This document shows positions 1 to 64,000 of a stretch of DNA of 64,000 nt, piece by piece; the first letter of the stretch is position 1; each line of letters starts with the position of its first letter. The notes beneath the pieces were generated by a model. The model was given only the letters and a program-made list of their open reading frames with translations. It was not told where the DNA came from and did not search any database. This DNA comes from Streptomyces sp. SLBN-31 (GTDB taxonomy: Bacteria; Actinomycetota; Actinomycetes; Streptomycetales; Streptomycetaceae): positions 4,154,001 through 4,218,000 of the forward strand of contig NZ_VFNC01000001.1 in assembly GCF_006715395.1 (NCBI RefSeq), given 5' to 3'. Both the position numbers and the translations under genes were made by a program.

Positions 1-124
1 GTGGCTTCTGCGTGCATCGCCCGGCCGGTGGGATCCAGGACCGGGCAACGGGTGACGGACAGGGCTGTTGTCATGGGGGACTTCCTGACTTCGGATCGGA
101 GGGGCGGGTTACGTCGGCTTTCGC
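1..124. other. No gene seen at the left edge
   Basis: Short stretch downstream of the minus-strand permease gene. The open frames here have no family resemblance and lie opposite the permease. I see no clear terminator. Confidence 0.4.
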
Positions 125-1465
125 TCAGCTGCCGGCGGTGGCGACGTCGGCGGGCGCGGCCACCGGCCGTGCGGCAGCGGCAGGTTGGGCGGGTGGGCCG
201 ACGGGGCGCTCACGCAGGAACAGCGACGCGGCCAGGCCGATGACGCCGGTCGCGGCCATGTACAGGGCGATGGGCGTCCAGCTGTGGTACCTGCCGAGCA
301 GGGAGGTGGCGATGAGGGGGCTGACGGCGCCGCCGAGCAGACCGCCCACGTTGTAGCTGATGGACATCCCGGAGTAGCGCAGCGCCGTGGGGAACAGCTG
401 CGGGTAGAACGCGCCCTGCACGCCGTAGTTCGCGGCGAACCCGGCGAACAGGATCAGGAAGCCGAGCGCCATCAGCGGCAGGGACCTGGTCCCAAGCAGC
501 GGGAACCAGACGAAGGGGGCCACCGTCATGACGGCGATGCCGCCGACGAAGACCGCCTTGCGGCCGCGGCGGTCCCCGAGCCGGCCGAAGAACGGCATGG
601 CGACGATCAAAAAGAGGCACGACCCGGCGAGCAGCGTCAGCATCTGCGAGCGGCTCACGTGGAGGGTCGCGGCGTATTTGAGGGAGAACACCGACCCGAG
701 GTAGAAGACCAGGAACATCGGCAGCGCCGACAGCGACGCGCACAGGGTGAGCAGACCGTGCCGCCCCACGATCTCCAGCGCCGGTACGGTCCTGACGGCG
801 CCCTCGGACTTCACCTGCTCGAACTCGGGGGTCTCCGCCAGCCGCAGCCGCACGCGCAGCGCGAAGGCCACGAGCACCGCGCTGAACAAAAACGGCAGCC
901 GCCATCCCCACGCCAGCACCTGACGCTCCGGCAGCAGGGTGACCAGCAGCAGCACGCCGTTGGCCAGCAGCAGCCCCCAGGCGTTGCCGGTGCCGACGAT
1001 CGCGGTGAGCAGGCCCCGCCTGCTGGGCCGGGCGTTCTCCAGCGCCATCAGGAAACCGCCGCTGGACTCCCCGCCGAGCGAGCACCCTTGCACGAACCGC
1101 AGGACGGTCAGCAGGACCGGGGCGGCGACTCCGATCGTGCGGTAGGTGGGCAGCAGGCCGATCAGGACCGTCGCGCCGCCCATCACGGTGAGCGTGGCGA
1201 CCAGCGTCGTCCTGCGGCCCAGCCGGTCCCCGAGGTGCCCGAACACGAGGGCACCCAGCGGCCGGCCCACGAAGGCGACCGCGAACGTCGACAGCGACAG
1301 CAGGGTCGCGGTGGTGGGGGCGAAGGAGGGGAAGAACAGGGTGCCGAAGTACAGGGACGAGAACGACCCGTAGATGAGGAACTCGTAGAACTCGATGCTG
1401 TTGCCGATGAGGCTGCTCAGTACGGCTCTTCTGCGCTGCCCTTCGGATGTGCGCAGGGAGGTCAT
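125..1465 (-). CDS. MFS permease, metabolite:H+ symporter (MHS) type
   Basis: Predicted inner-membrane proton-coupled carrier of 446 residues, the usual MHS length. The N-terminus carries the typical MHS opening (IEFYEFLIYGSFSSLYFG, near residues 23-40). The loop between helices 2 and 3 carries GHLGDRLGRR, the MFS signature, and a second copy of that type (FFGRLGDRRGRKA) sits between helices 8 and 9. About 12 hydrophobic segments are visible, with an Ala-rich hydrophilic C-terminus. The ATG is preceded by GAAGGAG five bases away. The family takes up small organic acids and osmolytes such as citrate, shikimate or proline-betaine. The substrate cannot be read from the sequence. It stands alone, next to a TnpB element. 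Confidence 0.85.
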   Translation of the reverse strand: MTSLRTSEGQRRRAVLSSLIGNSIEFYEFLIYGSFSSLYFGTLFFPSFAPTTATLLSLSTFAVAFVGRPLGALVFGHLGDRLGRRTTLVATLTVMGGATVLIGLLPTYRTIGVAAPVLLTVLRFVQGCSLGGESSGGFLMALENARPSRRGLLTAIVGTGNAWGLLLANGVLLLVTLLPERQVLAWGWRLPFLFSAVLVAFALRVRLRLAETPEFEQVKSEGAVRTVPALEIVGRHGLLTLCASLSALPMFLVFYLGSVFSLKYAATLHVSRSQMLTLLAGSCLFLIVAMPFFGRLGDRRGRKAVFVGGIAVMTVAPFVWFPLLGTRSLPLMALGFLILFAGFAANYGVQGAFYPQLFPTALRYSGMSISYNVGGLLGGAVSPLIATSLLGRYHSWTPIALYMAATGVIGLAASLFLRERPVGPPAQPAAAARPVAAPADVATAGS

Positions 1466-1486
1466 CGTGGCTCCTTCGTGGATGCC

Positions 1487-1515
1487 GCGGCCTTCAGGCC
1501 GGGGAGGAATCGAAG
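1487..1515. repeat. IS605/TnpB-type end motif, left copy
   Basis: The stretch CCTTCAGGCCGGGGAGGAA nearly repeats the hairpin-plus-GGGGAGGAA motif found just after the TnpB gene (2817-2846). It lies in the leader of the permease gene. It is either the remains of another element's right end or part of this element's left flank. Confidence 0.45.
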
Positions 1516-1620
1516 TTCCTGCGGAGCAGGGCAGGGAAAGGCGAATCGCCTCTGCGGCGGTTCGGTGTGTGCGGTCGGCCGACGCCCGGTCCTCACAGGG
1601 GAGCTGATAGAACGTGAGGT

Positions 1621-2829
1621 ATGGCGCGGCAGGTCAAGCGGGCGTTCAGGTATCGCTTTTACCCCACGGACGAGCAGGCGGCGGAGCTGTCGCGCACGTT
1701 CGGCTGCGTCCGCCTGGTGTTCAACAGGGCGTTGGAGGAGCGCACCCGGGCCTGGTACGGCGAGCAGCGCCGCATCTCCTACGTGCAGTCCTCCGCCGCG
1801 CTCACCCAGTGGAAGAAGACCGAGGAGCTGGCCTTCCTGACCGAGGTGTCCTCCGTTCCGCTGCAGCAGGCGCTGCGTCATCTGCAGACGGCGTTCGCCA
1901 ACTTCTTCGCCAAGCGCGCGAAGTATCCGCGGTACAAGAGCCGGAAGAAGTCCCGCGCGTCGGCCGAATACACCCGCTCCGCCTTCACCTGGCGCGAGGG
2001 GAAGCTCACGCTGGCCAAGATGGCGCAGCCGCTGGACGTCCGCTGGTCGCGGCCGTTGCCCGAGGGTGCGGAGCCGACCACGGTGACCGTCTCCCGCGAT
2101 GCGGCGGGCCGTTGGTTTGTGTCCCTGCTGTGCGAGGACTCCGTCGCAGCGGCCCCCGCCACGAACACGGTGGTCGGCCTGGACGCCGGGATCACCTCGC
2201 TGGTGACCTTGTCCACCGGCGAAAAGGTGGCCAACCCCCGACACGACCGCCGCGACCGTGCCCGCCTGGCGAAGTCCCAGCGGGAGCTGTCCCGCAAGGC
2301 CAAGGGCTCCGCGAACCGGGAGAAAGCCCGTCGTCGCGTCGCCAGGGTCCACGCGCGGATCGCCGACCGGCGCCGCGACTTCCTGCACAAGGTGTCGACT
2401 CGACTCGTCCGTGAGAACCAAACGGTCGTGATCGAGGACCTCACCGTCCGCAACCTGCTGAAGAACGGCACGCTCGCGCGCGCCATTTCCGATGCGGCAT
2501 GGACGGACCTGCGCATGATGCTGGAGTACAAGTGCGCCTGGTACGGGCGCGAACTCGTGGTGATCGACCGCTTCTTCCCCTCCAGCAAGCTGTGTGGGAA
2601 CTGTGGCACGGTCTTCGAGAAGCTGCCGCTCAACGTCCGCGCGTGGACGTGCGAGTGCGGCGCCGTGCACGACCGCGACGTGAACGCGGCACGCAACATT
2701 CTGGCCGCCGGGCTGGCGGCGTCTGCCTGTGGAGACGGTGTAAGACCTCAACGGGAGTCCTCCCGGACGGGGCGGTCGTCGGAGAAGCAGGAACCCCAGC
2801 GGGCGACCGCTGGAATCCCCCGCCTTTAG
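1621..2829 (+). CDS. tnpB: TnpB, RNA-guided nuclease of an IS200/IS605-group element
   Basis: Full-length 402-residue TnpB/OrfB. The N-terminal helix-turn-helix part (residues 1-50) reads FRYRFYPTDEQ. The RuvC-like nuclease is complete: Asp near residue 187 in VVGLDAGITSL, Glu near 272 in VVIEDLTVRNL, and Asp in DRDVNAARN near 351-353. A four-Cys zinc ribbon (CGNCG and CECG) lies between the last two. In this family the protein uses an RNA from its own 3' end and the element's right end to cut DNA next to a short TAM, which helps keep the element in place. No tnpA (Y1 transposase) lies beside it, so movement would need a TnpA in trans. All catalytic residues are present, so it is probably active. 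Confidence 0.93.
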   Translation: MARQVKRAFRYRFYPTDEQAAELSRTFGCVRLVFNRALEERTRAWYGEQRRISYVQSSAALTQWKKTEELAFLTEVSSVPLQQALRHLQTAFANFFAKRAKYPRYKSRKKSRASAEYTRSAFTWREGKLTLAKMAQPLDVRWSRPLPEGAEPTTVTVSRDAAGRWFVSLLCEDSVAAAPATNTVVGLDAGITSLVTLSTGEKVANPRHDRRDRARLAKSQRELSRKAKGSANREKARRRVARVHARIADRRRDFLHKVSTRLVRENQTVVIEDLTVRNLLKNGTLARAISDAAWTDLRMMLEYKCAWYGRELVVIDRFFPSSKLCGNCGTVFEKLPLNVRAWTCECGAVHDRDVNAARNILAAGLAASACGDGVRPQRESSRTGRSSEKQEPQRATAGIPRL

Positions 2830-2846
2830 GCAGGGGAGGAAGTCAA
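2700..2846 (+). ncRNA. Putative reRNA (omega RNA) region and right end of the TnpB element
   Basis: The last ~130 bases of tnpB run into an imperfect hairpin (CCCCGCCT/AGGCAGGGG, 2817-2835) followed by GGAGGAAGTCAA. The same layout follows the other two TnpB relics in this window. In studied TnpB systems this position yields the scaffold RNA, and bases just past the right end (here about 2847 on) act as the guide. The boundary at GTCAA is inferred from the relic at 27575-27823. The 5' end of the RNA is not visible. Confidence 0.45.
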
Positions 2847-3015
2847 GGCGTCTCCGAGGCTCAGTGGTCGACGGTGCCGGTGAAGGGGGTGGGCCGGGGC
2901 CGGACGAGCGGGCAGCGCCGGTGAAACGCGCGGCCCGTCCGCCCATGGCAGGACGTGCGCCCGAACGCGCGGCGCACGCCACCGCCGCGGCCGCCCCCGG
3001 TCGAAGGCGGGCCAG

Positions 3016-4719
3016 CTAGCTGGAAAAGTCCTCCTCCCACCACTCCTGCGCCGAGCGCGTGAGCCGCTGCTCCTCGCGCCGGCGCAGCTCGGCCCGCTGG
3101 GTCTTGCCGGAGATGGTCTTGGGCAGCTCGGCGAACTCGATCCGGCGTATCCGCTTGTAGGGGGCGAGGTGTTCGCGGGCGTGCGCGAGGATCTGCTGCG
3201 CGGTCTGCGCCTCCGGCCGGTAGTCGGCGGCCAGGGCGATGTAGGCCTTGGGGACGGCCAGGCGCAGCGGCTCGGGGGAGGGCACCACAGCGGCGTCGGC
3301 GACGGCCGCGTGCCGCAGCAGCACGCTCTCCAGTTCGAAGGGGGAGATGCGGTAGTCGGACGCCTTGAAGACGTCGTCGCCGCGTCCCAGGTAGCGGAAG
3401 AGGCCCTCGGCGTCGCGGGTGGCGAAGTCGCCGGTGTGGTAGAGGCCGCCGTGCAGGGCGCGGGCGGTCGCCTCGGGATCGCCGAGGTAGCCGCTCATCA
3501 GACCCAGCGGCCGGCCGGCCAGCGGCAGGCAGATCTCGCCCTCCGCCGCCCCGTCCAGGAGGGGGGTGTTGGTCCGCGCGTCCAGCAGGGCCACGTCGTA
3601 GCCCGGCAGCGCCCAGCCCAGCGCGCCCTCCACGGCCGGCATCCCCGGCGGGGTGCCGATCTGGGCGGTGGTCTCGGTCTGCCCGTAGCCGTCCCGTACG
3701 GTGACGCCCCAGGCGTCGCGGATGCGGTGCACGACCCCCGCGTTGAGCGGTTCCCCGGCGGCCACCGCCTCGCGCAGCCGGATGGGCCAGCGGGTCAGGT
3801 CCTCCTGGATGAGGCTGCGCCACACGGTGGGCGGCGCGCAGAAGGAGGTCGCCGCGCAGCGGGACATCATCTGAAGCAGCGGACGGGCCGCGAACCGGGG
3901 CTGGTTGACGACCAGGACCGTGGCCTGCGCGTTCCAGGGGGCGAACAGGCAGCTCCAGGCGTGTTTCGCCCAGCCGGGCGAGGAGATGTTCAGGTGCACA
4001 TCCCCGGGGCGCAGCCCGAGCCAGTACATGGTCGACAGGTGACCGACCGGATAGCTCAGCCCGGTGTGGCCGACCATCTTGGGGCGGGCCGTGGTGCCGG
4101 AGGTGAAGTAGATGAGCGAGGGCTCCTCGGGCCGGGTCCGTACCGCCTCCCGCAGCGGTGCGGCGGCGTAGGCCCGCTGGTAGTCCTGCCAGCCCGCCAC
4201 CGGGTCCCCGACGGCGACGCGTGTCCAACTGCCGTGCAGGCCGTCGAGTTTGGGGGTGAGGTCGGCCTGGGCGATGACGTGCCGCACCGCGCCGCGCTCC
4301 AGCCGTTCGGCCAGGTCCTCGGGGGTCAGCTGGACGGCCGCGGGGATGACTGCGGCGCCCAGCCGGAACGCGGCCAGCACGCACTCCCACAGCTCCACCC
4401 GGTTGCCGAGCATGAGCAGGACACGGTCCCCGCGCCGCACGCCGATCGATTGCAGCCATCCGGCGACCCGCCGGGAGCGTTCGGCCAGTTCGGCGAAGCT
4501 GACGGCCGTGTCGGCGAGGATGGCGCCGTGCCGGTCGAGGTCGAGCACGCGCAGCGCGGTGGCGTCGTTGCCGTCGGAGATGACGTCGAACCAGTCCGCG
4601 ACCCAGCTGAACGTCTCGCCGAGGGCGGGCCGGGGGAAGGCGCGGGCGCGCGGCAGGTCCCCGTAGGAGGACAGCAGGTGGTCGCGGGCGCGCCGGAACG
4701 CTTCGGTCGCTTCACGCAT
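3016..4719 (-). CDS. AMP-forming acyl-CoA ligase
   Basis: Adenylate-forming ligase of 567 residues that should activate a carboxylic acid to its CoA thioester. Visible motifs: the P-loop-like IYFTSGTTARPKM, the A5-type DGYGQTETT, YHTGDFATRD, and the C-terminal GKTQRAELRRRE with the catalytic Lys in PKTISGKTQ. The layout resembles medium-chain or aromatic acyl-CoA synthetases, and I cannot name the substrate. The start chosen is the ATG at 4719. The frame stays open upstream, but there it overlaps the crotonase gene. It is the last gene of the minus-strand paa-like operon, five bases after the crotonase stop, so it most likely loads the acid processed by the epoxidase-like complex. Confidence 0.9.
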   Translation of the reverse strand: MREATEAFRRARDHLLSSYGDLPRARAFPRPALGETFSWVADWFDVISDGNDATALRVLDLDRHGAILADTAVSFAELAERSRRVAGWLQSIGVRRGDRVLLMLGNRVELWECVLAAFRLGAAVIPAAVQLTPEDLAERLERGAVRHVIAQADLTPKLDGLHGSWTRVAVGDPVAGWQDYQRAYAAAPLREAVRTRPEEPSLIYFTSGTTARPKMVGHTGLSYPVGHLSTMYWLGLRPGDVHLNISSPGWAKHAWSCLFAPWNAQATVLVVNQPRFAARPLLQMMSRCAATSFCAPPTVWRSLIQEDLTRWPIRLREAVAAGEPLNAGVVHRIRDAWGVTVRDGYGQTETTAQIGTPPGMPAVEGALGWALPGYDVALLDARTNTPLLDGAAEGEICLPLAGRPLGLMSGYLGDPEATARALHGGLYHTGDFATRDAEGLFRYLGRGDDVFKASDYRISPFELESVLLRHAAVADAAVVPSPEPLRLAVPKAYIALAADYRPEAQTAQQILAHAREHLAPYKRIRRIEFAELPKTISGKTQRAELRRREEQRLTRSAQEWWEEDFSS

Positions 4720-4724
4720 GAGGG

Positions 4725-5507
4725 CTACCTCCCGTTGAAGGTGGCGCGGCCGGGCCCGTCGGCGGCGAAGGTCCGCATGCCGCTCAGCCGGTCCTCGGTG
4801 GCGAACAGGGCGGCGAACACCGACCGTTCGATGGCCAGACCGGAGGCCAGGTCGGTCGCAAGGCCCTGGTCGACGGCCGTCTTGGCGGCGTGCAGGGCCA
4901 GGGCGGGGCCCTTTTCGAAGCGCCGCGCCCAGCGCAGCGCGGCGGGCAGCACCTGGCCGGTCGGCACGACCTGGTCCACCAGGCCCAGTTCCAGGGCCTC
5001 CTCCGCTTTGACCTGGCGGCCGGTGAAGATGAGTTCCTTGGCCTTGGCCGGGCCGATCAGCCGGGGCAGCCGCTGGGTGCCGCCGGCTCCGGGGATGACG
5101 CCGAGCAGGACCTCGGGCAGTCCCAGGCGGGCCTCGGTTCCGCAGATGCGGGCGTCGGCGGTCAGCGCCAGCTCGCAACCGCCGCCGAGGGCGGGCCCGT
5201 TGATCGCGGCCACCACCGGTTTGGGGATGGCGGCCACCGCGTCGAAGGCGCCCTGGAGGACCGGGGCGTGGGCCACCATCTCGGCGTGCGTCATCGCGGC
5301 CATCTCCTTGATGTCGCCGCCGGCCGAGAAGGCCGTGGGCCCGCCGTACAGGACCACCGCGCGGATCCGCTCGTCGCCTGTGGCCTGCTCGGCCGCGGCG
5401 CGCAGCGCCAACTGGGCCGCACGGTCCAGGACGTTCAGCGGCGGCCGGTCAAGGCGCAGGATGCCCACCGCTCCGTCGAGGTCCAGGTACGCGGAGAGGC
5501 GTTCCAT
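4725..5507 (-). CDS. Enoyl-CoA hydratase/isomerase (crotonase family)
   Basis: 260-residue crotonase-fold enzyme. The oxyanion-hole segments FSAGGDIKEM and INGPALGGGCELAL are present. Both glutamates typical of hydratases are seen, one in GGGCEL and one in GLPEVLLGVIPGAGG. In the phenylacetate pathway crotonases (PaaF/PaaG) hydrate or isomerise ring-epoxide and enoyl-CoA products, so a similar role on this operon's product is plausible. ATG at 5507 is used. A TTG at 5525 overlapping the upstream SDR stop would add six residues and would give translational coupling. Confidence 0.88.
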   Translation of the reverse strand: MERLSAYLDLDGAVGILRLDRPPLNVLDRAAQLALRAAAEQATGDERIRAVVLYGGPTAFSAGGDIKEMAAMTHAEMVAHAPVLQGAFDAVAAIPKPVVAAINGPALGGGCELALTADARICGTEARLGLPEVLLGVIPGAGGTQRLPRLIGPAKAKELIFTGRQVKAEEALELGLVDQVVPTGQVLPAALRWARRFEKGPALALHAAKTAVDQGLATDLASGLAIERSVFAALFATEDRLSGMRTFAADGPGRATFNGR

Positions 5508-5521
5508 CGTGGGGGTGCTGG

Positions 5522-6265
5522 TCAAGACCACAGCAGGCCTCCGTTGACTTCGAGGACGTGGCCGTTGACGTAGCTGGATTCGGGACCGGCCAGGAACAGG
5601 GCCGCGTCGGCGGCCTCGTCGGCGCCGCCGGGCCGGCCGAGGGCCAGCCGGGTCTTGTAGCGCGCCCAGATCTTGTCGTTCTCGGTGAGCTGCTGGCCCA
5701 TGCCCTCGTCGAGGATGCCGGGGGCCAGGGAGTTGACCAGGATGCCGCGGGGGCCGAGCTCGATGGCGCTGACGCGGGTGAACATCTCCACCGCGGCCTT
5801 GGTGGCGCAGTATCCGGCCGCGCCGATGGCGACCCGGGTGGCCATGCTGGAGGAGACGTTGATGATCCGGGGGGCCTGGCTGCGTTCCAGGTAGGGAATG
5901 GCCGCCTGGGTGCACAGGAACACCCCGGTGAGGTTGGTGGCCACCATGTCCTGCCAGTCGGTGACCGGCAGCCGGTCCACCCGCCCGTCCCGGCTCACGC
6001 CGGCGTTGGCGACCAGGATGTCCACGCCGCCGAACCGGTCGGCGGTCTCGGCCATCAGTGCGGCGACCGAGTCGGGGCTGGTGACGTCGACCGGGACGTA
6101 GGCGCCGCGGCCGGGGGAGAGGTCGAGGACCTCCTTGATGTCGTAGGGGTTGCGGGCCGCGCAGACCACCTGCGCGCCCTCGAGCAGGTAGCGTTCCGCG
6201 ATCGCGCGGCCCAGTCCCCGGGAGCCCCCGGTGATCACGGCCGTCTTTCCGGCGAGCCTCATCAT
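5522..6265 (-). CDS. Short-chain dehydrogenase/reductase (SDR)
   Basis: Classical NAD(P)-dependent SDR of 247 residues. The cofactor motif GGSRGLGRA is near residue 14, NAG follows strand 4, and the catalytic Ser and YCATK motif are present. The C-terminus ends VNGHVLEVNGGLLWS, typical of FabG-like 3-oxoacyl reductases. It starts with two consecutive ATGs (6265 and 6262) overlapping the paaD stop in an ATGATGA arrangement, so the two genes are translationally coupled. It probably reduces a 3-keto or hydroxyacyl-CoA intermediate made by the ketosynthases or crotonase of the same operon. Confidence 0.88.
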   Translation of the reverse strand: MMRLAGKTAVITGGSRGLGRAIAERYLLEGAQVVCAARNPYDIKEVLDLSPGRGAYVPVDVTSPDSVAALMAETADRFGGVDILVANAGVSRDGRVDRLPVTDWQDMVATNLTGVFLCTQAAIPYLERSQAPRIINVSSSMATRVAIGAAGYCATKAAVEMFTRVSAIELGPRGILVNSLAPGILDEGMGQQLTENDKIWARYKTRLALGRPGGADEAADAALFLAGPESSYVNGHVLEVNGGLLWS

Positions 6266-6777
6266 GATCCTCCTTGCCTGACGTGGGGGACCGGGAGCAC
6301 GGCGGAGCAGCCGGCCGTCCCGATCACATCGAAGGGCGATCCGCAGCCGCGGCAGTCGTAGGGCACCTTGCAGACCGCGCCGCCGAAGCGGCCTGCCCGT
6401 ACGACGTCGTCGCCGGCGCAGTAGGGGCAGCGGGGCGTGGTGCCCGCCACGCGGTAGCCGGCGGTGCGCAGGGCGTCGTGCCCGGCGGCGGTCACCGCGG
6501 CGGGCTGCCATGTGCCGCGCTCCCACACGATCTCGATTGCGTGCCCGGGCGCGGCGCCGGTGAGGGCGGAGCGCACCCGCCGGGCGATTTCGCCGCGGGC
6601 GGGGCAGCTGAGCCGGGTGGGGGCGAGGTGGACCACGATCCGGCCGTCGGTGCGGGACACCGAGCGCACCACTCCGAGGTCGCCCAGGGTCACGTCGATC
6701 TCCGGATCGAGCACGTCGGCGACGACGCCGGTGAGCGGGTCGGGGGACGGAATCGCGGCGGTGGCAGGGGTGTTCAC
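6262..6777 (-). CDS. paaD: PaaD-like iron-sulfur/diiron maturation protein
   Basis: 171-residue PaaD (PaaJ) homologue. The N-terminal half is a MIP18/DUF59 domain (VLDPEIDVTLGDLGVVRSV and the conserved Cys in LSCPARGEI). The C-terminal half is a zinc-ribbon-like Cys cluster (CPYC near residue 121, then C..DCRGCG). PaaD is needed for assembly of the phenylacetyl-CoA epoxidase PaaABC but is not part of the core catalytic complex. The GTG start overlaps the PaaB-PaaC stop (GTGA), so it is translated together with it. Its presence shows the oxygenase locus is organised like a genuine paa cluster. Confidence 0.85.
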   Translation of the reverse strand: MNTPATAAIPSPDPLTGVVADVLDPEIDVTLGDLGVVRSVSRTDGRIVVHLAPTRLSCPARGEIARRVRSALTGAAPGHAIEIVWERGTWQPAAVTAAGHDALRTAGYRVAGTTPRCPYCAGDDVVRAGRFGGAVCKVPYDCRGCGSPFDVIGTAGCSAVLPVPHVRQGGS

Positions 6778-7808
6778 AGGAACACCTCCGGGGCGTAGTG
6801 CTCGCGCACGAGGCGGCCGCGCGCCAGGCAGTCGGCCAGCACGCTGCCGCCGCTTCCCGCGGCCCGCGGCACCGGCTGGTGCGGCAGGCGGGAGCCGGGG
6901 ACGCCGCTGTCACCGACGAGTGCCGTCAGACGCGCGTGCAGCGCCTGAGTCACGGCGTCGTGCGGGCCGGCGCCGAACAGGTCGCCGGCGCAGTGCGTCA
7001 CCTCGGCGTAGGCCTGGGTGAACTCCTCACTCGTCTCGGGCCAGGCGGCCAGCGCCCGCGCCCAGCGCCGCCAGTGCTCCAGGTGGACCAGCTGTTCGTC
7101 GCGGATGGCGGCGAACGCGGGCTCGCCGGCGGCCCGTTCCTCGGCGAGCACACTGACGGCCGCGGAGATCACCAGAGCGCACACCACGGTGGACGGCCAG
7201 TCGGTGAGCCGTCCGATGACACGGGAGACCCGCCACTGCTCCTGCGGCCGTTCGAAGAGGTGGGCGTCGGCGGCGGACGCGTCGAATCCGTGCAGTGACA
7301 GGATGGTCTCGGCGTGCGCCAGTGCCTCCTGCCCGATGGAGCCGACCGCCAGGGACTCCTCCAGGTCGATGTAGTCGACGATGCGTTCGCCCAGCCGGTT
7401 GCCCAGCACGAACAGGTCCTCGGCGAGTGCCAGCCACAGTCCGCTCCGGGCGCGGCCGGCGCTCTCGCGCCTCTCGTTGTCGTGCGGGGCCGCGGAGTTG
7501 TGCTGCGGGGTGTCGGGGGCGGCGGAGCGGTCGCGGCGGCGGGTGGTGGGGAAGCCGGGCTGGCGGTGCGGCATCCGGGTCTTGGCGGCGAGCAGGCCGC
7601 GGTCCTCGGCGCTGGAGACGATCAGGTCGGTGCGCCGTACCACCCAGAGCCGGAAGAGGTCGTCGCGGCGCCCGTAGGTCTCCTTGGCCAGGTGCCAGGC
7701 GGCGTCCCGGCGCGGCGCGACGAGGGAGCCGACGTGATTGAGCGGCGAGCCGCTGCCGGTCTGTGCGAACACCTCGTAGACGTCGGTGTCGGCGGGAACG
7801 TGCGGCAT
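6774..7808 (-). CDS. paaBC: Fused PaaB-PaaC subunit of a phenylacetyl-CoA-epoxidase-like complex
   Basis: 344-residue protein made of two normally separate subunits. Residues 1 to about 95 match PaaB: DVYEVFAQTGSG, HVGSLVAPRRDAAWHLAKE and LFRLWVVRRTDLIVS. After a roughly 25-residue Arg/Pro-rich linker, residues ~120-344 match PaaC, the helical ferritin-like partner of PaaA (LALAEDLFVLGNRLGERI, IGQEALAHAETIL, EEFTQAYAEV). In characterised bacteria PaaB is a ~95-residue bridging protein encoded separately from the ~250-residue PaaC. The join is in one continuous frame with no stop. The start overlaps the paaA stop (ATGA). The fusion probably fixes the B:C ratio. Confidence 0.85.
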   Translation of the reverse strand: MPHVPADTDVYEVFAQTGSGSPLNHVGSLVAPRRDAAWHLAKETYGRRDDLFRLWVVRRTDLIVSSAEDRGLLAAKTRMPHRQPGFPTTRRRDRSAAPDTPQHNSAAPHDNERRESAGRARSGLWLALAEDLFVLGNRLGERIVDYIDLEESLAVGSIGQEALAHAETILSLHGFDASAADAHLFERPQEQWRVSRVIGRLTDWPSTVVCALVISAAVSVLAEERAAGEPAFAAIRDEQLVHLEHWRRWARALAAWPETSEEFTQAYAEVTHCAGDLFGAGPHDAVTQALHARLTALVGDSGVPGSRLPHQPVPRAAGSGGSVLADCLARGRLVREHYAPEVFL

Positions 7809-8695
7809 CACGCCACCCCCCGCAGGGCGCGCCGGTAGCGCGCGTTGCGGTCCAGGGCACCGCGCACCCAGTCCAGCCGGCGCTGTGAGGCGGGGCCGCC
7901 GTTTGCGATGACCTTCTTCACCTCGGCCCAGTCGGGCATCGCGAACTCCCATGCACCTGAAGGCAGTTGGCGGGCCAGTGCGGGATCCACGTGCACGCCG
8001 AGCTTCTCGAAGACCGGGATGATCTTGCCGAGCCAGGCCTGGCGCAGCTCGTCGTTGCCGTCGGGCTTCAGCCCGATCTGGTGCATGCGATTGGCGTGCA
8101 GCGTCTCGGTGTCCGGCGGGCCGAGGTAGGCCAGCACCCGCGGCAGCCACGTCTCGAAGCCCTCCTGCACGCGGCGGCGCTGGTCGGCGTCTCCGTGCGT
8201 CAGCACCTCGTGGGTCAGATCCAGGGCGTGCTGGTAGTGGAAGGACTCCTCGCGCTCGATCTTGCGCAGCGCCCGGCTGTAGGGCAGGTAGACGCCCTTC
8301 ATCAGCGACCGGAACTGGAAGATCGCCGCCGAGTTCATCAGCAGCAGCCCCGGGCCGAACTCCTCCCAGGACGCGAAGGAGTAGTGGAAGATGTTGTGCA
8401 CCTTCGAGCGGCCCTCCAGGTAGTCCACCAGGATCCGCTCGCGTGGCATGCCCAGGTCCTCGGCGACCCGCGCGGCCACGTGCCCGTGGCCCACCTCGTC
8501 CTGGACCTTGGCCATCAGCATCTGCCGCCGGGTGCAGCTGGGCGCGCGGTCCAGCCACTCGGCGAACGGCAGCACGCCCACCAGCTCGTTGAGCGCCTGG
8601 ACGGTGGCGAACCGCCGGGCGCCCTCGCGTACCTCGTCGGGCATCGGGTCCCACAGTTCGTAGCGGCGGGGTTCCGCCGCTGTCGCTGTCGGCAT
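7808..8695 (-). CDS. paaA: PaaA-like catalytic subunit, diiron acyl-CoA epoxidase
   Basis: 295-residue ferritin-like oxygenase subunit close to PaaA in length (about 310). Helix motifs with metal-binding character are seen: QDEVGHGHVAARVAEDLGM and EREESFHYQHALDL (the E...EExxH pattern). The ATG at 8695 has AAAGGAAC eight bases upstream, so the longer frame from 8722 is not used. In the phenylacetate pathway PaaA epoxidises the aromatic ring of phenylacetyl-CoA using electrons from PaaE. No paaE is found in this operon, so the reductant must come from elsewhere. The substrate here may differ from phenylacetyl-CoA, because the operon also carries two ketosynthase-like genes. Confidence 0.88.
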   Translation of the reverse strand: MPTATAAEPRRYELWDPMPDEVREGARRFATVQALNELVGVLPFAEWLDRAPSCTRRQMLMAKVQDEVGHGHVAARVAEDLGMPRERILVDYLEGRSKVHNIFHYSFASWEEFGPGLLLMNSAAIFQFRSLMKGVYLPYSRALRKIEREESFHYQHALDLTHEVLTHGDADQRRRVQEGFETWLPRVLAYLGPPDTETLHANRMHQIGLKPDGNDELRQAWLGKIIPVFEKLGVHVDPALARQLPSGAWEFAMPDWAEVKKVIANGGPASQRRLDWVRGALDRNARYRRALRGVA

Positions 8696-8750
8696 GTCTG
8701 GTTCCTTTCGCAGCGCTTGCACGGTTTGCAGCGGTGTCGCGGGAGGGGGC

Positions 8751-9743
8751 TCAGTACCAGCGGACGACCACGGCCCCCGCGGTCATGCCGCCGCCCACTC
8801 CCGCCAGCACCAGGCGCTCGCCCCGGCGGAAGGGCCGCAGTTCGTTCTCCGCGCGCAGGGTGAGGGGGATGGAGGCGGTGGCGGTGTTGCCGAAGTGCGG
8901 TGCGGTCAGCGGGACCCGGCCGGGGTCCACGCCCAGTTCGCGCGTACAGGCCTCGACCAGGCGGGTGTTGGCCTGGTGCAGGATGAAGCGGTCCACGTCC
9001 TCCAGCCGCACCCCGGCGGAGTCGAGTGCCTCGCCGATGACCTTGGGCAGCACGCCGAGGGCGTAGTCGCGCACCTCGCGCCCGCGCATGCGGAACAGGT
9101 GCTCGCCGGCCTCCCGGCTGCGGGCGTCCAGCGGCGTACGGGTGCCGCCGGCGGGCACCTCGACCAGTTCGCGGTGCTCGCCGTGGGCGACCAGGCGCCA
9201 GCCCAGTACGCCGTACCCGTCGGGCACCGGGCCGAGCAGCACCGCGCCGGCCCCGTCGCCGAAGAGGCTGACGGTGCGCCGGTCGGAGCGGTTCATCAGC
9301 GAGGAGTACATGTCGGTGCCGACCACCAGGGCGTGATCGCCGCCCTGGCCGGCCAGCCGCGCCGACAGCATCGAGTCGGCGACCGCGAGTGCGTAGAGGA
9401 AGCCCGAGCACACCGCGTTGACGTCGAACGCCGGGACGTCGGACAGGCCGAGCTTGTTCTGCAGGATGGCCCCGGTGGAGGGTTGCGGCTGGTCCGGCGT
9501 GGAGGTGGCCACGACCATCACACCGAGCCGGGCCACCGCCTCCGGCCGGCTGCCCAGCGCCTCACGCGCGGCGTGCAGCGCCAGGTCGGAGGTGACCGTC
9601 CCGGGCTCGCGGTACCTGCGCTCCAGGATGCCGGTGCGCTCGACGATCCAGCTCTCTTGCGCGCCCGTCCACTGGGCGACCTGCGCGTTGTCGATGACCC
9701 GCGGCGGCACGTGACCGCCCAGGCCGAGGAATCCGAAGCCCAT
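8751..9743 (-). CDS. FabH-type 3-oxoacyl synthase (KAS III family)
   Basis: 330-residue thiolase-fold condensing enzyme with a complete KAS III triad: Cys112 in NAVCSGFLYAL, His256 in ILHQANTRLVE and Asn286 in HFGNTATASIPL. Length and motif spacing match FabH. Such enzymes condense an acyl-CoA starter with malonyl-ACP, and relatives in secondary metabolism use unusual starters or act as acyltransferases. The ATG at 9743 overlaps the stop of the upstream thiolase-fold gene (ATGA). The pair is probably co-translated and could form a heterodimer. It likely uses an acyl-CoA made or modified by the ligase and PaaABC-like oxygenase in this operon. Confidence 0.9.
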   Translation of the reverse strand: MGFGFLGLGGHVPPRVIDNAQVAQWTGAQESWIVERTGILERRYREPGTVTSDLALHAAREALGSRPEAVARLGVMVVATSTPDQPQPSTGAILQNKLGLSDVPAFDVNAVCSGFLYALAVADSMLSARLAGQGGDHALVVGTDMYSSLMNRSDRRTVSLFGDGAGAVLLGPVPDGYGVLGWRLVAHGEHRELVEVPAGGTRTPLDARSREAGEHLFRMRGREVRDYALGVLPKVIGEALDSAGVRLEDVDRFILHQANTRLVEACTRELGVDPGRVPLTAPHFGNTATASIPLTLRAENELRPFRRGERLVLAGVGGGMTAGAVVVRWY

Positions 9744-10813
9744 CACACGCCCTTCGCCGAAGCCCGGTCTCGCGGTGTGCCGTCCGGTACCTGCACGACG
9801 GCGCAGGCCCACGTCCAGGCCGCCCCGCCGCTGATCACCAGGGCGACGTCGCCGGGCTCGAGCGGCACCCGGTCGCGCATGTCGGCGAGGTTGGCGAAGA
9901 AGTCGCCGCACCCCAGGTGGCCGGTGGCGGAGCCGAACCGCAGGGCCTCGGCCTTGAGCAGCTCGTCGAGCACGGGGCCGTAGATGGAGTCCAGCAGGCT
10001 CGCCCCCAGCCGCGGCAGCGCGATGTACTTGATCCGCGGGTCGTCGGGCTCCAGCCCCGCGTCGTGCAGGCTGTCGGTGATCACCTTGCGGATGTTGCGG
10101 CCGGCGATGGTCTCGAACTTCTCCTTGCCGTACGCCGCCATGTAGGACTTCTTGGGGGTGCGCAGGTCGATGAAGCCGTCGTGCCACATGGGAGCCGGGC
10201 TGAAGTCGTTGCCGTGCCGCATCATCAGCTCGAACTGGGCGTCGGTCGCGGTGGCCAGGGACAGCAGGGCGTAGTCGTCGGATCCTGCGTCGCCCCGGTG
10301 CACCAGGGCCGCGGTCCCGGCGTCACCGAAGCCGAGGCCGTAGTCGGAGGTCCAGCGGTCCATGCCCGGAGGGCAGAACCGGTCGCCCGTCGTGACGAGC
10401 ACGGCACCCAGACCGGCGTCGGCGTCCAGATGCATCCCGGCCAGTTGCAGGGCCAACGAGCCCGCATTGCAGCCCTGTTGGACGCCGTAGGGCGTGGCGG
10501 TGCCGGCACCGACCGCGTGGGCCACGTAGTGCGGCGGCGACCACATGTCATGGCCCTGGTGGTAGATCCAGGTGTGCAGGACCAGGCCGATGTCGGACGG
10601 GCTCCAGCCCGCCCGGCTCAGTGCGGCACGGCCGGCCTCCGCGGCCATCTCGGGGGCGGACAGGGTGGCCGAGAACGGCAGGTGGCTGACGCCGAGCCGC
10701 TCCGCGTCCGATTCGGTCAGCTTCCCGGCCGCCACGGCGTCCTCGACGTTCTCGCGGTCCGGTGGAAACCACGAGGTCACGGTCTTGATCCGCAGATCGT
10801 TTCCGAATTTCAT
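9743..10813 (-). CDS. KAS III-like thiolase-fold protein with an altered active site
   Basis: 356-residue relative of FabH and the first gene of the operon. The nucleophile Cys (about residue 115, GVQQGCNAGSLALQLAG) is kept. The segment where FabH has its HQAN His reads YIALPRLGAS, and where it has GNT it reads GHLGCGDFFANL. The classical Cys-His-Asn triad is therefore not intact. Family precedent includes acyl-transferring KAS III homologues and unequal partners such as PqsB/PqsC, where one subunit lacks full catalysis. It may be an acyltransferase or the non-condensing half of a heterodimer with the downstream FabH. ATG with AAGGAG five bases upstream. Confidence 0.8.
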   Translation of the reverse strand: MKFGNDLRIKTVTSWFPPDRENVEDAVAAGKLTESDAERLGVSHLPFSATLSAPEMAAEAGRAALSRAGWSPSDIGLVLHTWIYHQGHDMWSPPHYVAHAVGAGTATPYGVQQGCNAGSLALQLAGMHLDADAGLGAVLVTTGDRFCPPGMDRWTSDYGLGFGDAGTAALVHRGDAGSDDYALLSLATATDAQFELMMRHGNDFSPAPMWHDGFIDLRTPKKSYMAAYGKEKFETIAGRNIRKVITDSLHDAGLEPDDPRIKYIALPRLGASLLDSIYGPVLDELLKAEALRFGSATGHLGCGDFFANLADMRDRVPLEPGDVALVISGGAAWTWACAVVQVPDGTPRDRASAKGV

Positions 10814-11014
10814 GCAGGCTCCTTCGAAAGCTCGGGATCCGTGTCGCGTGCGGGTCGCCGGCCGACGAGCGGAGGCCGGGTTGAGTGCTCGGCGCTTCGT
10901 CCGGCCGGGAAGAGAAGGGGACGCCGTTCCAGGCGCGGTGCGCTCCGCAGGTCCTCGGCCACCGGGGTGGGTCATCGGCGCACCGGGCCACCAGTGGCTT
11001 CCGGCCCACAATCG

Positions 11015-11034
11015 CATACCTTCGCAGAGGTATG
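11015..11034. promoter_or_regulatory. Inverted repeat, candidate operator O1 of the paa-like operon
   Basis: CATACCTTCGCAGAGGTATG has perfect 7-base arms around a 6-base centre. It lies about 200 bases upstream of the first operon gene. A related 20-mer at 11189-11208 matches it at 15 of 20 positions. Paired copies in a divergent intergenic region suggest a dimeric repressor controlling both the operon and the exporter. No regulator gene is adjacent. Confidence 0.55.
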
Positions 11035-11094
11035 TAACTGCTGCAGGCCGCGCTGCACCGCCTCGCGCCGTGGGCGCCGGTAAGGCGCCTGCCG

Positions 11095-11127
11095 CTGTGC
11101 AAGTGGGGAGGGTCCGCACTTGCACAG
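11095..11127. promoter_or_regulatory. Perfect 11-bp inverted repeat with 11-bp spacer
   Basis: CTGTGCAAGTG and its exact reverse complement flank an 11-base G-rich spacer, so the arm centres are two helical turns apart. It sits between the two related 20-bp palindromes. It may be a second regulator's site or an RNA hairpin in one of the leaders. Confidence 0.45.
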
Positions 11128-11188
11128 GCCGTCCAACTGGGCGCATTGCATGCGAAGTTGACCGGCTCCGACCCCCGCTCCCAATTTA

Positions 11189-11208
11189 CATACCTTCACG
11201 AAGGGATT
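11189..11208. promoter_or_regulatory. Candidate operator O2 of the exporter gene
   Basis: CATACCTTCACGAAGGGATT is the second, less perfect copy of the 20-bp palindrome at 11015-11034. It lies about 70 bases upstream of the DHA2 exporter start, a sensible place for repression or activation of that gene. Confidence 0.5.
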
Positions 11209-11275
11209 ATTCTCGGGCGCAGAACCCACCACGGGCGGCCACCGCCCCGCTCACCCCGAAGGAAGAAGCCACCCC

Positions 11276-12745
11276 ATGGCCACCACAGACTCCCGATCGC
11301 CACGGTGGGCCGGGTACACCCTCGCCCTGCTGGCGTTCACCCAGTTCATCGTCACCATCGACTACAACATCGTCTACGTGGCACTGCCGGACATCGGCAG
11401 CCAGCTCGGCTTCTCCGCGCAGTCACTGCAATGGGTCGTCAGCGCCTACGCGGTCGCACTCGGCGGACTGCTGCTCTTCGGAGGCCGCGCCGCCGACCGG
11501 ATCGGCCCGCGCCGCATGCTGGTCACCGGACTCGTCATCTACGCCCTGTCCTCCCTCACCGGCGGCCTCGCCCAGAACGCCGGACTCCTGGTGGCCGCCC
11601 GCGCGCTCCAGGGCGTGGGCGGTGCGCTGCTGACACCGGCGACGCTGATGCTCATCTTCACCACGTTCGCCCCGGGCCCGGAGCGCAACCGGGCCACATC
11701 CGTGTGGGGCGCCGTCGGCAGCGCGGGCCTGGCGGCGGGCTCCCTGTTCGGCGGAGTACTGACCAGCGCCTTCGGCTGGAGCTGGGTCTTCTACGTCAAC
11801 GTCCCCCTCGCGCTCATCGCGGCGTTCGCCGCCACCCGGATCCTGCCGCCCGACCGCCCGCTCGGCACCGGCCGCAGCTTCGACGCCGTCGGCGCCGCAG
11901 TCGCCACCGCCGGCTCGACACTGCTGGTGTTCGGCCTGGTCAGCGGCCCGGACAAGGGCTGGGGCTCGCTGGAAGGCCTCGGCGCCCTGACGGCCGGCGC
12001 GCTGCTGCTGGCGGTCTTCGTCCTGATCGAGAAGCGCTCGGCGGACCCTCTGGTGCCCCTGAAGCTGTTCCGCCTGCGGGGCCTGAACATCCCCATGCTG
12101 GCGCTGATCGTCTTCCAGGCGTCCCTGGGCGGCACCTACTACCTGCTCACCACCTACCTGCAGTCCGTGCTGAACTACAGCCCGTTCGCCGCCGGCATCG
12201 CCTTCCTGCCGCCCACCGTGATCTGCATGGCGGTGGCGATGAAGCTCAACGCCCGGGTCCTGGGCCTGCTGGGCGTCCGCACCACGCTCTTCCTCGGCAC
12301 CACCGCCACCGCCGTCGGACTGGCCGCCATCATCGCCGGCATGTCCACCCACGGCTCCTACTGGGCCCTGGTGCCGGGCATCGCCATCTGGGGCGCCGGC
12401 GGCGGCTTCGCCTTCCCGACGCTCTTCGTCGCGGTGGCATCCTCGGGCGCCGAACCCGCCCAGCAGGGCGTCGCCTCGGCACTCGCCTCCACCTGCCGGC
12501 AGATCGGCGGCGCCCTCGGCCTCGCCGCCCTGGTCGCCGTCGCCAATGCCCACGCCGGCCACCACCCCGACCCGCACGCCCTGGTCGGCGGCCTGCGCAT
12601 GGCAGGCTGGGTCGCCGCCGTCGGCACCCTCGGCGGCGCGCTCATCGGACTCGGCCTGAAGAAGCAGCCCCGGCCGACCCCCACACCCGCCACCACCCCG
12701 GCAACGGCACCGGACGTCACCGACGCCGCCACACAGGCGGGCTGA
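11276..12745 (+). CDS. DHA2-family MFS drug/metabolite exporter
   Basis: 489-residue 14-helix MFS antiporter of the EmrB/QacA (DHA2) type. Helix 1 carries FTQFIVTIDYNIVYVALPDIG, the family hallmark. Motif A appears as GGRAADRIGPRRM and motif C as the Gly-rich GAVGSAGLAAGSLFGG. The ATG is preceded by GAAGGAAG. It is divergent from the paa-like operon and shares operator-like palindromes with it, so it is the likely export and self-resistance pump for that operon's product. A strong hairpin follows the gene, ending the transcript before korA. Confidence 0.88.
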   Translation: MATTDSRSPRWAGYTLALLAFTQFIVTIDYNIVYVALPDIGSQLGFSAQSLQWVVSAYAVALGGLLLFGGRAADRIGPRRMLVTGLVIYALSSLTGGLAQNAGLLVAARALQGVGGALLTPATLMLIFTTFAPGPERNRATSVWGAVGSAGLAAGSLFGGVLTSAFGWSWVFYVNVPLALIAAFAATRILPPDRPLGTGRSFDAVGAAVATAGSTLLVFGLVSGPDKGWGSLEGLGALTAGALLLAVFVLIEKRSADPLVPLKLFRLRGLNIPMLALIVFQASLGGTYYLLTTYLQSVLNYSPFAAGIAFLPPTVICMAVAMKLNARVLGLLGVRTTLFLGTTATAVGLAAIIAGMSTHGSYWALVPGIAIWGAGGGFAFPTLFVAVASSGAEPAQQGVASALASTCRQIGGALGLAALVAVANAHAGHHPDPHALVGGLRMAGWVAAVGTLGGALIGLGLKKQPRPTPTPATTPATAPDVTDAATQAG

Positions 12746-12769
12746 CGCCGCTCCACCCCCGGCGGCGAT

Positions 12770-12803
12770 CCGGGCGCCCGCACCCCCCGATGCGGGCGCC
12801 CGG
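12770..12803 (+). terminator. Strong hairpin terminator after the exporter gene
   Basis: Arms CCGGGCGCCCGCA and TGCGGGCGCCCGG pair perfectly over 13 bases with an 8-base loop, 25 bases past the stop codon. There is no clear T-run, as is common in high-GC actinomycetes. Confidence 0.7.
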
Positions 12804-13031
12804 CACCGGGGCGCCACAGCGAGCGCACGACACGCACCACCGGTGGGCGCCTGTGCGCGCCTCAACGGCGGACGCACGGTCACCGACGGACGAGACGCCG
12901 ACAGCGACCGCTCAACCGTCCCCCGTCGACTCCGCGGCACGACCCACCCTCCCTCCTCACCGGGGCGACGACCGCGCACGGCGGCCTCCGGCACCGCGAT
13001 CCGCGAGACCAAGGACGACAGGAGCTTTCCG

Positions 13032-14922
13032 ATGCTTGTCCAGACCGGCCCGTCCACCGAGGCCGAGGCACCGCCCGCCAAAGAGGTCCGCCGGCTGGAG
13101 CGAGTGGTCATCCGGTTCGCGGGCGACTCCGGCGACGGCATGCAACTGACGGGCGACCGCTTCACGTCGGAGACCGCCTCGTTCGGCAACGACCTGTCCA
13201 CACTGCCGAACTTCCCCGCGGAGATCCGGGCGCCCGCAGGAACCCTGCCGGGCGTGTCCTCCTTCCAACTGCACTTCGCCGATCACGACATCCTCACGCC
13301 CGGCGATGCCCCCGACGTCCTGGTCGCCATGAACCCGGCCGCCTTGAAGGCGAACCTGCCGGATCTACCGCGCGGCGCCGAACTCATCGTCAACACGGAC
13401 GAGTTCACCGAGCGCGCACTGGCCAAGGCCGGCTACCCGACAAACCCGCTCGCGGATGGCTCCCTGGACGGCTACCACGTCCACCCGGTAGCGCTGGGAA
13501 CCCTGACGGTGGAGGCACTGAAGACCCACGGGCTGTCCCGCAAGGACGCCGACCGGTCGAAGAACATGTTCGCGCTGGGCCTGCTGTCCTGGATGTACCA
13601 CCGGCCCACACACGGCACGGAAGCTTTCCTGCGGCGCAAGTTCGCCAAGAAGCCGGCCATCGCCGAGGCGAACATCGCCGCCTTCCGGGCGGGCTGGAAC
13701 TTCGGCGAGACGACCGAGGACTTCGCGGTCTCCTACCAGGTCGCCCCGGCCACGCAGGCGTTCACGCCGGGTACCTACCGCTCCATCTCCGGGAACCTGG
13801 CCCTGTCCTACGGCTTGGTCGCCGCCTCCCACCAGGCGGACCTGCCGCTGTTCCTCGGCTCGTACCCGATCACCCCGGCGTCGGACATCCTGCACGAGCT
13901 GAGCCGGCACAAGAACTTCGGCGTACGCACCTTCCAGGCCGAGGACGAGATCGCCGGCATCGGCGCCGCCCTGGGCGCGGCCTTCGGCGGTTCGCTGGGC
14001 GTGACGACGACCTCGGGCCCAGGCATCGCGCTGAAGTCGGAGACCATCGGCCTGGCGGTCTCCCTGGAACTGCCGCTGCTGATCATCGACATCCAGCGGG
14101 GCGGCCCCTCCACGGGCCTGCCGACCAAGACCGAGCAGGCGGACCTGCTGCAGGCGATGTTCGGCCGCAACGGCGAGGCCCCGGTCCCGGTGATCGCCCC
14201 GGCCACTCCCTCGGACTGCTTCGACACGGCACTGGAAGCGGCCCGGATCGCACTGACCTACCGCACCCCCGTCCTGCTGCTGTCTGACGGCTACCTGGCC
14301 AACGGCTCCGAACCCTGGCGCATCCCCGAACTCGATGAACTACCCGACCTGACCGTGCAGTTCGCGCAGGGACCGAACCACACCCTTAACGACGGCAGCG
14401 AGGTGTTCTGGCCCTACAAGCGCGACCCCCACACGCTCGCGCGCCCCTGGGCCATCCCCGGCACCCCGGGGCTGGAGCACCGCATCGGCGGCATCGAGAA
14501 GCAGGACGGCACGGGCAACATCTCCTACGACCCCGCCAACCACGACTTCATGGTCCGCACCCGCCAGGCCAAGATCGACGGCATCGCCGTCCCCGATCTC
14601 GACGTGGACGACCCGCACGGGGCCCGCACCCTGGTGCTGGGCTGGGGCTCGACCTACGGACCCATCACCGCGGCTGTCCGCCGGCTGCGGGCGGCCGGCG
14701 AGTCCATCGCCCAGGCGCACCTGCGCCACCTCAACCCCTTTCCGCGCAACCTCGGCGAGATCCTGTCCCGATACGACCGCGTCGTCGTCCCCGAGATGAA
14801 CCTCGGCCAGCTGGCCACGCTGATCCGCGCGCGATACCTGGTCGACGCCCGCTCCCACACCCAGGTCAACGGCATGCCGTTCAAGGCGGAACAGCTTGCA
14901 GACGTACTGGAGGAAGTCATCC

Positions 14923-14933
<11 letters not shown>
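13032..14933 (+). CDS. korA: 2-oxoacid:ferredoxin oxidoreductase, alpha (gamma-alpha fused) subunit
   Basis: 633-residue subunit of a KorAB-type enzyme that decarboxylates a 2-oxoacid such as 2-oxoglutarate to the acyl-CoA, reducing ferredoxin. The first ~200 residues are the gamma domain (IRFAGDSGDGMQLTGDRF). The alpha part follows, with YPITPASDILHELS, FQAEDEIAGIGAALGAA and RGGPSTGLPTKTEQADLL. A C-terminal transketolase-like domain ends at LADVLEEVIHAD. The ATG at 13032 has ACAGGAG upstream. The last 11 bases overlap korB, so the subunits are co-translated. It lies close to an oxygenase operon with no reductase, but that link is only inference. Confidence 0.93.
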
Positions 14934-15984
<1,051 letters not shown>

Positions 15985-16217
15985 CAAAACGTCAAATGCG
16001 CATCCAGCAGCGCCGATTGAATGCCGTGGGCGCGCAGAGCTGGTCGCCTCCGCCGCCCAGCGCCGCCGACCGCATCGAGAACGCCTGCATGAGCACCGCT
16101 GCGCTGATGGAGTGATCGCGCCCCTATCGGCCGTGACGTCTGACCCTTCCGGGGGCTTCCTGCTTCATCGCGCTGCGCGGGCACGTGGGCCCGTCTTACC
16201 GGCGCTCCACAGGCGTT

Positions 16218-16248
16218 TAGCGTCTCCGCCCGTCCGGCGGCGACGCTA
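16218..16248 (-). terminator. Hairpin just downstream of the Fic gene
   Basis: TAGCGTC-T-CCGCC and GGCGG-C-GACGCTA pair with one mismatch around a 5-base loop, beginning ten bases past the Fic stop. It fits a terminator, and may also serve korB from the other strand. Confidence 0.5.
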
Positions 16249-16257
16249 CGGCGTCCC

Positions 16258-17412
16258 TCAAAGAGGACGTTGCGCCTGGTAGGGGTTGGTGATGGTGTGG
16301 CGGCGGTGGGCGGTTGCCAGGACGTCGGGAGGGAAGGCGGGGCCGACGGTGTAGTGGCGGGCTTTGGTGTTGCCGACGGGGGTGAGCAGGCCGGTGCGGG
16401 TGAGGGTTTGGATGTCGCGGACGGCTTGCTGGTTGCTGAGGGCCTCGGCCTTTTCGTAGCGGGAGCGGCGTACCCGGCCGGTCATGGCGACTTCGTGCAG
16501 GGCGGTGAGCTGCCGTTCGGCGAGGTGAAGGCGTTCGGCGTGCTCGGCGAGGGCGAGCCAGACGTCGGTGGAGCGCTTGAGACGGTGCTGCACGCGCTGG
16601 GACTGCTCGTGGTAGGCGCGCAGATTGAAGCGGACCCAGGGCAGGGTGTCGCGGTCGGGGGAGTAGACGGGTCCTCCCACGTCGCGCAGCACCTGGTAGT
16701 ACTCCCAGGTGTGGCCGGGCATGCCGAGCCATTCCTCGATGGAGGAGAACTCCGGGGCCAGCACCCCTTGGCGGGCGATGAGGAGGGTCTGCAGGCTGCG
16801 GGACATGCGCCCGTTGCCGTCGGTCCACGGATGGATCTTGACGAGGTTGAGGTGGGCCATGGCAGCGCGGACGAGGGGATCGGCCGTGAGATCGCCGTGG
16901 TTGAGCCAGTCGACGAGTTCGCCCATCAAAGCGGGGACGTCGTCCTCGTGGGGGCCTTCGTATTCGGTGGCGTGTGGGTCGCCGGCCGCCGTGATGAAGA
17001 TCGGCTTTCTGCGCCACCGGCCGGCCGGCCGGTGGGGGTGGTGACGGCCCTGAAGCATCCAGTGCAGGGCGTTGAGCAGGCCTTTGGAGTAGGTGAAGTC
17101 TTCCACGTCCCACAGGGACTGGATGTAGGTCATCGTCTGCTGGTAGGCGAGGGTTTCGGCTTTGTCCTCCTCGCTGGCGTCGACGCTCTCGCGTTCACCA
17201 TCGAGGAGGTCGGCGACGTCGAGGGGATCGACGCGGTAGCCCTCGATGGTGTTGGAGGCCGCGATGGCCGATGCCGTCAGCGACCGCCTGAGGTCGGCCG
17301 TCCACTTCATGGGGCTCTGTTGAATGACGTGCTGCAGGTCGCGGCGCATGGAGGCGATCTCTTCGAGCACGCGCGCATCGAATGGGGTGAGGGACGGCGT
17401 CGCATACAGCAT
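16258..17412 (-). CDS. Fic-domain AMP-transferase with winged-helix C-terminus
   Basis: 384-residue Fic protein. The active-site motif HPWTDGNGRMSR (about residue 194) keeps the catalytic His and the anion-binding GNGR, so transfer of AMP (or another nucleotide moiety) to a target hydroxyl is expected. An inhibitory-helix motif SNTIEG (near residue 53, pattern S/T-x-x-x-E-G/N) makes it a class II, self-inhibited Fic. The C-terminal ~100 residues look like a winged helix that may bind DNA. ATG 17412 is chosen because a perfect inverted repeat (17417-17441) then falls upstream. An ATG at 17439 would place the repeat inside the gene. No antitoxin partner is adjacent. Confidence 0.88.
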   Translation of the reverse strand: MLYATPSLTPFDARVLEEIASMRRDLQHVIQQSPMKWTADLRRSLTASAIAASNTIEGYRVDPLDVADLLDGERESVDASEEDKAETLAYQQTMTYIQSLWDVEDFTYSKGLLNALHWMLQGRHHPHRPAGRWRRKPIFITAAGDPHATEYEGPHEDDVPALMGELVDWLNHGDLTADPLVRAAMAHLNLVKIHPWTDGNGRMSRSLQTLLIARQGVLAPEFSSIEEWLGMPGHTWEYYQVLRDVGGPVYSPDRDTLPWVRFNLRAYHEQSQRVQHRLKRSTDVWLALAEHAERLHLAERQLTALHEVAMTGRVRRSRYEKAEALSNQQAVRDIQTLTRTGLLTPVGNTKARHYTVGPAFPPDVLATAHRRHTITNPYQAQRPL

Positions 17413-17416
17413 GACT

Positions 17417-17441
17417 GAATGATACCCAGTGCCTATCATTC
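17417..17441. promoter_or_regulatory. 8-bp inverted repeat at the Fic gene start
   Basis: GAATGATA and TATCATTC flank a 9-base spacer immediately before the ATG at 17412. It is AT-rich against a GC-rich background. It could be an operator, possibly bound by the winged-helix end of the Fic protein itself, overlapping the promoter of a leaderless or short-leader transcript. Confidence 0.5.
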
Positions 17442-17442
17442 G

Positions 17443-17808
17443 TCAAACATTGGAGGCGCCGGAGACCACCGGCGCACAGGGATGCCCTCTGCCCACGGGT
17501 GGGCCGGCGCGCTCCGAGGTGAAAGCCCGGACGGCTCGAAGGCCGGCGCGGAAGGTGGAGTCGGCGAAGGTGACGCCGGAGGCGTCCACGATCACCCGGG
17601 GGTGTTTCGCGGCAGCGGTCTCCAGCGCCTGGGTGAGCCGGCCGATGGAGTCCAGGTCGTAAGCGCCGTGGGCGACGACGACCCAAACTCCGCCGCGTTC
17701 GTACTGAACCACCCCGATCTGCGCTGGGATGCCCCGTTGAACTGCTGAAACGGAGCCTTGCCGTGCTCGGGGGTTGCCAGGGAGCAAGTATGCCCAGCGG
17801 GCTGTCAC
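17443..17808 (-). CDS. STAS-domain protein, anti-sigma-factor antagonist type, possibly truncated
   Basis: 121-residue frame whose middle is a STAS domain: VVVAHGAYDLDSIGRLTQAL followed by VIVDASGVTFADSTF, which holds the phosphorylatable Ser region of SpoIIAA/RsbV-like antagonists. After DSTF the sequence becomes Arg-rich and unlike the family (RAGLRAVRAFTSERAG). The last third of the domain seems replaced, perhaps through a rearrangement next to the Fic gene. The first ~25 residues from the GTG at 17808 also look unusual. It may be a decaying or altered regulator of a partner-switching pathway with the nearby STAS and HATPase genes. Confidence 0.6.
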   Translation of the reverse strand: MTARWAYLLPGNPRARQGSVSAVQRGIPAQIGVVQYERGGVWVVVAHGAYDLDSIGRLTQALETAAAKHPRVIVDASGVTFADSTFRAGLRAVRAFTSERAGPPVGRGHPCAPVVSGASNV

Positions 17809-18241
17809 GCATGGGTTACGCCCTCCTTGAGGGGTTACCCAGCGGGGAGGTTGGGATCACAGCCTCAGCGGCCGGACCAGCCAGGGAGCCACGTCGGAGG
17901 CCCGGCCGCTGCGCATGTTGTGCTCATCTGCCCGCTGGAGCAGTGCGGCGGGCAGCGCCGCCACGCCGTCCAGCCCGTGTCCGGGGGAGCAGGCCGGCTC
18001 AAGCAGGGGTTCTGGCGTGGCGGTGGTTCGCCCGTTCGGCGCAGACTGGCGGGGCGTGGGCGGGGCAGTCGGTATTCACCTCCGGGCCGCGATCCCTCCG
18101 GTGCGTTTCGGGGTGAGTGAGGTGCGGGTGTCGCGGCCATCCCCGAGTCGGCCGCGACATACCGCGCATCCTCCGGTAGCCCGGCGCTCTCCCGCCCTGT
18201 TCCGCGGTCCTGCCGTGCCGGGCCGGCCCGATGGGCGCGTG
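17809..18241. other. Gene-free stretch between two STAS genes
   Basis: No open frame here has a recognisable domain. The frames present are Arg/Gly/Pro-rich, as expected for non-coding high-GC DNA. It probably carries the promoter of the STAS gene at 17443. Confidence 0.4.
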
Positions 18242-18577
18242 TCAGGTGCTGAGGCCGCGGTGGAGGGTTGCGCGGCAGTCGATGACGTGGTCGAGGCCGA
18301 CGATCTGCAGGGTGCCCCGGACGGAGGCGGTAGCGGCGGCCAGGCGCAGCCAGCCGCCCGCGTGGGCCAGCGCGGTGTGGGCGGCGATGAGAATGTTGAT
18401 GCCGGGGGAGTCCATGAAGGTCACCCGGCTCAGGTCGACGACGGTACGGGTCGGGGCGGTCCCTGCCGCCGCGAGGGCCTGCTGGAGGACGTGCCCGGTC
18501 GTTTCACCGGCCACGCAGAGGACCAGGATGCCGTTCAGCGACCGACAACTCGTCGGTGAGTTGAGGGGTTCGCTCAC
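18242..18577 (-). CDS. STAS-domain anti-sigma-factor antagonist (RsbV/SpoIIAA-like)
   Basis: 111-residue single STAS domain. The hallmark stretch VVDLSRVTFMDSPGINILI carries the Ser (in MDSPG) that a cognate kinase phosphorylates. LRLAAATASVRGTLQIVGL is the usual C-terminal helix region. In partner switching the unphosphorylated antagonist binds an anti-sigma HATPase and frees a sigma factor. A HATPase gene is divergent 156 bases away and a SpoIIE-type phosphatase lies 1.4 kb away, giving the three classical component types in one neighbourhood. No sigma factor gene is present. Confidence 0.82.
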   Translation of the reverse strand: MSEPLNSPTSCRSLNGILVLCVAGETTGHVLQQALAAAGTAPTRTVVDLSRVTFMDSPGINILIAAHTALAHAGGWLRLAAATASVRGTLQIVGLDHVIDCRATLHRGLST

Positions 18578-18732
18578 GTTTCCTCGTCCATGCCGGTGAT
18601 ACTGACGTGAAAGCTCGGGCCAGAGCTGCTGTGTTCCGCAGAATGGGTGGTGTAGACCACCGGGGTGTAGTGCGTCACGCCCGCGTGCGCGGGTACGCGG
18701 CGGGTGTGAAACGGGGTGCGAAGGCGGCGGTG

Positions 18733-19182
18733 ATGGACTCAGGAGCGGGCGGCGGTGACACCACGTTGCCCTGGCCCGGCCTGCAGACCTCGCTCGCGCT
18801 GGAGGGAGAGGGCGGGTGCATTGCCCGGGCCCGTCATCTGGCCGCGGACTTTCTCCTGACGGCCCGCTCCGGACACGGCGTTGCCGTGTCCGATCGGGCC
18901 GTGGATCTGACGCAGCTGGTGGTGAGCGAGCTGGTCACCAACGCCTGCAAGTACGCGCCGGGCCCGATCCTGCTGCACCTGCGCATCACCGGTGAGGCGG
19001 TGGAGGTGGTGGTGTGGGATTCGAATCCGGGGCTGCCGGCGGCCCGCGCGGCTGATGCCGACCGGATCGGCCAGCACGGCCTGGAGATCGTCACCGCCCT
19101 CGCCGAGAAGGTCGAGGTTGCGCGGGAGCCGGTCGGCAAGCGCGTCACTGCCCGCATCACCCTCACCGACACCGACCGATGA
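18733..19182 (+). CDS. HATPase_c anti-sigma/serine kinase (RsbW-like) protein
   Basis: 149-residue stand-alone GHKL ATPase domain. The N-box reads LVVSELVTNACKYA, followed by VWDSNPGLP and GQHGLEIVTALAEKV, matching the G1 and G2 nucleotide-binding parts. Such small proteins act as anti-sigma factors or kinases of STAS proteins in streptomycetes. The ATG at 18733 is chosen because family similarity starts soon after it. A longer frame from 18607 adds 42 Arg-rich residues without support. It is divergent from the STAS gene at 18242. Confidence 0.8.
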   Translation: MDSGAGGGDTTLPWPGLQTSLALEGEGGCIARARHLAADFLLTARSGHGVAVSDRAVDLTQLVVSELVTNACKYAPGPILLHLRITGEAVEVVVWDSNPGLPAARAADADRIGQHGLEIVTALAEKVEVAREPVGKRVTARITLTDTDR

Positions 19183-19281
19183 GGCGGGCCCGCGGCAGGC
19201 GGCGGGCTGCCTGAGGTGCTGCAGTCTCCTTCCGTACGGGGATCGCTGGGGCGGTGCGCGTCGGCGGCATGAACGGCGGGG

Positions 19282-19309
19282 CCGGCCCTCCGTTGCAGCG
19301 GTGGGCCGG
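19282..19309 (+). terminator. Possible hairpin terminator
   Basis: CCGGCCC and GGGCCGG form a 7-bp stem with a 14-base loop followed by CTTTG, about 100 bases after the HATPase stop. Only moderately convincing. Confidence 0.35.
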
Positions 19310-19759
19310 CTTTGTTGCCGCGGAGTCCGGACCTTGGGGGACGTCCGCTGTGGCTGATCCCGCTTCGGCGGGATCGTGTGCCAGTGTGGCCCGCTGGTGT
19401 GCGAATAGGGGCGTGGACTTTGTTGCGGACCCTATTCCGCAACAATGCACTTTGGCTGTGACCTGCGCAAACACCGTGTTGCACGGTTGGCTGGGGACGG
19501 CGGCGATGGTCCGGCCGACCGGAGTGTCGGGGCGCATGACGGAGCCTTGTTGCAGCAGCGCAGCCGATGACGGCCCGTGCGGGCCAGTTGTTGCGAACTG
19601 CCCCGTTGTGTTGCTGATGGTGAGTTAACTGTGGTGCTGCGACTGCTGTTTGGCGAAGCCTTGTAGCAGCTGCCGAGGCCGCGGTAGGGAGTTGCAGCTT
19701 CCCACCGCCGATAGGGCCTCGGGCTGTAGAGCCGAGTTCCGGACCTAGGGGGAGTCGTC
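19310..19759. other. Gene-free stretch with lower GC
   Basis: No recognisable coding region. GC is lower than in the neighbours and there are several copies of TTGCAGC/GTTGCG-like words, but I see no regular array. It probably contains the promoter of the small membrane-protein frame at 19760. Confidence 0.35.
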
Positions 19760-19906
19760 ATGAGCACACAGCACCACGCCGCACACACGTGCGGTGCCGT
19801 ACCGGCGAGCTGGCGGATGGGCGCGTTCGTCCTCATCCAGAGGTGGATGCTGCAAGTGGCAGTGCTCACGGTGACGGTGGCCGTAGCGGTAGGTGGGCTC
19901 GCCTGA
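19760..19906 (+). CDS. Putative small membrane protein
   Basis: 48-residue frame. The ATG is preceded by AGGGGGAG at a good distance, one of the better ribosome binding sites in this area. The product is a short hydrophilic start (MSTQHHAAHTCGAV) and then a single hydrophobic helix ending VAVLTVTVAVAVGGLA. It faces the 3' end of the SpoIIE-type phosphatase gene. No family is recognised. The binding site and clean transmembrane segment are the only support, so it could be chance. Confidence 0.4.
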   Translation: MSTQHHAAHTCGAVPASWRMGAFVLIQRWMLQVAVLTVTVAVAVGGLA

Positions 19907-19954
19907 ACCAGCGCCGCGTGAGGCTGTCTGCCACGCGGCTGGCCGCATCGGCGC

Positions 19955-22429
19955 TCATGGCTGGGGGTTGCCTGCGGATGGGTCGGCAAGGGGTAGTTCC
20001 GCCCAGATGACTTTCCCGTCTCCGGTGTAGCGTGTGCCCCAGCGCTGGGCGAATTGAGCGACGAGAAACAGGCCTCGCCCGCCTTCCTCACCGACATTGG
20101 CCCGCTGTAGATGGGGAGAGGTACTGCTGTGGTCGGAGACCGCGCAGATCAGCCGGTTCTGTGTCCGGATCAGGCGCAGCGCGACAGGGCCTATGGCGTG
20201 GCGGATGGCGTTGGTGACCAGCTCGCTGACGATCAGCTCTACGGAGAAGGTCAGCTCCAGTAGCCGCCACTGGGTGAGGCGGTCGCTGGCCAGTTCCCGG
20301 GCTCGCCCTACGGCGGCTGGCTCGAATGCCAGGTCCCAGGTGGCGACGTTCTCAGCGGGAAGTGCGCGGGGGCGGGTGACGAGGAAGGCCACATCATCGT
20401 GTGCGCGGTCGGGCAGCAAGAGGCGTTCCATGGTGTCACAGACTTCCTCCAGGGGGCGGTCGGGGTGGGCGAGCGCGAAGCCCAACCGTTCCAGGCCGGT
20501 GTCCTCATCGCCGTCGGAGGCCGTAAGCAGGCCATCGGTGTAAAGCGCCAGGACGCAGCCCTCGGGGATCTCCACCTCGACCGATTCGAACGGCAGTCCG
20601 CCTACGCCCAGCGGGGGCCCCGCCGGTATGTCGAGGAATTCCACCGCCTTGTCCAAGTGGGCAAGAGCAGGGGGCGGATGGCCGGCGCGGGCGAAGATGG
20701 CACGGCGCGTTACTGGGTCGTAAATGGCGTACAGGCAGGAAGCGCCGAGCACGCCCTCGATTCCGTAAGGGTGCGCAGCTTCGGCCTCCAACGCCAGGCG
20801 GCTGACCAGGTCGTCGAGATGGGTCAGCAGCTCGTCGGGCGGCAGATCCAGGTCGGCTAGCGTGTGGACGGCGGTGCGCAGCCGTCCCATCGTCGCCGCG
20901 GCGTGGATGCCGTGGCCGATGACGTCTCCGACGACCAGCCCTACCCGTGCGCAGGCCAGGGGCAGCACATCGAACCAGTCACCGCCTACTCCTGCCTCAG
21001 TGTCGGCGGGCAGATAGCGGTAGGCGGCCTCCACGGCTTCCTGGGTGGGCAGCTCGTGGGGCAGTAGGCTGCGCTGCAGGGTGAGCGCGCTCTGGTGCTC
21101 GCGGGTATATCGACGCGCGTTATCGATGCACACGGCGGCGCGGGCAGCGAGCTCCTCGACGAGCAGCAGGTCCTCGGCGGCGAAGGGGTCCGGGGTGCGC
21201 CAGCGCATGAGGGTGGCCACTCCCATGGTGACTCCGCGGGCACGCAAAGGCACCGCGAGGTGGGAGTGAATGCCCAGCTTGCGCAGGCGGTCGCTGCGCA
21301 CCGGGTCCTCACGCAGCCACGGTTGTGACAGGTCCAGGACGGCGTTCAGGACGGGTTGTCCGCTCGTTAGACACTGCCAATGTGGGGATCCTTGCGAGTA
21401 GCCGACCCGCTGCCCCGGCGTGACGACGGCCTCGGGCAGGTCTTCCCTAACCGAGCGATGAGCTACCCGGCAAAGGTCACCGGTCCCGCGGGCGGACCGT
21501 GCGTCGGGTTCCCGTCCGGCCAGTACGTCGCCGAGCAGGTCGACAGCGGTGAAATCAGCGACGCGGGGTACCAAGACCTCGGTCAGTTCCTGAACTGTGC
21601 GGTGCAGGTCCAGGGTGCTACCGATCAGGACGCTGGCCTCGTTCAGCAGAGCCAGCCGCTGCTGTGCCTGGTGCAGATCGGTGACATCCACCGACTCCTC
21701 GCACACTCCCAGCGCTCTGCCGTCCGCATCCTGCAGCCGGTAGTAGGACAGGGACCACACATGTTCCCGATCGGGATCAGAAGCGGGGCACCCCCGGTAA
21801 TGCACCCCTGTAACCGTCTGTCCGGAATCAAGCACTTTGCCCATGAGCTGCGTGATCGTGGCGGGATACTGCGCTGAGAGTACCTCGCTCCCCGGATACA
21901 GCTCGTCCTCGCTGCGCCCGACGTACTGGTCGAACGTCCCGGGAAGCTCCTGCCGGGCTGCGGCGTTCGCCCACGCCATGCGCAAGTCCGGACCGTAGAT
22001 GGTCATCCCAACCGGGGAGTGCGTCGAAATGCCGTGCAGCATCGCCTGCTGCAACTGCCGGCCCCGCACGTGCTCAGGGTCCCCGAGGAACACCACCGTG
22101 GTGGGGCCTATCACGGTGGCAGGCAGCTGACGGCACGCTGCCACCAACCGCAACAGGCGGCCGGACCGGTGACGGAATACGACGTCAAGCCAGCGTTCTG
22201 GTCCTGATTGAGTGAGCCGTTCGCCCGCTCTCTGCCCGTCCACGTGCACCGAAAGGCTGTCGACAGGCTGCCCAAGGACCTCCTGTGCACGATAGCCGAG
22301 CAAATGTTCGGCCTCGGGACTCCAGCCGGCCACGAGCCCTTCGGCATCCAGCATGACTGTGGCGCCCCCCGTCACCCAAGAAAAACCGCCGAAGCCAGCG
22401 GGTGCAGATTCACTCGATGGCGCGCTCAT
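19955..22429 (-). CDS. PAS-PAS-GAF-SpoIIE phosphatase-HATPase regulatory protein
   Basis: 824-residue multidomain signalling protein. PAS domain about residues 20-110 (MLDAEGLVAGWSPEAEHLLG), second PAS ~130-255, GAF ~275-435 (FAAEDLLLVEELAARAAVCI), and a SpoIIE-type PP2C phosphatase ~470-680 with GGDWFDVLPL and VVGDVIGHGIHAA holding metal-binding Asp residues. The C-terminal HATPase (~700-815) carries LIVSELVTNAIRHA and GRGLFLVAQFA. There are no transmembrane segments, so it is cytoplasmic. Such proteins dephosphorylate STAS antagonists and may also bind them, linking a sensed ligand to sigma-factor release. The two STAS proteins upstream are candidate partners. Confidence 0.9.
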   Translation of the reverse strand: MSAPSSESAPAGFGGFSWVTGGATVMLDAEGLVAGWSPEAEHLLGYRAQEVLGQPVDSLSVHVDGQRAGERLTQSGPERWLDVVFRHRSGRLLRLVAACRQLPATVIGPTTVVFLGDPEHVRGRQLQQAMLHGISTHSPVGMTIYGPDLRMAWANAAARQELPGTFDQYVGRSEDELYPGSEVLSAQYPATITQLMGKVLDSGQTVTGVHYRGCPASDPDREHVWSLSYYRLQDADGRALGVCEESVDVTDLHQAQQRLALLNEASVLIGSTLDLHRTVQELTEVLVPRVADFTAVDLLGDVLAGREPDARSARGTGDLCRVAHRSVREDLPEAVVTPGQRVGYSQGSPHWQCLTSGQPVLNAVLDLSQPWLREDPVRSDRLRKLGIHSHLAVPLRARGVTMGVATLMRWRTPDPFAAEDLLLVEELAARAAVCIDNARRYTREHQSALTLQRSLLPHELPTQEAVEAAYRYLPADTEAGVGGDWFDVLPLACARVGLVVGDVIGHGIHAAATMGRLRTAVHTLADLDLPPDELLTHLDDLVSRLALEAEAAHPYGIEGVLGASCLYAIYDPVTRRAIFARAGHPPPALAHLDKAVEFLDIPAGPPLGVGGLPFESVEVEIPEGCVLALYTDGLLTASDGDEDTGLERLGFALAHPDRPLEEVCDTMERLLLPDRAHDDVAFLVTRPRALPAENVATWDLAFEPAAVGRARELASDRLTQWRLLELTFSVELIVSELVTNAIRHAIGPVALRLIRTQNRLICAVSDHSSTSPHLQRANVGEEGGRGLFLVAQFAQRWGTRYTGDGKVIWAELPLADPSAGNPQP

Positions 22430-22557
22430 CGCATCCGTCCTCGCCCCGCGTCTGCCGTCCGGCAGACCGCCCTTACCTCAAGGATCAGCCCAGCGCGGGT
22501 GTGACACAAACGTCACCGCACCGTCACGACGATCAGTCACCGGCATTTGCATCCTGG

Positions 22558-22950
22558 TCGGCGACTCCGGTCACCGACTGGTTCCACAAATACGTCGTCC
22601 CCTCGGTCTTCCAGGACGACCCCTACGGCCACGGCGACACCGGCGGGAAGTACTACGACTACCAGGGCGGCGCCGGCTGGGGCTACGCCGACGACGAGGG
22701 CATCACCAAGGCCTCCAACCGCACCTGGTCGCAGTGGCGCGGCTACGGCCAGGTGGTGGAGACCTCCGGCGACTCCGACGGTCCGCGCTCGAAGAAGTCC
22801 ACCCTCTACATGCGCGGCCTGAACGGCGAGAAGGAGCTCGACGGCAACCGCCCGCGTAGAGAAGGTCACCGACTCCACCGGTACCGCGATCGACGACTCC
22901 CGCCAGTACGCCGGCTTCGTCCGCGAGACCATCGTCTACGGTCCCCAACG
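22558..22950 (+). pseudogene. RHS/YD-repeat protein remnant
   Basis: Fragment of a secreted RHS-repeat protein. One frame reads VTDWFHKYVV, then DDEGITKASNRTWSQWRGYG and YMRGLNGEKELDGN. At about 22855 the similarity jumps to another frame (VEKVTDSTGTAIDDSRQYAG, then FVRETIVYG). This is the pre-core region of large streptomycete RHS proteins, normally thousands of residues long. There is no start and no C-terminal toxin, so it is debris of a former polymorphic-toxin-like gene. Confidence 0.7.
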
Positions 22951-23386
22951 GATAGGACGGTTGTGGCGAGCACGTTTCCGGCCACCGAACGCACGCAGTC
23001 GGGAGGGCAGGGGCCATACCGAACCAACCGGTGGCTTCGCTCCATGCTTGCGCGGACCGTCCGCCCTGACGGACGCCGTGGGAACGCCCATCTGGTCACC
23101 GGGCCGCAGGAGTCCGAGGGAGGGGTATCCGGCGCCCGGGACCGAGCGTAAGTGCACGGTGGTGGCTTCGTGTCCGCAGCCGGAGGCGGTAGCCGGCGCG
23201 CGACGGCCGGGCGGTAGTGGGCGGCGGCTGCTCACCGGTCACAGGCCAGCGCTGCGGCCGCCGCCAGCTGGCCGGTGCCGAGGCCAGGGATTCCTCCAGC
23301 GTCAGCGTCTCCCGTCGCCTTCGTGATCCCCTACATCGCAAGTTGCGCATATACGCTTACAACGTAAACTTACAAATATAGAAGCG
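22951..23386. other. Gene-free stretch ending in an AT-rich promoter region
   Basis: Most of it has no recognisable coding content. The last ~55 bases (about 23330-23385) are strikingly AT-rich (CATATACGCTTACAACGT, then AAACTTACAAATATAG) and include a repeated CTTACAA word. This is the likely promoter/operator of the glycosyltransferase-sortase operon. Confidence 0.5.
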
Positions 23387-23410
23387 ATGTCCCCGGCCAC
23401 GGAGTACGCC

Positions 23411-24493
23411 ATGAACGAGACGTCCACCCAAGAAGCTCCCCGCGTGGTCGTGCTGGTTCCGGCCTACCGGGAGGTGGACTCGCTTCCCCAGGTGCTGCAG
23501 GCGCTGCAACAGCAGACGCACCGCGCCGAGCGCATCATCGTGACGCTCGATCCGCACAAGGAACCCGGGCGGACAACGGAGCTTGAGCGGATCGCCCTCA
23601 CGGCCGGGGCCGAGGTCTGGCACTCGGTGGACAACCGGCACAAGAAGGCCGGCAACCTCAACGGGGCACTCGACCGGCTGCTGCCGCTGCTCTGTGACGA
23701 GGATGCGGTCCTCATCCAGGACGCCGACACCTACCTCGATCCCCACTTCATCGAAGTGACCTGCCGGAAGATGGCCCAGGGCTACGGTGCCGTCGGCGGG
23801 AACTTCCGGGGCCGGGCCGGCGGCTGGCTGTGCGGGGCCTTCCAGCGCAACGAGTTCGCCCGGTACGCCCGGGACACCGCCCGCAAACGGGGCAAGGTGC
23901 TGTGTCTGACGGGTACCGCGTGCCTGTTCCGGGTCGGAGCCCTGAAGGACGTGCTCAGGGCTCGCAGGACAGGTCGGGTGCCCTCTGCCGGCGGGGTGTA
24001 CGACACCAAGGCGCTCACTGAGGACAACGAACTCACCCTGGCACTCAAGCACCTCCGCTACCGCATCGTGGCACCCTCCCGCGCGACCATGACCACCGAA
24101 GTCATGGAGACGTGGAGATCCCTGGCCAGGCAGCGGCTGCGCTGGAAGCGGGGCGCGCTGGAAAATCTGATCGACTACGGCCTCACTCGCCACACCGCAG
24201 AAGGCTGGGCTCGCCAGATCGTCGCCTTCCTCGGGGCGTCAGTGTCCACCGTCTATGTGGGCTCGCTCATCTGGTTCCTCGCCCTGGGCGCCGGGATACG
24301 GATCGCCCCGTTCTGGATCGCCTTCAGCGGGTTCTACGCCATCGAGCGTGCGATCACCGTCAAATCCAGGGGCTGGCGGGCCTCAATAGCCTCGGTGCTG
24401 GTCATTCCCGAGTGGTTCTACGACCTGTTTCTCCAAGGGGTCCACATCCGTGCGCTCGTGGACACTGCGCTGCGCCGGGACCGCAGTTGGTAA
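23411..24493 (+). CDS. Membrane family 2 glycosyltransferase
   Basis: 360-residue processive-type GT2 enzyme. The N-terminal nucleotide-sugar site reads VVVLVPAYREVDSLPQVL. The Mg-binding DxD is in LIQDADTYLD, the catalytic base motif TEDNELT is near residue 213, and QRLRWKRG is near 246 (the Q-x-x-R-W of chitin, hyaluronan and PNAG synthases). Two or three transmembrane segments follow at the C-terminus. It should polymerise or transfer a sugar to an extracellular or envelope glycan. ATG 23411 has GGAG six bases upstream; ATG 23387 is possible but less well placed. First gene of a four-gene operon with an LPATG miniprotein and a sortase. Confidence 0.87.
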   Translation: MNETSTQEAPRVVVLVPAYREVDSLPQVLQALQQQTHRAERIIVTLDPHKEPGRTTELERIALTAGAEVWHSVDNRHKKAGNLNGALDRLLPLLCDEDAVLIQDADTYLDPHFIEVTCRKMAQGYGAVGGNFRGRAGGWLCGAFQRNEFARYARDTARKRGKVLCLTGTACLFRVGALKDVLRARRTGRVPSAGGVYDTKALTEDNELTLALKHLRYRIVAPSRATMTTEVMETWRSLARQRLRWKRGALENLIDYGLTRHTAEGWARQIVAFLGASVSTVYVGSLIWFLALGAGIRIAPFWIAFSGFYAIERAITVKSRGWRASIASVLVIPEWFYDLFLQGVHIRALVDTALRRDRSW

Positions 24494-24512
24494 CTACAGA
24501 AAGGGAAAAGCA

Positions 24513-24683
24513 ATGGCGAACTACATAGGCGCCGGCACCACAGCCGCCGGGGTGGGAGGGGCAGGCCTTCTGCCCGCCACCGGAGGCCCCAGCAGCGTCT
24601 GGTTCTGGATCGTCGCATTCATTCTCGTCTCGGCGGGATGCGCCGCGCTGCGGCTAGTCCCCCGCAAGACCGACGATGGCTGA
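24513..24683 (+). CDS. 56-residue LPATG-motif membrane protein
   Basis: Tiny protein consisting almost only of a sorting signal. A 19-residue Gly/Ala-rich lead is followed by LPATG at residues 20-24, a hydrophobic helix (about 29-50) and a charged tail RKTDDG. There is no N-terminal signal peptide and no extracellular domain. Cleavage between Thr and Gly would release only ~23 residues to be joined to a wall acceptor or glycan. It starts 20 bases after the glycosyltransferase stop, with AAGGGAAAAG as binding site, and overlaps the sortase gene by 8 bases. It is therefore very likely the dedicated substrate or an anchor subunit of the neighbouring enzymes. Confidence 0.8.
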   Translation: MANYIGAGTTAAGVGGAGLLPATGGPSSVWFWIVAFILVSAGCAALRLVPRKTDDG

Positions 24684-25362
24684 CACAACGCCGAGGCGGG
24701 GCCACGGCCCCAGCCCCACCGGAGACCCCAGAGCCTCCCTGAGACTACTGATCCGCCTGCTCGGCGTCGGCCTCATCCTCACGGGCCTAACCCTCGGGGG
24801 CCTAGCACTCCTGCGGGACAAGCAAGCGGACGGCACATACCACCACACGCAGCAGTCGCTGCGGCACCAACTCGGGCAGCCGCCCTCCGCCACGCCGGCG
24901 GACCGGCCGCATCAGCCCACCCCACGCGCCGGAGAGGCGTTCGCGGTGCTGCGCGTGCCCCGCTTCGGCCCGGACTTCGCCCCGGTGGTCGTCGAGGGCG
25001 TTTCTCCCGGGGACCTGCGCAAGGGCCCCGGACACTTCCCGGGAACCGCCGGCCCGGGGCAGAAGGGGAATTTCGCCGTCGCGGGCCACCGGACCGGATG
25101 GGGCCAGCCTTTCCACCGTCTTCCTGACCTGCGTAAAGGGGACGCGCTGAGGGTCGAGCGGGACGGGAGGACGTACACCTACCGGGTCACCCGGACCAAG
25201 GTCGTCGAGCCGTCCGACGTCGGCGTCGTCGCTCCTGTGCCGAGTCGGCCGCACGCCCGGCCCGACAAGGCACGCATCACCCTGATCACCTGCACGGACC
25301 GTGGCTGGGACGGAACCTACGTCCACCGGTTCGTCGTCTGGGGCGAACTCGACACACCCTGA
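24676..25362 (+). CDS. Class E sortase
   Basis: 228-residue membrane-anchored transpeptidase. An N-terminal transmembrane segment (about 24-45) leads to the sortase barrel. The segment GPGHFPGTAGPGQKGNFAVA runs into GHRT, which holds the catalytic His; the Cys is in TLITCTD and an Arg lies downstream (HRF). The long GPGHFPGTA segment is typical of class E enzymes of high-GC actinomycetes, which normally prefer LAxTG. The adjacent substrate has LPATG instead. Its ATG lies within the end of the miniprotein gene, so the two are co-translated. Confidence 0.9.
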   Translation: MADTTPRRGHGPSPTGDPRASLRLLIRLLGVGLILTGLTLGGLALLRDKQADGTYHHTQQSLRHQLGQPPSATPADRPHQPTPRAGEAFAVLRVPRFGPDFAPVVVEGVSPGDLRKGPGHFPGTAGPGQKGNFAVAGHRTGWGQPFHRLPDLRKGDALRVERDGRTYTYRVTRTKVVEPSDVGVVAPVPSRPHARPDKARITLITCTDRGWDGTYVHRFVVWGELDTP

Positions 25363-25402
25363 CCCCAGGAACGGCGCCCGCCGCTGAGCGAGGAGGCAGG
25401 TG

Positions 25403-26101
25403 ATGACACACGGTCCGCAAACGGGCGACACCGAGGGCGGCCCTCAGGGCCGTCTGAGCCGCGAACGGGTGCTCACCGCGGCTTTGGACCTGGTCGACCG
25501 GGAAGGGCTGGCGGCCCTGACCATGCGCCGCCTGGGCGCCGAACTCGGCGTGGAAGCAATGTCGCTGTACCACTACGCGCCCGGCAAGAACGCGCTGCTG
25601 GACGGTGTGGTAGAGGCCCTCTACGTGGAATTGGAGGACCATCTCGCGGCCGGGCGGCCTCCGGCCACCTCCGCTCCAGCGTGGCGGGCCGAACTGCACC
25701 GGATTGCGCTCGCCACCTACCAGGTGTGCCTCGACCATCCCGAGGGGACGCTGCTCATCTTCAGCCGCATGACAAGAGTGCCACTGGCCCGAAGGCCTCC
25801 GCCCATCCTCAGGGATCACGAGCGTGTGCTCGCCCTGCTTCGGGACGCCGGATATGGCCCGGCGCACTCCGCCCGAATCTGGCGCGCCTTCACGGCCTGG
25901 GTTTTCGGATACGTGTCGGTGGAACTGCGGGCCACGGTGGACAACCCCAACGAACCAGACCCAGCATTCCGGCTCGGTCTTTACCGCATCCCCTTCCAGG
26001 AGCTGTCCACGCTCCGCACGACTGCCCCTGCCCTGGCCGAACCGGGCGGCCCCGACGCTCTGGCCACCGGACTGGACGCGCTGCTGGACCGCTTCCTGTA
26101 G
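25403..26101 (+). CDS. TetR-family transcriptional regulator
   Basis: 232-residue repressor-type protein. The N-terminal helix-turn-helix (about residues 20-65) reads RERVLTAALDLVDREG, LTMRRLGAELGVEAMSLYHY, as in TetR/AcrR proteins with a TetR_C-type ligand domain. GAGGAGG lies just upstream, and a GTG one codon earlier is equally possible. It starts 40 bases after the sortase stop and is probably co-transcribed, so it may regulate its own glycosyltransferase-sortase operon. The signal is unknown. Confidence 0.85.
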   Translation: MTHGPQTGDTEGGPQGRLSRERVLTAALDLVDREGLAALTMRRLGAELGVEAMSLYHYAPGKNALLDGVVEALYVELEDHLAAGRPPATSAPAWRAELHRIALATYQVCLDHPEGTLLIFSRMTRVPLARRPPPILRDHERVLALLRDAGYGPAHSARIWRAFTAWVFGYVSVELRATVDNPNEPDPAFRLGLYRIPFQELSTLRTTAPALAEPGGPDALATGLDALLDRFL

Positions 26102-26294
26102 TGCCTCATGTGCCCAAGGGCTGTCCCGTAAATGATCTTTGAGTGTGTGACGGGCCCCATCGGTGGTCCCTCCGGCGGGCGCGGATGAGTGGGGGCGGGG
26201 TATGTCGATGCCTGCTCCGGCCGAACGAGTTGCTGTTTACCCTGACGGGCGTGCCCCGGTGCCGTGCGCGTGAGACGTGGTGCACGCTGCTGGC

Positions 26295-27020
26295 ATGCCT
26301 GACGACGAGGCGCAGCACACCCCTCCAGACTCCCTGTTGCAGGTGATCGACAACCTGGCGCGGTTCCATCGGGAGCATGAGAAGTACTACTCCCAGGCAC
26401 CATTGCGGCAGGCGGGAGAGCTCCAGGCTCGATCTCGGGCTCTGAAGTCGCTGGCCGACCGGTGGAGCGACGTCGAAGCCGGTGAGCAGACGTCGGCGAT
26501 TGCGTTCGCGGGCACGGAGGACCTGAATGCTCCAGGGCTCGTAGCGGAGTCGGGGATCCTCTTCATGGAAGGGGAGGGGGAGCCTGCCGAACTCCGGAGG
26601 CTGAGGAATGAAGTCCACCTGCTTGCCGAGGACACCGCGCAGGGCGGCGCTTGGCTGGCCCAGGCGATGGAACAGGCGTGGGAGATCGCGGGAAGCCTGG
26701 CCGCCTATCCGGCGCTTGCCGACCTGCTGGGGGAGCGGCACCGGATCATCGCCAATGACTGGCAGTCGGCGGGCCTGCAGGTTCTGGTCGCGCGGCTGTT
26801 GCGCCGCGCCCTTGACCTGCTGGCCCGGGTCGACTTCTCTCCGGCGGCGCTTCGGGCCGACCTGCGAGGCGAGCGGAAGGCCCCTGCCTACCTCTATTCG
26901 GCTTCTGAGCTGTTCGACCGTGCGGCCGATCTGATGACGGAGTCGGCGACGCTTGTGCATGAGAACGAGAGGCGCTGGCGCATGTTCCGTGCCCGGGTTC
27001 GCGAATTGCAGTCCGAGTAG
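26295..27020 (+). CDS. Hypothetical helical protein
   Basis: 241-residue protein, rich in Ala, Leu, Glu and Arg, predicted mostly alpha-helical, with no transmembrane segment. Features: LLQVIDNLARFHREHEKYYS near the start, an AWEIAGSLAAYPALADLLGE segment in the middle, and a charged helical end ENERRWRMFRARVRELQSE. Codon use (third-position GC) supports real coding. No domain is recognised. It stands alone between the sortase operon and transposon debris, and a role cannot be assigned. Confidence 0.6.
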   Translation: MPDDEAQHTPPDSLLQVIDNLARFHREHEKYYSQAPLRQAGELQARSRALKSLADRWSDVEAGEQTSAIAFAGTEDLNAPGLVAESGILFMEGEGEPAELRRLRNEVHLLAEDTAQGGAWLAQAMEQAWEIAGSLAAYPALADLLGERHRIIANDWQSAGLQVLVARLLRRALDLLARVDFSPAALRADLRGERKAPAYLYSASELFDRAADLMTESATLVHENERRWRMFRARVRELQSE

Positions 27021-27065
27021 GGCGACGAACGCGGGAATGGCCCCACCACGCGGGATGATCTTCAT

Positions 27066-27340
27066 GTGACAGGTGTGATCACGTCTTCGGTGCCGTCCTG
27101 GATAGTCCCATTCCCATTCAGCGGGCTGAGCCCGCGCAGCTTCGGCAAGCTGGTGACCGCACTGCGGCGGGAGGCGGTGGACAAGCCTCGGCGCGGCCGG
27201 CCCTGGAGCCCCGGCCTGGAGGACCGGGCGCTGCTGGTGACGGCCTACTGGCGTACGAACCTGACGCTGCGGCAGCTCGCCCCGCTCTTCGGGATTTCGA
27301 AGTCCGCGGCCGGTCGAATCAACGAGCGGGCCGCTGAAAC
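27066..27340 (+). pseudogene. N-terminal fragment of an IS5-type transposase
   Basis: About 90 residues are recognisable: a lead of SVPSWIVPFPFSGLSPRSF, then RRGRPWSPGLEDRALLVTAY and WRTNLTLRQLAPLFGISKSA, the helix-turn-helix part of DDE transposases of the HTH_Tnp_4 kind. Similarity stops near 27340 and no DDE domain follows. The 12-base word CGGGATGATCTT occurs on both sides (27051 and 27413), possibly a trace of the former ends. Confidence 0.6.
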
Positions 27341-27460
27341 AGACCGGTGCTGCTTAAGGACGCCGCGGCCGCGCAGATGGGGGTTTGGCCGAGATACGCG
27401 CCAAAGGGGCAACGGGATGATCTTGAAGCTGGCGTGGGGCGGACTCGTTAGGCCAAGTGA

Positions 27461-27985
27461 GTGGTGGCCGTGACGGGAGGGGCGGGGCGAGGCGACGCGG
27501 GTGTTTTCTCGGATGAGGAGCTGGAGGGGTTGCGTTCCTTCCCAGCGATCGGCAAGGACGAGCTGATCCGCTACGGACGGCCCCAAGCCCCTCAGCGTCC
27601 GCGTGTGGACCTGCGGGGCGTGCGGAGCGGTCCTCGACCGGGACATCAACGCGGCGGTCAACGTCGCCAAGGCCGCCGGACTGGCGGTATCAGCCTGTGG
27701 AGCGCAGATAAGACCGGGACTCGTCCCGGCACCGCGCAGCGAAGCAGGAACCCACTCGGCACCGCAGCCTTCAACGGCGCGGTAGGCGGGAATCTCCCCC
27801 CTTCAGAGGGGAGAGGATGTCAATTCACCCTCACCTCGGCCGACGAGGCGTTCCTGCGGAAGTTCCGCCGATCCCAGAACGTGCTCGGCGCCGCCGTGCA
27901 GCTGTCCGCTCTGCCCTGGCTGGGCTTCGTCCCCGACGACGTGTCCGCCGCGTTGCCTGCGGCAGGCGTCGACCTTGGCGACGTT
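27461..27985 (+). pseudogene. Tn3-family transposase N-terminus, interrupted and truncated
   Basis: Two stretches belong to the N-terminal domain (DUF4158) of Tn3 transposases: FSDEELEGLRSFPAIGKDEL then IRY before 27575, and FTLTSADEAFLRKFRRSQNV then LGAAVQLSALPWLGFVPDD after 27823. Removing 27575-27823 joins them exactly in frame as ELIRY-FTLT. The remaining ~850 residues of the transposase are missing. The fragment ends against the 3' end of the ferredoxin reductase gene. Confidence 0.75.
27575..27823 (+). mobile_element. Short TnpB-derived (IS605-type) insertion with right-end hairpin
   Basis: 249-base insert inside the Tn3 transposase remnant. It keeps only the last part of a TnpB (VWTCGACGAVLDRDINAAVN, the second zinc-ribbon half and third RuvC Asp) plus the right-end hairpin CTCCCC/GGGGAG and GAGGATGTCAA. 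No target duplication is seen, as expected for Y1 (TnpA) transposition. It could move only with help in trans. It still has the region from which a reRNA would be made. Confidence 0.7.
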
Positions 27986-28004
27986 CACGCCGAACGTGTA
28001 CGGA

Positions 28005-29219
28005 TTACTCGATACCGGCCGCCAGTTCAGCGGCCAGGCGGCGTTGGTGGCCTGCGATCCGGCTGATCCGGTTGGCGGTCAATACCCCGACCATGTTCCC
28101 CTGGCGGTAGTAAACGACCTCAAGGCGCCGAGCGATGGAGTCGCTCTCAACAACCTCCGCCTCGTCACCCAGGGCCGGAATGCCTACGGAGCGGAACCTC
28201 ACGCCGTATTGGTCGGACCAGAACGACGGCACGGGCAGATAGGGACTCAGCTCGCCTTCCTTTGCCAGGAGTGTTGCTGCTGCAGCCTCCGCCTGCTCGA
28301 TGGCGTTGCTCCAGTGCCCAAGGGAGACGGCGCTGTCGCCAGCCCAGGGATGAGGCCATCTGGCCACGTCCCCGGCCGCCACTACGGCAGGCGCGGGGCT
28401 GCCGTCGGACAGCAAGGCGCGGCAGTAGGTGTCGCAGACGACCCCGCGGTCGAGTAGCAGGCCTGAGTCAGCGAGCCAGTCTGTGTTGGGGACTGCGCCG
28501 AGCGCGACGACAGCGACAGTTGCGTCGAGGTCGGTTCCGTCGGAGAGTGTCGCCCCGGTGAGCTGGTCCAGACCGGCGAATGAGCTGACCGAGGTGCCGG
28601 TCTTGAGGTCGACCCCGGCGGCTCTGTGGATCTCGGCCAGGAACCGGCCGGCCTCTTCCCCCATCGCACGCCGCAGGGGCTGGGACTCGGCCTCGACCAA
28701 AGTGACGTGGGCCCCTAGTTCCCGTGCGGTCGCGGCCACCTCGCTGCCGATGAAGCCGCCGACGACGACCAGCAGCCTTGCCTCGGTGCCGAGTTCGGAG
28801 CGCAAAGCGAGCGCATCGTCCCGGCCGCGCAAAGTGTGCACGCCGCGTGGAGAGCGGTCTGGCCACGGGCGCGCCGCGGCGCCGGTGGCGATCACTAGGC
28901 CGGCAAAGGGCAATCGTGTGGAGTCAGCGAGTTCGATGGTCCGGGCGTCCAGGTCCAGGCGCACTGCCGGTACTCCCAGGCGCAGCGTGATACCGAGGTC
29001 CGGGTCGAGTGGGAAGCTGAGCGCCTCGGGGGCGGAAGTTCCTGCGAGGAGCGCCTTGGAGAGCGGCGGGCGGTCGTATGGGGCGTAGGGCTCGTCGCCG
29101 ACCAAGGTGAGCTGCCCTCGGTACCCCTGGGCGCGCAGTGCCTCGCTGGCCCGCAGGCCGGCCAGCGAGGCGCCCACCACGATGATGCCGAGAGAAGGCT
29201 GACGGCTCGTCGTCATCAT
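28005..29219 (-). CDS. FAD-dependent ferredoxin reductase
   Basis: 404-residue NAD(P)H:ferredoxin reductase of the rubredoxin/putidaredoxin reductase type. The FAD-binding Rossmann motif is IIVVGASLAGLRASEALR, a second nucleotide motif is VVGGFIGSEVAATARELG, and the FAD C-terminal motif reads VVAAGDVARW. The start overlaps the ferredoxin stop (ATGA; two adjacent ATGs at 29219 and 29216). With the 3Fe-4S ferredoxin it forms an electron-supply pair of the type that serves cytochromes P450 or other oxygenases. No P450 is adjacent; the neighbours are PNPOx-like and VOC proteins. Confidence 0.9.
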   Translation of the reverse strand: MMTTSRQPSLGIIVVGASLAGLRASEALRAQGYRGQLTLVGDEPYAPYDRPPLSKALLAGTSAPEALSFPLDPDLGITLRLGVPAVRLDLDARTIELADSTRLPFAGLVIATGAAARPWPDRSPRGVHTLRGRDDALALRSELGTEARLLVVVGGFIGSEVAATARELGAHVTLVEAESQPLRRAMGEEAGRFLAEIHRAAGVDLKTGTSVSSFAGLDQLTGATLSDGTDLDATVAVVALGAVPNTDWLADSGLLLDRGVVCDTYCRALLSDGSPAPAVVAAGDVARWPHPWAGDSAVSLGHWSNAIEQAEAAAATLLAKEGELSPYLPVPSFWSDQYGVRFRSVGIPALGDEAEVVESDSIARRLEVVYYRQGNMVGVLTANRISRIAGHQRRLAAELAAGIE

Positions 29220-29410
29220 CAGCGGTCGGCCATGCGGATCGCCCGCACCGGGCATGCCGCAATTGCTCTGGCGACTGCTTCGTGCTGGGTGTCGTCCGGA
29301 GCCGCGTCGTAGACCACGTAGTCGTTCTCATCGAATGAGAACACCTCGGGCGCGGCGAAGACGCACTGTCCGTGACTGTCGCACAGGTCCATGTCGATCT
29401 CGATTTTCAC
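29219..29410 (-). CDS. 3Fe-4S ferredoxin
   Basis: 63-residue ferredoxin with three cluster Cys residues: LCDSHGQC near residues 9-16 and ACPVRAI near residue 53. The usual second Cys of a 4Fe-4S motif is replaced (CDSHGQC), which marks the P450-type 3Fe-4S class such as SoyB. It is acidic, as expected for docking to a reductase. It lies between the PNPOx-like gene and its reductase and is translationally coupled to the latter. Confidence 0.9.
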   Translation of the reverse strand: MKIEIDMDLCDSHGQCVFAAPEVFSFDENDYVVYDAAPDDTQHEAVARAIAACPVRAIRMADR

Positions 29411-29450
29411 AGCAGCCTTCCTTTCGGGGCGGACAGGGTCGAATGAGGGC

Positions 29451-30380
29451 TCAAAGCGCCGGGTTGAAGCGGGAGTACTCCGGCGCGCTCCAGCGCAGCG
29501 GGCTGGCTCCGGAAACCTCGACGACCTCGGTGATGTCGAACTCCACCAGGCGCTGCGCGCCGGGAACCTGCGCTGCGTGCTCCGGATTCCAGTCGGTCGA
29601 GGCAGTGCCGGTGAGGTGGAGGAAGGACCCGGAATCCCAGTCCGGGATCAACAGCCCGGCCTTGGGGTTGACCAGCAGGTTGCCTAGTGTCATGAACATG
29701 GCATTTCCGACGTATTCCGGCCACCGCAGCTTGGTGGGGGAGAGGACCTCAACGAAACCGGGGTTGCCGCCCCTGTGCGAGGCGTCGGCGTTGCCGCGCT
29801 CGTCGGCGGTTGCCACGAAGAAGGTGTCGGCCGTGGTGATCCGCAGTTGCTGGGCTGCGGTGAGGGCAGGTTGCCTGCTCGCCGAGGTCTCCCCTGTGGG
29901 TCCGGCCCCCGTCGCGGGGACCGTGAGCTTGCGCTTCTGCAGGTACTTGGGGCAGTTCGCCAAGACTTGGTCGAGGTTGACCCGCAGGCCGCCGCCCTCG
30001 GGGCTCGCGGTGCCGTTCATCCGCATCCGGCGGCGTGTGGCCGGCTCGATCGCGATCATTCCCACATGGGCCTGGTCTGAGAGCAGTTCGGCCAGCGGAT
30101 CGTGTGGTCCGGGCAGAGCCTCAACGGCGAGAGTGTGCTCGTCTGCCGCGCGCATGAACCCAGCGGGTCCAGTGAGCAAGGACGACCAGACCTGACCGTG
30201 GCGGTCGGTGCCACCGATCACCACCATGGGCTGGGCGGCGAGGAACTCGGCCGCAATGAGCGGGATCGTGTCTTTGATGGCCTGGCCGGACGAGGAGGCT
30301 GCGGACTCAAGGCCGGCCCGACGTTGTACCTCGACCTCACCAGGGTGGTAGATCGTCACTCTCGCCCTTCCCTTACCCAT
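29451..30380 (-). CDS. PNPOx-like flavin-binding-fold protein
   Basis: 309-residue protein of the pyridoxamine-5'-phosphate-oxidase-like split-barrel superfamily. Two barrel units can be made out: FLAAQPMVVIGGTDRHGQVW near residue 48, and TADTFFVATADERGNADASH near residue 182, followed by GNAMFMTLGNLLVNPKAGLL. The linker ANCPKYLQKRKL is shared with the broken copy upstream. Members bind FMN, F420 or haem; the cofactor is not obvious here. It lies 40 bases upstream of the ferredoxin gene, so a redox role fed by ferredoxin and its reductase is plausible but unproven. Confidence 0.8.
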   Translation of the reverse strand: MGKGRARVTIYHPGEVEVQRRAGLESAASSSGQAIKDTIPLIAAEFLAAQPMVVIGGTDRHGQVWSSLLTGPAGFMRAADEHTLAVEALPGPHDPLAELLSDQAHVGMIAIEPATRRRMRMNGTASPEGGGLRVNLDQVLANCPKYLQKRKLTVPATGAGPTGETSASRQPALTAAQQLRITTADTFFVATADERGNADASHRGGNPGFVEVLSPTKLRWPEYVGNAMFMTLGNLLVNPKAGLLIPDWDSGSFLHLTGTASTDWNPEHAAQVPGAQRLVEFDITEVVEVSGASPLRWSAPEYSRFNPAL

Positions 30381-30440
30381 GTGTTGGTGGGGCAGGGCGC
30401 CGGACGGGCACCCCGACAGTGATCGGCTCGGAGAGCCGAC

Positions 30441-30995
30441 TTAGAAGAAGCCGCAGGTGGGGGCAGTTCCGCTGGGGGCGGGGGCGACGTCGGCACCGGT
30501 CGGGGTGAAAATCTCCAGCCGGATGCCGTCCGGGTCGAAGAAGAAGATCCCGCCGGAGGCGGCACCCTCGCGGCGCTGGATGTACTTCATGCAGTTGGGG
30601 TAAGCCCGCTCGACGCTCATGACCACTCCGCAGGCGTCATGGCGGAGGTGCCGTTGATGCGAGCCCGGTTGCGACGGCCGAGGTCGACGGCCAGCAGGCC
30701 GGCCGGCCGGCCTGCCAGGTTCCGCAAGGGATCGCTGGTCACAGGGAGCGCGTCGATCCGTACGGTCGTCTCGTCAGCGGCACGCACGAAGCCGGGTGCG
30801 CCGACTACGAGCGACGCCCATACGCGGCCTGCGGTGTCTGTGGCGCCCACGATGATCCAGCGCTGCCTGGCAAGGAATCTCACCAACGGTGCAGGCAGGC
30901 TGGTGCGGAACGTACGGGGCCATGGCCGCAGCCTGCTCGACCGTGCCCGCCCGTGCCTGTACCGCCAGTTCACCCTCGTCGTAGTGCTGTGGCAT
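30441..30995 (-). pseudogene. Chimeric pseudogene: PNPOx N-terminal half joined to a VOC C-terminus
   Basis: Reading from 30995 downward, the start MPQHYDEGELAVQARAG matches the beginning of the intact PNPOx gene. After a frameshift near 30895 come VRFLARQRWIIVGATDTAG and RNRARINGTSA, and after a second near 30620 comes YPNCMKYIQRRE. All are counterparts of the intact gene. The sequence then switches to GGIFFFDPDGIRLEIFTPTG ... TCGFF, the C-terminus of the neighbouring VOC gene. It is best explained as the junction of a deleted tandem duplication of a VOC-PNPOx pair. Its ATG overlaps the intact VOC stop. Confidence 0.75.
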
Positions 30996-31471
30996 CAGAA
31001 GAAACCACAGCTGGGTGCGCCGTCCTCAAGGGTGGGGAGGTGCTCGAGTCCGGAGGCGGTGCAGATCTCGATGCGGATGCCGTCTGGATCGGTGAAGAAG
31101 ATGCCGCCAGATGCCAGGCCGGGCATGTGGGCCAGAATCCTGTCGTAGATCAGGGGCGTGCCGAGTTCCTGCAGACGGGCTACAGCAGCTTGGACGTCGT
31201 CCAGCGTGGGCACGTTGAACGACAGATGGTGCAGTCCGGACCGATCGGCGGCGAAGCCGTCACGACTCTGCTGCCACAGCGTGAGTACGAGTTGATCGCC
31301 ACGGCCGAGGAAGGCGTAGCGGCGGTCGCCCTCGGTGCTCTCGCCGAGCAGGTCGAAGCCGAAGACCCGCTGGTAGAAATGGATCGAACGGGTCACGTCG
31401 GTGACGTTGAGCCCGACATGGCCGGTGGCGGCTGCGGTCACCGGACCCGGCGAGGGCTGGGTCGTGGTCAT
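30995..31471 (-). CDS. VOC-family (glyoxalase/dioxygenase-fold) protein
   Basis: 158-residue vicinal-oxygen-chelate protein. The first module starts GHVGLNVTDVTRSIHFYQRV, with the metal-ligand His. The second module has LHHLSFNVPTLDDVQAAVARL, and FTDPDGIRIEICTASG ends with the usual Glu ligand. The metal-binding pattern looks complete, so it may be a lyase, isomerase or dioxygenase. ATG with AGGAGA upstream. It is first in the minus-strand cluster VOC, broken PNPOx/VOC chimera, PNPOx, ferredoxin, ferredoxin reductase. Confidence 0.85.
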   Translation of the reverse strand: MTTTQPSPGPVTAAATGHVGLNVTDVTRSIHFYQRVFGFDLLGESTEGDRRYAFLGRGDQLVLTLWQQSRDGFAADRSGLHHLSFNVPTLDDVQAAVARLQELGTPLIYDRILAHMPGLASGGIFFTDPDGIRIEICTASGLEHLPTLEDGAPSCGFF

Positions 31472-32003
31472 GGTTCTCCTTGGCAGAGGGATCCTGGACG
31501 GGATCGGGTCGGGCGACCCCGAGGTGGGGTGAGCCGGCACGCACCGGCCCTGCCCCGTCATTCGTCTCAGCGACCGAGGGCCGGACGGCCGAGCGGAAGG
31601 CCGCGCCCGAAAGTGGCGGGTGGGTGATGGACCGCGGCGGTGCGGCGGCCACCGTGTCGTGGATTACTTTCATGCCGCATGGTTGGCGGAAAGTTGGCGC
31701 CCGCCACGCACGCCCAGCGGCATGCGCCGCCGGGCTATGCGGCCACGATGCCCTCCGCGCGGGTCGCCGATCCGGCTGCTGATCCCCGGATGCGCGGAGT
31801 GCTGCTGGACGGATACATGTCCACGACCGGGGCAACGTCGCTTGGTGACCTCCCGGCGGAGGTAGCTCGCCGCCGCGCAGTCCGGCGCTCGTCGAGCGGT
31901 TGCAATCCGGCCAAGTGCCCGGTGGCGGAAGCGTGTCCGACGCAGAGATCCGCAGGCTGGTGGCGGCGGCGCTGCGATGACCCGCCGCGAGGCGGGAAAC
32001 GAT
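31472..32003. other. Gene-free or decayed stretch
   Basis: No gene with a recognisable family. A plus-strand piece around 31890-31978 (LVERLQSGQVPGGGSVSDAE, ending in TGA) looks like the end of a real protein, but no start or domain can be found. The promoter of the VOC gene should lie near 31480-31560. Confidence 0.4.
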
Positions 32004-32681
32004 CTACGACAGCGCGGGAACCAACCTCCGCTCAGAAGTGGATCGGCCAAGGCCACGGTGTTTCGCCGGTGCCCCAGGAAGCCGGCCTAAGCCGTCCGGG
32101 GGAGCAACTGGCTTCGCACCAGTGGCCGTTACTCCGGGAGTACGGTGTCGTTGGACAACCGCGTCCCCGTGTAGCCGGGGCCGGGCATGCCATGGCTGAC
32201 CCCTCGGGCCCCGTGCTGATCCCGAACCGGTCAGCCCGCCCACGGGGCGTACATCAAGCGCTTGCCAGTCGACCGGCCAGGGCAGATCGACGGCGGAAAG
32301 GAGGGGGCTGGTCTCGGGGGTGCCGACGAGGGTTCGCCGGACGGCGATGTCCACCTTGACGCCGTCAACACGGCTAGGGCCGAGGTAGACCTGAAAGTAC
32401 TGGGAGCCGCCGCGGTCGGGGTCCGCTGCGGCCGTATATTTGCCGGAGGCGAAACGGAGGAAGTCGCCGAGATCGTGGGCCGCGGCTTCCAGGATCCGAG
32501 GGCGCGCCTCGTTCGGGGTCAATCCGGGCTGCGCGGTCTGCAGATCGATGTCGCCGCTGAGGCGGGCCGCACCGCGGTAGCGGACCAGGAGAGCCTGGCC
32601 GCCCTTGATGAGCCATCCGTCGGGGTCCAGGGTGAAGACCCGGGCTGCGAGCCGGTTGAAGTAGAAGATCCAGTGCCGCAT
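32004..32681 (-). pseudogene. AbiEii-type nucleotidyltransferase toxin, truncated
   Basis: The first ~150 residues match the AbiEii/AbiGii nucleotidyltransferase family: DPDGWLIKGGQALLVRYRGA followed by ARLSGDIDL, the GG-x(n)-DxD-type site, and later VDGVKVDIAVRRTLVG. From about 32225 the sequence turns into Arg/Gly-rich low-complexity frame without family character, so the C-terminal half is lost. In AbiE systems this toxin pairs with an AbiEi antitoxin encoded upstream; none is present here. It is probably a dead remnant of a type IV toxin-antitoxin/phage-defence pair. Confidence 0.65.
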
Positions 32682-32766
32682 CAGGCAACGTTTGCCCCGT
32701 CCACGAGGGCGCGTAGGCGCCGGTCATCGGCGTGATGGTTTCGCCAGATGATGTAGCGGCGGATCA
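32681..32766 (-). pseudogene. Last 28 residues of an IS630-like transposase
   Basis: The tail MIRRYIIWRNHHADDRRLRA followed by LVDGANVA resembles the C-terminus of streptomycete IS630 transposases. Nothing upstream in this frame continues the similarity. Its stop overlaps the AbiEii start (ATGA), which is probably coincidental to the rearrangement. The family call rests on memory of such tails, so it is tentative. Confidence 0.4.
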
Positions 32767-33253
32767 TGCTGCCCTGTTCCTTGTGGCTGTGTGGGCGGTG
32801 GCGCTGGACTCGGCCGGCAGCGCCATGGGGATGCGGTGGGCGCGGGCCAGCGCGGCCAGGGTGCCCAGGCGTAGGAGTGACTCCAGCACCAAGGCGGCGG
32901 CGCCCAGTTGCAGGCCGCCTGCCGGGTGCTGGGACGCTCCCCGTACGCCGCCGTAGTCCACTGCGGCCACCAGAAAGGTAACTGCGGCGAACGGCCCTGC
33001 CCGGTGGCAGCCGATGTTCGAGGGCCTGATGGCGCGTGTGGCGGGTGGTTTCTCCCGGGTGGAGCCGCGAGGCAGGGCACGGGCGTTCGTTCTGGGCCTG
33101 CTCGCGGAGCTGCCGTGCGCTCACAGTCCGCGTGAAGGCGAATGACGGATCGGTGCGGCGGAACCGGTCTGACGGTCAACTCCTCGGTAGGTGTGGATAC
33201 TTGAGGCACATCAGCCACATCCGCCCCCTACATCCCCCCACGAGGAGACCTTG
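32767..33253. other. Decayed stretch without an assignable gene
   Basis: A minus-strand segment at 32764-32970 has a hydrophobic, regular composition (LQLGAAALVLESLLRLGTLA) and may be a fragment of a lost gene, but no family fits. The last ~60 bases before 33254 form the leader of the secreted-protein gene. Confidence 0.35.
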
Positions 33254-33907
33254 ATGAAGGTGTTAAAGCGGAGCCGCGCCCGAGCGGCCCTGCTGGCGCC
33301 TGCCGCCGCCCTGATGCTCTTGGCGTCCGCAGGTACGGCCAGCGCGAACTCCAGCCCCGGCTGGGGTGACGACAAGCCCGACGTACTCTCTGACTGCAAC
33401 CAGGGCAACGCCGACCTGTGCCAGTACCATGAGATCAACGCCTGGACCTCGTACGGCGACTGGCACGAGTCGAGCAACGTGTTCTCGAACTGCTCGGGCA
33501 CCGACAACGCCACGTTCCAGATCGCCAGCGCCTACGCGACGAACACCTCGTACTCGTACCAGCAGTCCACGAGCGTCGAGGTCAGCGCGGGATTCAGCGA
33601 CACGATCGAGCTGGGCATGAAGGCCAGCACGGAGACCTCCGAGACCTGGACCCTCGGGGACACCCGCACCAACACGCAGACCGTCACCAGCACCGTCCGC
33701 CCCGGATACAAGGGCGGTTACTCGTTCCGTCCGCTCGTCCGGCACTCGCAGGGCTGGATCGAGGTGCACTACGGCAAGCGCGTCGACGGCCACTACTACT
33801 GGTACTACCCCGGCCAGGGTTCCGACGGCTTCCGGATCGACACCCCGGTCGCCTGGTCGGACGGCTCCCTCAAGGGCGAGCTGAAGTGGGAGACGTGGAA
33901 GTGCTGA
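33254..33907 (+). CDS. Secreted protein with aerolysin/ETX-MTX2-like beta composition
   Basis: 217 residues. A clear Sec signal peptide (KRSRARAALLAPAAALMLLA, cleavage near TASA-NS, about residue 34) shows export. The middle (residues ~85-150) consists of alternating Ser/Thr strands: NTSYSYQQSTSVEVSAGFSD, then ELGMKASTETSETWTLGD, then TQTVTSTVRPGYKGGYSF. This matches the pattern of the insertion-loop and amphipathic strands of aerolysin-fold pore-forming proteins, with the VxPG turn often seen there. An aromatic C-terminal part (GHYYWYYPGQG) follows. Four Cys residues could form disulfides. The start has GAGGAG seven bases upstream, and a strong terminator follows. The fold is a composition-based inference. 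Confidence 0.75.
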   Translation: MKVLKRSRARAALLAPAAALMLLASAGTASANSSPGWGDDKPDVLSDCNQGNADLCQYHEINAWTSYGDWHESSNVFSNCSGTDNATFQIASAYATNTSYSYQQSTSVEVSAGFSDTIELGMKASTETSETWTLGDTRTNTQTVTSTVRPGYKGGYSFRPLVRHSQGWIEVHYGKRVDGHYYWYYPGQGSDGFRIDTPVAWSDGSLKGELKWETWKC

Positions 33908-33968
33908 CCCGGCCGAGCTGCCCACAGTAGCCCTGAACCTTGCGGCACCACGCCACGCACGGCGTGAG

Positions 33969-33995
33969 AGGAGGGCCGGGCGACCCGGCCCTCCT
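33969..33995 (+). terminator. Perfect 12-bp hairpin terminator
   Basis: AGGAGGGCCGGG and CCCGGCCCTCCT pair perfectly around a CGA loop, about 60 bases after the stop of the secreted-protein gene. It is one of the strongest hairpins in the window. Confidence 0.75.
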
Positions 33996-34036
33996 GCTCG
34001 GTTCCGGCTACTGACCTTGCCGGCGTCATTGTCGTC

Positions 34037-34540
34037 GTGACTCCTCCCCCTCGTAAACGAGGGGCTTCTCGCTATGCCGGTTTGGCGTCGCGACGGACCA
34101 GCCCGGCCCGGAGAACGTTGATGGCCCCCACCGTGTCCGCGTGCGCCGAGTGGCCGCACGAGAGGCAGTGGAACCTTTCCCGAGTGGGCCGGTTCTCCTT
34201 GGCGGTGTGCCCGCATTCGGGACACTGCCGTGAGGTATTGCGGGGGGCCACCGCCATCACTTGCCGTCCGGCTCCTTCCGCCTTGGCGGCCAGGATCGCG
34301 AGGAACCCCCCCCATCCGGCATCGGCGATTGAGCGGTTGAGCCCGGCCTTCGCAGCGGCCCCTCGGGCAGGAAGCTGCCCGGCTGTTCGGGGTCCGGCTT
34401 CGGCGTGGGGGCCTTGCTCATGTTGCGGATCTTGACGTCTTCGTGCGCGATGAAGTCGTGCTCACGCACGAGAGTGAGCGCGGTCTTGTGTGCGTGGTCC
34501 AGGCGCTGCCGGCGAACCTTGCGGTGCAGGCGAGCCACTG
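34037..34540 (-). pseudogene. TnpB remnant with right-end hairpin
   Basis: The C-terminal third of a TnpB on the minus strand. REHDFIAHEDVKIRNM carries the RuvC Glu. After a frameshift at a run of eight C (about 34304) come ILAAKAEGAGRQVMAVAPRN, CPECGH, CLSCGHSAHADTVGAINVLR, the zinc ribbon and final Asp. The hairpin CCCCTCG/CGAGGGG at 34047-34064 followed by GGAGTCA corresponds to the right end of the intact element at 1621-2846. The N-terminal two thirds are missing, cut near 34540 where another transposon begins. Confidence 0.75.
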
Positions 34541-34544
34541 AGCG

Positions 34545-35450
34545 TTTTCAGCATGGCCACTGATCGGGTGACGGGATCGGTGCCCGCAACGCACGAGGCT
34601 CCCGTGCTGTTGGGGGAGGTATTCGAAGTCTCAACCCACAGGCACAGGAGCCGCGTTGGTTCCGTATTCTGCCGCACTCGACCTGCCTCACACCCTGGTC
34701 GAGTGGGTCACGATGCTCATCGTCACCCGCGAGGGTGACCGCCGCTGCAAGCTCCCGCCGCACCAGCGTGCGCTGGTCGGGCTGGTGTACCTGCGCCGGC
34801 ACGACACCCTCACGCAGATCGCGGCCGGGTTCGGCATATCTGTCGGCACCGCCCATGCTTACACGGCTGCCGTCATCAATCTGCTCGCCGACCGCGCACC
34901 CGGCCTGCTGCGTGCCCTGCGCGAAGCCAACCCCGACTACGTCCTGCTGGACGGGACGCTCGCCGAGCGCGACAGGATCGGCGACGGCCGCGCCGACTAC
35001 TCCTCCCACAAGCACCGCCGCCACGGGGTGAACGTGCAGCTGGTGACCGATTCAGCCGGGCGGCTGCTGTGGATCTCCCGCACTGCCCGGCCGTGCCCAC
35101 GACCTGACGGCGGCGCGTGACCACCGGATCATGCGGATCTGCGAGCGCCAGGCGTCCCAGTCCTCGCCGATCGGGCTTACATGGGAGCCGGCTCGTGGGT
35201 GACGACACCCCTCAGACGCTCACCAGGCCGCGAGCTCACACCGACCCAGCAAACCGTCAACCGTGCACTGTCCGCGGCACGGGCACCGGTCGAGCGCGGT
35301 GTCGCACGACTGAAGTCCTGGCGCATCTTCCGCAGATCCCGGTGCAGCCCGAATCGCATGACGTCAATCGCCGCAGCCGTCCTCACGCTGGAGCGGCAAA
35401 CGCTGAAAGACCTCATTGATTCCTTTTCGGAACAGCCACCGATCGGGTGA
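34545..35450 (+). pseudogene. IS5-group (DDE_Tnp_4) transposase element with frameshifts
   Basis: Coding similarity starts at 34656: [40 protein letters not shown], then [20 protein letters not shown] with the first catalytic Asp. Near 35095 the frame breaks. [16 protein letters not shown] and DRAYMGAGSWVTTPL then follow in other frames, then APVERGVARLKSWRIFRRSR with the DDE Glu. It needs at least two frame corrections, so it is inactive. A 27-base direct repeat (22 of 27 identical, ending GATCGGGTGA) lies at both edges, 34545-34571 and 35424-35450. Confidence 0.75.
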
Positions 35451-35762
35451 ATCCGCGACGGCGGCCCGATGCGCCCCGGGCGGCGGCTGCTCTGCCTGGC
35501 GGCCTCGTCAACGCACTCGGCGGCCTCGCCCGCCGGAGGGGCAGCCGACTTCGCGTAGGACCGAAGCCCCATTGCTCCCACGGTCACACAGCCGAACATC
35601 CCACGCCTGCCGTCGTCCCGGTCATCTACGGAGGCTCGACGGTTGATGGCTCGTAGCTCTGCCTCGGGCGACGGGATCAGCTTCCGGGGCGGCGCGTGTC
35701 ATGCCGCCCCGGGGCCGGGTATGTGTGTCGGCGCAAGGTCACTTATCGAGCGGTCGGAGTGG
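35451..35762. other. Gene-free stretch
   Basis: No coding region or clear structure recognised between the transposase remnant and the 3' end of the secreted-protein gene. Confidence 0.35.
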
Positions 35763-36173
35763 TCAGGGCCGGTAGAACGTCTCGCAATCGAGTGGGGACG
35801 CGGTGGCGTCGTCAAGGCAGACGACGACATACGCGGCCCCGCCGGGCACGTCTGCGGGGACTGCCGGGAAGTCGTCGAGCGAATACGTCACGTCGCACTT
35901 GGTACTGGTGCTCTTGGCGCCGAGGCGGATACCCGAGGCGTCGTACGCGCCGACCCACGCCCTGCGGCAGCCGACGGCCCGGAGCGCTCCGTCGACCCCT
36001 ACCGAACGGTTGTACCAGGTCAGAGTGCCGCTGATGTAGCTGGCGCCATACGAGACGCCTGTGATGGGCGTGGTCGGGTACGCCGCAGTCTGCGCGCCCG
36101 CGGCCGGCGCTCCCAGTACGGTGGCTGCGGTCAGAACGGCGGAGCCGACAGCGGCGGCGAGTTGCGGCTTCAA
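35763..36173 (-). CDS. Small secreted protein with four cysteines
   Basis: 136 residues, starting at a TTG preceded by GGAGG six bases away; no ATG or GTG fits. The N-terminus is a signal peptide (LKPQLAAAVGSAVLTAATVL, cleavage after GAPAAGAQTA). The mature part is ~105 residues with four Cys (VGCRRAW, TKCDVTY, VVCLDD, LDCETF), suggesting two disulfides, and alternating Thr/Tyr/Ser strands (ITGVSYGASYISGTLTWYNR). No family recognised. It lies alone between a transposase remnant and a regulator gene. Confidence 0.7.
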   Translation of the reverse strand: MKPQLAAAVGSAVLTAATVLGAPAAGAQTAAYPTTPITGVSYGASYISGTLTWYNRSVGVDGALRAVGCRRAWVGAYDASGIRLGAKSTSTKCDVTYSLDDFPAVPADVPGGAAYVVVCLDDATASPLDCETFYRP

Positions 36174-36367
36174 GTGGTCCTCCAGACGGGACGAGTCGGT
36201 TGTCGCCTCACATCCTGGGCAGGTCGACCATCCGTTGCCCATCCTTTAAGCCACCGCTTAAAGGGGCTGCCAGGGCGGTGGGTGCGGCAGTACCTCACAC
36301 ACCTCGGTTCGCTTGTTCGGTGGTGTGTGACAGGAAGGCGACGTTCGTTCGCGGCGTCCTCGCGCCG

Positions 36368-37369
36368 TCACGGTTGCGTCAGGGCGCCCGTCCACAGCAG
36401 GGCCAGCCCGAGCGGGGTGATGAGGTGGAGTACGGAGCTGCCGCGGCGGCTGGTGGTGATGAGGCCCGAGTCGCGCAGCACGGTCGCGTGCTGGCTGGCC
36501 GCGGCGGCCGTGACGTTGAGGCGGCGGGCCAGTTCGCTCGTTGTGCAGCCTTCCGCCGTCACTCGCAGGGCGGCGGCTCGGGTGCGGCCGAGCAGGGACT
36601 CCAGGTTCCGGACGGTCGCGCTGTCCGACTCCGCCGCTCCGGTGCCGGTCAGTGGCCGGCGGAGGGCCGGTACGGTCAGGCGGGGTGGCTGAGCGGTGTC
36701 GAGCGGGTCCCACAGGAAACTCACCGGGTGCTTCGAGAAGACCGTGGGCGTGATGATGAGTCCCCGCCCCTGGAGGTGCACATCGACTCGGCGCGGGTAG
36801 GGGGCTTCGAGCACCGGCGGACGCCAGCGGACCAGTGGTGCACAGATCGAGCGCAGCAGGAGATCGACGCCTCCCTCCAGCATCAGGTTCGCGCTACGGG
36901 TGGACAGCGCGACCAGTTCGGACCGTCCTCTGTCCCAGTAGGGCTCGACGGTCAGTCGGTGGCAGGCGCGCAGGGCCTTCGCCAGCTCCCGCAGCGCGTC
37001 ACGGTCGCCCTCCGCCACCCGTCTGGCCCACGGCAGTTGTCCGGGACGGAAGTCGAGACACTCGATCTCGCGGCGCAGCTGGGACACCGGGGCGTGCAGC
37101 AGATTGTCCACGGCGTGGTCCAGAGAGGGCACATCGCCCGTCAGGGCCAGCAGATCAAGCCCGGGACCGCGCGTCGGGACCAGGGATGTCAAGGGGAGTG
37201 TGTCGGCCCCCGTCCTGCCCGCGACCGCCGAGCGCCAGGTGCGGAGGTGCGTAGGCACCCGGTTGCCTCTCAGTAGCTCCAGGCTGTAGTAGACCTCGGC
37301 CGCGACGCCGATGGTCGCGGCCACCCGGGTCCTGGCGAGGTCTTCCGCCGTGAAGTGAACACGTAACAC
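36368..37369 (-). CDS. Winged-helix (ArsR-type) regulator with N-terminal DUF5937-like region
   Basis: 333 residues. The C-terminal ~80 residues are an ArsR-type winged helix: LGRTRAAALRVTAEGCTTSE, LARRLNVTAAAASQHATVLR, DSGLITTSRRGSSVLHLITP. The longer N-terminal part (LRVHFTAEDLARTRVAATIG ... ALRACHRLTVEPYWDRGRSE) matches the arrangement of a common streptomycete regulator family. GTG at 37369 with GGAG upstream is preferred over the longer frame because family similarity begins there. No metal-binding Cys pair is evident, so the ligand is unknown. Confidence 0.82.
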   Translation of the reverse strand: MLRVHFTAEDLARTRVAATIGVAAEVYYSLELLRGNRVPTHLRTWRSAVAGRTGADTLPLTSLVPTRGPGLDLLALTGDVPSLDHAVDNLLHAPVSQLRREIECLDFRPGQLPWARRVAEGDRDALRELAKALRACHRLTVEPYWDRGRSELVALSTRSANLMLEGGVDLLLRSICAPLVRWRPPVLEAPYPRRVDVHLQGRGLIITPTVFSKHPVSFLWDPLDTAQPPRLTVPALRRPLTGTGAAESDSATVRNLESLLGRTRAAALRVTAEGCTTSELARRLNVTAAAASQHATVLRDSGLITTSRRGSSVLHLITPLGLALLWTGALTQP

Positions 37370-37766
37370 CTGCCGGTCTCCTGCCGCCGAAGGGAGTGCG
37401 TGAACGCCCCTCAGCCTGCCCCACCTCGTACCGCCCAATCGGGCGTCGAGCGCAGGACCCGTCCGTCGGCCATGCGTTCGAGCCGGTGAACGCCAGCGGC
37501 CCTATCGGCTGATGGATCGCCGCATCACCCGATCAGGGGCCACGCTGAAAAGGCTCACTGTTTCCACGGCCTTGCGCCGCCGTCTGCTTGCGCGCTTGCA
37601 CCGGCTGAGGGCGTGCTGTGCGGCTTCGACCCTCTGGGCGGCCTTCGCCCCGTGGCGGGGGTTGGCAACGAACCCGCTGCCTGAGTCGGCGAGGACGTTC
37701 GCGATGCCCGCGGTTCCTGGCGGTACCGCCCCGACCGCAGCACGATCCGCATGCAGCGCAGTCTCG
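37370..37766. other. Gene-free stretch between regulator and cyclase genes
   Basis: No recognisable coding region. It contains the regulator's promoter and the 3' flank of the diguanylate cyclase gene. Open frames here are Arg/Ala-rich and lack domains. Confidence 0.35.
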
Positions 37767-39704
37767 TCAGCCGTTCGATGTGCCGCTGTGAGCGTGCGGG
37801 GGCTGTGCGTGGTGCAGGCGGATGCGGCCCTTGCCGGCGGCTTTGGCCGCGTACATGGCCAGGTCGGCCTGGTGCAGCAGCTGCTCCGGTGTGATGCCCG
37901 GTACGGCCACGGCCATGCCGATGGAGGCCGACACCTCAGCCTTCACGGTGCCGATCGGGTACGGCTGCGTCAGCACGGTCAGGATCCGCTGGGCGACTTC
38001 CTGAGCACTCGAGGGATGTGCTCCCGCCTCCCACTCGAGGAGGGCCGCGAACTCGTCGCCGCCGAGGCGGGCCACCGTGTCCCCCGCCCGTACGGATGAC
38101 TGGAGCCGACGCGCGGCATGCCTCAGGACCGTGTCCCCTGCCGCGTGCCCCGCCGAGTCATTGACCGCTTTGAAGCCGTCCAGGTCCATGAAGAGCACCA
38201 CGGGCGGGGCCTCATCCGTGATCCGCTTCCGCAGCGCATGGGCGACCCTGTCGGCGAACAGAGCCCGGTTGGGCAGGCCGGTCAATGCGTCGTGGTAGGC
38301 CAGGCGCTCCAGCTGCACCTGCTGCGCAACCCGCTCGCTGACATCGCGACTGATGAAGATCAGTCCATCGGGGTGGTGGTTGATCGTCGATTCGACGTGG
38401 CGCCAGCTTCCGTCGGCGGCCTGCACCCGGCATGACACCCGGCGACCCGGCCCGCGGATGTCCGATTCGGCGTCCTGCCGCAGTGTCTGGACGGCTTGCA
38501 TCAGCTTCTCGCGGTCGTCCGGATGGGTGTAGAGGGGCAGGCGAGCGCCCTCAAGGTCCTCGGGCCGGTGGCCGTAGACCCAGCGTGCGGCCGGGCTCAC
38601 GTAGAGCACACGCTCGTCCAGGGAGACGATCGTGATCACGTCGGAGGTGCGGTCGACCAGCGTTCGGTAGTGATCCTCGCGCTCCGCGGTCTCATGCGTG
38701 ATCCTGAGGTGGTCGGCGTGGATGACGCCCTGGCGGACGCCGAGCGCGAGAAGCACTGAACCCGCCAAAGCCGACATCACCGTATCGAGCGGTCCGCCGG
38801 CGACGGTGTGGGCCGCGATGGCCAGCGCACAAAAGACCACGGGCACGAACGCCGCCACCACACCGATGACGGGCATCATCCGCCGGCCGAACCCCACGAC
38901 GCTCACCCCGCCGGGCAGCCACGGCGCCACGGCGACGAGGAGCAGCCCGACCGCCGAACTTGCCGCGCCGAGGGGGATCCCCTCCCATGAGCCCGGCTCT
39001 GGCGGCAGGATCCGAAGCACGTCGCCCGCGCCCAGAGCAACGAGCGCCAGGACGGCCACGGTGGTCGCCGTGCGCTGGGCGTGCGGCAGGCAAAACCGCA
39101 AGGCGACCAGCAGCCCGAACACGAGGATGTCCGCCCCCACACGGGCGAGACCGAGGAATGAAGCCGATGCGTCATCGCCCCGGTCGGCGCGATGCAGCAG
39201 CAGGACCCAGCCCACCGTGAACAGGGACCCCGCAATCAGCCAGCCGTCCAGCAGCCGCCGTAACCGGATCAGGGTCGTACCGTCCTCCGTCGCCGCCATC
39301 ACCAGCGCGGCAACAGCGCCCCCCAGGCATGCGGCGATCCCGACGCATGCCAGCACCCGGACGACGGGGCGAAAGACGCCCACAGCGGGGCTCGACGCAC
39401 CCATCTGATCTACGAGGACATAATGCAGGCCGCCTGCGGCCACCGAGATAGCGGACAGCGTGAGACGAAGCCGGACTCGTCCCCCCACGGTCCGGGCACG
39501 AACCAGGAGAGAGGCCGCGGCTGTCCCATGCGCCACCGGCACTGCGATGCCTGTCGACACGACGACAGCCACCACCGCGCCCGCTACGACGGCGACGGCC
39601 ACCACCGCGCCCTCAGACACTGCCTTGCCGGCTTTCGTGACACGCAGCCGGCCGAGGCGAGCAGTGCGGCCAGTCCGGTCACGACCAGCCGACGCCTGGA
39701 CCAT
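37767..39704 (-). CDS. Membrane PAS-GGDEF diguanylate cyclase
   Basis: 645 residues. The N-terminal ~330 residues form about 8-10 hydrophobic segments (a MASE-like sensor). A PAS domain (about 360-470) reads TSDVITIVSLDERVLYVSPA, and a GGDEF domain (~480-630) has LAYHDALTGLPNRALFADRV, DLDGFKAVND and the intact active-site motif RLGGDEFAALLE. It therefore should make c-di-GMP, which in streptomycetes controls development through BldD. No EAL domain is present. ATG 39704 has AGGGG upstream; the longer frame to 39872 adds Arg/Ser-rich residues unlike the family. Confidence 0.88.
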   Translation of the reverse strand: MVQASAGRDRTGRTARLGRLRVTKAGKAVSEGAVVAVAVVAGAVVAVVVSTGIAVPVAHGTAAASLLVRARTVGGRVRLRLTLSAISVAAGGLHYVLVDQMGASSPAVGVFRPVVRVLACVGIAACLGGAVAALVMAATEDGTTLIRLRRLLDGWLIAGSLFTVGWVLLLHRADRGDDASASFLGLARVGADILVFGLLVALRFCLPHAQRTATTVAVLALVALGAGDVLRILPPEPGSWEGIPLGAASSAVGLLLVAVAPWLPGGVSVVGFGRRMMPVIGVVAAFVPVVFCALAIAAHTVAGGPLDTVMSALAGSVLLALGVRQGVIHADHLRITHETAEREDHYRTLVDRTSDVITIVSLDERVLYVSPAARWVYGHRPEDLEGARLPLYTHPDDREKLMQAVQTLRQDAESDIRGPGRRVSCRVQAADGSWRHVESTINHHPDGLIFISRDVSERVAQQVQLERLAYHDALTGLPNRALFADRVAHALRKRITDEAPPVVLFMDLDGFKAVNDSAGHAAGDTVLRHAARRLQSSVRAGDTVARLGGDEFAALLEWEAGAHPSSAQEVAQRILTVLTQPYPIGTVKAEVSASIGMAVAVPGITPEQLLHQADLAMYAAKAAGKGRIRLHHAQPPHAHSGTSNG

Positions 39705-39956
39705 GCAAACCCCTGATGATGATCGAACCCGGAAGAGCAGAGCCCCCCGACGTCCGGAACTTCCCGGGCAGTTACGAGAGTAGGACGATCTTTTCGTGTG
39801 CCGCATAGGCAGCTTGAGGAGTTTCACCTGAAGTAGCGAGCACTCCGCCCGTTGAGCTGACGATGCCCGCACGGGTAACTGGTGTCCTGCGCCAAGTTGA
39901 TCGTTAGTGCCTGTTCCTGAACCGGTTTGCTGGGTAGCCTCGGGATCTACGCTGGC

Positions 39957-40271
39957 GTGGTGTCCGAGGACGCCGGGCGGGCCGGAGAGCGGGTGTGCGG
40001 GAGCTGTGGTGAACGGCTGAGGCCGGGAGTGAGACCCGACGCGGTGTTCTGTTCGGCCGCGTGTCGTGCCAGGCAGTGGCGGCGGGCCCGCCGACTGCGC
40101 AAGCGGGTGGTCGCGGAGCTGGACGGCGACGGCCGGGTGAAGTGTCCCGTGTGTGGGGCGAGTTGGGTGGCAGGGGTGGACCGCCGCTCGAACGCCGTCT
40201 ACTGCTCGCGGCGGTGCGTGACGAGGGCTTGGAGGGCCCGGACCGAAACGTACGGCGAACGGTCACGGTGA
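39957..40271 (+). CDS. Small protein with two treble-clef-like zinc fingers
   Basis: 104 residues, strongly basic, containing two related Cys units: VCGSCGERL...FCSAACRARQWRR and KCPVCGASW...YCSRRCVTRAWRAR. Each has the C-x2-C-G ... Y/F-C-S-x2-C pattern of short treble-clef zinc fingers, so two zinc ions and nucleic-acid binding are likely. The start is a GTG at 39957 (or 39960) with weak binding-site support. It lies 165 bases upstream of the RacO-like gene in the same direction. No function is known to me. Confidence 0.6.
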   Translation: MVSEDAGRAGERVCGSCGERLRPGVRPDAVFCSAACRARQWRRARRLRKRVVAELDGDGRVKCPVCGASWVAGVDRRSNAVYCSRRCVTRAWRARTETYGERSR

Positions 40272-40435
40272 CCGTAGCGCGAACGCATCCCAACTGCGCA
40301 TCCGATCAGATACCGGTCACTTCCGGTCGTTCGTTGTGATCATAGGATTTTCGGTCTGACTCTCGAGTCTGAGAGGCGGGCCGTGTCTCGTCACGGCCAA
40401 CTGCCGTGCCCGGCCCGCGGGTTGGTGGTGGATCC

Positions 40436-41557
40436 GTGCCCGAGGAGATCGAGGAGACCGGCGGCAAGGTCGGCAGTGTCAGTGCGAGCCGGTACGCGGA
40501 GATCGTTGCCGAGCTGCGGAAGCTGGTGGAGACGGCCAGCCGCATCCAGTTCACGATCGGCGACTACGCGCTGGAAGTCGAGCCGATGCGCGAGTACGGC
40601 GGCCAGGAGCGGAGCGATGACCTGTTCACGGTCAAGAACTCGCTGTTCGGCCTGGCCGAGGACATCGGGGTGTCGTACTCGATGGTGAAGCAGGCGAGGT
40701 GGACCGCGTCACGATGGCCGAAGGAACACCGGGTTGAGGGGGTGTCGTTCACCGTCCACCGGATTCTGGCGGGCATCGCCGACGACGAGGAACGGTTCGA
40801 GGTGCTGCGCACGCCTCCCAAGGGCAAGACCCGGTGGACCCCGGACGAGGCGAACCGGCGGGCCGGCCGTCAGGTCGTCAAGCCGGTCACCCCGCAGGAG
40901 AAGGTCAGTGCGATCCACTCGCTCGCCCAGGATGAGGAGGTCGCGGCGACGGTGACCGGCGACCTGCTGCGCCGCCCGGCAGTGGTCGCCCAGGTCAAGC
41001 CCGAGGACAAGGTCCGGGTGGTGGAGGAACTCTCTCGTGAAGACGAGGTCGCGGCCGCGATCGCCCCGGACATCCTGCGCCGTCCCGCGGTGGTCGCCCA
41101 GGTCAAGCCCGCCGACCGGGTCAAGGTCGTGGAGGAGCTGACGCGGGACGAGACCGTCGCCACCGAAGTGACCACCGGCCTGCTGCGCAGGCCAGACGTC
41201 GCCTTCAAGGCGATGAGCGACGACACAGCCCGCCACCAGGTCAACCACGCCCAGGTCGAACGCGGCCGACAGGCCCGTGAGGACTTCGACCGCACCAGCC
41301 CCATCGCCCCGGCGATCCGCGCGATCGACCGGTCGGTGGAGTTCCTGGACCTGGTCACCGCCTGCCACGCGTTCGTCGCCGCGGCTGGCCGGGTCGTCCC
41401 GGGCCTGCGTGAGGCGCCGCTCGGCGACGACGAACGCGTCTTCGTACACGAGAACGTCGCCCGGGTGCGGGCGACGCTGGACTGGATCGAGACGGCTGTC
41501 GACACCGGGAAGGTCGATGTCGACGGCGAGCTGGCCCGGCTCCTGCAAGGTGAGTAG
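40436..41557 (+). CDS. RacO-like protein (DUF6192 type) with three tandem repeats
   Basis: 373 residues. The N-terminal part resembles DNA-binding helical proteins (LAEDIGVSYSMVKQARWTAS near residue 80). Three ~35-residue repeats follow (about residues 146-258), each ending LLRRPAVVAQVKP or a variant, with VVEELSREDEVAAAIAPD and VVEELTRDETVATEVTTG as equivalent parts. The C-terminal ~100 residues are helical. The order with the following winged-helix gene matches the pair often annotated RacO/RacP in streptomycetes. The name is from memory and the function is not established. The GTG start at 40436 is tentative. Gap to the next gene is 3 bases. Confidence 0.65.
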   Translation: MPEEIEETGGKVGSVSASRYAEIVAELRKLVETASRIQFTIGDYALEVEPMREYGGQERSDDLFTVKNSLFGLAEDIGVSYSMVKQARWTASRWPKEHRVEGVSFTVHRILAGIADDEERFEVLRTPPKGKTRWTPDEANRRAGRQVVKPVTPQEKVSAIHSLAQDEEVAATVTGDLLRRPAVVAQVKPEDKVRVVEELSREDEVAAAIAPDILRRPAVVAQVKPADRVKVVEELTRDETVATEVTTGLLRRPDVAFKAMSDDTARHQVNHAQVERGRQAREDFDRTSPIAPAIRAIDRSVEFLDLVTACHAFVAAAGRVVPGLREAPLGDDERVFVHENVARVRATLDWIETAVDTGKVDVDGELARLLQGE

Positions 41558-41560
41558 GCG

Positions 41561-41989
41561 GTGCCCCGCGCCTCCGAGCGCAGATCGGCGGCGTCCCAGC
41601 GGCACGCCGACACCGTCCGGTTCGTGCTCTTCGAAGCCCGGCCGGCCGGGCTGACCTTCCCCCAGCTGATCAGGTCCAGTGAGCTGACACCGAGCCAGGC
41701 CCGCGCGGGCCTGGCCTGCCTGCGGGACATCATCGCCGAACGCGGCTGGCCGCCCCTGATCTGGACGAGGAAGGACGGCTACCGGTTCTGCTCCGACCCC
41801 GCCGAACTCCAGGCATACGAACTCGTGATCATCCGGGAAAAGCTCACCGAGATCCGCCGCTTCATCACCGGGGTCGTCGCCCCGCACGCGGCTCTCCAGC
41901 CGAAGGGACGGTGGATTAAGCACCTGAACACCCAGCTCAGCTCGGTCGAGTCCACTCTCGACGTGATCGCCGACTACATCGACGCCTGA
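41561..41989 (+). CDS. RacP-like winged-helix protein
   Basis: 142 residues, predicted winged helix in the first half (ADTVRFVLFEARPAGLTFPQ, LIRSSELTPSQARAGLACLR, YRFCSDPAEL). The second half is helical (IIREKLTEIRRFITGVVAPH). The GTG start lies 3 bases after the RacO-like stop, so the two are co-translated. It is probably a DNA-binding partner of that protein, with unknown target. A strong hairpin terminator follows directly after the stop. Confidence 0.65.
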   Translation: MPRASERRSAASQRHADTVRFVLFEARPAGLTFPQLIRSSELTPSQARAGLACLRDIIAERGWPPLIWTRKDGYRFCSDPAELQAYELVIIREKLTEIRRFITGVVAPHAALQPKGRWIKHLNTQLSSVESTLDVIADYIDA

Positions 41990-41991
41990 CC

Positions 41992-42027
41992 GGGTTGGGA
42001 CGGCCGCCAAGAGGCCGTCCCAAGCCC
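41992..42027 (+). terminator. Long hairpin terminator after the RacP-like gene
   Basis: GGGTTGGGACGGCC pairs with GGCCGTCCCAAGCCC over 14 bases (one bulge) around a 7-base loop, two bases after the stop codon. It also insulates the following IS5 element. Confidence 0.75.
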
Positions 42028-42048
42028 GTCTGGGGAGGGGAGGTTTAA

Positions 42049-42903
42049 TTGCCGAGGCACCGCTGCTACCCCTCCGACACCTGGGACGACGAATGGGCCC
42101 TGATCGAACCCCTGCTCCCGGCCCCGGCCTGCGAATCCCCCAAGGGAGGACGCCCGGAGAAGCACCCGCGCCGCGAGATCGTCGACGCGATCCGCTACGT
42201 CGTCGACACCGGCTGCAAATGGCGGGCCCTGCCCAGCGACTTCCCGCCCTGGCGGACCTGCTACAACTTCATGGCCCGCTGGGCAGCGGCCGGCGTCATC
42301 GGACAGATCCGCGACCAGCTGCGCAAACGCATCCGCCGCGAGATGGGCCGGGCGCCCGGCGCGGTCGCCACCGTTCTCGACTCCCAGTCGGTCAAGGCCG
42401 CAGAAACCGTCGGGAAGGACTCCCGCGGCTACGACGGCGCGAAGAAAATCAACGGACGCAAGCGGCACCTGGTCGTCGACACCAAGGGGCTACCGCTGTT
42501 CGTCATGGTCACTCCGGCCGACATGACCGACCGCGATGCGGCGAAGGAAGTTCTGTTCCGGCTGCGGCTGATGCACCCCGAGATCACCATCGTCTGGGCC
42601 GACTCCGGCTATGCCGGACAGCTCGTGATCTGGGCGAAGAAGCACCTCGGACTGACTCTGAAGACCGTCAGCCGCCCGAAGGAAGCCGTCGGGTTCGTGA
42701 TCCTGCCCCGCCGTTGGGTCGTCGAACGCTCGCTCGCCTGGATCATGCACGCCCGCCGTCACGCCCGGGACTACGAACGGCTCATCCAGCATTCGGAATC
42801 ACTGATCACCTGGGCGGCGATCACGCTTATGACCAGGCGCATCACTCGCCGCACATCCCGCAGAAGCGGACAGCCGGCCTCCCGCGAAGCCCAGCGGGAC
42901 TGA
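42049..42903 (+). mobile_element. IS5-family transposase, apparently intact
   Basis: 284 residues in a single frame from a TTG with GGGGAGG upstream. The N-terminal IS5 domain reads WDDEWALIEPLLPAPACESP, RYVVDTGCKWRALPSDFPPW. Catalytic DDE: Asp in VLDSQSVKAAE, Asp in VWADSGYAGQL, Glu in RRWVVERSLAWI. A 3'-terminal relic of a near-identical element is present at 63102-63209, and similarity of the two copies extends about 55 bases past the stop (GGGACTGATC, CTCAAG, CCGGACCGG). The exact inverted-repeat ends could not be fixed by eye. Confidence 0.85.
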
Positions 42904-43382
42904 TCATTCTCAAGGGTACGGTCAGCCCCTCGCCCCGGACCGGCACGGAGTTCTATCGCCTCGCCCAGGCCGAACGCGCCGCGGCCAGATGACATCCAGG
43001 CAGGCTCCGGGAATGTCGGTGCGTGATGCCCGAAGCCGCCCAGACCGGCCAGCTCACCGGAGGGGAGGCAGCCCATGTCCGCGCGGGAGAGCAGGACACG
43101 GGGCCGCCGCCACAAGTGCACACCGTGGTGTCGCACTGGGCCAAGGACCCGGACACCGGCAAGGACACGCCTTCCGCACCCGTGGACCATCAACCACAGC
43201 CCCTGCCACCATGGTCAAGGAGGCTCTGCAGTGCGTTCTGTGGCCACCGTGCGCGGCGGCTCTCCCGCCTGTCAGCGCAATCTGCGACGACCGACCTGAC
43301 GAAACCCACGATCCGTGGGAGCCGACGGGCCAGGTCATTCCGCAGGAGTTGTTGTTGCGGGATGCCCTTGGCCGACCATCGC
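42904..43382. other. IS5 right flank and gene-free stretch
   Basis: The first ~60 bases share similarity with the flank of the IS5 relic at 63 kb and belong to the element. The rest has no recognisable gene on either strand and ends at the transaldolase stop. Confidence 0.4.
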
Positions 43383-44501
43383 TCAGGCCTCCACCGGGGC
43401 CAGCCGATCGAGTTCCGCCTTGGTCGAGTCCAGAAGTTCGTTCCAGGCCTCCGCGAACTTCTCGACGCCCTCGTCCTCCAGTACCTGGACGACATCGTCG
43501 TACGAGATGCCCAGCGCTGCGATAGCGTCCAGCTCCGCCCGCGCCTGCTCGTAGGTGCCGCGGATCGCGTCACCGCAGATCTGGCCGTGGTCCGCGACGG
43601 CGTTCAGGGTGGCCTCGGGCATGGTGTTCACCGTGTTCGGCGCGACCAGTTCGGTGACGTACATGGTGTCCGGGTAGGCGGGATCCTTGACACCGGTGGA
43701 GGCCCACAGCGGGCGCTGCTTGTTGGCGCCGGACTTCTCCAGGGCCAGCCAGCGGTCGGAGGAGAACACCTCCTCGTACGCCTGGTAGGCCAACCGGGCG
43801 TTGGCGATCGCGGCCTTGCCCTTGAGGGCCTTGGCCTCGTCGGTGCCCAGCTTCTCCAGCCGCTTGTCGATCTCGGCGTCCACGCGGGAGACGAAGAACG
43901 ACGCGACGGAGTGGATCAGGGACAGGTCGAGACCGGCGGCCTTGGCCTTCTCCAGTCCGGAGAGGTAGGCGTCCATCACGCCGCGGTACCGGTCCAGGGA
44001 GAAGATCAGCGTGACGTTGACGCTGATGCCCTTGCCGGTGACCTCGGTGATCGCGGGCAGCCCCGCGGGCGTCGCCGGGATCTTGATCAGCGCGTTCGGC
44101 CGGTCGACCAGCCAGGCTAGCTGCTTGGCCTCGGCGACCGCGGCGGCCGTGTCGTGCGCAAGTCGCGGGTCGACCTCGATGGAGACCCGGCCGTCCTGGT
44201 GGGCTGAGGTCTCGTACACCGGGCGCAAGATGTCGGCGCCGTCACGGACGTCGGCGGTGGTGATCATCCGCAGAGCTTCCTCGGCTGTCAGCCGACGCGC
44301 GGCGAGGTCGGCGAGCTGGCCGTTGTAGCCGTCGCCCCGGGAGATGGCCTTCTGGAAGATCGACGGGTTGGTGGTCACGCCGACCACGTGCTGCTGGTCG
44401 ATCAGTTCGGCCAGGTTGCCGGACGTGATCCGCTTACGCGAAAGGTCGTCCAGCCAGATCGCGACGCCTTCGTCGCAGAGGCGCTTGAGTGCGTCAGCCA
44501 T
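43383..44501 (-). CDS. tal: Transaldolase
   Basis: 372-residue class-I aldolase of the pentose phosphate pathway (dihydroxyacetone transfer between sedoheptulose-7-P and glyceraldehyde-3-P). Family motifs: [14 protein letters not shown] near residue 40, the Schiff-base Lys region [15 protein letters not shown], and [20 protein letters not shown] followed by [11 protein letters not shown]. The ATG at 44501 has AAGGAG upstream. It lies next to the LacI-controlled transporter/dehydrogenase/kinase cluster, fitting disposal of a pentose- or polyol-derived sugar phosphate, although it could equally be a general pathway gene. Confidence 0.93.
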
Positions 44502-44933
44502 GAAATTCCAACTCCTTGGGTCGTTGCACTGCTTCAGTAATCGGCGGCGGGAGAACTGGCGCGGCGGCCTTTGCCCGCACGGTGAAACCGAGCCCATGCC
44601 AAGGGCAAGTCGTGGTCAGCGTTGGTGCGGAAGTTCCTATGAGTGACGAAGCATCAGGTGCCACCGCAAAGCGAGGCCAGGCCAGTTGGTGCCTCGACCG
44701 CGACCCGCGCCCTGACGTCCTTGGCAGCATGCTGTCGCGGTAGACCTGGTCCGGCTCCGCTGAGCCCGACCGGTCCGTCGGCGTCGCGTCGCGAGCGCCG
44801 CCGTCACCATAGCCCCCGTATCTGGTTCATGTCCCCCGGCGGAGGCACCGTGTGTGCCCATAGGCGCGGCCGAGTTCGCCGCTGTCCGTGTCGGTCCGTG
44901 GGCTGCGCGTCGGTAACCAGGTAACGGACCGTG
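44502..44933. other. Gene-free stretch between transaldolase and LacI genes
   Basis: No coding region recognised. It holds the transaldolase promoter and the 3' flank of the regulator gene. I found no copy of the TAAGCGCTTA-type operator here. Confidence 0.4.
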
Positions 44934-45962
44934 TCAGGCGTCCGATGTGCCGTCGGCGCGAGTGTCCGCCGGGCAGCCGCAGGAGCGGCGGTGCATCAGG
45001 CGTGGGCCGAGTCGCTCGGTGCGGGGCGCGGCGTCCGGGTCGGTCAGGCGTTGCAGCAGCATGGCTATGGCTCTCTCCCCGAGCTGGGCGCAGGGCTGGG
45101 CGAAGGCGGTGAGCGGAGGGGCGAGCAGGTCCGCCCCCGGCAGGTCGTCGTAGGACACCAGGGCGATGTCGTTGGGTACCAACAGTCCGGCTCCGCGCAG
45201 GGCGCGCATGCTGCCGACGATCATGGCGTTGTTGCCGACGATGAGAGCTGTGGGGGGCTCGGGGGTGGCAAGCAGCCGATGGGTCGCGGCGTGGGCGCCG
45301 ACCGTGTTGGAGTGGCCTTCGGCGACCAGTGAGGCGTCATAGGGCAGCCGGGACCGTTTCAGTCCTTTGCGGTAACCGGCCAGACGCTCGGTAGTGGTGC
45401 CCAGACCGGACAGACCGCTGATCATGCCGATGCGGCGGTGACCGCGCGCGGCAAGGTGCTGGACCAGATGAGCGGTGCTCTCTTCATTCTCGGGGCCGAC
45501 CTGGTCGAACCGGTCATCCACTAGCCGGTCTACCAGCACGGTGGGGACCTTGGAGGCCACCAGGTAGTCCAGGGTGCGGGCGGGATCGGTGGAGGGCGCC
45601 AGTACGATGCCGTCGACACGGCGTTGGCACAGGTCGCGCACCACCTCGAACTCGTACTTGGGCTCGTCGTGCGAGTCAGCGAGCAGCAGGATGCGCCCGG
45701 CGCGCACCGCTGCCCGGTCCACGCCTGCGAGCACCTCGGCGAAGTAGGGGTTGGTGATGGCGGAGATCACCACGCCGATCGATTCCGTACTGGAGGTTGC
45801 CAGGGACCGGGCGAGGGTGTTGGGGGTGTATCCCGTTTGCTCGATCGCCCGTTCGACCCTTCGCCGTGTCTCTTCGCGCACCTGACGAGTGCCGTTGACC
45901 ACGTAGGAGACGGTGGCGATCGACACGCCCGCCAGACGCGCAACCTCCGCCATGGTGGGCAA
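44934..45962 (-). CDS. LacI-family transcriptional regulator
   Basis: 342 residues. The N-terminal DNA-binding domain (MAEVARLAGVSIATVSYVVN) ends with the hinge YTPNTLARSLATSSTESIGV. A periplasmic-binding-protein-like sensor follows (NPYFAEVLAGVDRAAVRAGR, RRVDGIVLAPSTDP, VSYDDLPGADLLAPPLTAFA). The C-terminus has Cys residues (RRSCGCPAD). A TTG at 45962 is preferred because GGAGAGGGG lies six to seven bases upstream; the ATG at 45953 would be too far from it. It is divergent from the ABC importer operon, with two palindromic operators in between, so it should repress that operon until a sugar ligand binds. Confidence 0.9.
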   Translation of the reverse strand: MPTMAEVARLAGVSIATVSYVVNGTRQVREETRRRVERAIEQTGYTPNTLARSLATSSTESIGVVISAITNPYFAEVLAGVDRAAVRAGRILLLADSHDEPKYEFEVVRDLCQRRVDGIVLAPSTDPARTLDYLVASKVPTVLVDRLVDDRFDQVGPENEESTAHLVQHLAARGHRRIGMISGLSGLGTTTERLAGYRKGLKRSRLPYDASLVAEGHSNTVGAHAATHRLLATPEPPTALIVGNNAMIVGSMRALRGAGLLVPNDIALVSYDDLPGADLLAPPLTAFAQPCAQLGERAIAMLLQRLTDPDAAPRTERLGPRLMHRRSCGCPADTRADGTSDA

Positions 45963-46006
45963 CGGTATCCCCTCTCCTGCCTTACGGTCGGCGCGACCCC
46001 TAGAGG

Positions 46007-46053
46007 TTAACCGCTTAGGCAGATGTTCGCCAGACTCTTGCTAAGCGCTTAAA
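46007..46053. promoter_or_regulatory. Pair of LacI-type operators
   Basis: TAAGCGCTTA at 46042-46051 is a perfect 10-bp palindrome with a central CG, the classical LacI/GalR operator form. TTAACCGCTTAG at 46007-46018 is a second, imperfect copy, centred 34 bases away. A further half-like CTTAACG lies at 46060. They sit between the regulator start and the binding-protein gene. Confidence 0.65.
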
Positions 46054-46143
46054 CGCAGGCTTAACGTGTCGGCCACGCCGCAGCGGTCCGCACGCGTCTG
46101 GCGTATACCCCTTCCCCTGTCATCCCCTAGAGAGGGGCCTTTT

Positions 46144-47496
46144 ATGGCATCGCCCAGACAGATCCTCATCGCAGGCTCGGTTGCCGTAACACTTCTGACC
46201 ACCGGCTGCGCGGGCGCCGGCGGCGGCGGTTCCTCGGCGGGAAGCGAGAGCATCAACGTGCTGATGGTCGGCAACCCGCAGATGGAGGACATCGCGAAGC
46301 TGACCAAGAGCACGTTCACGAAGGACACCAGCATCAAGGTGAACTTCACGGTCCTGCCCGAGAACGAGCTGCGCGACAAGGTCACCCAGGACATCGCCAC
46401 CCAGGCCGGCCAGTACGACGTCGCCACCATCGGCGCCTATGAGGTACCGATCTGGACCAAGAACGGCTGGCTGCACGAACTGGGCTCCTACGCCGACAAG
46501 GACACGGCCTTCGACAAGGCCGACCTGCTCAAGCCCATGGTGCAGTCACTGTCCGGCGCCGACGGCAAGCTGTACGCCCTGCCGTTCTACGGCGAGTCGT
46601 CCATGCTCATGTACAACAAGGACGTCATGAAGGCGAAGGGCGTCACGGTGCCCGAGCATCCGACCTGGCAGCAGGTCGCCGACATCGCGGCCAAGGTCGA
46701 CGGTGCCGAGCCCGGCATGCGGGGCATCTGCCTGCGCGGTCTGGCCGGTTGGGGCGAACTCGGCGCGCCGCTGACGTCCGTGGTCAACACCTTCGGCGGT
46801 ACCTGGTTCACGAAGGACTGGAAGGCGCAGGTCGACAGCCCCGCGTTCAGGAAGGCCACCAACTTCTACGTGGACCTGGTCAAGAAGCACGGCGAGGCCG
46901 GTGCGGCGCAGTCCGGCTTCACCGAGTGCCTCAACGCCATGAGCCAGAAGAAGGTCGCCATGTGGTACGACGCGACCAGCGCCGCCGGTTCGCTGGAAGA
47001 CCCCGCCTCCAGCAAGATCGCCGGTCACGTGGGTTACGCCTATGCTCCGACCGTTCAGACCAAGAGCAGTGGCTGGCTGTGGGCCTGGGCGTGGGCGATG
47101 CCCAAGACCACCAAGAACGCGGATGCCGCGGCGAAGTTCATGCTGTGGGCATCCAGCAAGAAGTACGAGAACCTGGTCGGCGACAAGCTCGGCTGGGCCC
47201 GGGTTCCGTCCGGCAAGCGGGCCAGCACGTACGCCATTCCGCAGTACCAGAAGGCCGCCGGGTCGTTCGGTGACATCACGCTGAAGTCGATCGAGGGTGC
47301 CGACCCGGCCAACCCGGGCACCCAGCCGCGCCCGACGGTCGGCGTCCAGTACGTGGCCATCCCGGAGTTCCAGGACCTGGGCACGAAGGTCACCCAGGAG
47401 ATCTCCGCCGCCATCGCCGGCAAGACCAGCGTGGACAAGGCCCTGAACGACGGCCAGAAGCTCGCCGCGGACGTCGCCAAGAACTACCAGAAGTGA
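46144..47496 (+). CDS. ABC transporter sugar/polyol-binding lipoprotein
   Basis: 450-residue solute-binding protein. The signal peptide ends in a lipobox (TLLTTGC, Cys at residue 22), so the mature protein is lipid-anchored on the outer face of the membrane. The extracytoplasmic part has the family features of carbohydrate-binding proteins (YDVATIGAYEVPIWTKNGWL, YALPFYGESSMLMYNKDVMK, KKVAMWYDATSAAG). The overall pattern reminds me of sorbitol/mannitol-type (SmoE-like) proteins, which together with the dehydrogenase hints at a polyol. ATG with GAGAGGGG upstream. First gene of the operon controlled by the LacI operators. Confidence 0.9.
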   Translation: MASPRQILIAGSVAVTLLTTGCAGAGGGGSSAGSESINVLMVGNPQMEDIAKLTKSTFTKDTSIKVNFTVLPENELRDKVTQDIATQAGQYDVATIGAYEVPIWTKNGWLHELGSYADKDTAFDKADLLKPMVQSLSGADGKLYALPFYGESSMLMYNKDVMKAKGVTVPEHPTWQQVADIAAKVDGAEPGMRGICLRGLAGWGELGAPLTSVVNTFGGTWFTKDWKAQVDSPAFRKATNFYVDLVKKHGEAGAAQSGFTECLNAMSQKKVAMWYDATSAAGSLEDPASSKIAGHVGYAYAPTVQTKSSGWLWAWAWAMPKTTKNADAAAKFMLWASSKKYENLVGDKLGWARVPSGKRASTYAIPQYQKAAGSFGDITLKSIEGADPANPGTQPRPTVGVQYVAIPEFQDLGTKVTQEISAAIAGKTSVDKALNDGQKLAADVAKNYQK

Positions 47497-47575
47497 CCTT
47501 CATCGCCCGGCCGGCCCTCGCGTCGGCCGGGCACCGCTTCCCCCACCCCGGCCGTCATCGGCGGAGGAACCATCC

Positions 47576-48535
47576 ATGACCACGCTCACCGCCCCACCCA
47601 AGACAGCATCGCCACCCGTCCGCCCACGCACATCCCCGCGTGCCGGCGCGTGGAAGCGCCGCATCCCGCTGCTGCCGGCGCTGATCTTCACGATCATCGT
47701 GACCCAACTGCCCTTCGTGGCCACGCTGGTGATCTCCACCCTTCAGTGGAACATCCTCAAGCCGGGCGAGAGGCACTTCGTCGGCCTGTCCAACTTCAAG
47801 TTCGTCTTCACCGACGAGCGGCTGCGCACCGCGGTCCTCAACACCGTCGTCCTCACCGCGTCGGTGGTGCTCATCAGCGTCGTCCTGGGCCTCGGTCTGG
47901 CCATGCTGCTGGACCGGCGGTTCCTCGGCCGGGGCCTGGCACGGACGATGCTCATCGCTCCGTTCCTGGTCATGCCGGTCGCGGCGGCACTGCTGTGGAA
48001 GCACGCGATCTACAACCCCGACTACGGCCTGCTCAACGGCACCCTGAACGCCGTATGGCGACTGTTCGGAGCCGCCAACGGCCCCACGGTCGACTGGGTT
48101 TCGTCGTATCCCATGCCCGCCGTCGTCATCTCCCTGGTCTGGCAGTGGACACCGTTCATGATGCTGATCCTGCTGGCGGGTCTGCAGGCCCAACCCGGTG
48201 ACGTGCTCGAAGCGGCCCGCATGGACGGGGCGTCGGCGCTGCAGACCTTCCGCCACATCACGCTGCCGCACCTGCGCCAGTACATCGAACTGGGCGTCCT
48301 GCTCGGCACCATCTACGTCGTGCAGACCTTCGACGCGGTCTACACGATCACCCAGGGCGGCCCCGGTTCCCAGACCACCAACCTGCCCTACGAGATCTAC
48401 CTGACCATGTTCCGCAAGTACGAGTACGGCCAGGCGGCCGCCGCCGGCGTGGTCGTCGTCCTCGGCTCGATCGTGATCGCGACCTTCGCGCTGCGCACCA
48501 TCGCGTCGCTGTTCCGCGAGGAGGTGTCCCGATGA
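47576..48535 (+). CDS. ABC sugar transporter permease (MalF-type)
   Basis: 319 residues, six transmembrane helices after a ~30-residue Pro/Thr/Arg-rich cytoplasmic start. The EAA loop that contacts the ATPase reads LEAARMDGASALQTFRHITL. LLPALIFTIIVTQLPFVATL is helix 1. No ATPase gene is present in the operon; streptomycetes commonly share one ATPase (MsiK) among such importers. It overlaps the next permease by four bases (ATGA). Confidence 0.9.
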   Translation: MTTLTAPPKTASPPVRPRTSPRAGAWKRRIPLLPALIFTIIVTQLPFVATLVISTLQWNILKPGERHFVGLSNFKFVFTDERLRTAVLNTVVLTASVVLISVVLGLGLAMLLDRRFLGRGLARTMLIAPFLVMPVAAALLWKHAIYNPDYGLLNGTLNAVWRLFGAANGPTVDWVSSYPMPAVVISLVWQWTPFMMLILLAGLQAQPGDVLEAARMDGASALQTFRHITLPHLRQYIELGVLLGTIYVVQTFDAVYTITQGGPGSQTTNLPYEIYLTMFRKYEYGQAAAAGVVVVLGSIVIATFALRTIASLFREEVSR

Positions 48536-49419
48536 CCGCTCACACGGCAGTCGCCGCCCCCGGGGCGAGGTTCAAGAAGATCCTGCGCCGCAAGGACGAC
48601 CATGGCGGCGCCCCCCGGCTCTCCCCGCTGTGGACGTTCGTCGCCTGGCTGGCCACGCTGGCGTTCTTCGCACCGGTGGCCTGGATGGTGCTCACCTCCT
48701 TCCACCGGGAGGCGGACGCGGCGACCAACCCGCCGACTCCGTTCGCGCCGCTCACCTTGGACCAGTACAAGCTGCTGTTCAGCCGGGACATCACGCCGTT
48801 CCTGCTCAACTCGGCCATGGCCAGCATCATCTCCACGATCCTGGTGCTCGCCCTGGCGGTGCCGACGGCCTACGCGCTGTCCATCAAGCCGGTGCGCAAG
48901 TGGACGGACGTGATGTTCTTCTTTCTGTCCACCAAGTTCCTGCCGGCCATCGCGGCCCTGCTGCCGGTGTACCTGATCGTCAAGGACGCCGGGATGCTCG
49001 ACAACGTCTGGACACTGATCGTCCTCTACACCGCCATGAACCTCCCCATCGCGGTGTGGATGATGCGCTCCTTCCTCGCCGAGGTCCCCAAGGAGATCCT
49101 GGAGGCCGCCGAAGTCGACGGCGCCAACCTGCTCACCGTGCTGTGGCGGATCGTCGCCCCCGTCGCCATGCCCGGACTCGCCGCCACCGCGCTGATCTGC
49201 TTCATCTTCAGCTGGAACGAGTTCATGTTCGCGGTCAACCTCACCGCGACCAACGCCTCCACCGCACCGGTCTTCCTGGTCGGCTTCATCACCAACGAAG
49301 GCCTGTTCCTGGCCCGCCTGTGCGCGGCCGCCACACTGGTCTCCCTGCCGGTCCTGATCGCCGGCTTCGCCGCCCAGGACAAACTCGTCCGCGGCCTCTC
49401 CCTGGGAGCCGTCAAGTGA
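48532..49419 (+). CDS. ABC sugar transporter permease (MalG-type)
   Basis: 295 residues with six transmembrane helices. The EAA loop reads LEAAEVDGANLLTVLWRIVA. The region FSWNEFMFAVNLTATNASTA is the typical MalG C-terminal part. Coupled by overlap to the first permease. With it and the lipoprotein it forms the membrane part of the importer. Confidence 0.9.
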   Translation: MTAHTAVAAPGARFKKILRRKDDHGGAPRLSPLWTFVAWLATLAFFAPVAWMVLTSFHREADAATNPPTPFAPLTLDQYKLLFSRDITPFLLNSAMASIISTILVLALAVPTAYALSIKPVRKWTDVMFFFLSTKFLPAIAALLPVYLIVKDAGMLDNVWTLIVLYTAMNLPIAVWMMRSFLAEVPKEILEAAEVDGANLLTVLWRIVAPVAMPGLAATALICFIFSWNEFMFAVNLTATNASTAPVFLVGFITNEGLFLARLCAAATLVSLPVLIAGFAAQDKLVRGLSLGAVK

Positions 49420-49519
49420 GCCGGACTACCCAATTCCCGGCCCGGGACACCCATTCGTTCTCCGCTCGCCATTCCACCGCACAGGTCCAGCCTGTGCCCG
49501 ACATCCTGCGAGTCGCCCC

Positions 49520-50524
49520 GTGAAAGCCGCCATCATCACCGAACCCGGGAAGATCGAGATCGGCTCGCTGCCCGATCCGGCACCCGGTCCGCGTGAGGTC
49601 GTCGTCGCCGTCGCCGGTACCGGCATCTGCGGCACGGACCTGCATATCCTGGACGGCGAGATCGCCCGCTCCTTCCCAGTCGTCCCCGGCCACGAGTTCG
49701 CCGGAGAGGTCGTCGCCGTGGGCCGCGAGGTCACCGAGGTGCGCACGGGCGACCACGTGGCGGTCAACCCGTCCATCCACTGCGGCGAGTGCTACTACTG
49801 CGGCCGAGCTCGTGCCAATCTATGCGAGCGATGGGAGTCCATCGGCATCACCAAGCCGGGCGGTGCCGCGGAGTACGCACTCGCGCCAGTCAAGAACTGC
49901 TTCGTCCTTCCCGAAGGCGTCTCCACGGCCGACGCGGCCCTGATCGAGCCGCTCGGCTGCGCCGTACGTGGATTCGACGTACTGTCCCACCGGCTGGGCG
50001 ACCACTACCTCATCTACGGGGCCGGCACCATGGGTCTGATGATGATGGAGCTGGCCAAGCGGGCCGGCGCCGCGAGCGTGACAGTCGTGGACCCCAACCC
50101 CAGCCGACTTGAGACAACTCGCCTGCTGGGCTGCACGGCAGCCGTCACCGCTGCCGGGGAAGCGAACCGTCCACGAGGCTGGGACATCGTCATCGACTGC
50201 ACCGGGGTCGTCGCCGCGATCGAGGACGGCCTGTCCCGGGTGGAGCGCGGCGGCACCTTCCTCCAGTTTGGTGTCGCCTCCCCCGAGGCCAAGGCCGCCA
50301 TCGAACCGTTCCGGATCTACAACCACGAGATCACCATCACCGGGTCCATGGCCCTGCTCAACAGCTTCGACCGCGCCGGTGCCCTGTTCGCCGCCGGACT
50401 CCTGCGTCCGGACGTCCTCATCAGCCACCGGTTCTCCCTGGACGAGTACAAGCAGGCGGTCGACCTCTTCAAGCAGGGCATGGGCCGCAAGATCCAGATC
50501 CAGCCGAACGGGCCGGCCCGGTGA
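49520..50524 (+). CDS. Zinc-dependent medium-chain alcohol/polyol dehydrogenase
   Basis: 334-residue MDR enzyme. The catalytic zinc site is GICGTDLHILDGE and PGHEFAGEVV; the structural zinc site has four Cys (IHCGECYYCGRARANLC). The Rossmann fold starts YGAGTMGLMMMELAKRAGA. The family includes sorbitol, threonine and galactitol dehydrogenases. In this operon it most likely oxidises an imported polyol to a ketose. GTG start about 100 bases after the permease stop. Its own stop overlaps the kinase start (GTGA). Confidence 0.9.
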   Translation: MKAAIITEPGKIEIGSLPDPAPGPREVVVAVAGTGICGTDLHILDGEIARSFPVVPGHEFAGEVVAVGREVTEVRTGDHVAVNPSIHCGECYYCGRARANLCERWESIGITKPGGAAEYALAPVKNCFVLPEGVSTADAALIEPLGCAVRGFDVLSHRLGDHYLIYGAGTMGLMMMELAKRAGAASVTVVDPNPSRLETTRLLGCTAAVTAAGEANRPRGWDIVIDCTGVVAAIEDGLSRVERGGTFLQFGVASPEAKAAIEPFRIYNHEITITGSMALLNSFDRAGALFAAGLLRPDVLISHRFSLDEYKQAVDLFKQGMGRKIQIQPNGPAR

Positions 50525-51225
50525 CGTCTTCTCCCGTCCCCCACGCTGGCACACCCACCCAAGGCCACTGGACGTTCACCACTCTGGTGGAACGCGCCCG
50601 CTCTCTCGCGCGCTCCGGGCGCCGGGTTGTCCTGGGCATCGCCGGGCCGCCCGGAGCCGGCAAATCCACCCTCGCCCACCGGCTGGCCGCCGAACTCGGC
50701 GCCGACACGGCCGTCGTCGTCCCCATGGACGGGTTCCATCTGGCCGACGCCGAACTGCGCCGACTCGGTCGCCGGCAGCGCAAGGGGGCACCCGACACCT
50801 TCGACACCACGGGATACCTCGCGCTGCTGCGCCGGCTCCGCGAGAGGCCCGGGCACTGTGTGTACGCTCCCCGGTTCTGCCGCAGCATCGAGGACCCCGT
50901 AGCCGGAGCGATCCCCGTCCAGCCCGAGGTGCCCCTGGTGATCACCGAAGGCAATTATCTCCTCCTGGAGGAAGGCCCCTGGCGCGCGGTCAGGCCCCTA
51001 CTCGACGAGGCCTGGTACCTCACACCGGACCCCGAAACCCGGCTCGGCCGACTGATCGAGCGACACATCGCCCACGGCAAGCCTCCCGAGGAGGCCCGTC
51101 GCTGGTCACTCGGTAGCGATCAGCGCAACGCCGACCGCATCGACGCCACCCGGTCACGGGCCGACCTCGTCTTCGCACCACCGCTCCTGCCCGACTCGGT
51201 CACGGAAGGGGAGACGCTGACATAG
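50521..51225 (+). CDS. P-loop kinase of the uridine/phosphoribulokinase-like class
   Basis: 234 residues. Walker A reads GIAGPPGAGKSTLAHRLA. A substrate-binding region follows (VVPMDGFHLADAELRRLGRR) and ITEGNYLLLEEGPWRAVRPL, as in uridine kinase, pantothenate kinase and FrcK-like sugar kinases. Translationally coupled to the dehydrogenase. It probably phosphorylates the ketose it produces, feeding the pentose phosphate route, where the nearby transaldolase acts. The sugar itself is not determinable from sequence. Confidence 0.82.
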   Translation: MTSSPVPHAGTPTQGHWTFTTLVERARSLARSGRRVVLGIAGPPGAGKSTLAHRLAAELGADTAVVVPMDGFHLADAELRRLGRRQRKGAPDTFDTTGYLALLRRLRERPGHCVYAPRFCRSIEDPVAGAIPVQPEVPLVITEGNYLLLEEGPWRAVRPLLDEAWYLTPDPETRLGRLIERHIAHGKPPEEARRWSLGSDQRNADRIDATRSRADLVFAPPLLPDSVTEGETLT

Positions 51226-51540
51226 CCGCAGCCCTGTGAAGCTTCGGCACAGCGGGCAGCCGATACGGGACGGCCGCGATTGAGAAGCCGTATCTCAACC
51301 GATCATGAAACGTGCAAGTCGAACTGGTTTCTCGCCGGGGTGATCTTCTGGCGGTCGGCGCATGAAGGCAGGGCCCCTTGGTAGCTCGGAGGTGCGAACC
51401 GAACCGAGCAGTACCAGGAGGCCCTGTTGTCGCAGTTGTACGCGCTCACGCCGGCTGTTCTCAACTCGGGCACCTGATCGTGTGATTGCCTCGCGCACGT
51501 GTACGGGAATGCGGCCGATCATCCGGACCGGGTGCGCCGG
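51226..51540. other. Gene-free stretch after the sugar operon
   Basis: No recognisable gene. The operon probably terminates here, but no clean hairpin was found (only weak CTGTG/CACAG pairing at about 51234-51253). Confidence 0.35.
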
Positions 51541-51663
51541 TATCCGTCGGACATGACGGACGCGGAGTGGGCGGCCACCCGGCCGTTCCTGTCAGTGCTG
51601 GCCTGGCTTCAGGGGCGGGGCGGACAGCTGGAATTTACCGACCTGCTTTCTGACTGTTCGTGA
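51541..51663 (+). pseudogene. N-terminal fragment of an IS5-family transposase
   Basis: The frame YPSDMTDAEWAATRPFLSVL followed by AWLQGRGGQ matches the first ~35 residues of IS5-type transposases (the DAEW ... P-x-L-P pattern). It then leaves the family and stops. It is a small relic of an element different from the copy at 42 kb. Confidence 0.65.
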
Positions 51664-52013
51664 TGTTCGTGGTCTTCGGTATGCGCTGTGGGAACAGGTG
51701 GGCACTGCCGGGCAACCCTGTCGTCGATGTCCTCCGCGGTTACCTCGGCGATCTTGACCACCGAAGAGACATCGCCGATCCGATACACGGGGTTCCACAA
51801 GGGTTTGTAGATCGTGGGACCGTGCTGCTTGATGGACGCCTTGGCAGCGTCAGGCTTCGACGTGGTGAGCGTGCGCGGTACCCGCACCGCACTTGCCCGC
51901 ACCGGCCGCACTCGCGTCGATCAGGAGGTGCTGCGCTGGGTCTTCAGCTGCTTGGGCGCTTCACTGTAGGAGCGACTACCGGTGAGGCGCCCAGCGAGAA
52001 AGAGGCGCGCCAG
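51664..52013. other. Stretch without an assignable gene
   Basis: A minus-strand frame of 100 codons at 51609-51911 (containing TIYKPLWNPVYRIGDVSSVV) has some protein-like character but no family or good start. It may be a fragment of a lost gene. Confidence 0.3.
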
Positions 52014-53117
52014 TCAGCCAGTGGCTGGGGGTCGGTCGTCGAGGACGATGGTGGTCACGTCGCCGTTGGGGGAGTGCTGGGTGCTGGCGGTGGTGACGGC
52101 TTGATGGGTGCGGGTGTGGATGGCGTGGGCGAGGGCCCAGGCGGCGAGGTCGTCGTCGGGGGGCTGGTCGAGGATGTGCTGGGTGGTGACCAGCACGGCG
52201 AGCAGGGAGCGGCCGGAGAGGTGGGTGTCGATCTGGCCGTCGTCGGTGTCGCTGATCTTGTCTGGTAGCCGGAAGTGGGCGTGGGGGAGGGACTTTTCCA
52301 CCAGGAACGCCCAGGTGTCCTTGTGGCATATCAGCCGGGCGGAGGAGACGGCGGCGGCCGCCAGCAGCCCGCGCCGGTATTCCGCTTGTTGCTTATCGGT
52401 GCCCGGGGTGTCGCTGCTCGGAGTACCGCCAGATCCGGCAGTTGAGGGCGACACCGCGGCCGGGTCGGGGCCAAGCGCGGCAGGCTCCGGATCATTTTCT
52501 CGGTCAGCAGGCACGGGTGCCAAGTCCCCTGCTTCGCCTGTCGCTTCGGCGGTAGCGGCGGGCGCGTGCGACATGCCGTCGAGGCTGCTCGGTGCGCGCT
52601 GCGCAGCATGCCCGTCCACTCGCTCGGCCTGGTTGGTGGGTTCGTGCGGATCGCGGAAGATGCGCTCGTCGGTGTCGGTGGGCGGGGTGTCGGCGGCATC
52701 CGGTGCGTGTTCATCGGGCACGGGTGTGTCGTCCTTCCGCTCGTCGTCGAGGCCGTCCCCGGCTTCCAGGGCTGCCGGCGCCTGCCGGACGGGAAGAACG
52801 TCCTCGTCCGGCCCCGCAGTACTGGGGATGTGGGGCAGGCCCAGGGTGTGGGCCCAGGCCTGGGCGATCTCGCGGCGCAGGTCGTCGACCGCCGTGCGGA
52901 CCTGGCCGAGGTCACTGAGCATCCGTTCCTGCCGGCGGCGCAGTTCGCGGTTCTCCTCCCGCACCCCGGTCGTGCTGTAGGTGACGTGCTCCAGGACCTT
53001 GCTGTGCCGGCTCTCCTGAACCTGCTGCAGCGCCGTGATCCCGGTATGGGGGTCGGCGAGCATCCGGCGGATCTCGCCGAGCTCACCGACGATCTTCTCG
53101 ATGTCCCGTCGTGCCAC
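52014..53117 (-). CDS. Hypothetical coiled-coil protein beside EACC1/KAP genes
   Basis: 367 residues from a GTG with AAGGGAGG five bases upstream; the longer frame to 53282 lacks a better start. Residues ~1-115 are helical with coiled-coil character (RRDIEKIVGELGEIRRMLAD, then REENRELRRRQERMLSDLGQ). A long acidic, Pro/Thr/Ala-rich disordered middle follows (~140-270). The C-terminal ~100 residues are folded-looking (YRRGLLAAAAVSSARLICHK, LSGRSLLAVLVTTQHILDQP). No family recognised. It may be an adaptor or effector of the EACC1/KAP locus just upstream. Confidence 0.65.
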   Translation of the reverse strand: MARRDIEKIVGELGEIRRMLADPHTGITALQQVQESRHSKVLEHVTYSTTGVREENRELRRRQERMLSDLGQVRTAVDDLRREIAQAWAHTLGLPHIPSTAGPDEDVLPVRQAPAALEAGDGLDDERKDDTPVPDEHAPDAADTPPTDTDERIFRDPHEPTNQAERVDGHAAQRAPSSLDGMSHAPAATAEATGEAGDLAPVPADRENDPEPAALGPDPAAVSPSTAGSGGTPSSDTPGTDKQQAEYRRGLLAAAAVSSARLICHKDTWAFLVEKSLPHAHFRLPDKISDTDDGQIDTHLSGRSLLAVLVTTQHILDQPPDDDLAAWALAHAIHTRTHQAVTTASTQHSPNGDVTTIVLDDRPPATG

Positions 53118-53559
53118 GCGCCCTCCCTTCGAGATGACCGGGACATCCTTTTCCGTCCATCCGTGAACTAACGCTGCACTTTTCAGCCGTTTCGCGCACG
53201 CCGCACGGATCTGCCCCAACGAGGGGACACCCCCTGCTGACGCGCCCGGTACGGCAAACAGCCGCAGCAGAACCGATTTCATCCCCTTGTGACAGGCTGC
53301 CAGATAGCAGTCACGGGCCTGTCAGGTCTGCAGCCGGCCCGGCAGGAGAGCTACGACGTCGCCGCCCAGGCCGCCTGAGGAGCACACGCACAGCACGGTC
53401 GTGCATGCCGTCGCCGACCGCCGCCCAGCCCCCGCTGCACGAACATGCAGCTGAGGGCGAAAGGCGGTCCGCCAGCAACGCCGGGATAGCTCCGTGTCTG
53501 CCTTTGGTTATCCAATCGCCCTTGGGGGCGATCGGCAGGGACCGTGCCTCATGAGCATC

Positions 53560-54045
53560 TCAGAGGCCTGTGCCGGGCAAGCTGCCGCCCGATCCGCGCC
53601 TAGGAGCGGAGAGGCCCGTACGGCCGGTAAAGCGCTTGCCGCCACCTTCCGTCAGAGGCTGAAACGACGCTTGATCAACGCGGTCACCCGATATCGTCAG
53701 CCTCTGCTCGGCTCCCTGGCCATCTGTCCACGTCACCGTCAGAGTTCGCGTCTCGTCCCGAGCCAGCCAGGCCCGGAAGCAGGCGACTGCAGCGGTCAGC
53801 GCCCCAGGCGAGCCCAAAATGAGCGTAACGGCTTCTGCAGGAACCGTTCCGGGTGACGGAAGGGCCCTACGCAGGACAGCCGCTCCCGCCTCCCGTCGCA
53901 GCTCGGCTTCCAGGCCCGCCACTTGATCCACCCAGCGCTGGTCCTCAGGGTCGAACCTCGTCGTGCCCGCCTGGACGGTCACCTCAATATCGGAGGCGTT
54001 TGTACTGGCGGCCTGGACGCTCACCGCAGCATCGGACGCACTCAC
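53560..54045 (-). CDS. EACC1-like effector-associated constant component
   Basis: 161 residues from a GTG with GAGGCGAGG upstream; the frame continues to 54234 through Thr/Pro-rich sequence that I exclude. The central pattern WVDQVAGLEAELRREAGAAV, VTLILGSPGALTAAVACFRA, WLARDETRTLTV and RLTISGDRVDQASF is that of small proteins grouped as EACC1 (effector-associated constant component 1) in NTP-dependent conflict systems of multicellular bacteria. They are thought to act as constant adaptors next to variable effectors and sensor NTPases. A KAP-type NTPase lies directly upstream. The name is from family memory. Confidence 0.6.
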   Translation of the reverse strand: MSASDAAVSVQAASTNASDIEVTVQAGTTRFDPEDQRWVDQVAGLEAELRREAGAAVLRRALPSPGTVPAEAVTLILGSPGALTAAVACFRAWLARDETRTLTVTWTDGQGAEQRLTISGDRVDQASFQPLTEGGGKRFTGRTGLSAPRRGSGGSLPGTGL

Positions 54046-54327
54046 AATGGCCTCGCGCCTCTGCACCCTTCTCGTGGGCTGATCAGTTCTGGGGTTTGGC
54101 TGGGTTGGTGGGGTGTGGGTGCGGGGCCGGCCGGTGGTGGCTGGGTTGTTGGGTGTGGTGTGGGCCTGAGCTGCGGTTGTCAGGTGTCTGGTTGGTTGAT
54201 CAGTTGTGGCCGTCTTCTTGTGTGTGTGGGTCACTTCTTCTGATCGTTGGTATGCGTCGGGCCGCGTAGTCGGGTGTCGGTGAAATGTCCGGCAGGGCGG
54301 GGCGAGGGTCTCGCGCAGTCGGCGCTG

Positions 54328-56469
54328 TCAGTCGTTGCTCGGGGTGGTGCTGCGGTGTTCGCGCAGTGCTTGGAAGATGCGTGCGCGGTGTTCGTCCTGC
54401 GGGCTGTCGGGGTCTGCTGCAGGGGCGTCGAGGAGTGAGCCGAGGCGGCTGTACAGCGCGTCAAGGCCGATGAGTGCGTCGAGGCTTTGCAGGGTGGCGT
54501 CGTCGATGACCGGGAGCGGGGCCCGGTCGGGCGGTAGGAGCGTGGCGAGGAGGCCCAGCGGGTTCCATCCCTGGTCGAAGCGTTGGTTGATCCAAGTCCG
54601 GCAGACTTCGGACTTGGTGTGGCGCCACGCCCAGATGAGGGTGATCTCTTGCTCGGTGAGTGCGTGTACGGGTCGGCTTGCGGTCGGGGCGAGGTGGCGT
54701 GCGATCTCGTGGCTGATCAGTGAGCGGGCCTCACCAATCCAGTGGGGAACGGCCGCTGCTGCCTGTGTGTGGTCCGGGGTGTCGGAGTCGTTGTGGCTGG
54801 TGACGCGTTGGAGGGTGCGAGCAGCCAGGATGGCTCCGTCTGGCGTTTCGGCCATGGCTTTGAGGATTGAGGGCCGGTCGGTCTGCAAGGTCGGTCAGGA
54901 GGTCTTTCGCGAGGATGTCCATGGCTCGGTCCGCAGTGAACAGGCGCAGGGGCCCTTCAGGAGCGGCTGTGAGGCGGCCGTAGTACGGGGCTGCGGCTTT
55001 GAGGAGTGCGGCCGCAGGCAGGGGAGCGCCGCTTGCGCGTTTGTAACCGATGCGGCGGGTGATGCGCTGGGTGTCGTCGCGCAGACGCAGGAGGAATTCG
55101 TCTGCCTCGACACCCCAGGTACCGTTGGCGAGTTGCTCCAGGGCGAGGTCGAAGGCGTGCTCAGGGAGGTCGTCGTCGGGGACGCCGAAGACCATGTAGC
55201 GGTCGAAGTAGTCGATGCTGCCGATGCCGCGCCGGTGCGCGATGGCCTGGAAGTTGCTGCCGTGGCCGAGAGCCTGCCGGACTGGTGCGAAGAGCATGCC
55301 CATGAGGCCGATCACGCCGTCCAGGTGTTGTTCGGCGATGCCGGCGCTCTGCAGCCTGGTGCGCCAGCGGTCGATGCCCTGTTCGGGCCGTTCGTCGCGG
55401 TGCGAAAACAGGTCCGTGCTGGTGCCGGTGAGTTCGGCTCGGTGCTGCCATAGCAACTTGTAGGCGCGGGGCTCGCTGGTGCGTAGGAAGGTGACGAGAA
55501 GGAAGTCGACGATGTCGACGTTGCCGGTGAGTTGGCCGAGGGTGGCGTCCACCTGGCCGAAGAACCGTTTGATGGCGCGCGGGGTGCGCAGCCGGGCCTG
55601 CAGGTGCCGGTAGTAGGCCTCGGAGAGCCTTTGCTGCTCATCGGGAGTCAGGGTCAGGCTGTGCGCGGTGAGGACTGCGGCGAGGGAGCGGTCGACCAGG
55701 GTGTCGGCGTCGCGCTCGCGGAAGGCGGGAAGGTCTAGGCGGACCTGGATGATCTTTTCCAGGAAGTCGCGTGCGCGGGGTTCGCTGTTGCCGACCAACT
55801 CACTGCGTTGCAGGACGTCCAGCAGGGTCCGTTCGTCGAAGCTGATCAGGTAGTACACGTTGGGCAGATGCCCGACCAGGCGCACTAGCTTGAAGACGAC
55901 GAGGAGTTCTTCGGGGGTGAGGCGGTCCAGGTCGTCCATGACGACGAGCACGGGGTGGCCCGCTTTGCGCAGGGCTTCTTCGGCTTTGTGTTTGGCTGCG
56001 GATGCGCTCGTGTCGCCGCTGATGCGGTTGCTGACCTCTTGGATCAGCCCCTCGGAGTCCAGGCCGAAGAGAGCGGTGACCTTTCCCAGTGGGCTGATGG
56101 CCTTGCCGAATCCGCCGATCTTCTCTCGGCCTCGGACCACCGTCCGTCCTTCGGGAGGGCTTCGCGGATCTCGCTGAACAGCGCGAGCGTGAGCGACTCC
56201 AGGTCGGAGTACAGCCATGGGTTGAGTTCCGCGACCCACCAGCCGTCACCGTTGGCGGTCTCCCGTAGACGGCGTGCCACCTTGCCCAGGACGCTGGATT
56301 TGCCCGAGCCCCAGGGGCCGATCAGCGCGAGGACTCCGGTTTCGGTCTGGGCTCGTACCCGGTCCAGCAGGCTGAGCACATGCTGGGCGTACTGCCCGTG
56401 TCCGAGTAGGTCAGGCCCTTCGTCGTGGTCGAGGAAGGGCTCGTCGTTGAAGAAGTGCGCGTCGGCCAT
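54328..56469 (-). pseudogene. KAP-type P-loop NTPase, broken by two frameshifts (or sequencing errors)
   Basis: Three overlapping frames together make one ~710-residue protein. Frame 1 (from ATG 56469) has LIGPWGSGKSSVLGKVARRL, the Walker A. Near 56130 the coding shifts to frame 2, with KIGGFGKAISPLGKVTALFG, Walker B VLVVMDDLDRLTPEELLVVF, VYYLISFDERTLLDVLQRSE and RTPRAIKRFFGQVDATLGQL, all typical of KAP NTPases. Near 54885 it shifts again to frame 3 (SILKAMAETPDGAILAARTL) and runs to 54328. No transmembrane insert is visible. All catalytic motifs survive, so either decay is recent or the frameshifts are assembly errors. Domain family: predicted defence or signalling NTPase. Confidence 0.75.
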
Positions 56470-56518
56470 TTGTTCATTGTCGGGACGGGGAGGGGGCCGG
56501 GTGCGGGTGTTGGTGTGT

Positions 56519-56760
56519 TCAGTCTGCGATGAGCCCGATGTCGGTGAGGAGCTGTTGCTGGTCGGGGTGGAGTTCGTTGTAGGTGGCGTGCTGGTGGCGT
56601 AGCCAGTCGGTGTCGGCGGGGTTGAGTTCGGTGAGGCTGTGGGCGCTGCGGATGCGGTGGTACACGCGCTGCCAGCGCAGGTTCCATGGCGGGTTCCACC
56701 AGGGGTCGATTGCGGTGAGGGCTTGGGCACGATTGGCGGGTGTGATTGAGAGGTTCGTAG
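56519..56760 (-). pseudogene. Helicase-associated (HA) domain fragment
   Basis: In a frame without a start codon, NRAQALTAIDPWWNPPWNLR, WQRVYHRIRSAHSLTELNPA and HPDQQQLLTDIGLIAD end in TGA. The DPWWNPPW ... WL..Q ... L.PDQQ.LL..IG pattern is that of helicase-associated repeats in actinomycete DEAD/DEAH helicases. Only the last ~75 residues remain. It sits 50 bases upstream of the KAP gene, so it may be the remnant of a former partner gene of the locus. Confidence 0.6.
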
Positions 56761-56944
56761 TTGGTGTGGTGGGTGGGGTGTGAGCTGTGGTGTTGGTGAT
56801 TTTTTGAGAAGGGGAAAGAGCGCCTCTGGGGTCCCTCCGGCGGTGGTGACGAGGCTTCTGATCTGCGTTTGTTGGGGGTCTGTTGATAAGGGGGGTGTGG
56901 TGTTGGGGATAGTTTCTAGAACCTAATCTCGATCTTTCATGACG

Positions 56945-56967
56945 GTCTGCCGACGGAGTCGGCAGAC
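56945..56967 (+). terminator. Hairpin at the end of the IS1380 relic
   Basis: GTCTGCCGAC and GTCGGCAGAC pair perfectly over 10 bases around GGA and are followed by TGTTTTG on the plus strand. It may be a terminator for plus-strand reads into the element, or part of its end. Confidence 0.5.
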
Positions 56968-57088
56968 TGTTTTGCGTTCCGTGGCTGCTGGCGGGCAGGC
57001 CAGTAGCCCGGCTGACGTGTCGGGTGGGCGCCGGGTTCCACTGCTCCGGTGACGATGGGGCTGCTCGCAGGGACGGGAAAGTTACTGG

Positions 57089-58315
57089 TCAGACTGGGTT
57101 GGGCAGTTGGTGGAGCCGTTCGAGGGCGCTGGTGACGACTTGGGTCCAGGGCCAGTGGCGGGCGAGACGGAGGATCTGGCGGCGGCCGGTGGTGACGAGC
57201 TGGCCGGCCGGGCTGAACAGGCGGAGCCGCAGGCGGCGGGGCTCCCAGAGCCGGGCCTTGCCGTTCAGCGCAAGCATCGGCATCCAGGCCGGCAGGTCGA
57301 GTGCGATCTGGACGATCTCCAGCCAGACCATGTTTTGCGCGGTGTCGTGCAGGGGGAGGTTGCGCAGGCCGGTCGCGCGGGCAGCCCGGATGCGGTCCTC
57401 GGCGCGTGCCCGCAGGCGGTGGCGGAGTTCGAGTTCGGCGATGGGCCGGCCGGTGGTGTTGGTGGCGAAGCACGTGATCCGCATGCCGTCGGCGTCCGTG
57501 ATCCTCAACTGGGCACCGGGGTGCGGTCGTTCCTTGCGAACGATCAGCCGCATGCCTTTCTGCCAGCCCTCGAGCATGCCGCCGGTGATTTCGGCGACCC
57601 AGGCCCCGTCCCGGATCTCTCCGTCGGGCTCGACGGCCGGCGTCCATGCCGCGGGCGGCACCTTGAGTACGGCCTGGTGGATTGCGTCGGTGATGGTCAT
57701 ACCGACCGAATACGACAGCCACCTTCCGCGTTTCGCGAGCCAGGCCACGAACTCATGGGTGCCGCCCGCGGAGTCAGTGCGGATCAGCGTCCGGCGCCCG
57801 CGCCGATAGGACTTGGGCAGCTGGGCCAAGGCCAGTTGGGTGGTGGTGATGTGATCGGCGGCGGTGTTGCTGCCCGCGTTCCCGGGCCTGAGTAGAGCGG
57901 CCACCGGCTCGCCGGACCCGCCTGTCCCGTGGTCGACGAAGGCCATCAGCGGGTGGTGGCCGAAGGTCTTCTTCCAGGTCGCAGCCGTGTCTTCCTTGTC
58001 GGAGTGCGCGATGACCAGGACGCCGTCCAGGTCCACGGTCACCGAGCCGGTTGCATCCGGCGCCGTCTGCCCGGCCAGCTTCCATACGTGCTGGCGCACT
58101 TGGGACCGGGCGCTGCGGATCGCGTTCAAGGCGCGCTGGCCGCCCGCTGCGAGCGTGTCGATCAGCCGGGAGACTGTCGGGTCCGAGGCCACCGGCCCGA
58201 ACACGGCAGGCTCGGCCCGCAGCATGCCGACGTCGGCCAGGCAGTCGCCGCCGAGGGCGACCGCCAGCGCCGCCTCGTCATCAGCCGTGAGCTCGCCCGC
58301 TGACCAGGGGACCGG
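57089..58315 (-). pseudogene. IS1380-family transposase, N-terminally truncated
   Basis: About 405 residues remain of a usual ~460. DDE region: TVDLDGVLVIAHSDKEDTAA with the first Asp, TLIRTDSAGGTHEFVAWLAK with the second, and LRHRLRARAEDRIRAARATG with the Glu. The tail SALERLHQLPNPV is intact. The 5' part is cut near 58315, where a plus-strand MFS fragment begins. Without its N-terminal domain the transposase is probably inactive. Confidence 0.8.
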
Positions 58316-58711
58316 TTCAACCCCCGGTGGGTCCTGATGGCCGCGATGGGCGCGAACATGGTTCTGGGATGGATGCTGTTCAACCTGGACACAGCGCCCG
58401 CCGGGCAGGCGTTGCTCTCCATCGGCTACGGCACCCTGGCAAGCGGCGTGCTCCTGGTCAACCTGTACGCCCTTGTCCAGCGTAGCGTCCCGCCAGGGGC
58501 GGTGGGCCGCGCGAGCGGGGTCTTCCTCGCCGCGACCTACCTCCCGGCCGCAGCATCCGGCTATGCCTTCGCCGCACTGCAGGGCGCCTACGGCTGGGGC
58601 ATGGCGGCCACTATCCAGATGAGCTGCCTGCCTGTCATCGGCATCGGCGCACTCCTCGCGCTTGACCTGCGGAAGCTGGGCAAGCCGGCAGCAGTGCCAG
58701 CTGGCGCGTAG
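58316..58711 (+). pseudogene. C-terminal fragment of an MFS transporter
   Basis: About 128 residues covering the last three or four helices: WVLMAAMGANMVLGWMLFNL, QALLSIGYGTLASGVLLVNL and ALVQRSVPPGAVGRASGVFL followed by AATYLPAAASGYAFAAL. The N-terminal ~300 residues are absent; the break abuts the IS1380 relic, so insertion or recombination at the element destroyed the gene. Confidence 0.7.
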
Positions 58712-58916
58712 CCCGACACGCGGGGCCGAGCCGGGTGACCGGCCGGCCCCGTCATGTCGAAGGCCGCCACTCGCCGGGCCCTTCCTGGACCAGCCGACAA
58801 CACCTCGACGGAGCGCTGAAGTACCCGTGCCAACCGACCACGCCTGTCAGTTCGCGTCCGAAATCGCCGTGAAAAACCTGAACAACCTTCGCACCTACCT
58901 GCGATGGGATCCGGTG

Positions 58917-59060
58917 ATGTATCGGAAGAGGAGGCAGGCGGCCTGGCTGTCCGGCTACCGCCGACTCAGCCACCGCTACGAACGCCAATCCAACTCCTTG
59001 GCCTTTCTCGGCCTCGCCGCCGCCCGGTGCTGCTACAAGCACTTGGTCCGAGGGTGCTGT
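58917..59060 (+). pseudogene. C-terminal fragment of an IS5-like transposase
   Basis: The stretch RKRRQAAWLSGYRRLSHRYE followed by RQSNSLAFLGLAAARCCYKH resembles the last ~45 residues of IS5-type transposases (W-L-x-G-F-R-R-L ... E-R ... F-L-x-L-A ... C). Nothing else of the gene is present. Confidence 0.5.
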
Positions 59061-59207
59061 CAATCTGGATCTCATCACCGATGACACCCAGCGAGCCAGC
59101 ACTGCCTTGGCCGTGTCCGGCGTGTGACGCGGCTATGACGCTGGTGTCGTGAACACCGAGTCCCGCGGCGGCCGTCGAGAGTTCAGGCCGCCGCGGAGCC
59201 TCTTCCC

Positions 59208-59510
59208 TCACCCGTCGGCCGGCGCGTCCCGTCGGCCCGTCCTAAGGATCAGAGCCGTCGTAACGCATGCCACGACGGTAAGCGCGCTCGCAGTGAGGAA
59301 CGCCGCGCGGACGCCCGGTACGAACGCGCCGGGCACAGCTCCGGCGGCAGACACCGACACGATCGCGGCAAGTCCGATCGCTCCGCCGAGTTGATGGGTG
59401 GTTTGCAGCAGTCCGGAAGCCGATCCCGCGTGCTCGGGCACGACGTCACCCACGACAAGTGAGGCGGTGGGCATGAACGTCAGCCCCGCAAAGACTCCGT
59501 TGACGAGCAT
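59208..59510 (-). pseudogene. Second, truncated copy of the DHA2 exporter C-terminus
   Basis: 100 residues (VNGVFAGLTFMPTASLVVGD, HAGSASGLLQTTHQLGGAIG, FVPGVRAAFLTASALTVVAC) closely match the last ~95 residues of the complete exporter immediately upstream (INGVSAGLTFMPTASLVMGG and so on). The two differ at many positions, so the duplication is old or came from a related paralogue. The remainder of this copy is missing. Confidence 0.8.
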
Positions 59511-60997
59511 TGGGCCGAGTACGGCGGCGGTGTAGGAGTCGCCAGCACCGATCCGTTGGCGTGGGCCGGTCGGCGGGAGTGCAGGATGAGGGCTGCCAGG
59601 GTGGAGGCCAGGAGCGTGAATGCGGCGGTGGTCAGGAAGGCGGCGCGGGCGCCGGGGACGAACTGGCCGGGGACGGCCCCGGCGGCGTAGACCGAGACGA
59701 CGACGGCGAGGCCGATGGTTCCGCCCAGCTGCTGGACTGTCTGGAGCAGGCCGGAGGCCGATCCGGCGTGCTGCGGCTCGACCCCGCCCATCACCAGGGA
59801 GGCGGTCGGCATGAAGGTCAGTCCGGCCGAGACGCCGTTGATCAGCAGGGGGCCGAGGACTGCGGTGGCGTAGCTGCTGGTCGTGTCGATGTTGCTGAGC
59901 CAGACGTAGCTGGCGGTCAGGCCGAGGGTGCCGGTGATCAGCAGCGGCCTCTGTCCGAAGCGGGCCACCAGCTTTGGAGCGGTGCGTGCCATGGCGAAGA
60001 TGCCCAGCGTCATCGGCAGGAACGCGGCTCCGGCAGCGATGGGGCCGAAGTGCAGCACCCGCTGGACGTACTGCACGACCAGGAAGAACGTTGCGATCTG
60101 GGAGCCGAAGACCAGGGTCGTCACGGCGAGAGCGCCCAGGCGGCGTCGGTCGCGCAGCAGGGCGGGCACCAGCATCGGGTGGGCGACCCGGCGTTCGGTC
60201 ATGGCCAGGGCGGCCAGGAGCACGACGCCGACTGTGAGAGAGCCGATGGTCTGCGGAGAGGACCAGCCGTGCTCGGGTGCGCCGATCAGTGCCCAGACGA
60301 TTGCCACGGCCGCGCCGGTGGCGCTAAGTGCGCCGATGAGGTCGAAGCGGCCGGGGTTGCGCGGGGTTTCGGCAACGAACCGCGGGGCGAGGGCGAGCAC
60401 GGCGATGCCGATGGGAACATTGATGAACAAGGTCCAGCGCCAGGAGCCGACTTCGGTGACCACACCGCCCAGGAGGAGGCCGAGGGTGCTGCCGCCGATA
60501 CCGACGGCGGCGAACAGGGCCAGGGCCCGGTTGCGTGCCGCGTCGTCGCGGGCGCTGGTGGTGAGCAGGGTGAGGACGCTGGGTGCGGCCAGTGCCGCGC
60601 CGATGCCCTGCGCCGCGCGGGCGGCGATCAGCAGGCCGGCGCTCTGGGCGAAGCCGCCCAGCAGTGAGGACGCGGTAAAGACAGCCAGGCCGATGAGGAA
60701 GACACGCAGCTGGCCGTAGGTGTCTCCGAGCCGGCCGCCCATCAGCATCAGGCCGCCGAAGGCGAGAGTGTAGGCGTTGACCACCCAGGACAACGAGGAT
60801 GGGCCGAGGTCGAGGCCGGTGCCGATGCTGGGCAGGGCCACGTTGACGATGGTGCCGTCGAGGGTGAGCATCAGCTGCCCGACAAGCACGATCATGATGC
60901 CGAACGCCGCGCGGTGGCTGTTGGACTGTGGCGTCGCAGGAGATTCGGCGGACGAAGTCAACGGGGTGGCGCCAGGGATGCGAGGAGTTGTGGACAT
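59480..60997 (-). CDS. DHA2-family MFS exporter
   Basis: 505 residues, 14 predicted helices. Helix 1: IVLVGQLMLTLDGTIVNVAL with the Asp-Gly pair typical of DHA2 pumps. Motif A: GGRLGDTYGQLRVF. Motif C: VGIGGSTLGLLLGGVVTEVG. The C-terminal ~20 residues run into the neighbouring truncated copy, so the natural stop may have been lost. ATG at 60997. With the SDR upstream it forms a minus-strand unit divergent from a TetR repressor, a classical drug-responsive exporter arrangement. Confidence 0.88.
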   Translation of the reverse strand: MSTTPRIPGATPLTSSAESPATPQSNSHRAAFGIMIVLVGQLMLTLDGTIVNVALPSIGTGLDLGPSSLSWVVNAYTLAFGGLMLMGGRLGDTYGQLRVFLIGLAVFTASSLLGGFAQSAGLLIAARAAQGIGAALAAPSVLTLLTTSARDDAARNRALALFAAVGIGGSTLGLLLGGVVTEVGSWRWTLFINVPIGIAVLALAPRFVAETPRNPGRFDLIGALSATGAAVAIVWALIGAPEHGWSSPQTIGSLTVGVVLLAALAMTERRVAHPMLVPALLRDRRRLGALAVTTLVFGSQIATFFLVVQYVQRVLHFGPIAAGAAFLPMTLGIFAMARTAPKLVARFGQRPLLITGTLGLTASYVWLSNIDTTSSYATAVLGPLLINGVSAGLTFMPTASLVMGGVEPQHAGSASGLLQTVQQLGGTIGLAVVVSVYAAGAVPGQFVPGARAAFLTTAAFTLLASTLAALILHSRRPAHANGSVLATPTPPPYSAQCSSTESLRG

Positions 60998-61215
60998 GAC
61001 GGGGATCCTGTTCTGGCCTTCAGGGGCCGACAGAGTGTGAGCGGTGTGCGGGGCGGCGGTCGGGCCTGGCCCCCGAAGGGAGGGCGGTGCTCGCGGGTGT
61101 TTGCGTGCTGACGGGAACGGCCCGGTCGAAGCCGGGCCCGGGAAAGGGATGTCGGCGGGGATGATGCGCGCCCAGCGGGCCTGGTCGCCGGGCGCGCGCG
61201 TCACGGCCTGGCTGC

Positions 61216-61977
61216 TCAGACCTGCGCCATGCCACCGTCGGCGAAGAGCTCGACACCGGTGATGAAGCTGGAGGCGTCGCTGGAGAGGAACGCCGCGGCC
61301 TTGCCCATCTCGCGGGGGTCGGCGATCCGCCCGGTCGGGTTACCCTCGCCCATCTTCTGGACCATGGCGGCAACGGCGTCGGCGCCCTGCGCCATGGCGG
61401 CGGCCCGCCGCAGGGACTCCGTGTCCACGGCGCCGGGGCTGAGGACGTTCATGCGGATGCCGGAGCCCTTGATGTCCTGGATCCAGGACCGGATGAAGGC
61501 GCGCACCGCGGCCTTGGAACCGCCGTACAGGCCCATGGCGGCCGGGGGCTGGATGGAGGCGGTCGAGCCGATGATGACGACCGTGCCGCCGGGCGGCAGC
61601 AGCGGGATCGCCGGCTGGACGGTGAACAGGACGCCCTTGGCGTTGACGTTGAAGGTCCGCTCGAACTGCTCCTCGGTGATCGCGCCGAGCGGGGCGTGGG
61701 CGCCGATGCCGGCGTTGGCCACGACCGCGTCGAGGCGTCCGTGGCGCGCGATGACCTCCTGGTACATCGCCTCCATGTCGGCGAGCTTGGTGACGTCGGC
61801 GACGATGCCCGAACAGTTCGGCCCGATTACGGCGACCGTCTCGTCCAGCTGCTTCTGCTGCAGGTCGGTGATGACCACGCGGGCGCCCTGGTCCAAGAAT
61901 TCCTGGGCGATCCCCAGGCCGACGCCGGACGCGCCGCCGGTGACCACGCCGACCTTGCCTTCGAGCGGGAGGCTCAT
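61216..61977 (-). CDS. SDR-family oxidoreductase
   Basis: 253-residue classical SDR. VVTGGASGVGLGIAQEFLDQ is the cofactor motif, NAGIGAHAP follows strand 4, and the active site is IIGSTASIQPPAAMGLYGGS with YGGSK. The C-terminus ends FLSSDASSFITGVELFADGG. The acidic residue after strand 2 (VITDLQ) suggests NAD preference. ATG at 61977 has AGGAGAAAACA upstream. It may modify or detoxify a compound that the downstream exporter pumps out. Directly divergent from the TetR gene. Confidence 0.9.
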   Translation of the reverse strand: MSLPLEGKVGVVTGGASGVGLGIAQEFLDQGARVVITDLQQKQLDETVAVIGPNCSGIVADVTKLADMEAMYQEVIARHGRLDAVVANAGIGAHAPLGAITEEQFERTFNVNAKGVLFTVQPAIPLLPPGGTVVIIGSTASIQPPAAMGLYGGSKAAVRAFIRSWIQDIKGSGIRMNVLSPGAVDTESLRRAAAMAQGADAVAAMVQKMGEGNPTGRIADPREMGKAAAFLSSDASSFITGVELFADGGMAQV

Positions 61978-62040
61978 TGTTTTCTCCTCTGAGTGATTCG
62001 CCCGCACCCTGCGGACGACGGCGGTACGTGCTCTACACTC

Positions 62041-62116
62041 GTAAGTGGAGGCGCCGCCGGTTCTTCGACCATAAGCGGGGGTGTCTCCACTTAGCAAGAG
62101 TGGAGGCGTCTCCACT
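62041..62116. promoter_or_regulatory. Three TAAGTGGAG-type operator sites between SDR and TetR genes
   Basis: A TAAGTGGAG half-site is seen at 62042. A palindrome TAAGCGGGG-GTGT-CTCCACTTA spans 62072-62093, and AGTGGAG-GCGT-CTCCACT (perfect 7-bp arms, same 4-base spacing) spans 62099-62116, just before the TetR gene's binding site. Spacing and symmetry fit a TetR dimer controlling both directions. Confidence 0.65.
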
Positions 62117-62139
62117 TACTTCTGATGAGGAGGGGCCCC

Positions 62140-62718
62140 GTGACTACAGACACCGGGCGACCGCTTCGGGCCGACGCGCGGCGCAACCGGGAGAAGATCC
62201 TCTCCGCGGCCGTGCGCGTCTTTGCCGAAGAAGGGCTGGAGGCGCACCTTGAGCGCATCGCCAAGGAAGCGGGCGTGGGCTCGGGCACTCTCTACCGGAA
62301 CTTCCCGACCCGGGAGGCGCTGATCGAGGCCGCCTACCGCAATGAACTGAGCCGACTGTGCGACGCCGCCCCCGAACTCCTGGCGGCCATGCCTCCACGC
62401 GAGGCGCTTCGCGCCTGGATGGGGCGCTTCATCGACTACGCCACCGCGAAACTGGGGATGGCCGAGGCCCTCCGCGCCGTCGTCGACTCCGGCGTCAACC
62501 CCTACGTCCACAGCCGCGAGCTGATCATGACCGCCCTCACCTCGCTCATGGACGCCGCGAGGGCCGCTGGGGCCATCCGGTCGGACGTCAGCGCAGCCGT
62601 CATGTTTGCCGCTCTGACCGGCGTCGCCCTCGCCTCGGGAAAGCCCGAGGAGCGCGAGCAGGCCGAACGCCTCCTCGACCTCACCCTCGACGGACTCACG
62701 TACGGCACGGCGGACTGA
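62140..62718 (+). CDS. TetR-family repressor
   Basis: 192 residues. Helix-turn-helix: RREKILSAAVRVFAEEG-type start (NREKILSAAVRVFAEEGLEA), then LERIAKEAGVGSGTLYRNFP. The C-terminal ligand domain is of the common SBD type (GMAEALRAVVDSGVNPYVHS). GTG at 62140 with GAGGAGGGG upstream. Divergent from the SDR-exporter unit, with three related palindromic sites between, so it is very likely their autoregulated repressor. Confidence 0.9.
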   Translation: MTTDTGRPLRADARRNREKILSAAVRVFAEEGLEAHLERIAKEAGVGSGTLYRNFPTREALIEAAYRNELSRLCDAAPELLAAMPPREALRAWMGRFIDYATAKLGMAEALRAVVDSGVNPYVHSRELIMTALTSLMDAARAAGAIRSDVSAAVMFAALTGVALASGKPEEREQAERLLDLTLDGLTYGTAD

Positions 62719-63101
62719 TGCCACCCCGGAAGTGCCGACGGGCTCGCCTCCGTGCGAGCCCGCGGCCGGGCCGGTGCGCGCTGGCCGAAGCTCACCGAGG
62801 ACGAGGCCGCGCTCGCCCAACGGCCTCGGCGGCGGCGTGTTCGGGGTGCCCCCGGTCGACGGTCTACGACACCTCGACAAGACCAAGATCGTGCTCAGCC
62901 GGCTGAAGAAGACGGCGGTCACGAACCCTGACCGCCGGTCGTTTGCGGCTGGCGGTCAGAGTTCTCACCGGCAGCAGCCCGATCTGGGGCAGCGACCGGT
63001 GGAAACACCCTCAAGATCACGGGAGTTCATGGCAGAGCGGGCTTCCCGGCGGGAGTCCGGACCGGTCCGGGTGGGGTTGCCGACCGTGAACTTGAGAACG
63101 A
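62719..63101. other. Gene-free or decayed stretch
   Basis: No complete gene. A plus-strand piece near 62815-62925 (GLRHLDKTKIVLSRLKKTAV) looks protein-like but has no family or start. The end of the stretch holds the outer flank of the IS5 relic. Confidence 0.35.
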
Positions 63102-63209
63102 TCAGTCCCGGGTGGCCTCGCGGGAGGCGGGCTGTCGGCTCCTGCGGGAGGACCGACGGGTGATGTGCCTGGTCATCAGCGTGATCGCGGCCCAGGTGAT
63201 CAGCGATTC
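63102..63209 (-). pseudogene. 3' end of an IS5-family transposase
   Basis: The last 35 residues (SESLITWAAITLMTRHITRR, SSRRSRQPASREATRD) are nearly the same as the end of the complete IS5 copy at 42049-42903. The similarity also continues past the stop codon. The rest of the element is missing. Confidence 0.8.
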
Positions 63210-63502
63210 CGAATCCACGTCCAAGAGGACGGGAAAGACGACCATCTCCCCGACCACCATGAACCCGGACTTGGCGGCGAAGAAGACGACCGTGCCACCG
63301 CGCCCCACGATGGCCCGGCAACAGCATCATCGGGCCGCGCTCCCGGCCCCACGGCTGCCGACCACAGCGGGGCCGGATCACCCAGGAGGGGAAGGCGCCC
63401 GCCGGGATGCGGGCGCTGATCTCGGCAAGGAGACACATGGCCACGGAGCGACGGGCTGCGCAGCCCGCTCGTTCGTGTTCGCCTCGATGAAGGCGCCTGT
63501 GG

Positions 63503-64000
63503 TCAGCGAATCTGCAGCCGCGGCAGGAAGTATCCGACGAGGGGTCCGATGGCGGTAGCGAAGGCCACCGTCGCTGCTCCCACACTTCCGCCGAGCAGCC
63601 AGCCGGCGACCAGTACCGACAGTTCGATGCCGGCCCGCGCGACGCCCACGGGTGCCCCGAGTGCGGCAAGCCCGGTCATCACGCCGTCCCTCGGCCCGGC
63701 TCCGAGGCCGGCGCCCATGTACAGGCCCGTGGCGACAGCAACACCCGGTATCGCGATCAGGAGGAGGGCGATACGGATGGTCATCCGGTGGGGATCAGGG
63801 ATCCACGCGATTCCCAGGTCGAGGAATGGCCCCACGAGCAGCGCGTTGGCGATGGTCCCCGGGCCCGGCCGCTGACGCAGTGGCAACCACAGGACCAGCA
63901 GCACGAGTGAGATCCCGATGACGACCTGTCCGAGCGAGAGTCCGGTGACGCGCGCGACCCCTTGGGTCAGCACCGTCCAGGGGTCGGCTCCGAGATCGGC
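63503..64000 (-). CDS. YczE/YitT-like membrane protein, partial at window edge
   Basis: At least 166 residues; the 5' end lies beyond the window, since the frame stays open to 64000 (ADLGADPWTVLTQGVARVTG). It has five hydrophobic segments, including VVIGISLVLLVLWLPLRQRP, MTIRIALLLIAIPGVAVATG and the Gly-rich GLYMGAGLGAGPRDGVMTGL. The GADPW and G-x-G-P-R-D motifs are typical of the YczE family of integral membrane proteins. Function is not established. C-terminus is FLPRLQIR. Confidence 0.8.
   Translation of the reverse strand, partial: ADLGADPWTVLTQGVARVTGLSLGQVVIGISLVLLVLWLPLRQRPGPGTIANALLVGPFLDLGIAWIPDPHRMTIRIALLLIAIPGVAVATGLYMGAGLGAGPRDGVMTGLAALGAPVGVARAGIELSVLVAGWLLGGSVGAATVAFATAIGPLVGYFLPRLQIR

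Follow-up and report, generated by a model that had tools for sequence, protein, structure and literature searches.

A PaaABCD-type oxygenase operon with two ketosynthase III-like proteins forms one arm of a probable 3-amino-4-hydroxybenzoate cluster in Streptomyces sp. SLBN-31

In the window analysed here, a 64,000-nt stretch of Streptomyces sp. SLBN-31 DNA, eight minus-strand genes make up the right-hand operon of a cluster that spans ~35 kb (genome C1:4131509-4166745) and is cut by the window, which begins at 4154001. At a probability of roughly 0.6, and with catalytic steps that we infer throughout, the operon is one arm of a specialised-metabolite cluster in which CoA-bound 3-amino-4-hydroxybenzoate (3,4-AHBA) or a derivative undergoes ring oxidation, transfer and export. 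The cluster probably makes, ring-oxidises and exports a small molecule built from 3,4-AHBA. An initial annotation had proposed a biosynthetic pathway in which a CoA-activated acid is epoxidised or rearranged at the ring, then condensed or transferred, to give an exported small molecule; the locus is part of a larger regulon, most of which lies beyond the window.

All eight genes of the families first named within 3016-10813 were recovered by ORF and family-library scans (Table 1), but the operon extends further, to an MHS-type symporter and, beyond it, a P450 truncated at the window edge. The symporter is the next conserved gene past the ligase in 9 of 13 PaaB-C loci (L005-L013), on the plasmid (L018) and in G681. 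Here it is split from the rest of the operon by a TnpB element that is outside the pathway; homology to L005, L006 and L007 breaks off at ~2843 and restarts at the symporter start. Overlaps of 1-4 bases, described as the prevailing junction, were found at four of seven (1, 1, 4 and 4 bases), but two of the others are gaps of 55 and 5 bases, and one is either a 10-base overlap with a GTG start at 5531 or a 14-base gap with an ATG at 5507. Both catalytic Glu motifs of the crotonase (GGGCELA and LPEVLLG) are present as read by eye. Positions 1-16000 gave no Rfam match at gathering cut-offs.

Table 1. Features of the operon and its flanks, in window coordinates
Feature	Position	Strand	Remarks
KSA, KSIII-like acyltransferase candidate (CerJ/ChlB3/DpsC type)	9743..10813	-	356 aa; operon's first gene
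KSB, canonical FabH-type ketosynthase III	8751..9743	-	330 aa; NCBIfam PRK09352
PaaA-type di-iron oxygenase subunit, Asn126 clade	7808..8695	-	295 aa; Pfam PaaA_PaaC 146.8 bits
PaaB-PaaC fusion	6774..7808	-	344 aa; Pfam PaaB 53.9 and PaaA_PaaC 34.7 bits
PaaD-like maturation protein, zinc ribbon	6262..6777	-	171 aa; Pfam FeS_assembly_P and Zn_ribbon_PaaD above cut-off
SDR, FabG-like ketoreductase	5522..6265	-	247 aa; FabG-type best matches; Ser-Tyr-Lys read by eye
Crotonase / enoyl-CoA hydratase	4725..5531	-	268 aa; Pfam ECH_1 205.8 bits
Acyl-CoA ligase (MbcS / ACSM / benzoate-CoA ligase superfamily)	3016..4719	-	567 aa; family-library matches
MHS-type metabolite:H+ symporter	125..1465	-	operon's ninth gene; TIGR00883 364.7 bits, under cut-off 443
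Inserted element with IS200/IS605-type TnpB (ORF 1621-2829)	1466..2842	+	between ligase and symporter
DHA2-type MFS exporter	11276..12745	+	divergent from operon; EmrB/LmrA-like
Operator palindrome CATACCT-N6-AGGTATG	11015..11034		before KSA operon
Second operator copy	11189..11208		before DHA2 exporter; 2 mismatches over 14 fixed bases

The remaining cluster genes encode a CAR, GriI/GriH-like 3,4-AHBA proteins, an aspartate kinase, P450s and AfsA, with TetR regulators also in the surroundings; together with the exporter and common operators they bear out the specialised-metabolism setting first proposed. The linked GriI-like aldolase scores 300.2 bits against PRK07226 (cut-off 241) and the GriH-like 3,4-AHBA synthase 479 bits against PRK02290.1-3 (cut-off 375), while the 3,4-AHBA families ADH_synth (257.6/299.45), BagB_FevI (297.2/500) and BagC_FevH (362.9/750) stay under their cut-offs. 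The CAR orthologue in L040 exceeds its NCBIfam cut-off. No PKS or NRPS gene was seen within the regulon borders, and common genome-mining rules may therefore overlook the cluster.

The divergent drug-type exporter of the initial annotation is present and, in addition, shares an operator with the operon. Near-perfect ATACCT-N6-AGGTAT palindromes occur six times in the 9.47-Mb genome, five of them in the cluster, where two precede the operon and the exporter; when up to 2 mismatches are allowed, 51 kb holds 5 sites, where 0.005 would be expected. In all 14 AHBA-type loci scanned, even the degenerate L014, KSA is preceded by a copy with no more than one mismatch. The exporter, 83-97% identical across the clusters carrying one, has its operator copy in all nine scanned loci that possess it. 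A TetR- or ScbR-type repressor might occupy these palindromes and be released by a signal whose synthesis involves the AfsA enzyme.

When the same gene set was sought in other genomes, the cluster was found conserved across several actinobacterial genera. We counted thirteen clusters, in Streptomyces, Microbispora, Sphaerisporangium, Paractinoplanes and one plasmid, a number that omits the degenerate L014, the divergent G276 and the non-cluster loci L016 and L017, and in which G288 is taken with L005, whose contig coordinates it shares, and G647 with L012, whose contig is equally long. A GriH-like protein (82-98% identity) is encoded in nine of 13 genomes with PaaB-C loci and lies on the Paa contig in eight; in the ninth, S. 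fuscichromogenes, the GriH-like and Paa genes are on two contigs. A tenth genome, S. novaecaesareae (L012), has GriI and the ParB-like gene on its Paa contig, as read in L106, a contig of equal length. Plasmid NZ_CP120998.1 carries the same set, and G681 carries it rearranged. In Paractinoplanes ferrugineus the Paa core and the 3,4-AHBA genes are both present, but 50 kb of sequence (contig 10000-59999) yielded neither a ligase nor a symporter nor a second P450, and the best match to the exporter reaches only 35%. Searching 200 genomes from the Sphaerisporangium family for KSB gave nothing beyond the two known clusters, and literature searches, as far as the texts were accessible, turned up no matching cluster.

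PaaABC epoxidises phenylacetyl-CoA during degradation and is encoded in operons with PaaE, PaaG, PaaZ, PaaH and the PaaJ thiolase. The sequence kinship to PaaA, B, C and D is what an ordinary phenylacetate-degradation locus with its remaining genes elsewhere would display, the counter-case named in the initial annotation, but that explanation fails on inspection and is extremely improbable. A separate paaABCDE set, accompanied by PaaN- and PaaH-like genes, lies on another contig (C3) of the genome, so the operon is not the degradation locus, in line with the initial annotation. Its PaaA is only 31-37% identical to canonical PaaA, with two of three lysine-bridge residues changed, and is rare: among 392 genomes of the genus, 386 have some PaaA match and only 3 a match of at least 75% identity. 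Extra PaaA copies in G363, G261, G225, G241 and G267 belong to canonical-type paa sets, and the PaaA locus from G170 is an ordinary paa locus. The reported lack of PaaE, PaaZ and a degradative thiolase holds for all cluster genes scanned.

All four oxygenase components fall under their NCBIfam equivalog cut-offs (PaaA 214.7/280, TIGR02156; PaaB 45.2/85.45; PaaC 45.2/133.35; PaaD 74.2/108.15). An AlphaFold2 model of PaaB-C, built from 22 rows (the window protein and 21 of 48 listed proteins), matches PaaC (4iit_C, E 5.6e-7) and, weakly, PaaB (3egr_A, E 0.019). In PaaA, Asp126 is an iron ligand and Glu49-Lys68-Asp126 form a lysine bridge (PMC4498308, available portion). Asn at 126 and Phe/Tyr at 49 are found in 135 of 135 aligned sequences of the operon's clade, in an alignment of 152 rows that includes the best 120 of 377 homologues found and leans to that clade; Asp126 and Glu49 are both kept in 17 of 17 canonical and antimycin-type sequences. 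The cluster PaaA proteins (12/12) have Asn126 and Phe/Tyr49 and keep Lys68. A tree of 62 of the 152 rows, comprising every fourth homologue and all others, separates the operon clade from canonical and antimycin-type PaaA by a 100/100 branch. By eye, the sister PaaA clade (L016, L017) lies near thiolase-, acyl-CoA dehydrogenase- and branched-chain-type ABC transporter-like genes.

Loss of Asp126 could mean that oxygenase chemistry is altered or even lost. PaaABC requires PaaE in vitro (PMC9493321, as far as its text was accessible); family-library scans of the cluster genes revealed no PaaE-like reductase, and reading the small frames in the cluster gaps by eye brought up neither a ferredoxin nor a free carrier protein. 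A bolder reading, which we hold tentatively and at somewhat less than even odds, is that the Asn126 clade, with its fused PaaB-C and a cluster without PaaE, constitutes a new class of di-iron arene oxygenase that dearomatises or ring-expands CoA-bound 3-amino-4-hydroxybenzoate toward an undescribed natural-product family, with scaffolds that could be, for example, epoxycyclohexenone, aminotropone-like or oxepin-derived. The altered lysine bridge would then be matched by another electron donor, possibly a ferredoxin-type one, as genes near the sister-clade loci suggest. On our main reading of the cluster, Paa-type ring oxygenases would have entered natural-product biosynthesis a second time, independently of antimycin, and the changed metal site would allow direct tests of what Asp126 and the lysine bridge do.

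Of the two proteins annotated as FabH-type condensing enzymes, KSB is of the canonical FabH type, but KSA carries an acyltransferase triad. KSB scores 307 bits against NCBIfam PRK09352 (cut-off 249), keeps the Cys-His-Asn triad in 13 of 13 aligned rows, and looks like a condensing enzyme rather than a thiolase. The best solved-structure matches of KSA are DpsC (E 2.7e-46), CerJ (1.2e-43) and ChlB3 (3e-31), and Cys115, His299 and Asp304 are kept in all 15 aligned rows, the His and Asp five residues apart. A Cys-His-Asp triad is that of ChlB3-type acyltransferases (PMC9573744, accessible part), and by this triad KSA is a candidate CerJ/ChlB3-type acyltransferase; its AlphaFold2 model was unusable (mean pLDDT 47.6). 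These assignments bear on the idea that the operon, as an oxidative side branch, breaks down or detoxifies aminohydroxybenzoate intermediates and does not build the product. PaaABCD, crotonase, SDR and thiolase-fold proteins do look like a degradative series, and the sister PaaA clade sits, by eye, among degradative-looking genes, but the KSA triad, the condensing character of KSB, the lack of a degradative thiolase and PaaZ, and the operator common to operon and exporter make a side branch improbable.

In the pathway that we favour, aspartate kinase would supply aspartate semialdehyde, from which the GriI- and GriH-like enzymes would make 3,4-AHBA, and the ligase would convert this acid or a close derivative to its CoA thioester. 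With PaaD for its maturation, the PaaA/PaaB-C complex would put oxygen into the CoA-bound ring by an epoxidation ending as hydroxylation, a shift or a ring change. KSB, SDR and crotonase could run one malonyl-derived two-carbon extension/reduction cycle, joined perhaps by a quinone-oxidoreductase-like Zn dehydrogenase; KSA would move the acyl group to an amine, hydroxyl or carrier, the CAR and P450s would tailor the product, and the DHA2 protein would export it.

The Paa/KSIII core might instead act on another CoA-activated acid, either imported through the MHS symporter or produced elsewhere, which KSA would join to 3,4-AHBA or to its CAR-made aldehyde. A related core in G276 (identity 75% for PaaA, 70% for KSB, 58% for ligase and 43% for KSA) occurs without 3,4-AHBA genes and, in a palindrome scan, without operators; the core therefore need not use 3,4-AHBA, and the substrate in the present cluster may differ from it. 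The ligase is nearest to general acyl and benzoate ligases, the symporter within the operon would also fit acid uptake, and CAR could take 3,4-AHBA directly, just as GriC/GriD use it directly in grixazone biosynthesis. However, linkage of the 3,4-AHBA genes to the core is near total in AHBA-type clusters, and the G276 core is more remotely related and may have switched substrate; we consider a different acid rather unlikely. The comparison also delimits, with exact regulon edges, a family of clusters spread over several genera of actinobacteria.

Among known systems, the PaaABCDE epoxidase shares the families PaaA, PaaB, PaaC and PaaD with the operon, and 5 of 6 iron-binding positions, Lys68 and Phe108 are kept in the operon PaaA. 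The operon differs in the fusion of PaaB to PaaC, the absence of PaaE from the cluster and of PaaZ and thiolase from the operon, the low PaaA identity given above, and the changes of Asp126 to Asn and Glu49 to Phe/Tyr. KSA is likest CerJ, ChlB3 and DpsC among solved structures and has the ChlB3-type triad, but is accompanied by another KSIII, of the canonical kind, and by a Paa oxygenase. The grixazone, bagremycin/ferroverdin, ahbamycin and crexazone clusters likewise contain a GriI/GriH-type aldolase and 3,4-AHBA synthase; neither phenylacet nor ketoacyl appears as a term in the main text of the ahbamycin or the crexazone paper, and the accessible portions of the bagremycin literature name no Paa oxygenase or KSIII.

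Antimycin offers the precedent for a Paa-type oxygenase in a biosynthetic cluster: AntHIJKL acts on anthraniloyl-AntG, an amino-aryl thioester (PMC3869250, available text). We assigned five antimycin-type loci by gene content, as sets in which Paa-type genes adjoin a ligase and a small carrier protein. Family libraries served to check four of their genes, and the remainder were read by eye. Kynureninase and crotonyl-CoA reductase exceeded their cut-offs, a phosphopantetheine carrier was found, and tryptophan dioxygenase (327 bits) fell under its cut-off of 391; neither the carrier protein nor the dioxygenase that neighbour antimycin-type PaaA was found among our cluster genes. The five PaaA proteins are 58-68% identical to canonical PaaA and 30-34% to the operon PaaA, and group with the former in the tree. 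Separate recruitment follows; on these five loci descent from AntHIJKL-type oxygenases is rejected, and AntHIJKL is kept as a functional precedent. In tropone/tropolone biosynthesis, as far as the sources at hand describe it, Paa-type ring oxidation also serves a natural product, but there the phenylacetate catabolic pathway is tapped, whereas the present cluster houses its own dedicated, divergent oxygenase.

We confirmed as real the eight minus-strand genes of the initial annotation (3016-10813), and the gene set proved to be wider than the operon as first drawn. Four of the seven junctions are overlaps of 1–4 bases, gaps of 55 and 5 bases separate the genes at two more, and the remaining one is a 10-base overlap, or a 14-base gap if a later ATG is used. 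The fusion of PaaB and PaaC into one protein (PaaB-C) is supported by Pfam, and an AlphaFold2 model of it (mean pLDDT 72) matches PaaC (4iit_C, E 5.6e-7) and, weakly, PaaB (3egr_A, E 0.019). Matches of the ligase to general acyl- and benzoate-CoA ligases do not tell its specificity.

The window covers positions 4154001-4218000 of contig C1 in a 9.47-Mb genome, and the cluster continues to the left past its edge, into genes for 3-amino-4-hydroxybenzoic acid (3,4-AHBA). The carboxylic acid reductase (CAR) is identified by its orthologue in another locus, L040, which scores 1635 bits against an NCBIfam cut-off of 1300, and CAR is annotated as such on plasmid NZ_CP120998.1. ParB is the annotation on the same plasmid; the window genome's protein gives only weak helix-turn-helix matches in Pfam. 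Nine of the 13 loci found by scanning genome contigs with PaaB-C (L005-L013; the gap is about 1 kb in L009) have an MHS-type symporter as next conserved gene beyond the ligase. In the window a P450, cut by the window edge, comes after the symporter. Three relatives' loci (L005-L007) have only about 115–190 bases where the window carries a TnpB element, and homology between the window and these loci ends near 2843 and picks up again at the symporter start codon. The element was thus inserted in the ligase-symporter gap, leaving both reading frames open. A second TnpB-like gene, adjoining an IS200-type Y1 transposase (Pfam), lies at 7548-9244 of L022, a stretch of C1 left of the cluster. L022 also holds, by eye, a KS-alpha/CLF-like pair and a thioesterase-like gene (336-4381; C1:4118336-4122381); the pair was matched nowhere in the loci fetched from relatives and is therefore probably a separate cluster.

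Features of the cluster and its surroundings in Streptomyces sp. SLBN-31, left to right (C1, contig positions; all others, window positions)
Feature	Position	Strand	Remark
ScbR-like TetR protein	C1:~4130850-4131464		
AfsA	C1:4131509-4132675		true start possibly later
Acyl-CoA dehydrogenase-like and HAD-type genes	C1:4132849-4134827		
TetR	C1:4134958-4135533		
CAR	C1:4135838-4139419		
ParB-like regulator	C1:4140578-4141681		
GriI-like aldolase, GriH-like 3,4-AHBA synthase, aspartate kinase, P450a			after ParB-like gene
GMC oxidoreductase, aldehyde dehydrogenase, quinone-oxidoreductase-like Zn dehydrogenase			next
FAD oxidoreductase	ends C1:4152321		
P450b	C1:4152842-4154074		
MHS-type symporter	125-1465		1.4 kb from ligase, with IS200/IS605-type TnpB gene between
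TnpB-carrying element	1466-2842		just before symporter start codon
Acyl-CoA ligase	4719-3016	-	8th in transcription order
Crotonase	5531-4725	-	7th
SDR	6265-5522	-	6th
PaaD	6777-6262	-	5th
Fused PaaB-PaaC	7808-6774	-	4th
PaaA	8695-7808	-	3rd
KSB (FabH-type ketosynthase III)	9743-8751	-	2nd
KSA (KSIII-like, acyltransferase type)	10813-9743	-	1st
DHA2 exporter	11276-12745	+	divergent
Two genes directly after exporter	12843-15984	+	match 2-oxoacid:ferredoxin oxidoreductase subunits (Pfam POR, POR_N, TPP_enzyme_C)

We counted 13 clusters, in the window, a linear plasmid, genome G681 and ten named relatives: S. hyaluromycini, Streptomyces sp. S.PB5, Streptomyces sp. AC555_RSS877, S. fuscichromogenes, S. 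canus, Microbispora triticiradicis, M. amethystogenes, S. novaecaesareae, Sphaerisporangium corydalis and Paractinoplanes ferrugineus. The 3,4-AHBA genes share a contig with the Paa genes in 12 of the 13; those of S. fuscichromogenes are on another contig, broken off at the matching place, and in S. novaecaesareae a contig end falls inside them. The cluster is rearranged in P. ferrugineus and G681. In the former, a search of 50 kb found no ligase, symporter or P450b, and the exporter match reaches only 35%; the remaining non-Streptomyces clusters (L010, L011, L013) likewise gave no close exporter match in the stretches searched. Three of the 13 PaaB-C scan loci were left out of the count, L016 and L017 for their different, degradation-like context and L014 (Planotetraspora) as degenerate remnants. 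The L014 remnants (8066-14338) comprise truncated KSA, KSB, PaaA, PaaB-C and FAD oxidoreductase pieces and a Zn dehydrogenase match. The type is rare: of the 392 genomes sampled from the genus, three have PaaB-C, and the divergent genome G276 is among these. In Streptomyces sp. Mut1 the complete cluster sits on a linear plasmid of 330 kb (L018; NZ_CP120998.1:38662-69800), a location that suggests horizontal spread. In G681 the rearranged cluster is flanked by two GriH-like copies (L107:2486-3607, L108:12856-13989), both 85% identical to the copy in the window genome.

The region between KSA and the exporter contains two copies of the palindrome CATACCT-N6-AGGTATG. With up to two mismatches allowed, the 51-kb region holds five such operators, where 200 first-order Markov shuffles give an expectation of 0.005. 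Genome-wide, ATACCT-N6-AGGTAT was found with at most one mismatch in six places. Five are in the cluster, upstream of TetR, KSA and the exporter, at the AfsA start and in the interval separating CAR from the ParB-like gene; the sixth, a single palindrome, is far away at C1:3325558-3325575. In all 14 AHBA-type loci scanned (window, L005-L015, L018, L107), the remnant locus L014 included, KSA is preceded by a copy that has no more than one mismatch, and a copy precedes the exporter in nine of the nine that have one. No operator was found in the G276 locus, L016 or L017, all scanned. From this common set, the operon and the 3,4-AHBA genes outside the window appear to be under one control. The L014 copy is perfect, and S. 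canus has three tandem KSA copies (L009:2916-8062), each preceded by operator palindromes and sharing identical stretches in mosaic fashion. Before the 2-oxoacid:ferredoxin oxidoreductase-like genes there is no operator at up to two mismatches.

We rejected the reading of the eight-gene locus as a PHENYLACETATE locus: the same genome carries separate paa genes on another contig, near C3:772,000-782,000. These comprise paaA and paaC (Pfam), paaB, a PaaD-like match (28%), PaaE (TIGR02160, 410 bits, slightly below the cut-off of 420.8), PaaN (994 bits; cut-off 579) and a PaaH-like gene. At E values up to 1e-25, 386 of the 392 sample genomes have a match to PaaA; among the matches listed, all save three at 75% or more are 35–38% identical to the window PaaA. 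Cluster and canonical PaaA share 31–37% identity, and all four window Paa proteins score under NCBIfam equivalog cut-offs.

The biosynthetic interpretation in the initial annotation is supported by the genomic context; its borders were too narrow, and its two condensing enzymes reduce to one probable case. KSB is of canonical FabH type, with Cys, His and Asn in 13/13 rows. KSA best matches DpsC, CerJ and ChlB3. Acyl transfer by ChlB3 involves Cys113, His296 and Asp301, with equivalent residues in CerJ (PMC9573744), and the same Cys-His-Asp set is kept in KSA (Cys115, His299, Asp304; 15/15 rows); acyl transfer is therefore a likelier role for KSA than condensation.

We read the cluster as a 3,4-AHBA-type one with a separately recruited Paa-type oxygenase, and infer every catalytic step of the pathway proposed for it. 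Judged by their families, aspartate kinase, GriI and GriH would make 3,4-AHBA from aspartate semialdehyde and dihydroxyacetone phosphate, the route stated for bagremycin (PMC6692506), and the ligase would form a CoA thioester. The PaaA/B-C/D complex would oxidize the ring; as a precedent, AntHIJKL turns anthraniloyl-AntG into 3-aminosalicylate by a suggested epoxide route (PMC3869250). KSB, SDR and crotonase could provide a cycle of condensation, reduction and dehydration, with the Zn dehydrogenase as possible enoyl reductase; KSA would transfer an acyl group, CAR, the two P450s and the GMC and aldehyde dehydrogenases would tailor the product, and DHA2 would export it. Import fits the MHS symporter as well as export does, and the relative without a ligase counts against the pathway. 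Open-licence PubMed Central papers yielded no product for the cluster. The related G276 core (L049:3993-19955, L050:37-3526) consists of PaaA, PaaB-C, PaaD, KSB, SDR, crotonase and a divergent ligase, followed by an aminotransferase, a FAD/NAD(P)-binding protein, an MFS-like protein, a 43% KSA, a 2-oxoglutarate-type oxygenase, a ThyX-type thymidylate synthase and a LOG-type gene (Pfam). A search of the whole G276 genome for a 3,4-AHBA synthase gave no match, and the same query matched in 10 of 13 cluster-scan genomes; the core's substrate may therefore be another acid.

The cluster PaaA belongs to a different clade from canonical PaaA. In E. coli PaaA, the expected iron ligands are Glu42, Glu72, His75, Asp126, Glu155 and His158, and Lys68 forms a bridge with Glu49, Glu72 and Asp126 for which a role in electron transfer is suggested (PMC4498308). 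Asn occupies position 126, and Phe or Tyr position 49, in 135/135 aligned sequences of the cluster PaaA clade (12 cluster, 1 variant, 2 of other context, 120 database homologues), counts that describe the clade and are no census, since homologues were picked as best hits. Asn126 could leave the oxygenase altered or impaired. The cluster yielded no PaaE, and its PaaA clade may use an altered electron donor. Loci of a sister clade, 58–62% identical to cluster PaaA (L016:8659-11115, L017:9045-11525), carry a pyridine-nucleotide-disulphide-reductase-family gene and, by eye, a ferredoxin-like frame. Their neighbours, also by eye, include acyl-CoA dehydrogenase, thiolase-like, SDR and branched-chain-type ABC transporter-like genes, and may form an undescribed route of Paa-like degradation in Actinomycetota. 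Both acidic residues (49 and 126) are kept in 17/17 canonical and antimycin-type PaaA proteins, and a maximum-likelihood tree splits the cluster clade from the canonical side at 100/100. PaaA from five antimycin-type loci, assigned by gene content, is 58–68% identical to canonical PaaA and falls on the canonical side, with 30–34% identity to cluster PaaA. The two biosynthetic uses of Paa oxygenases, in antimycin and in this cluster, thus have separate origins.
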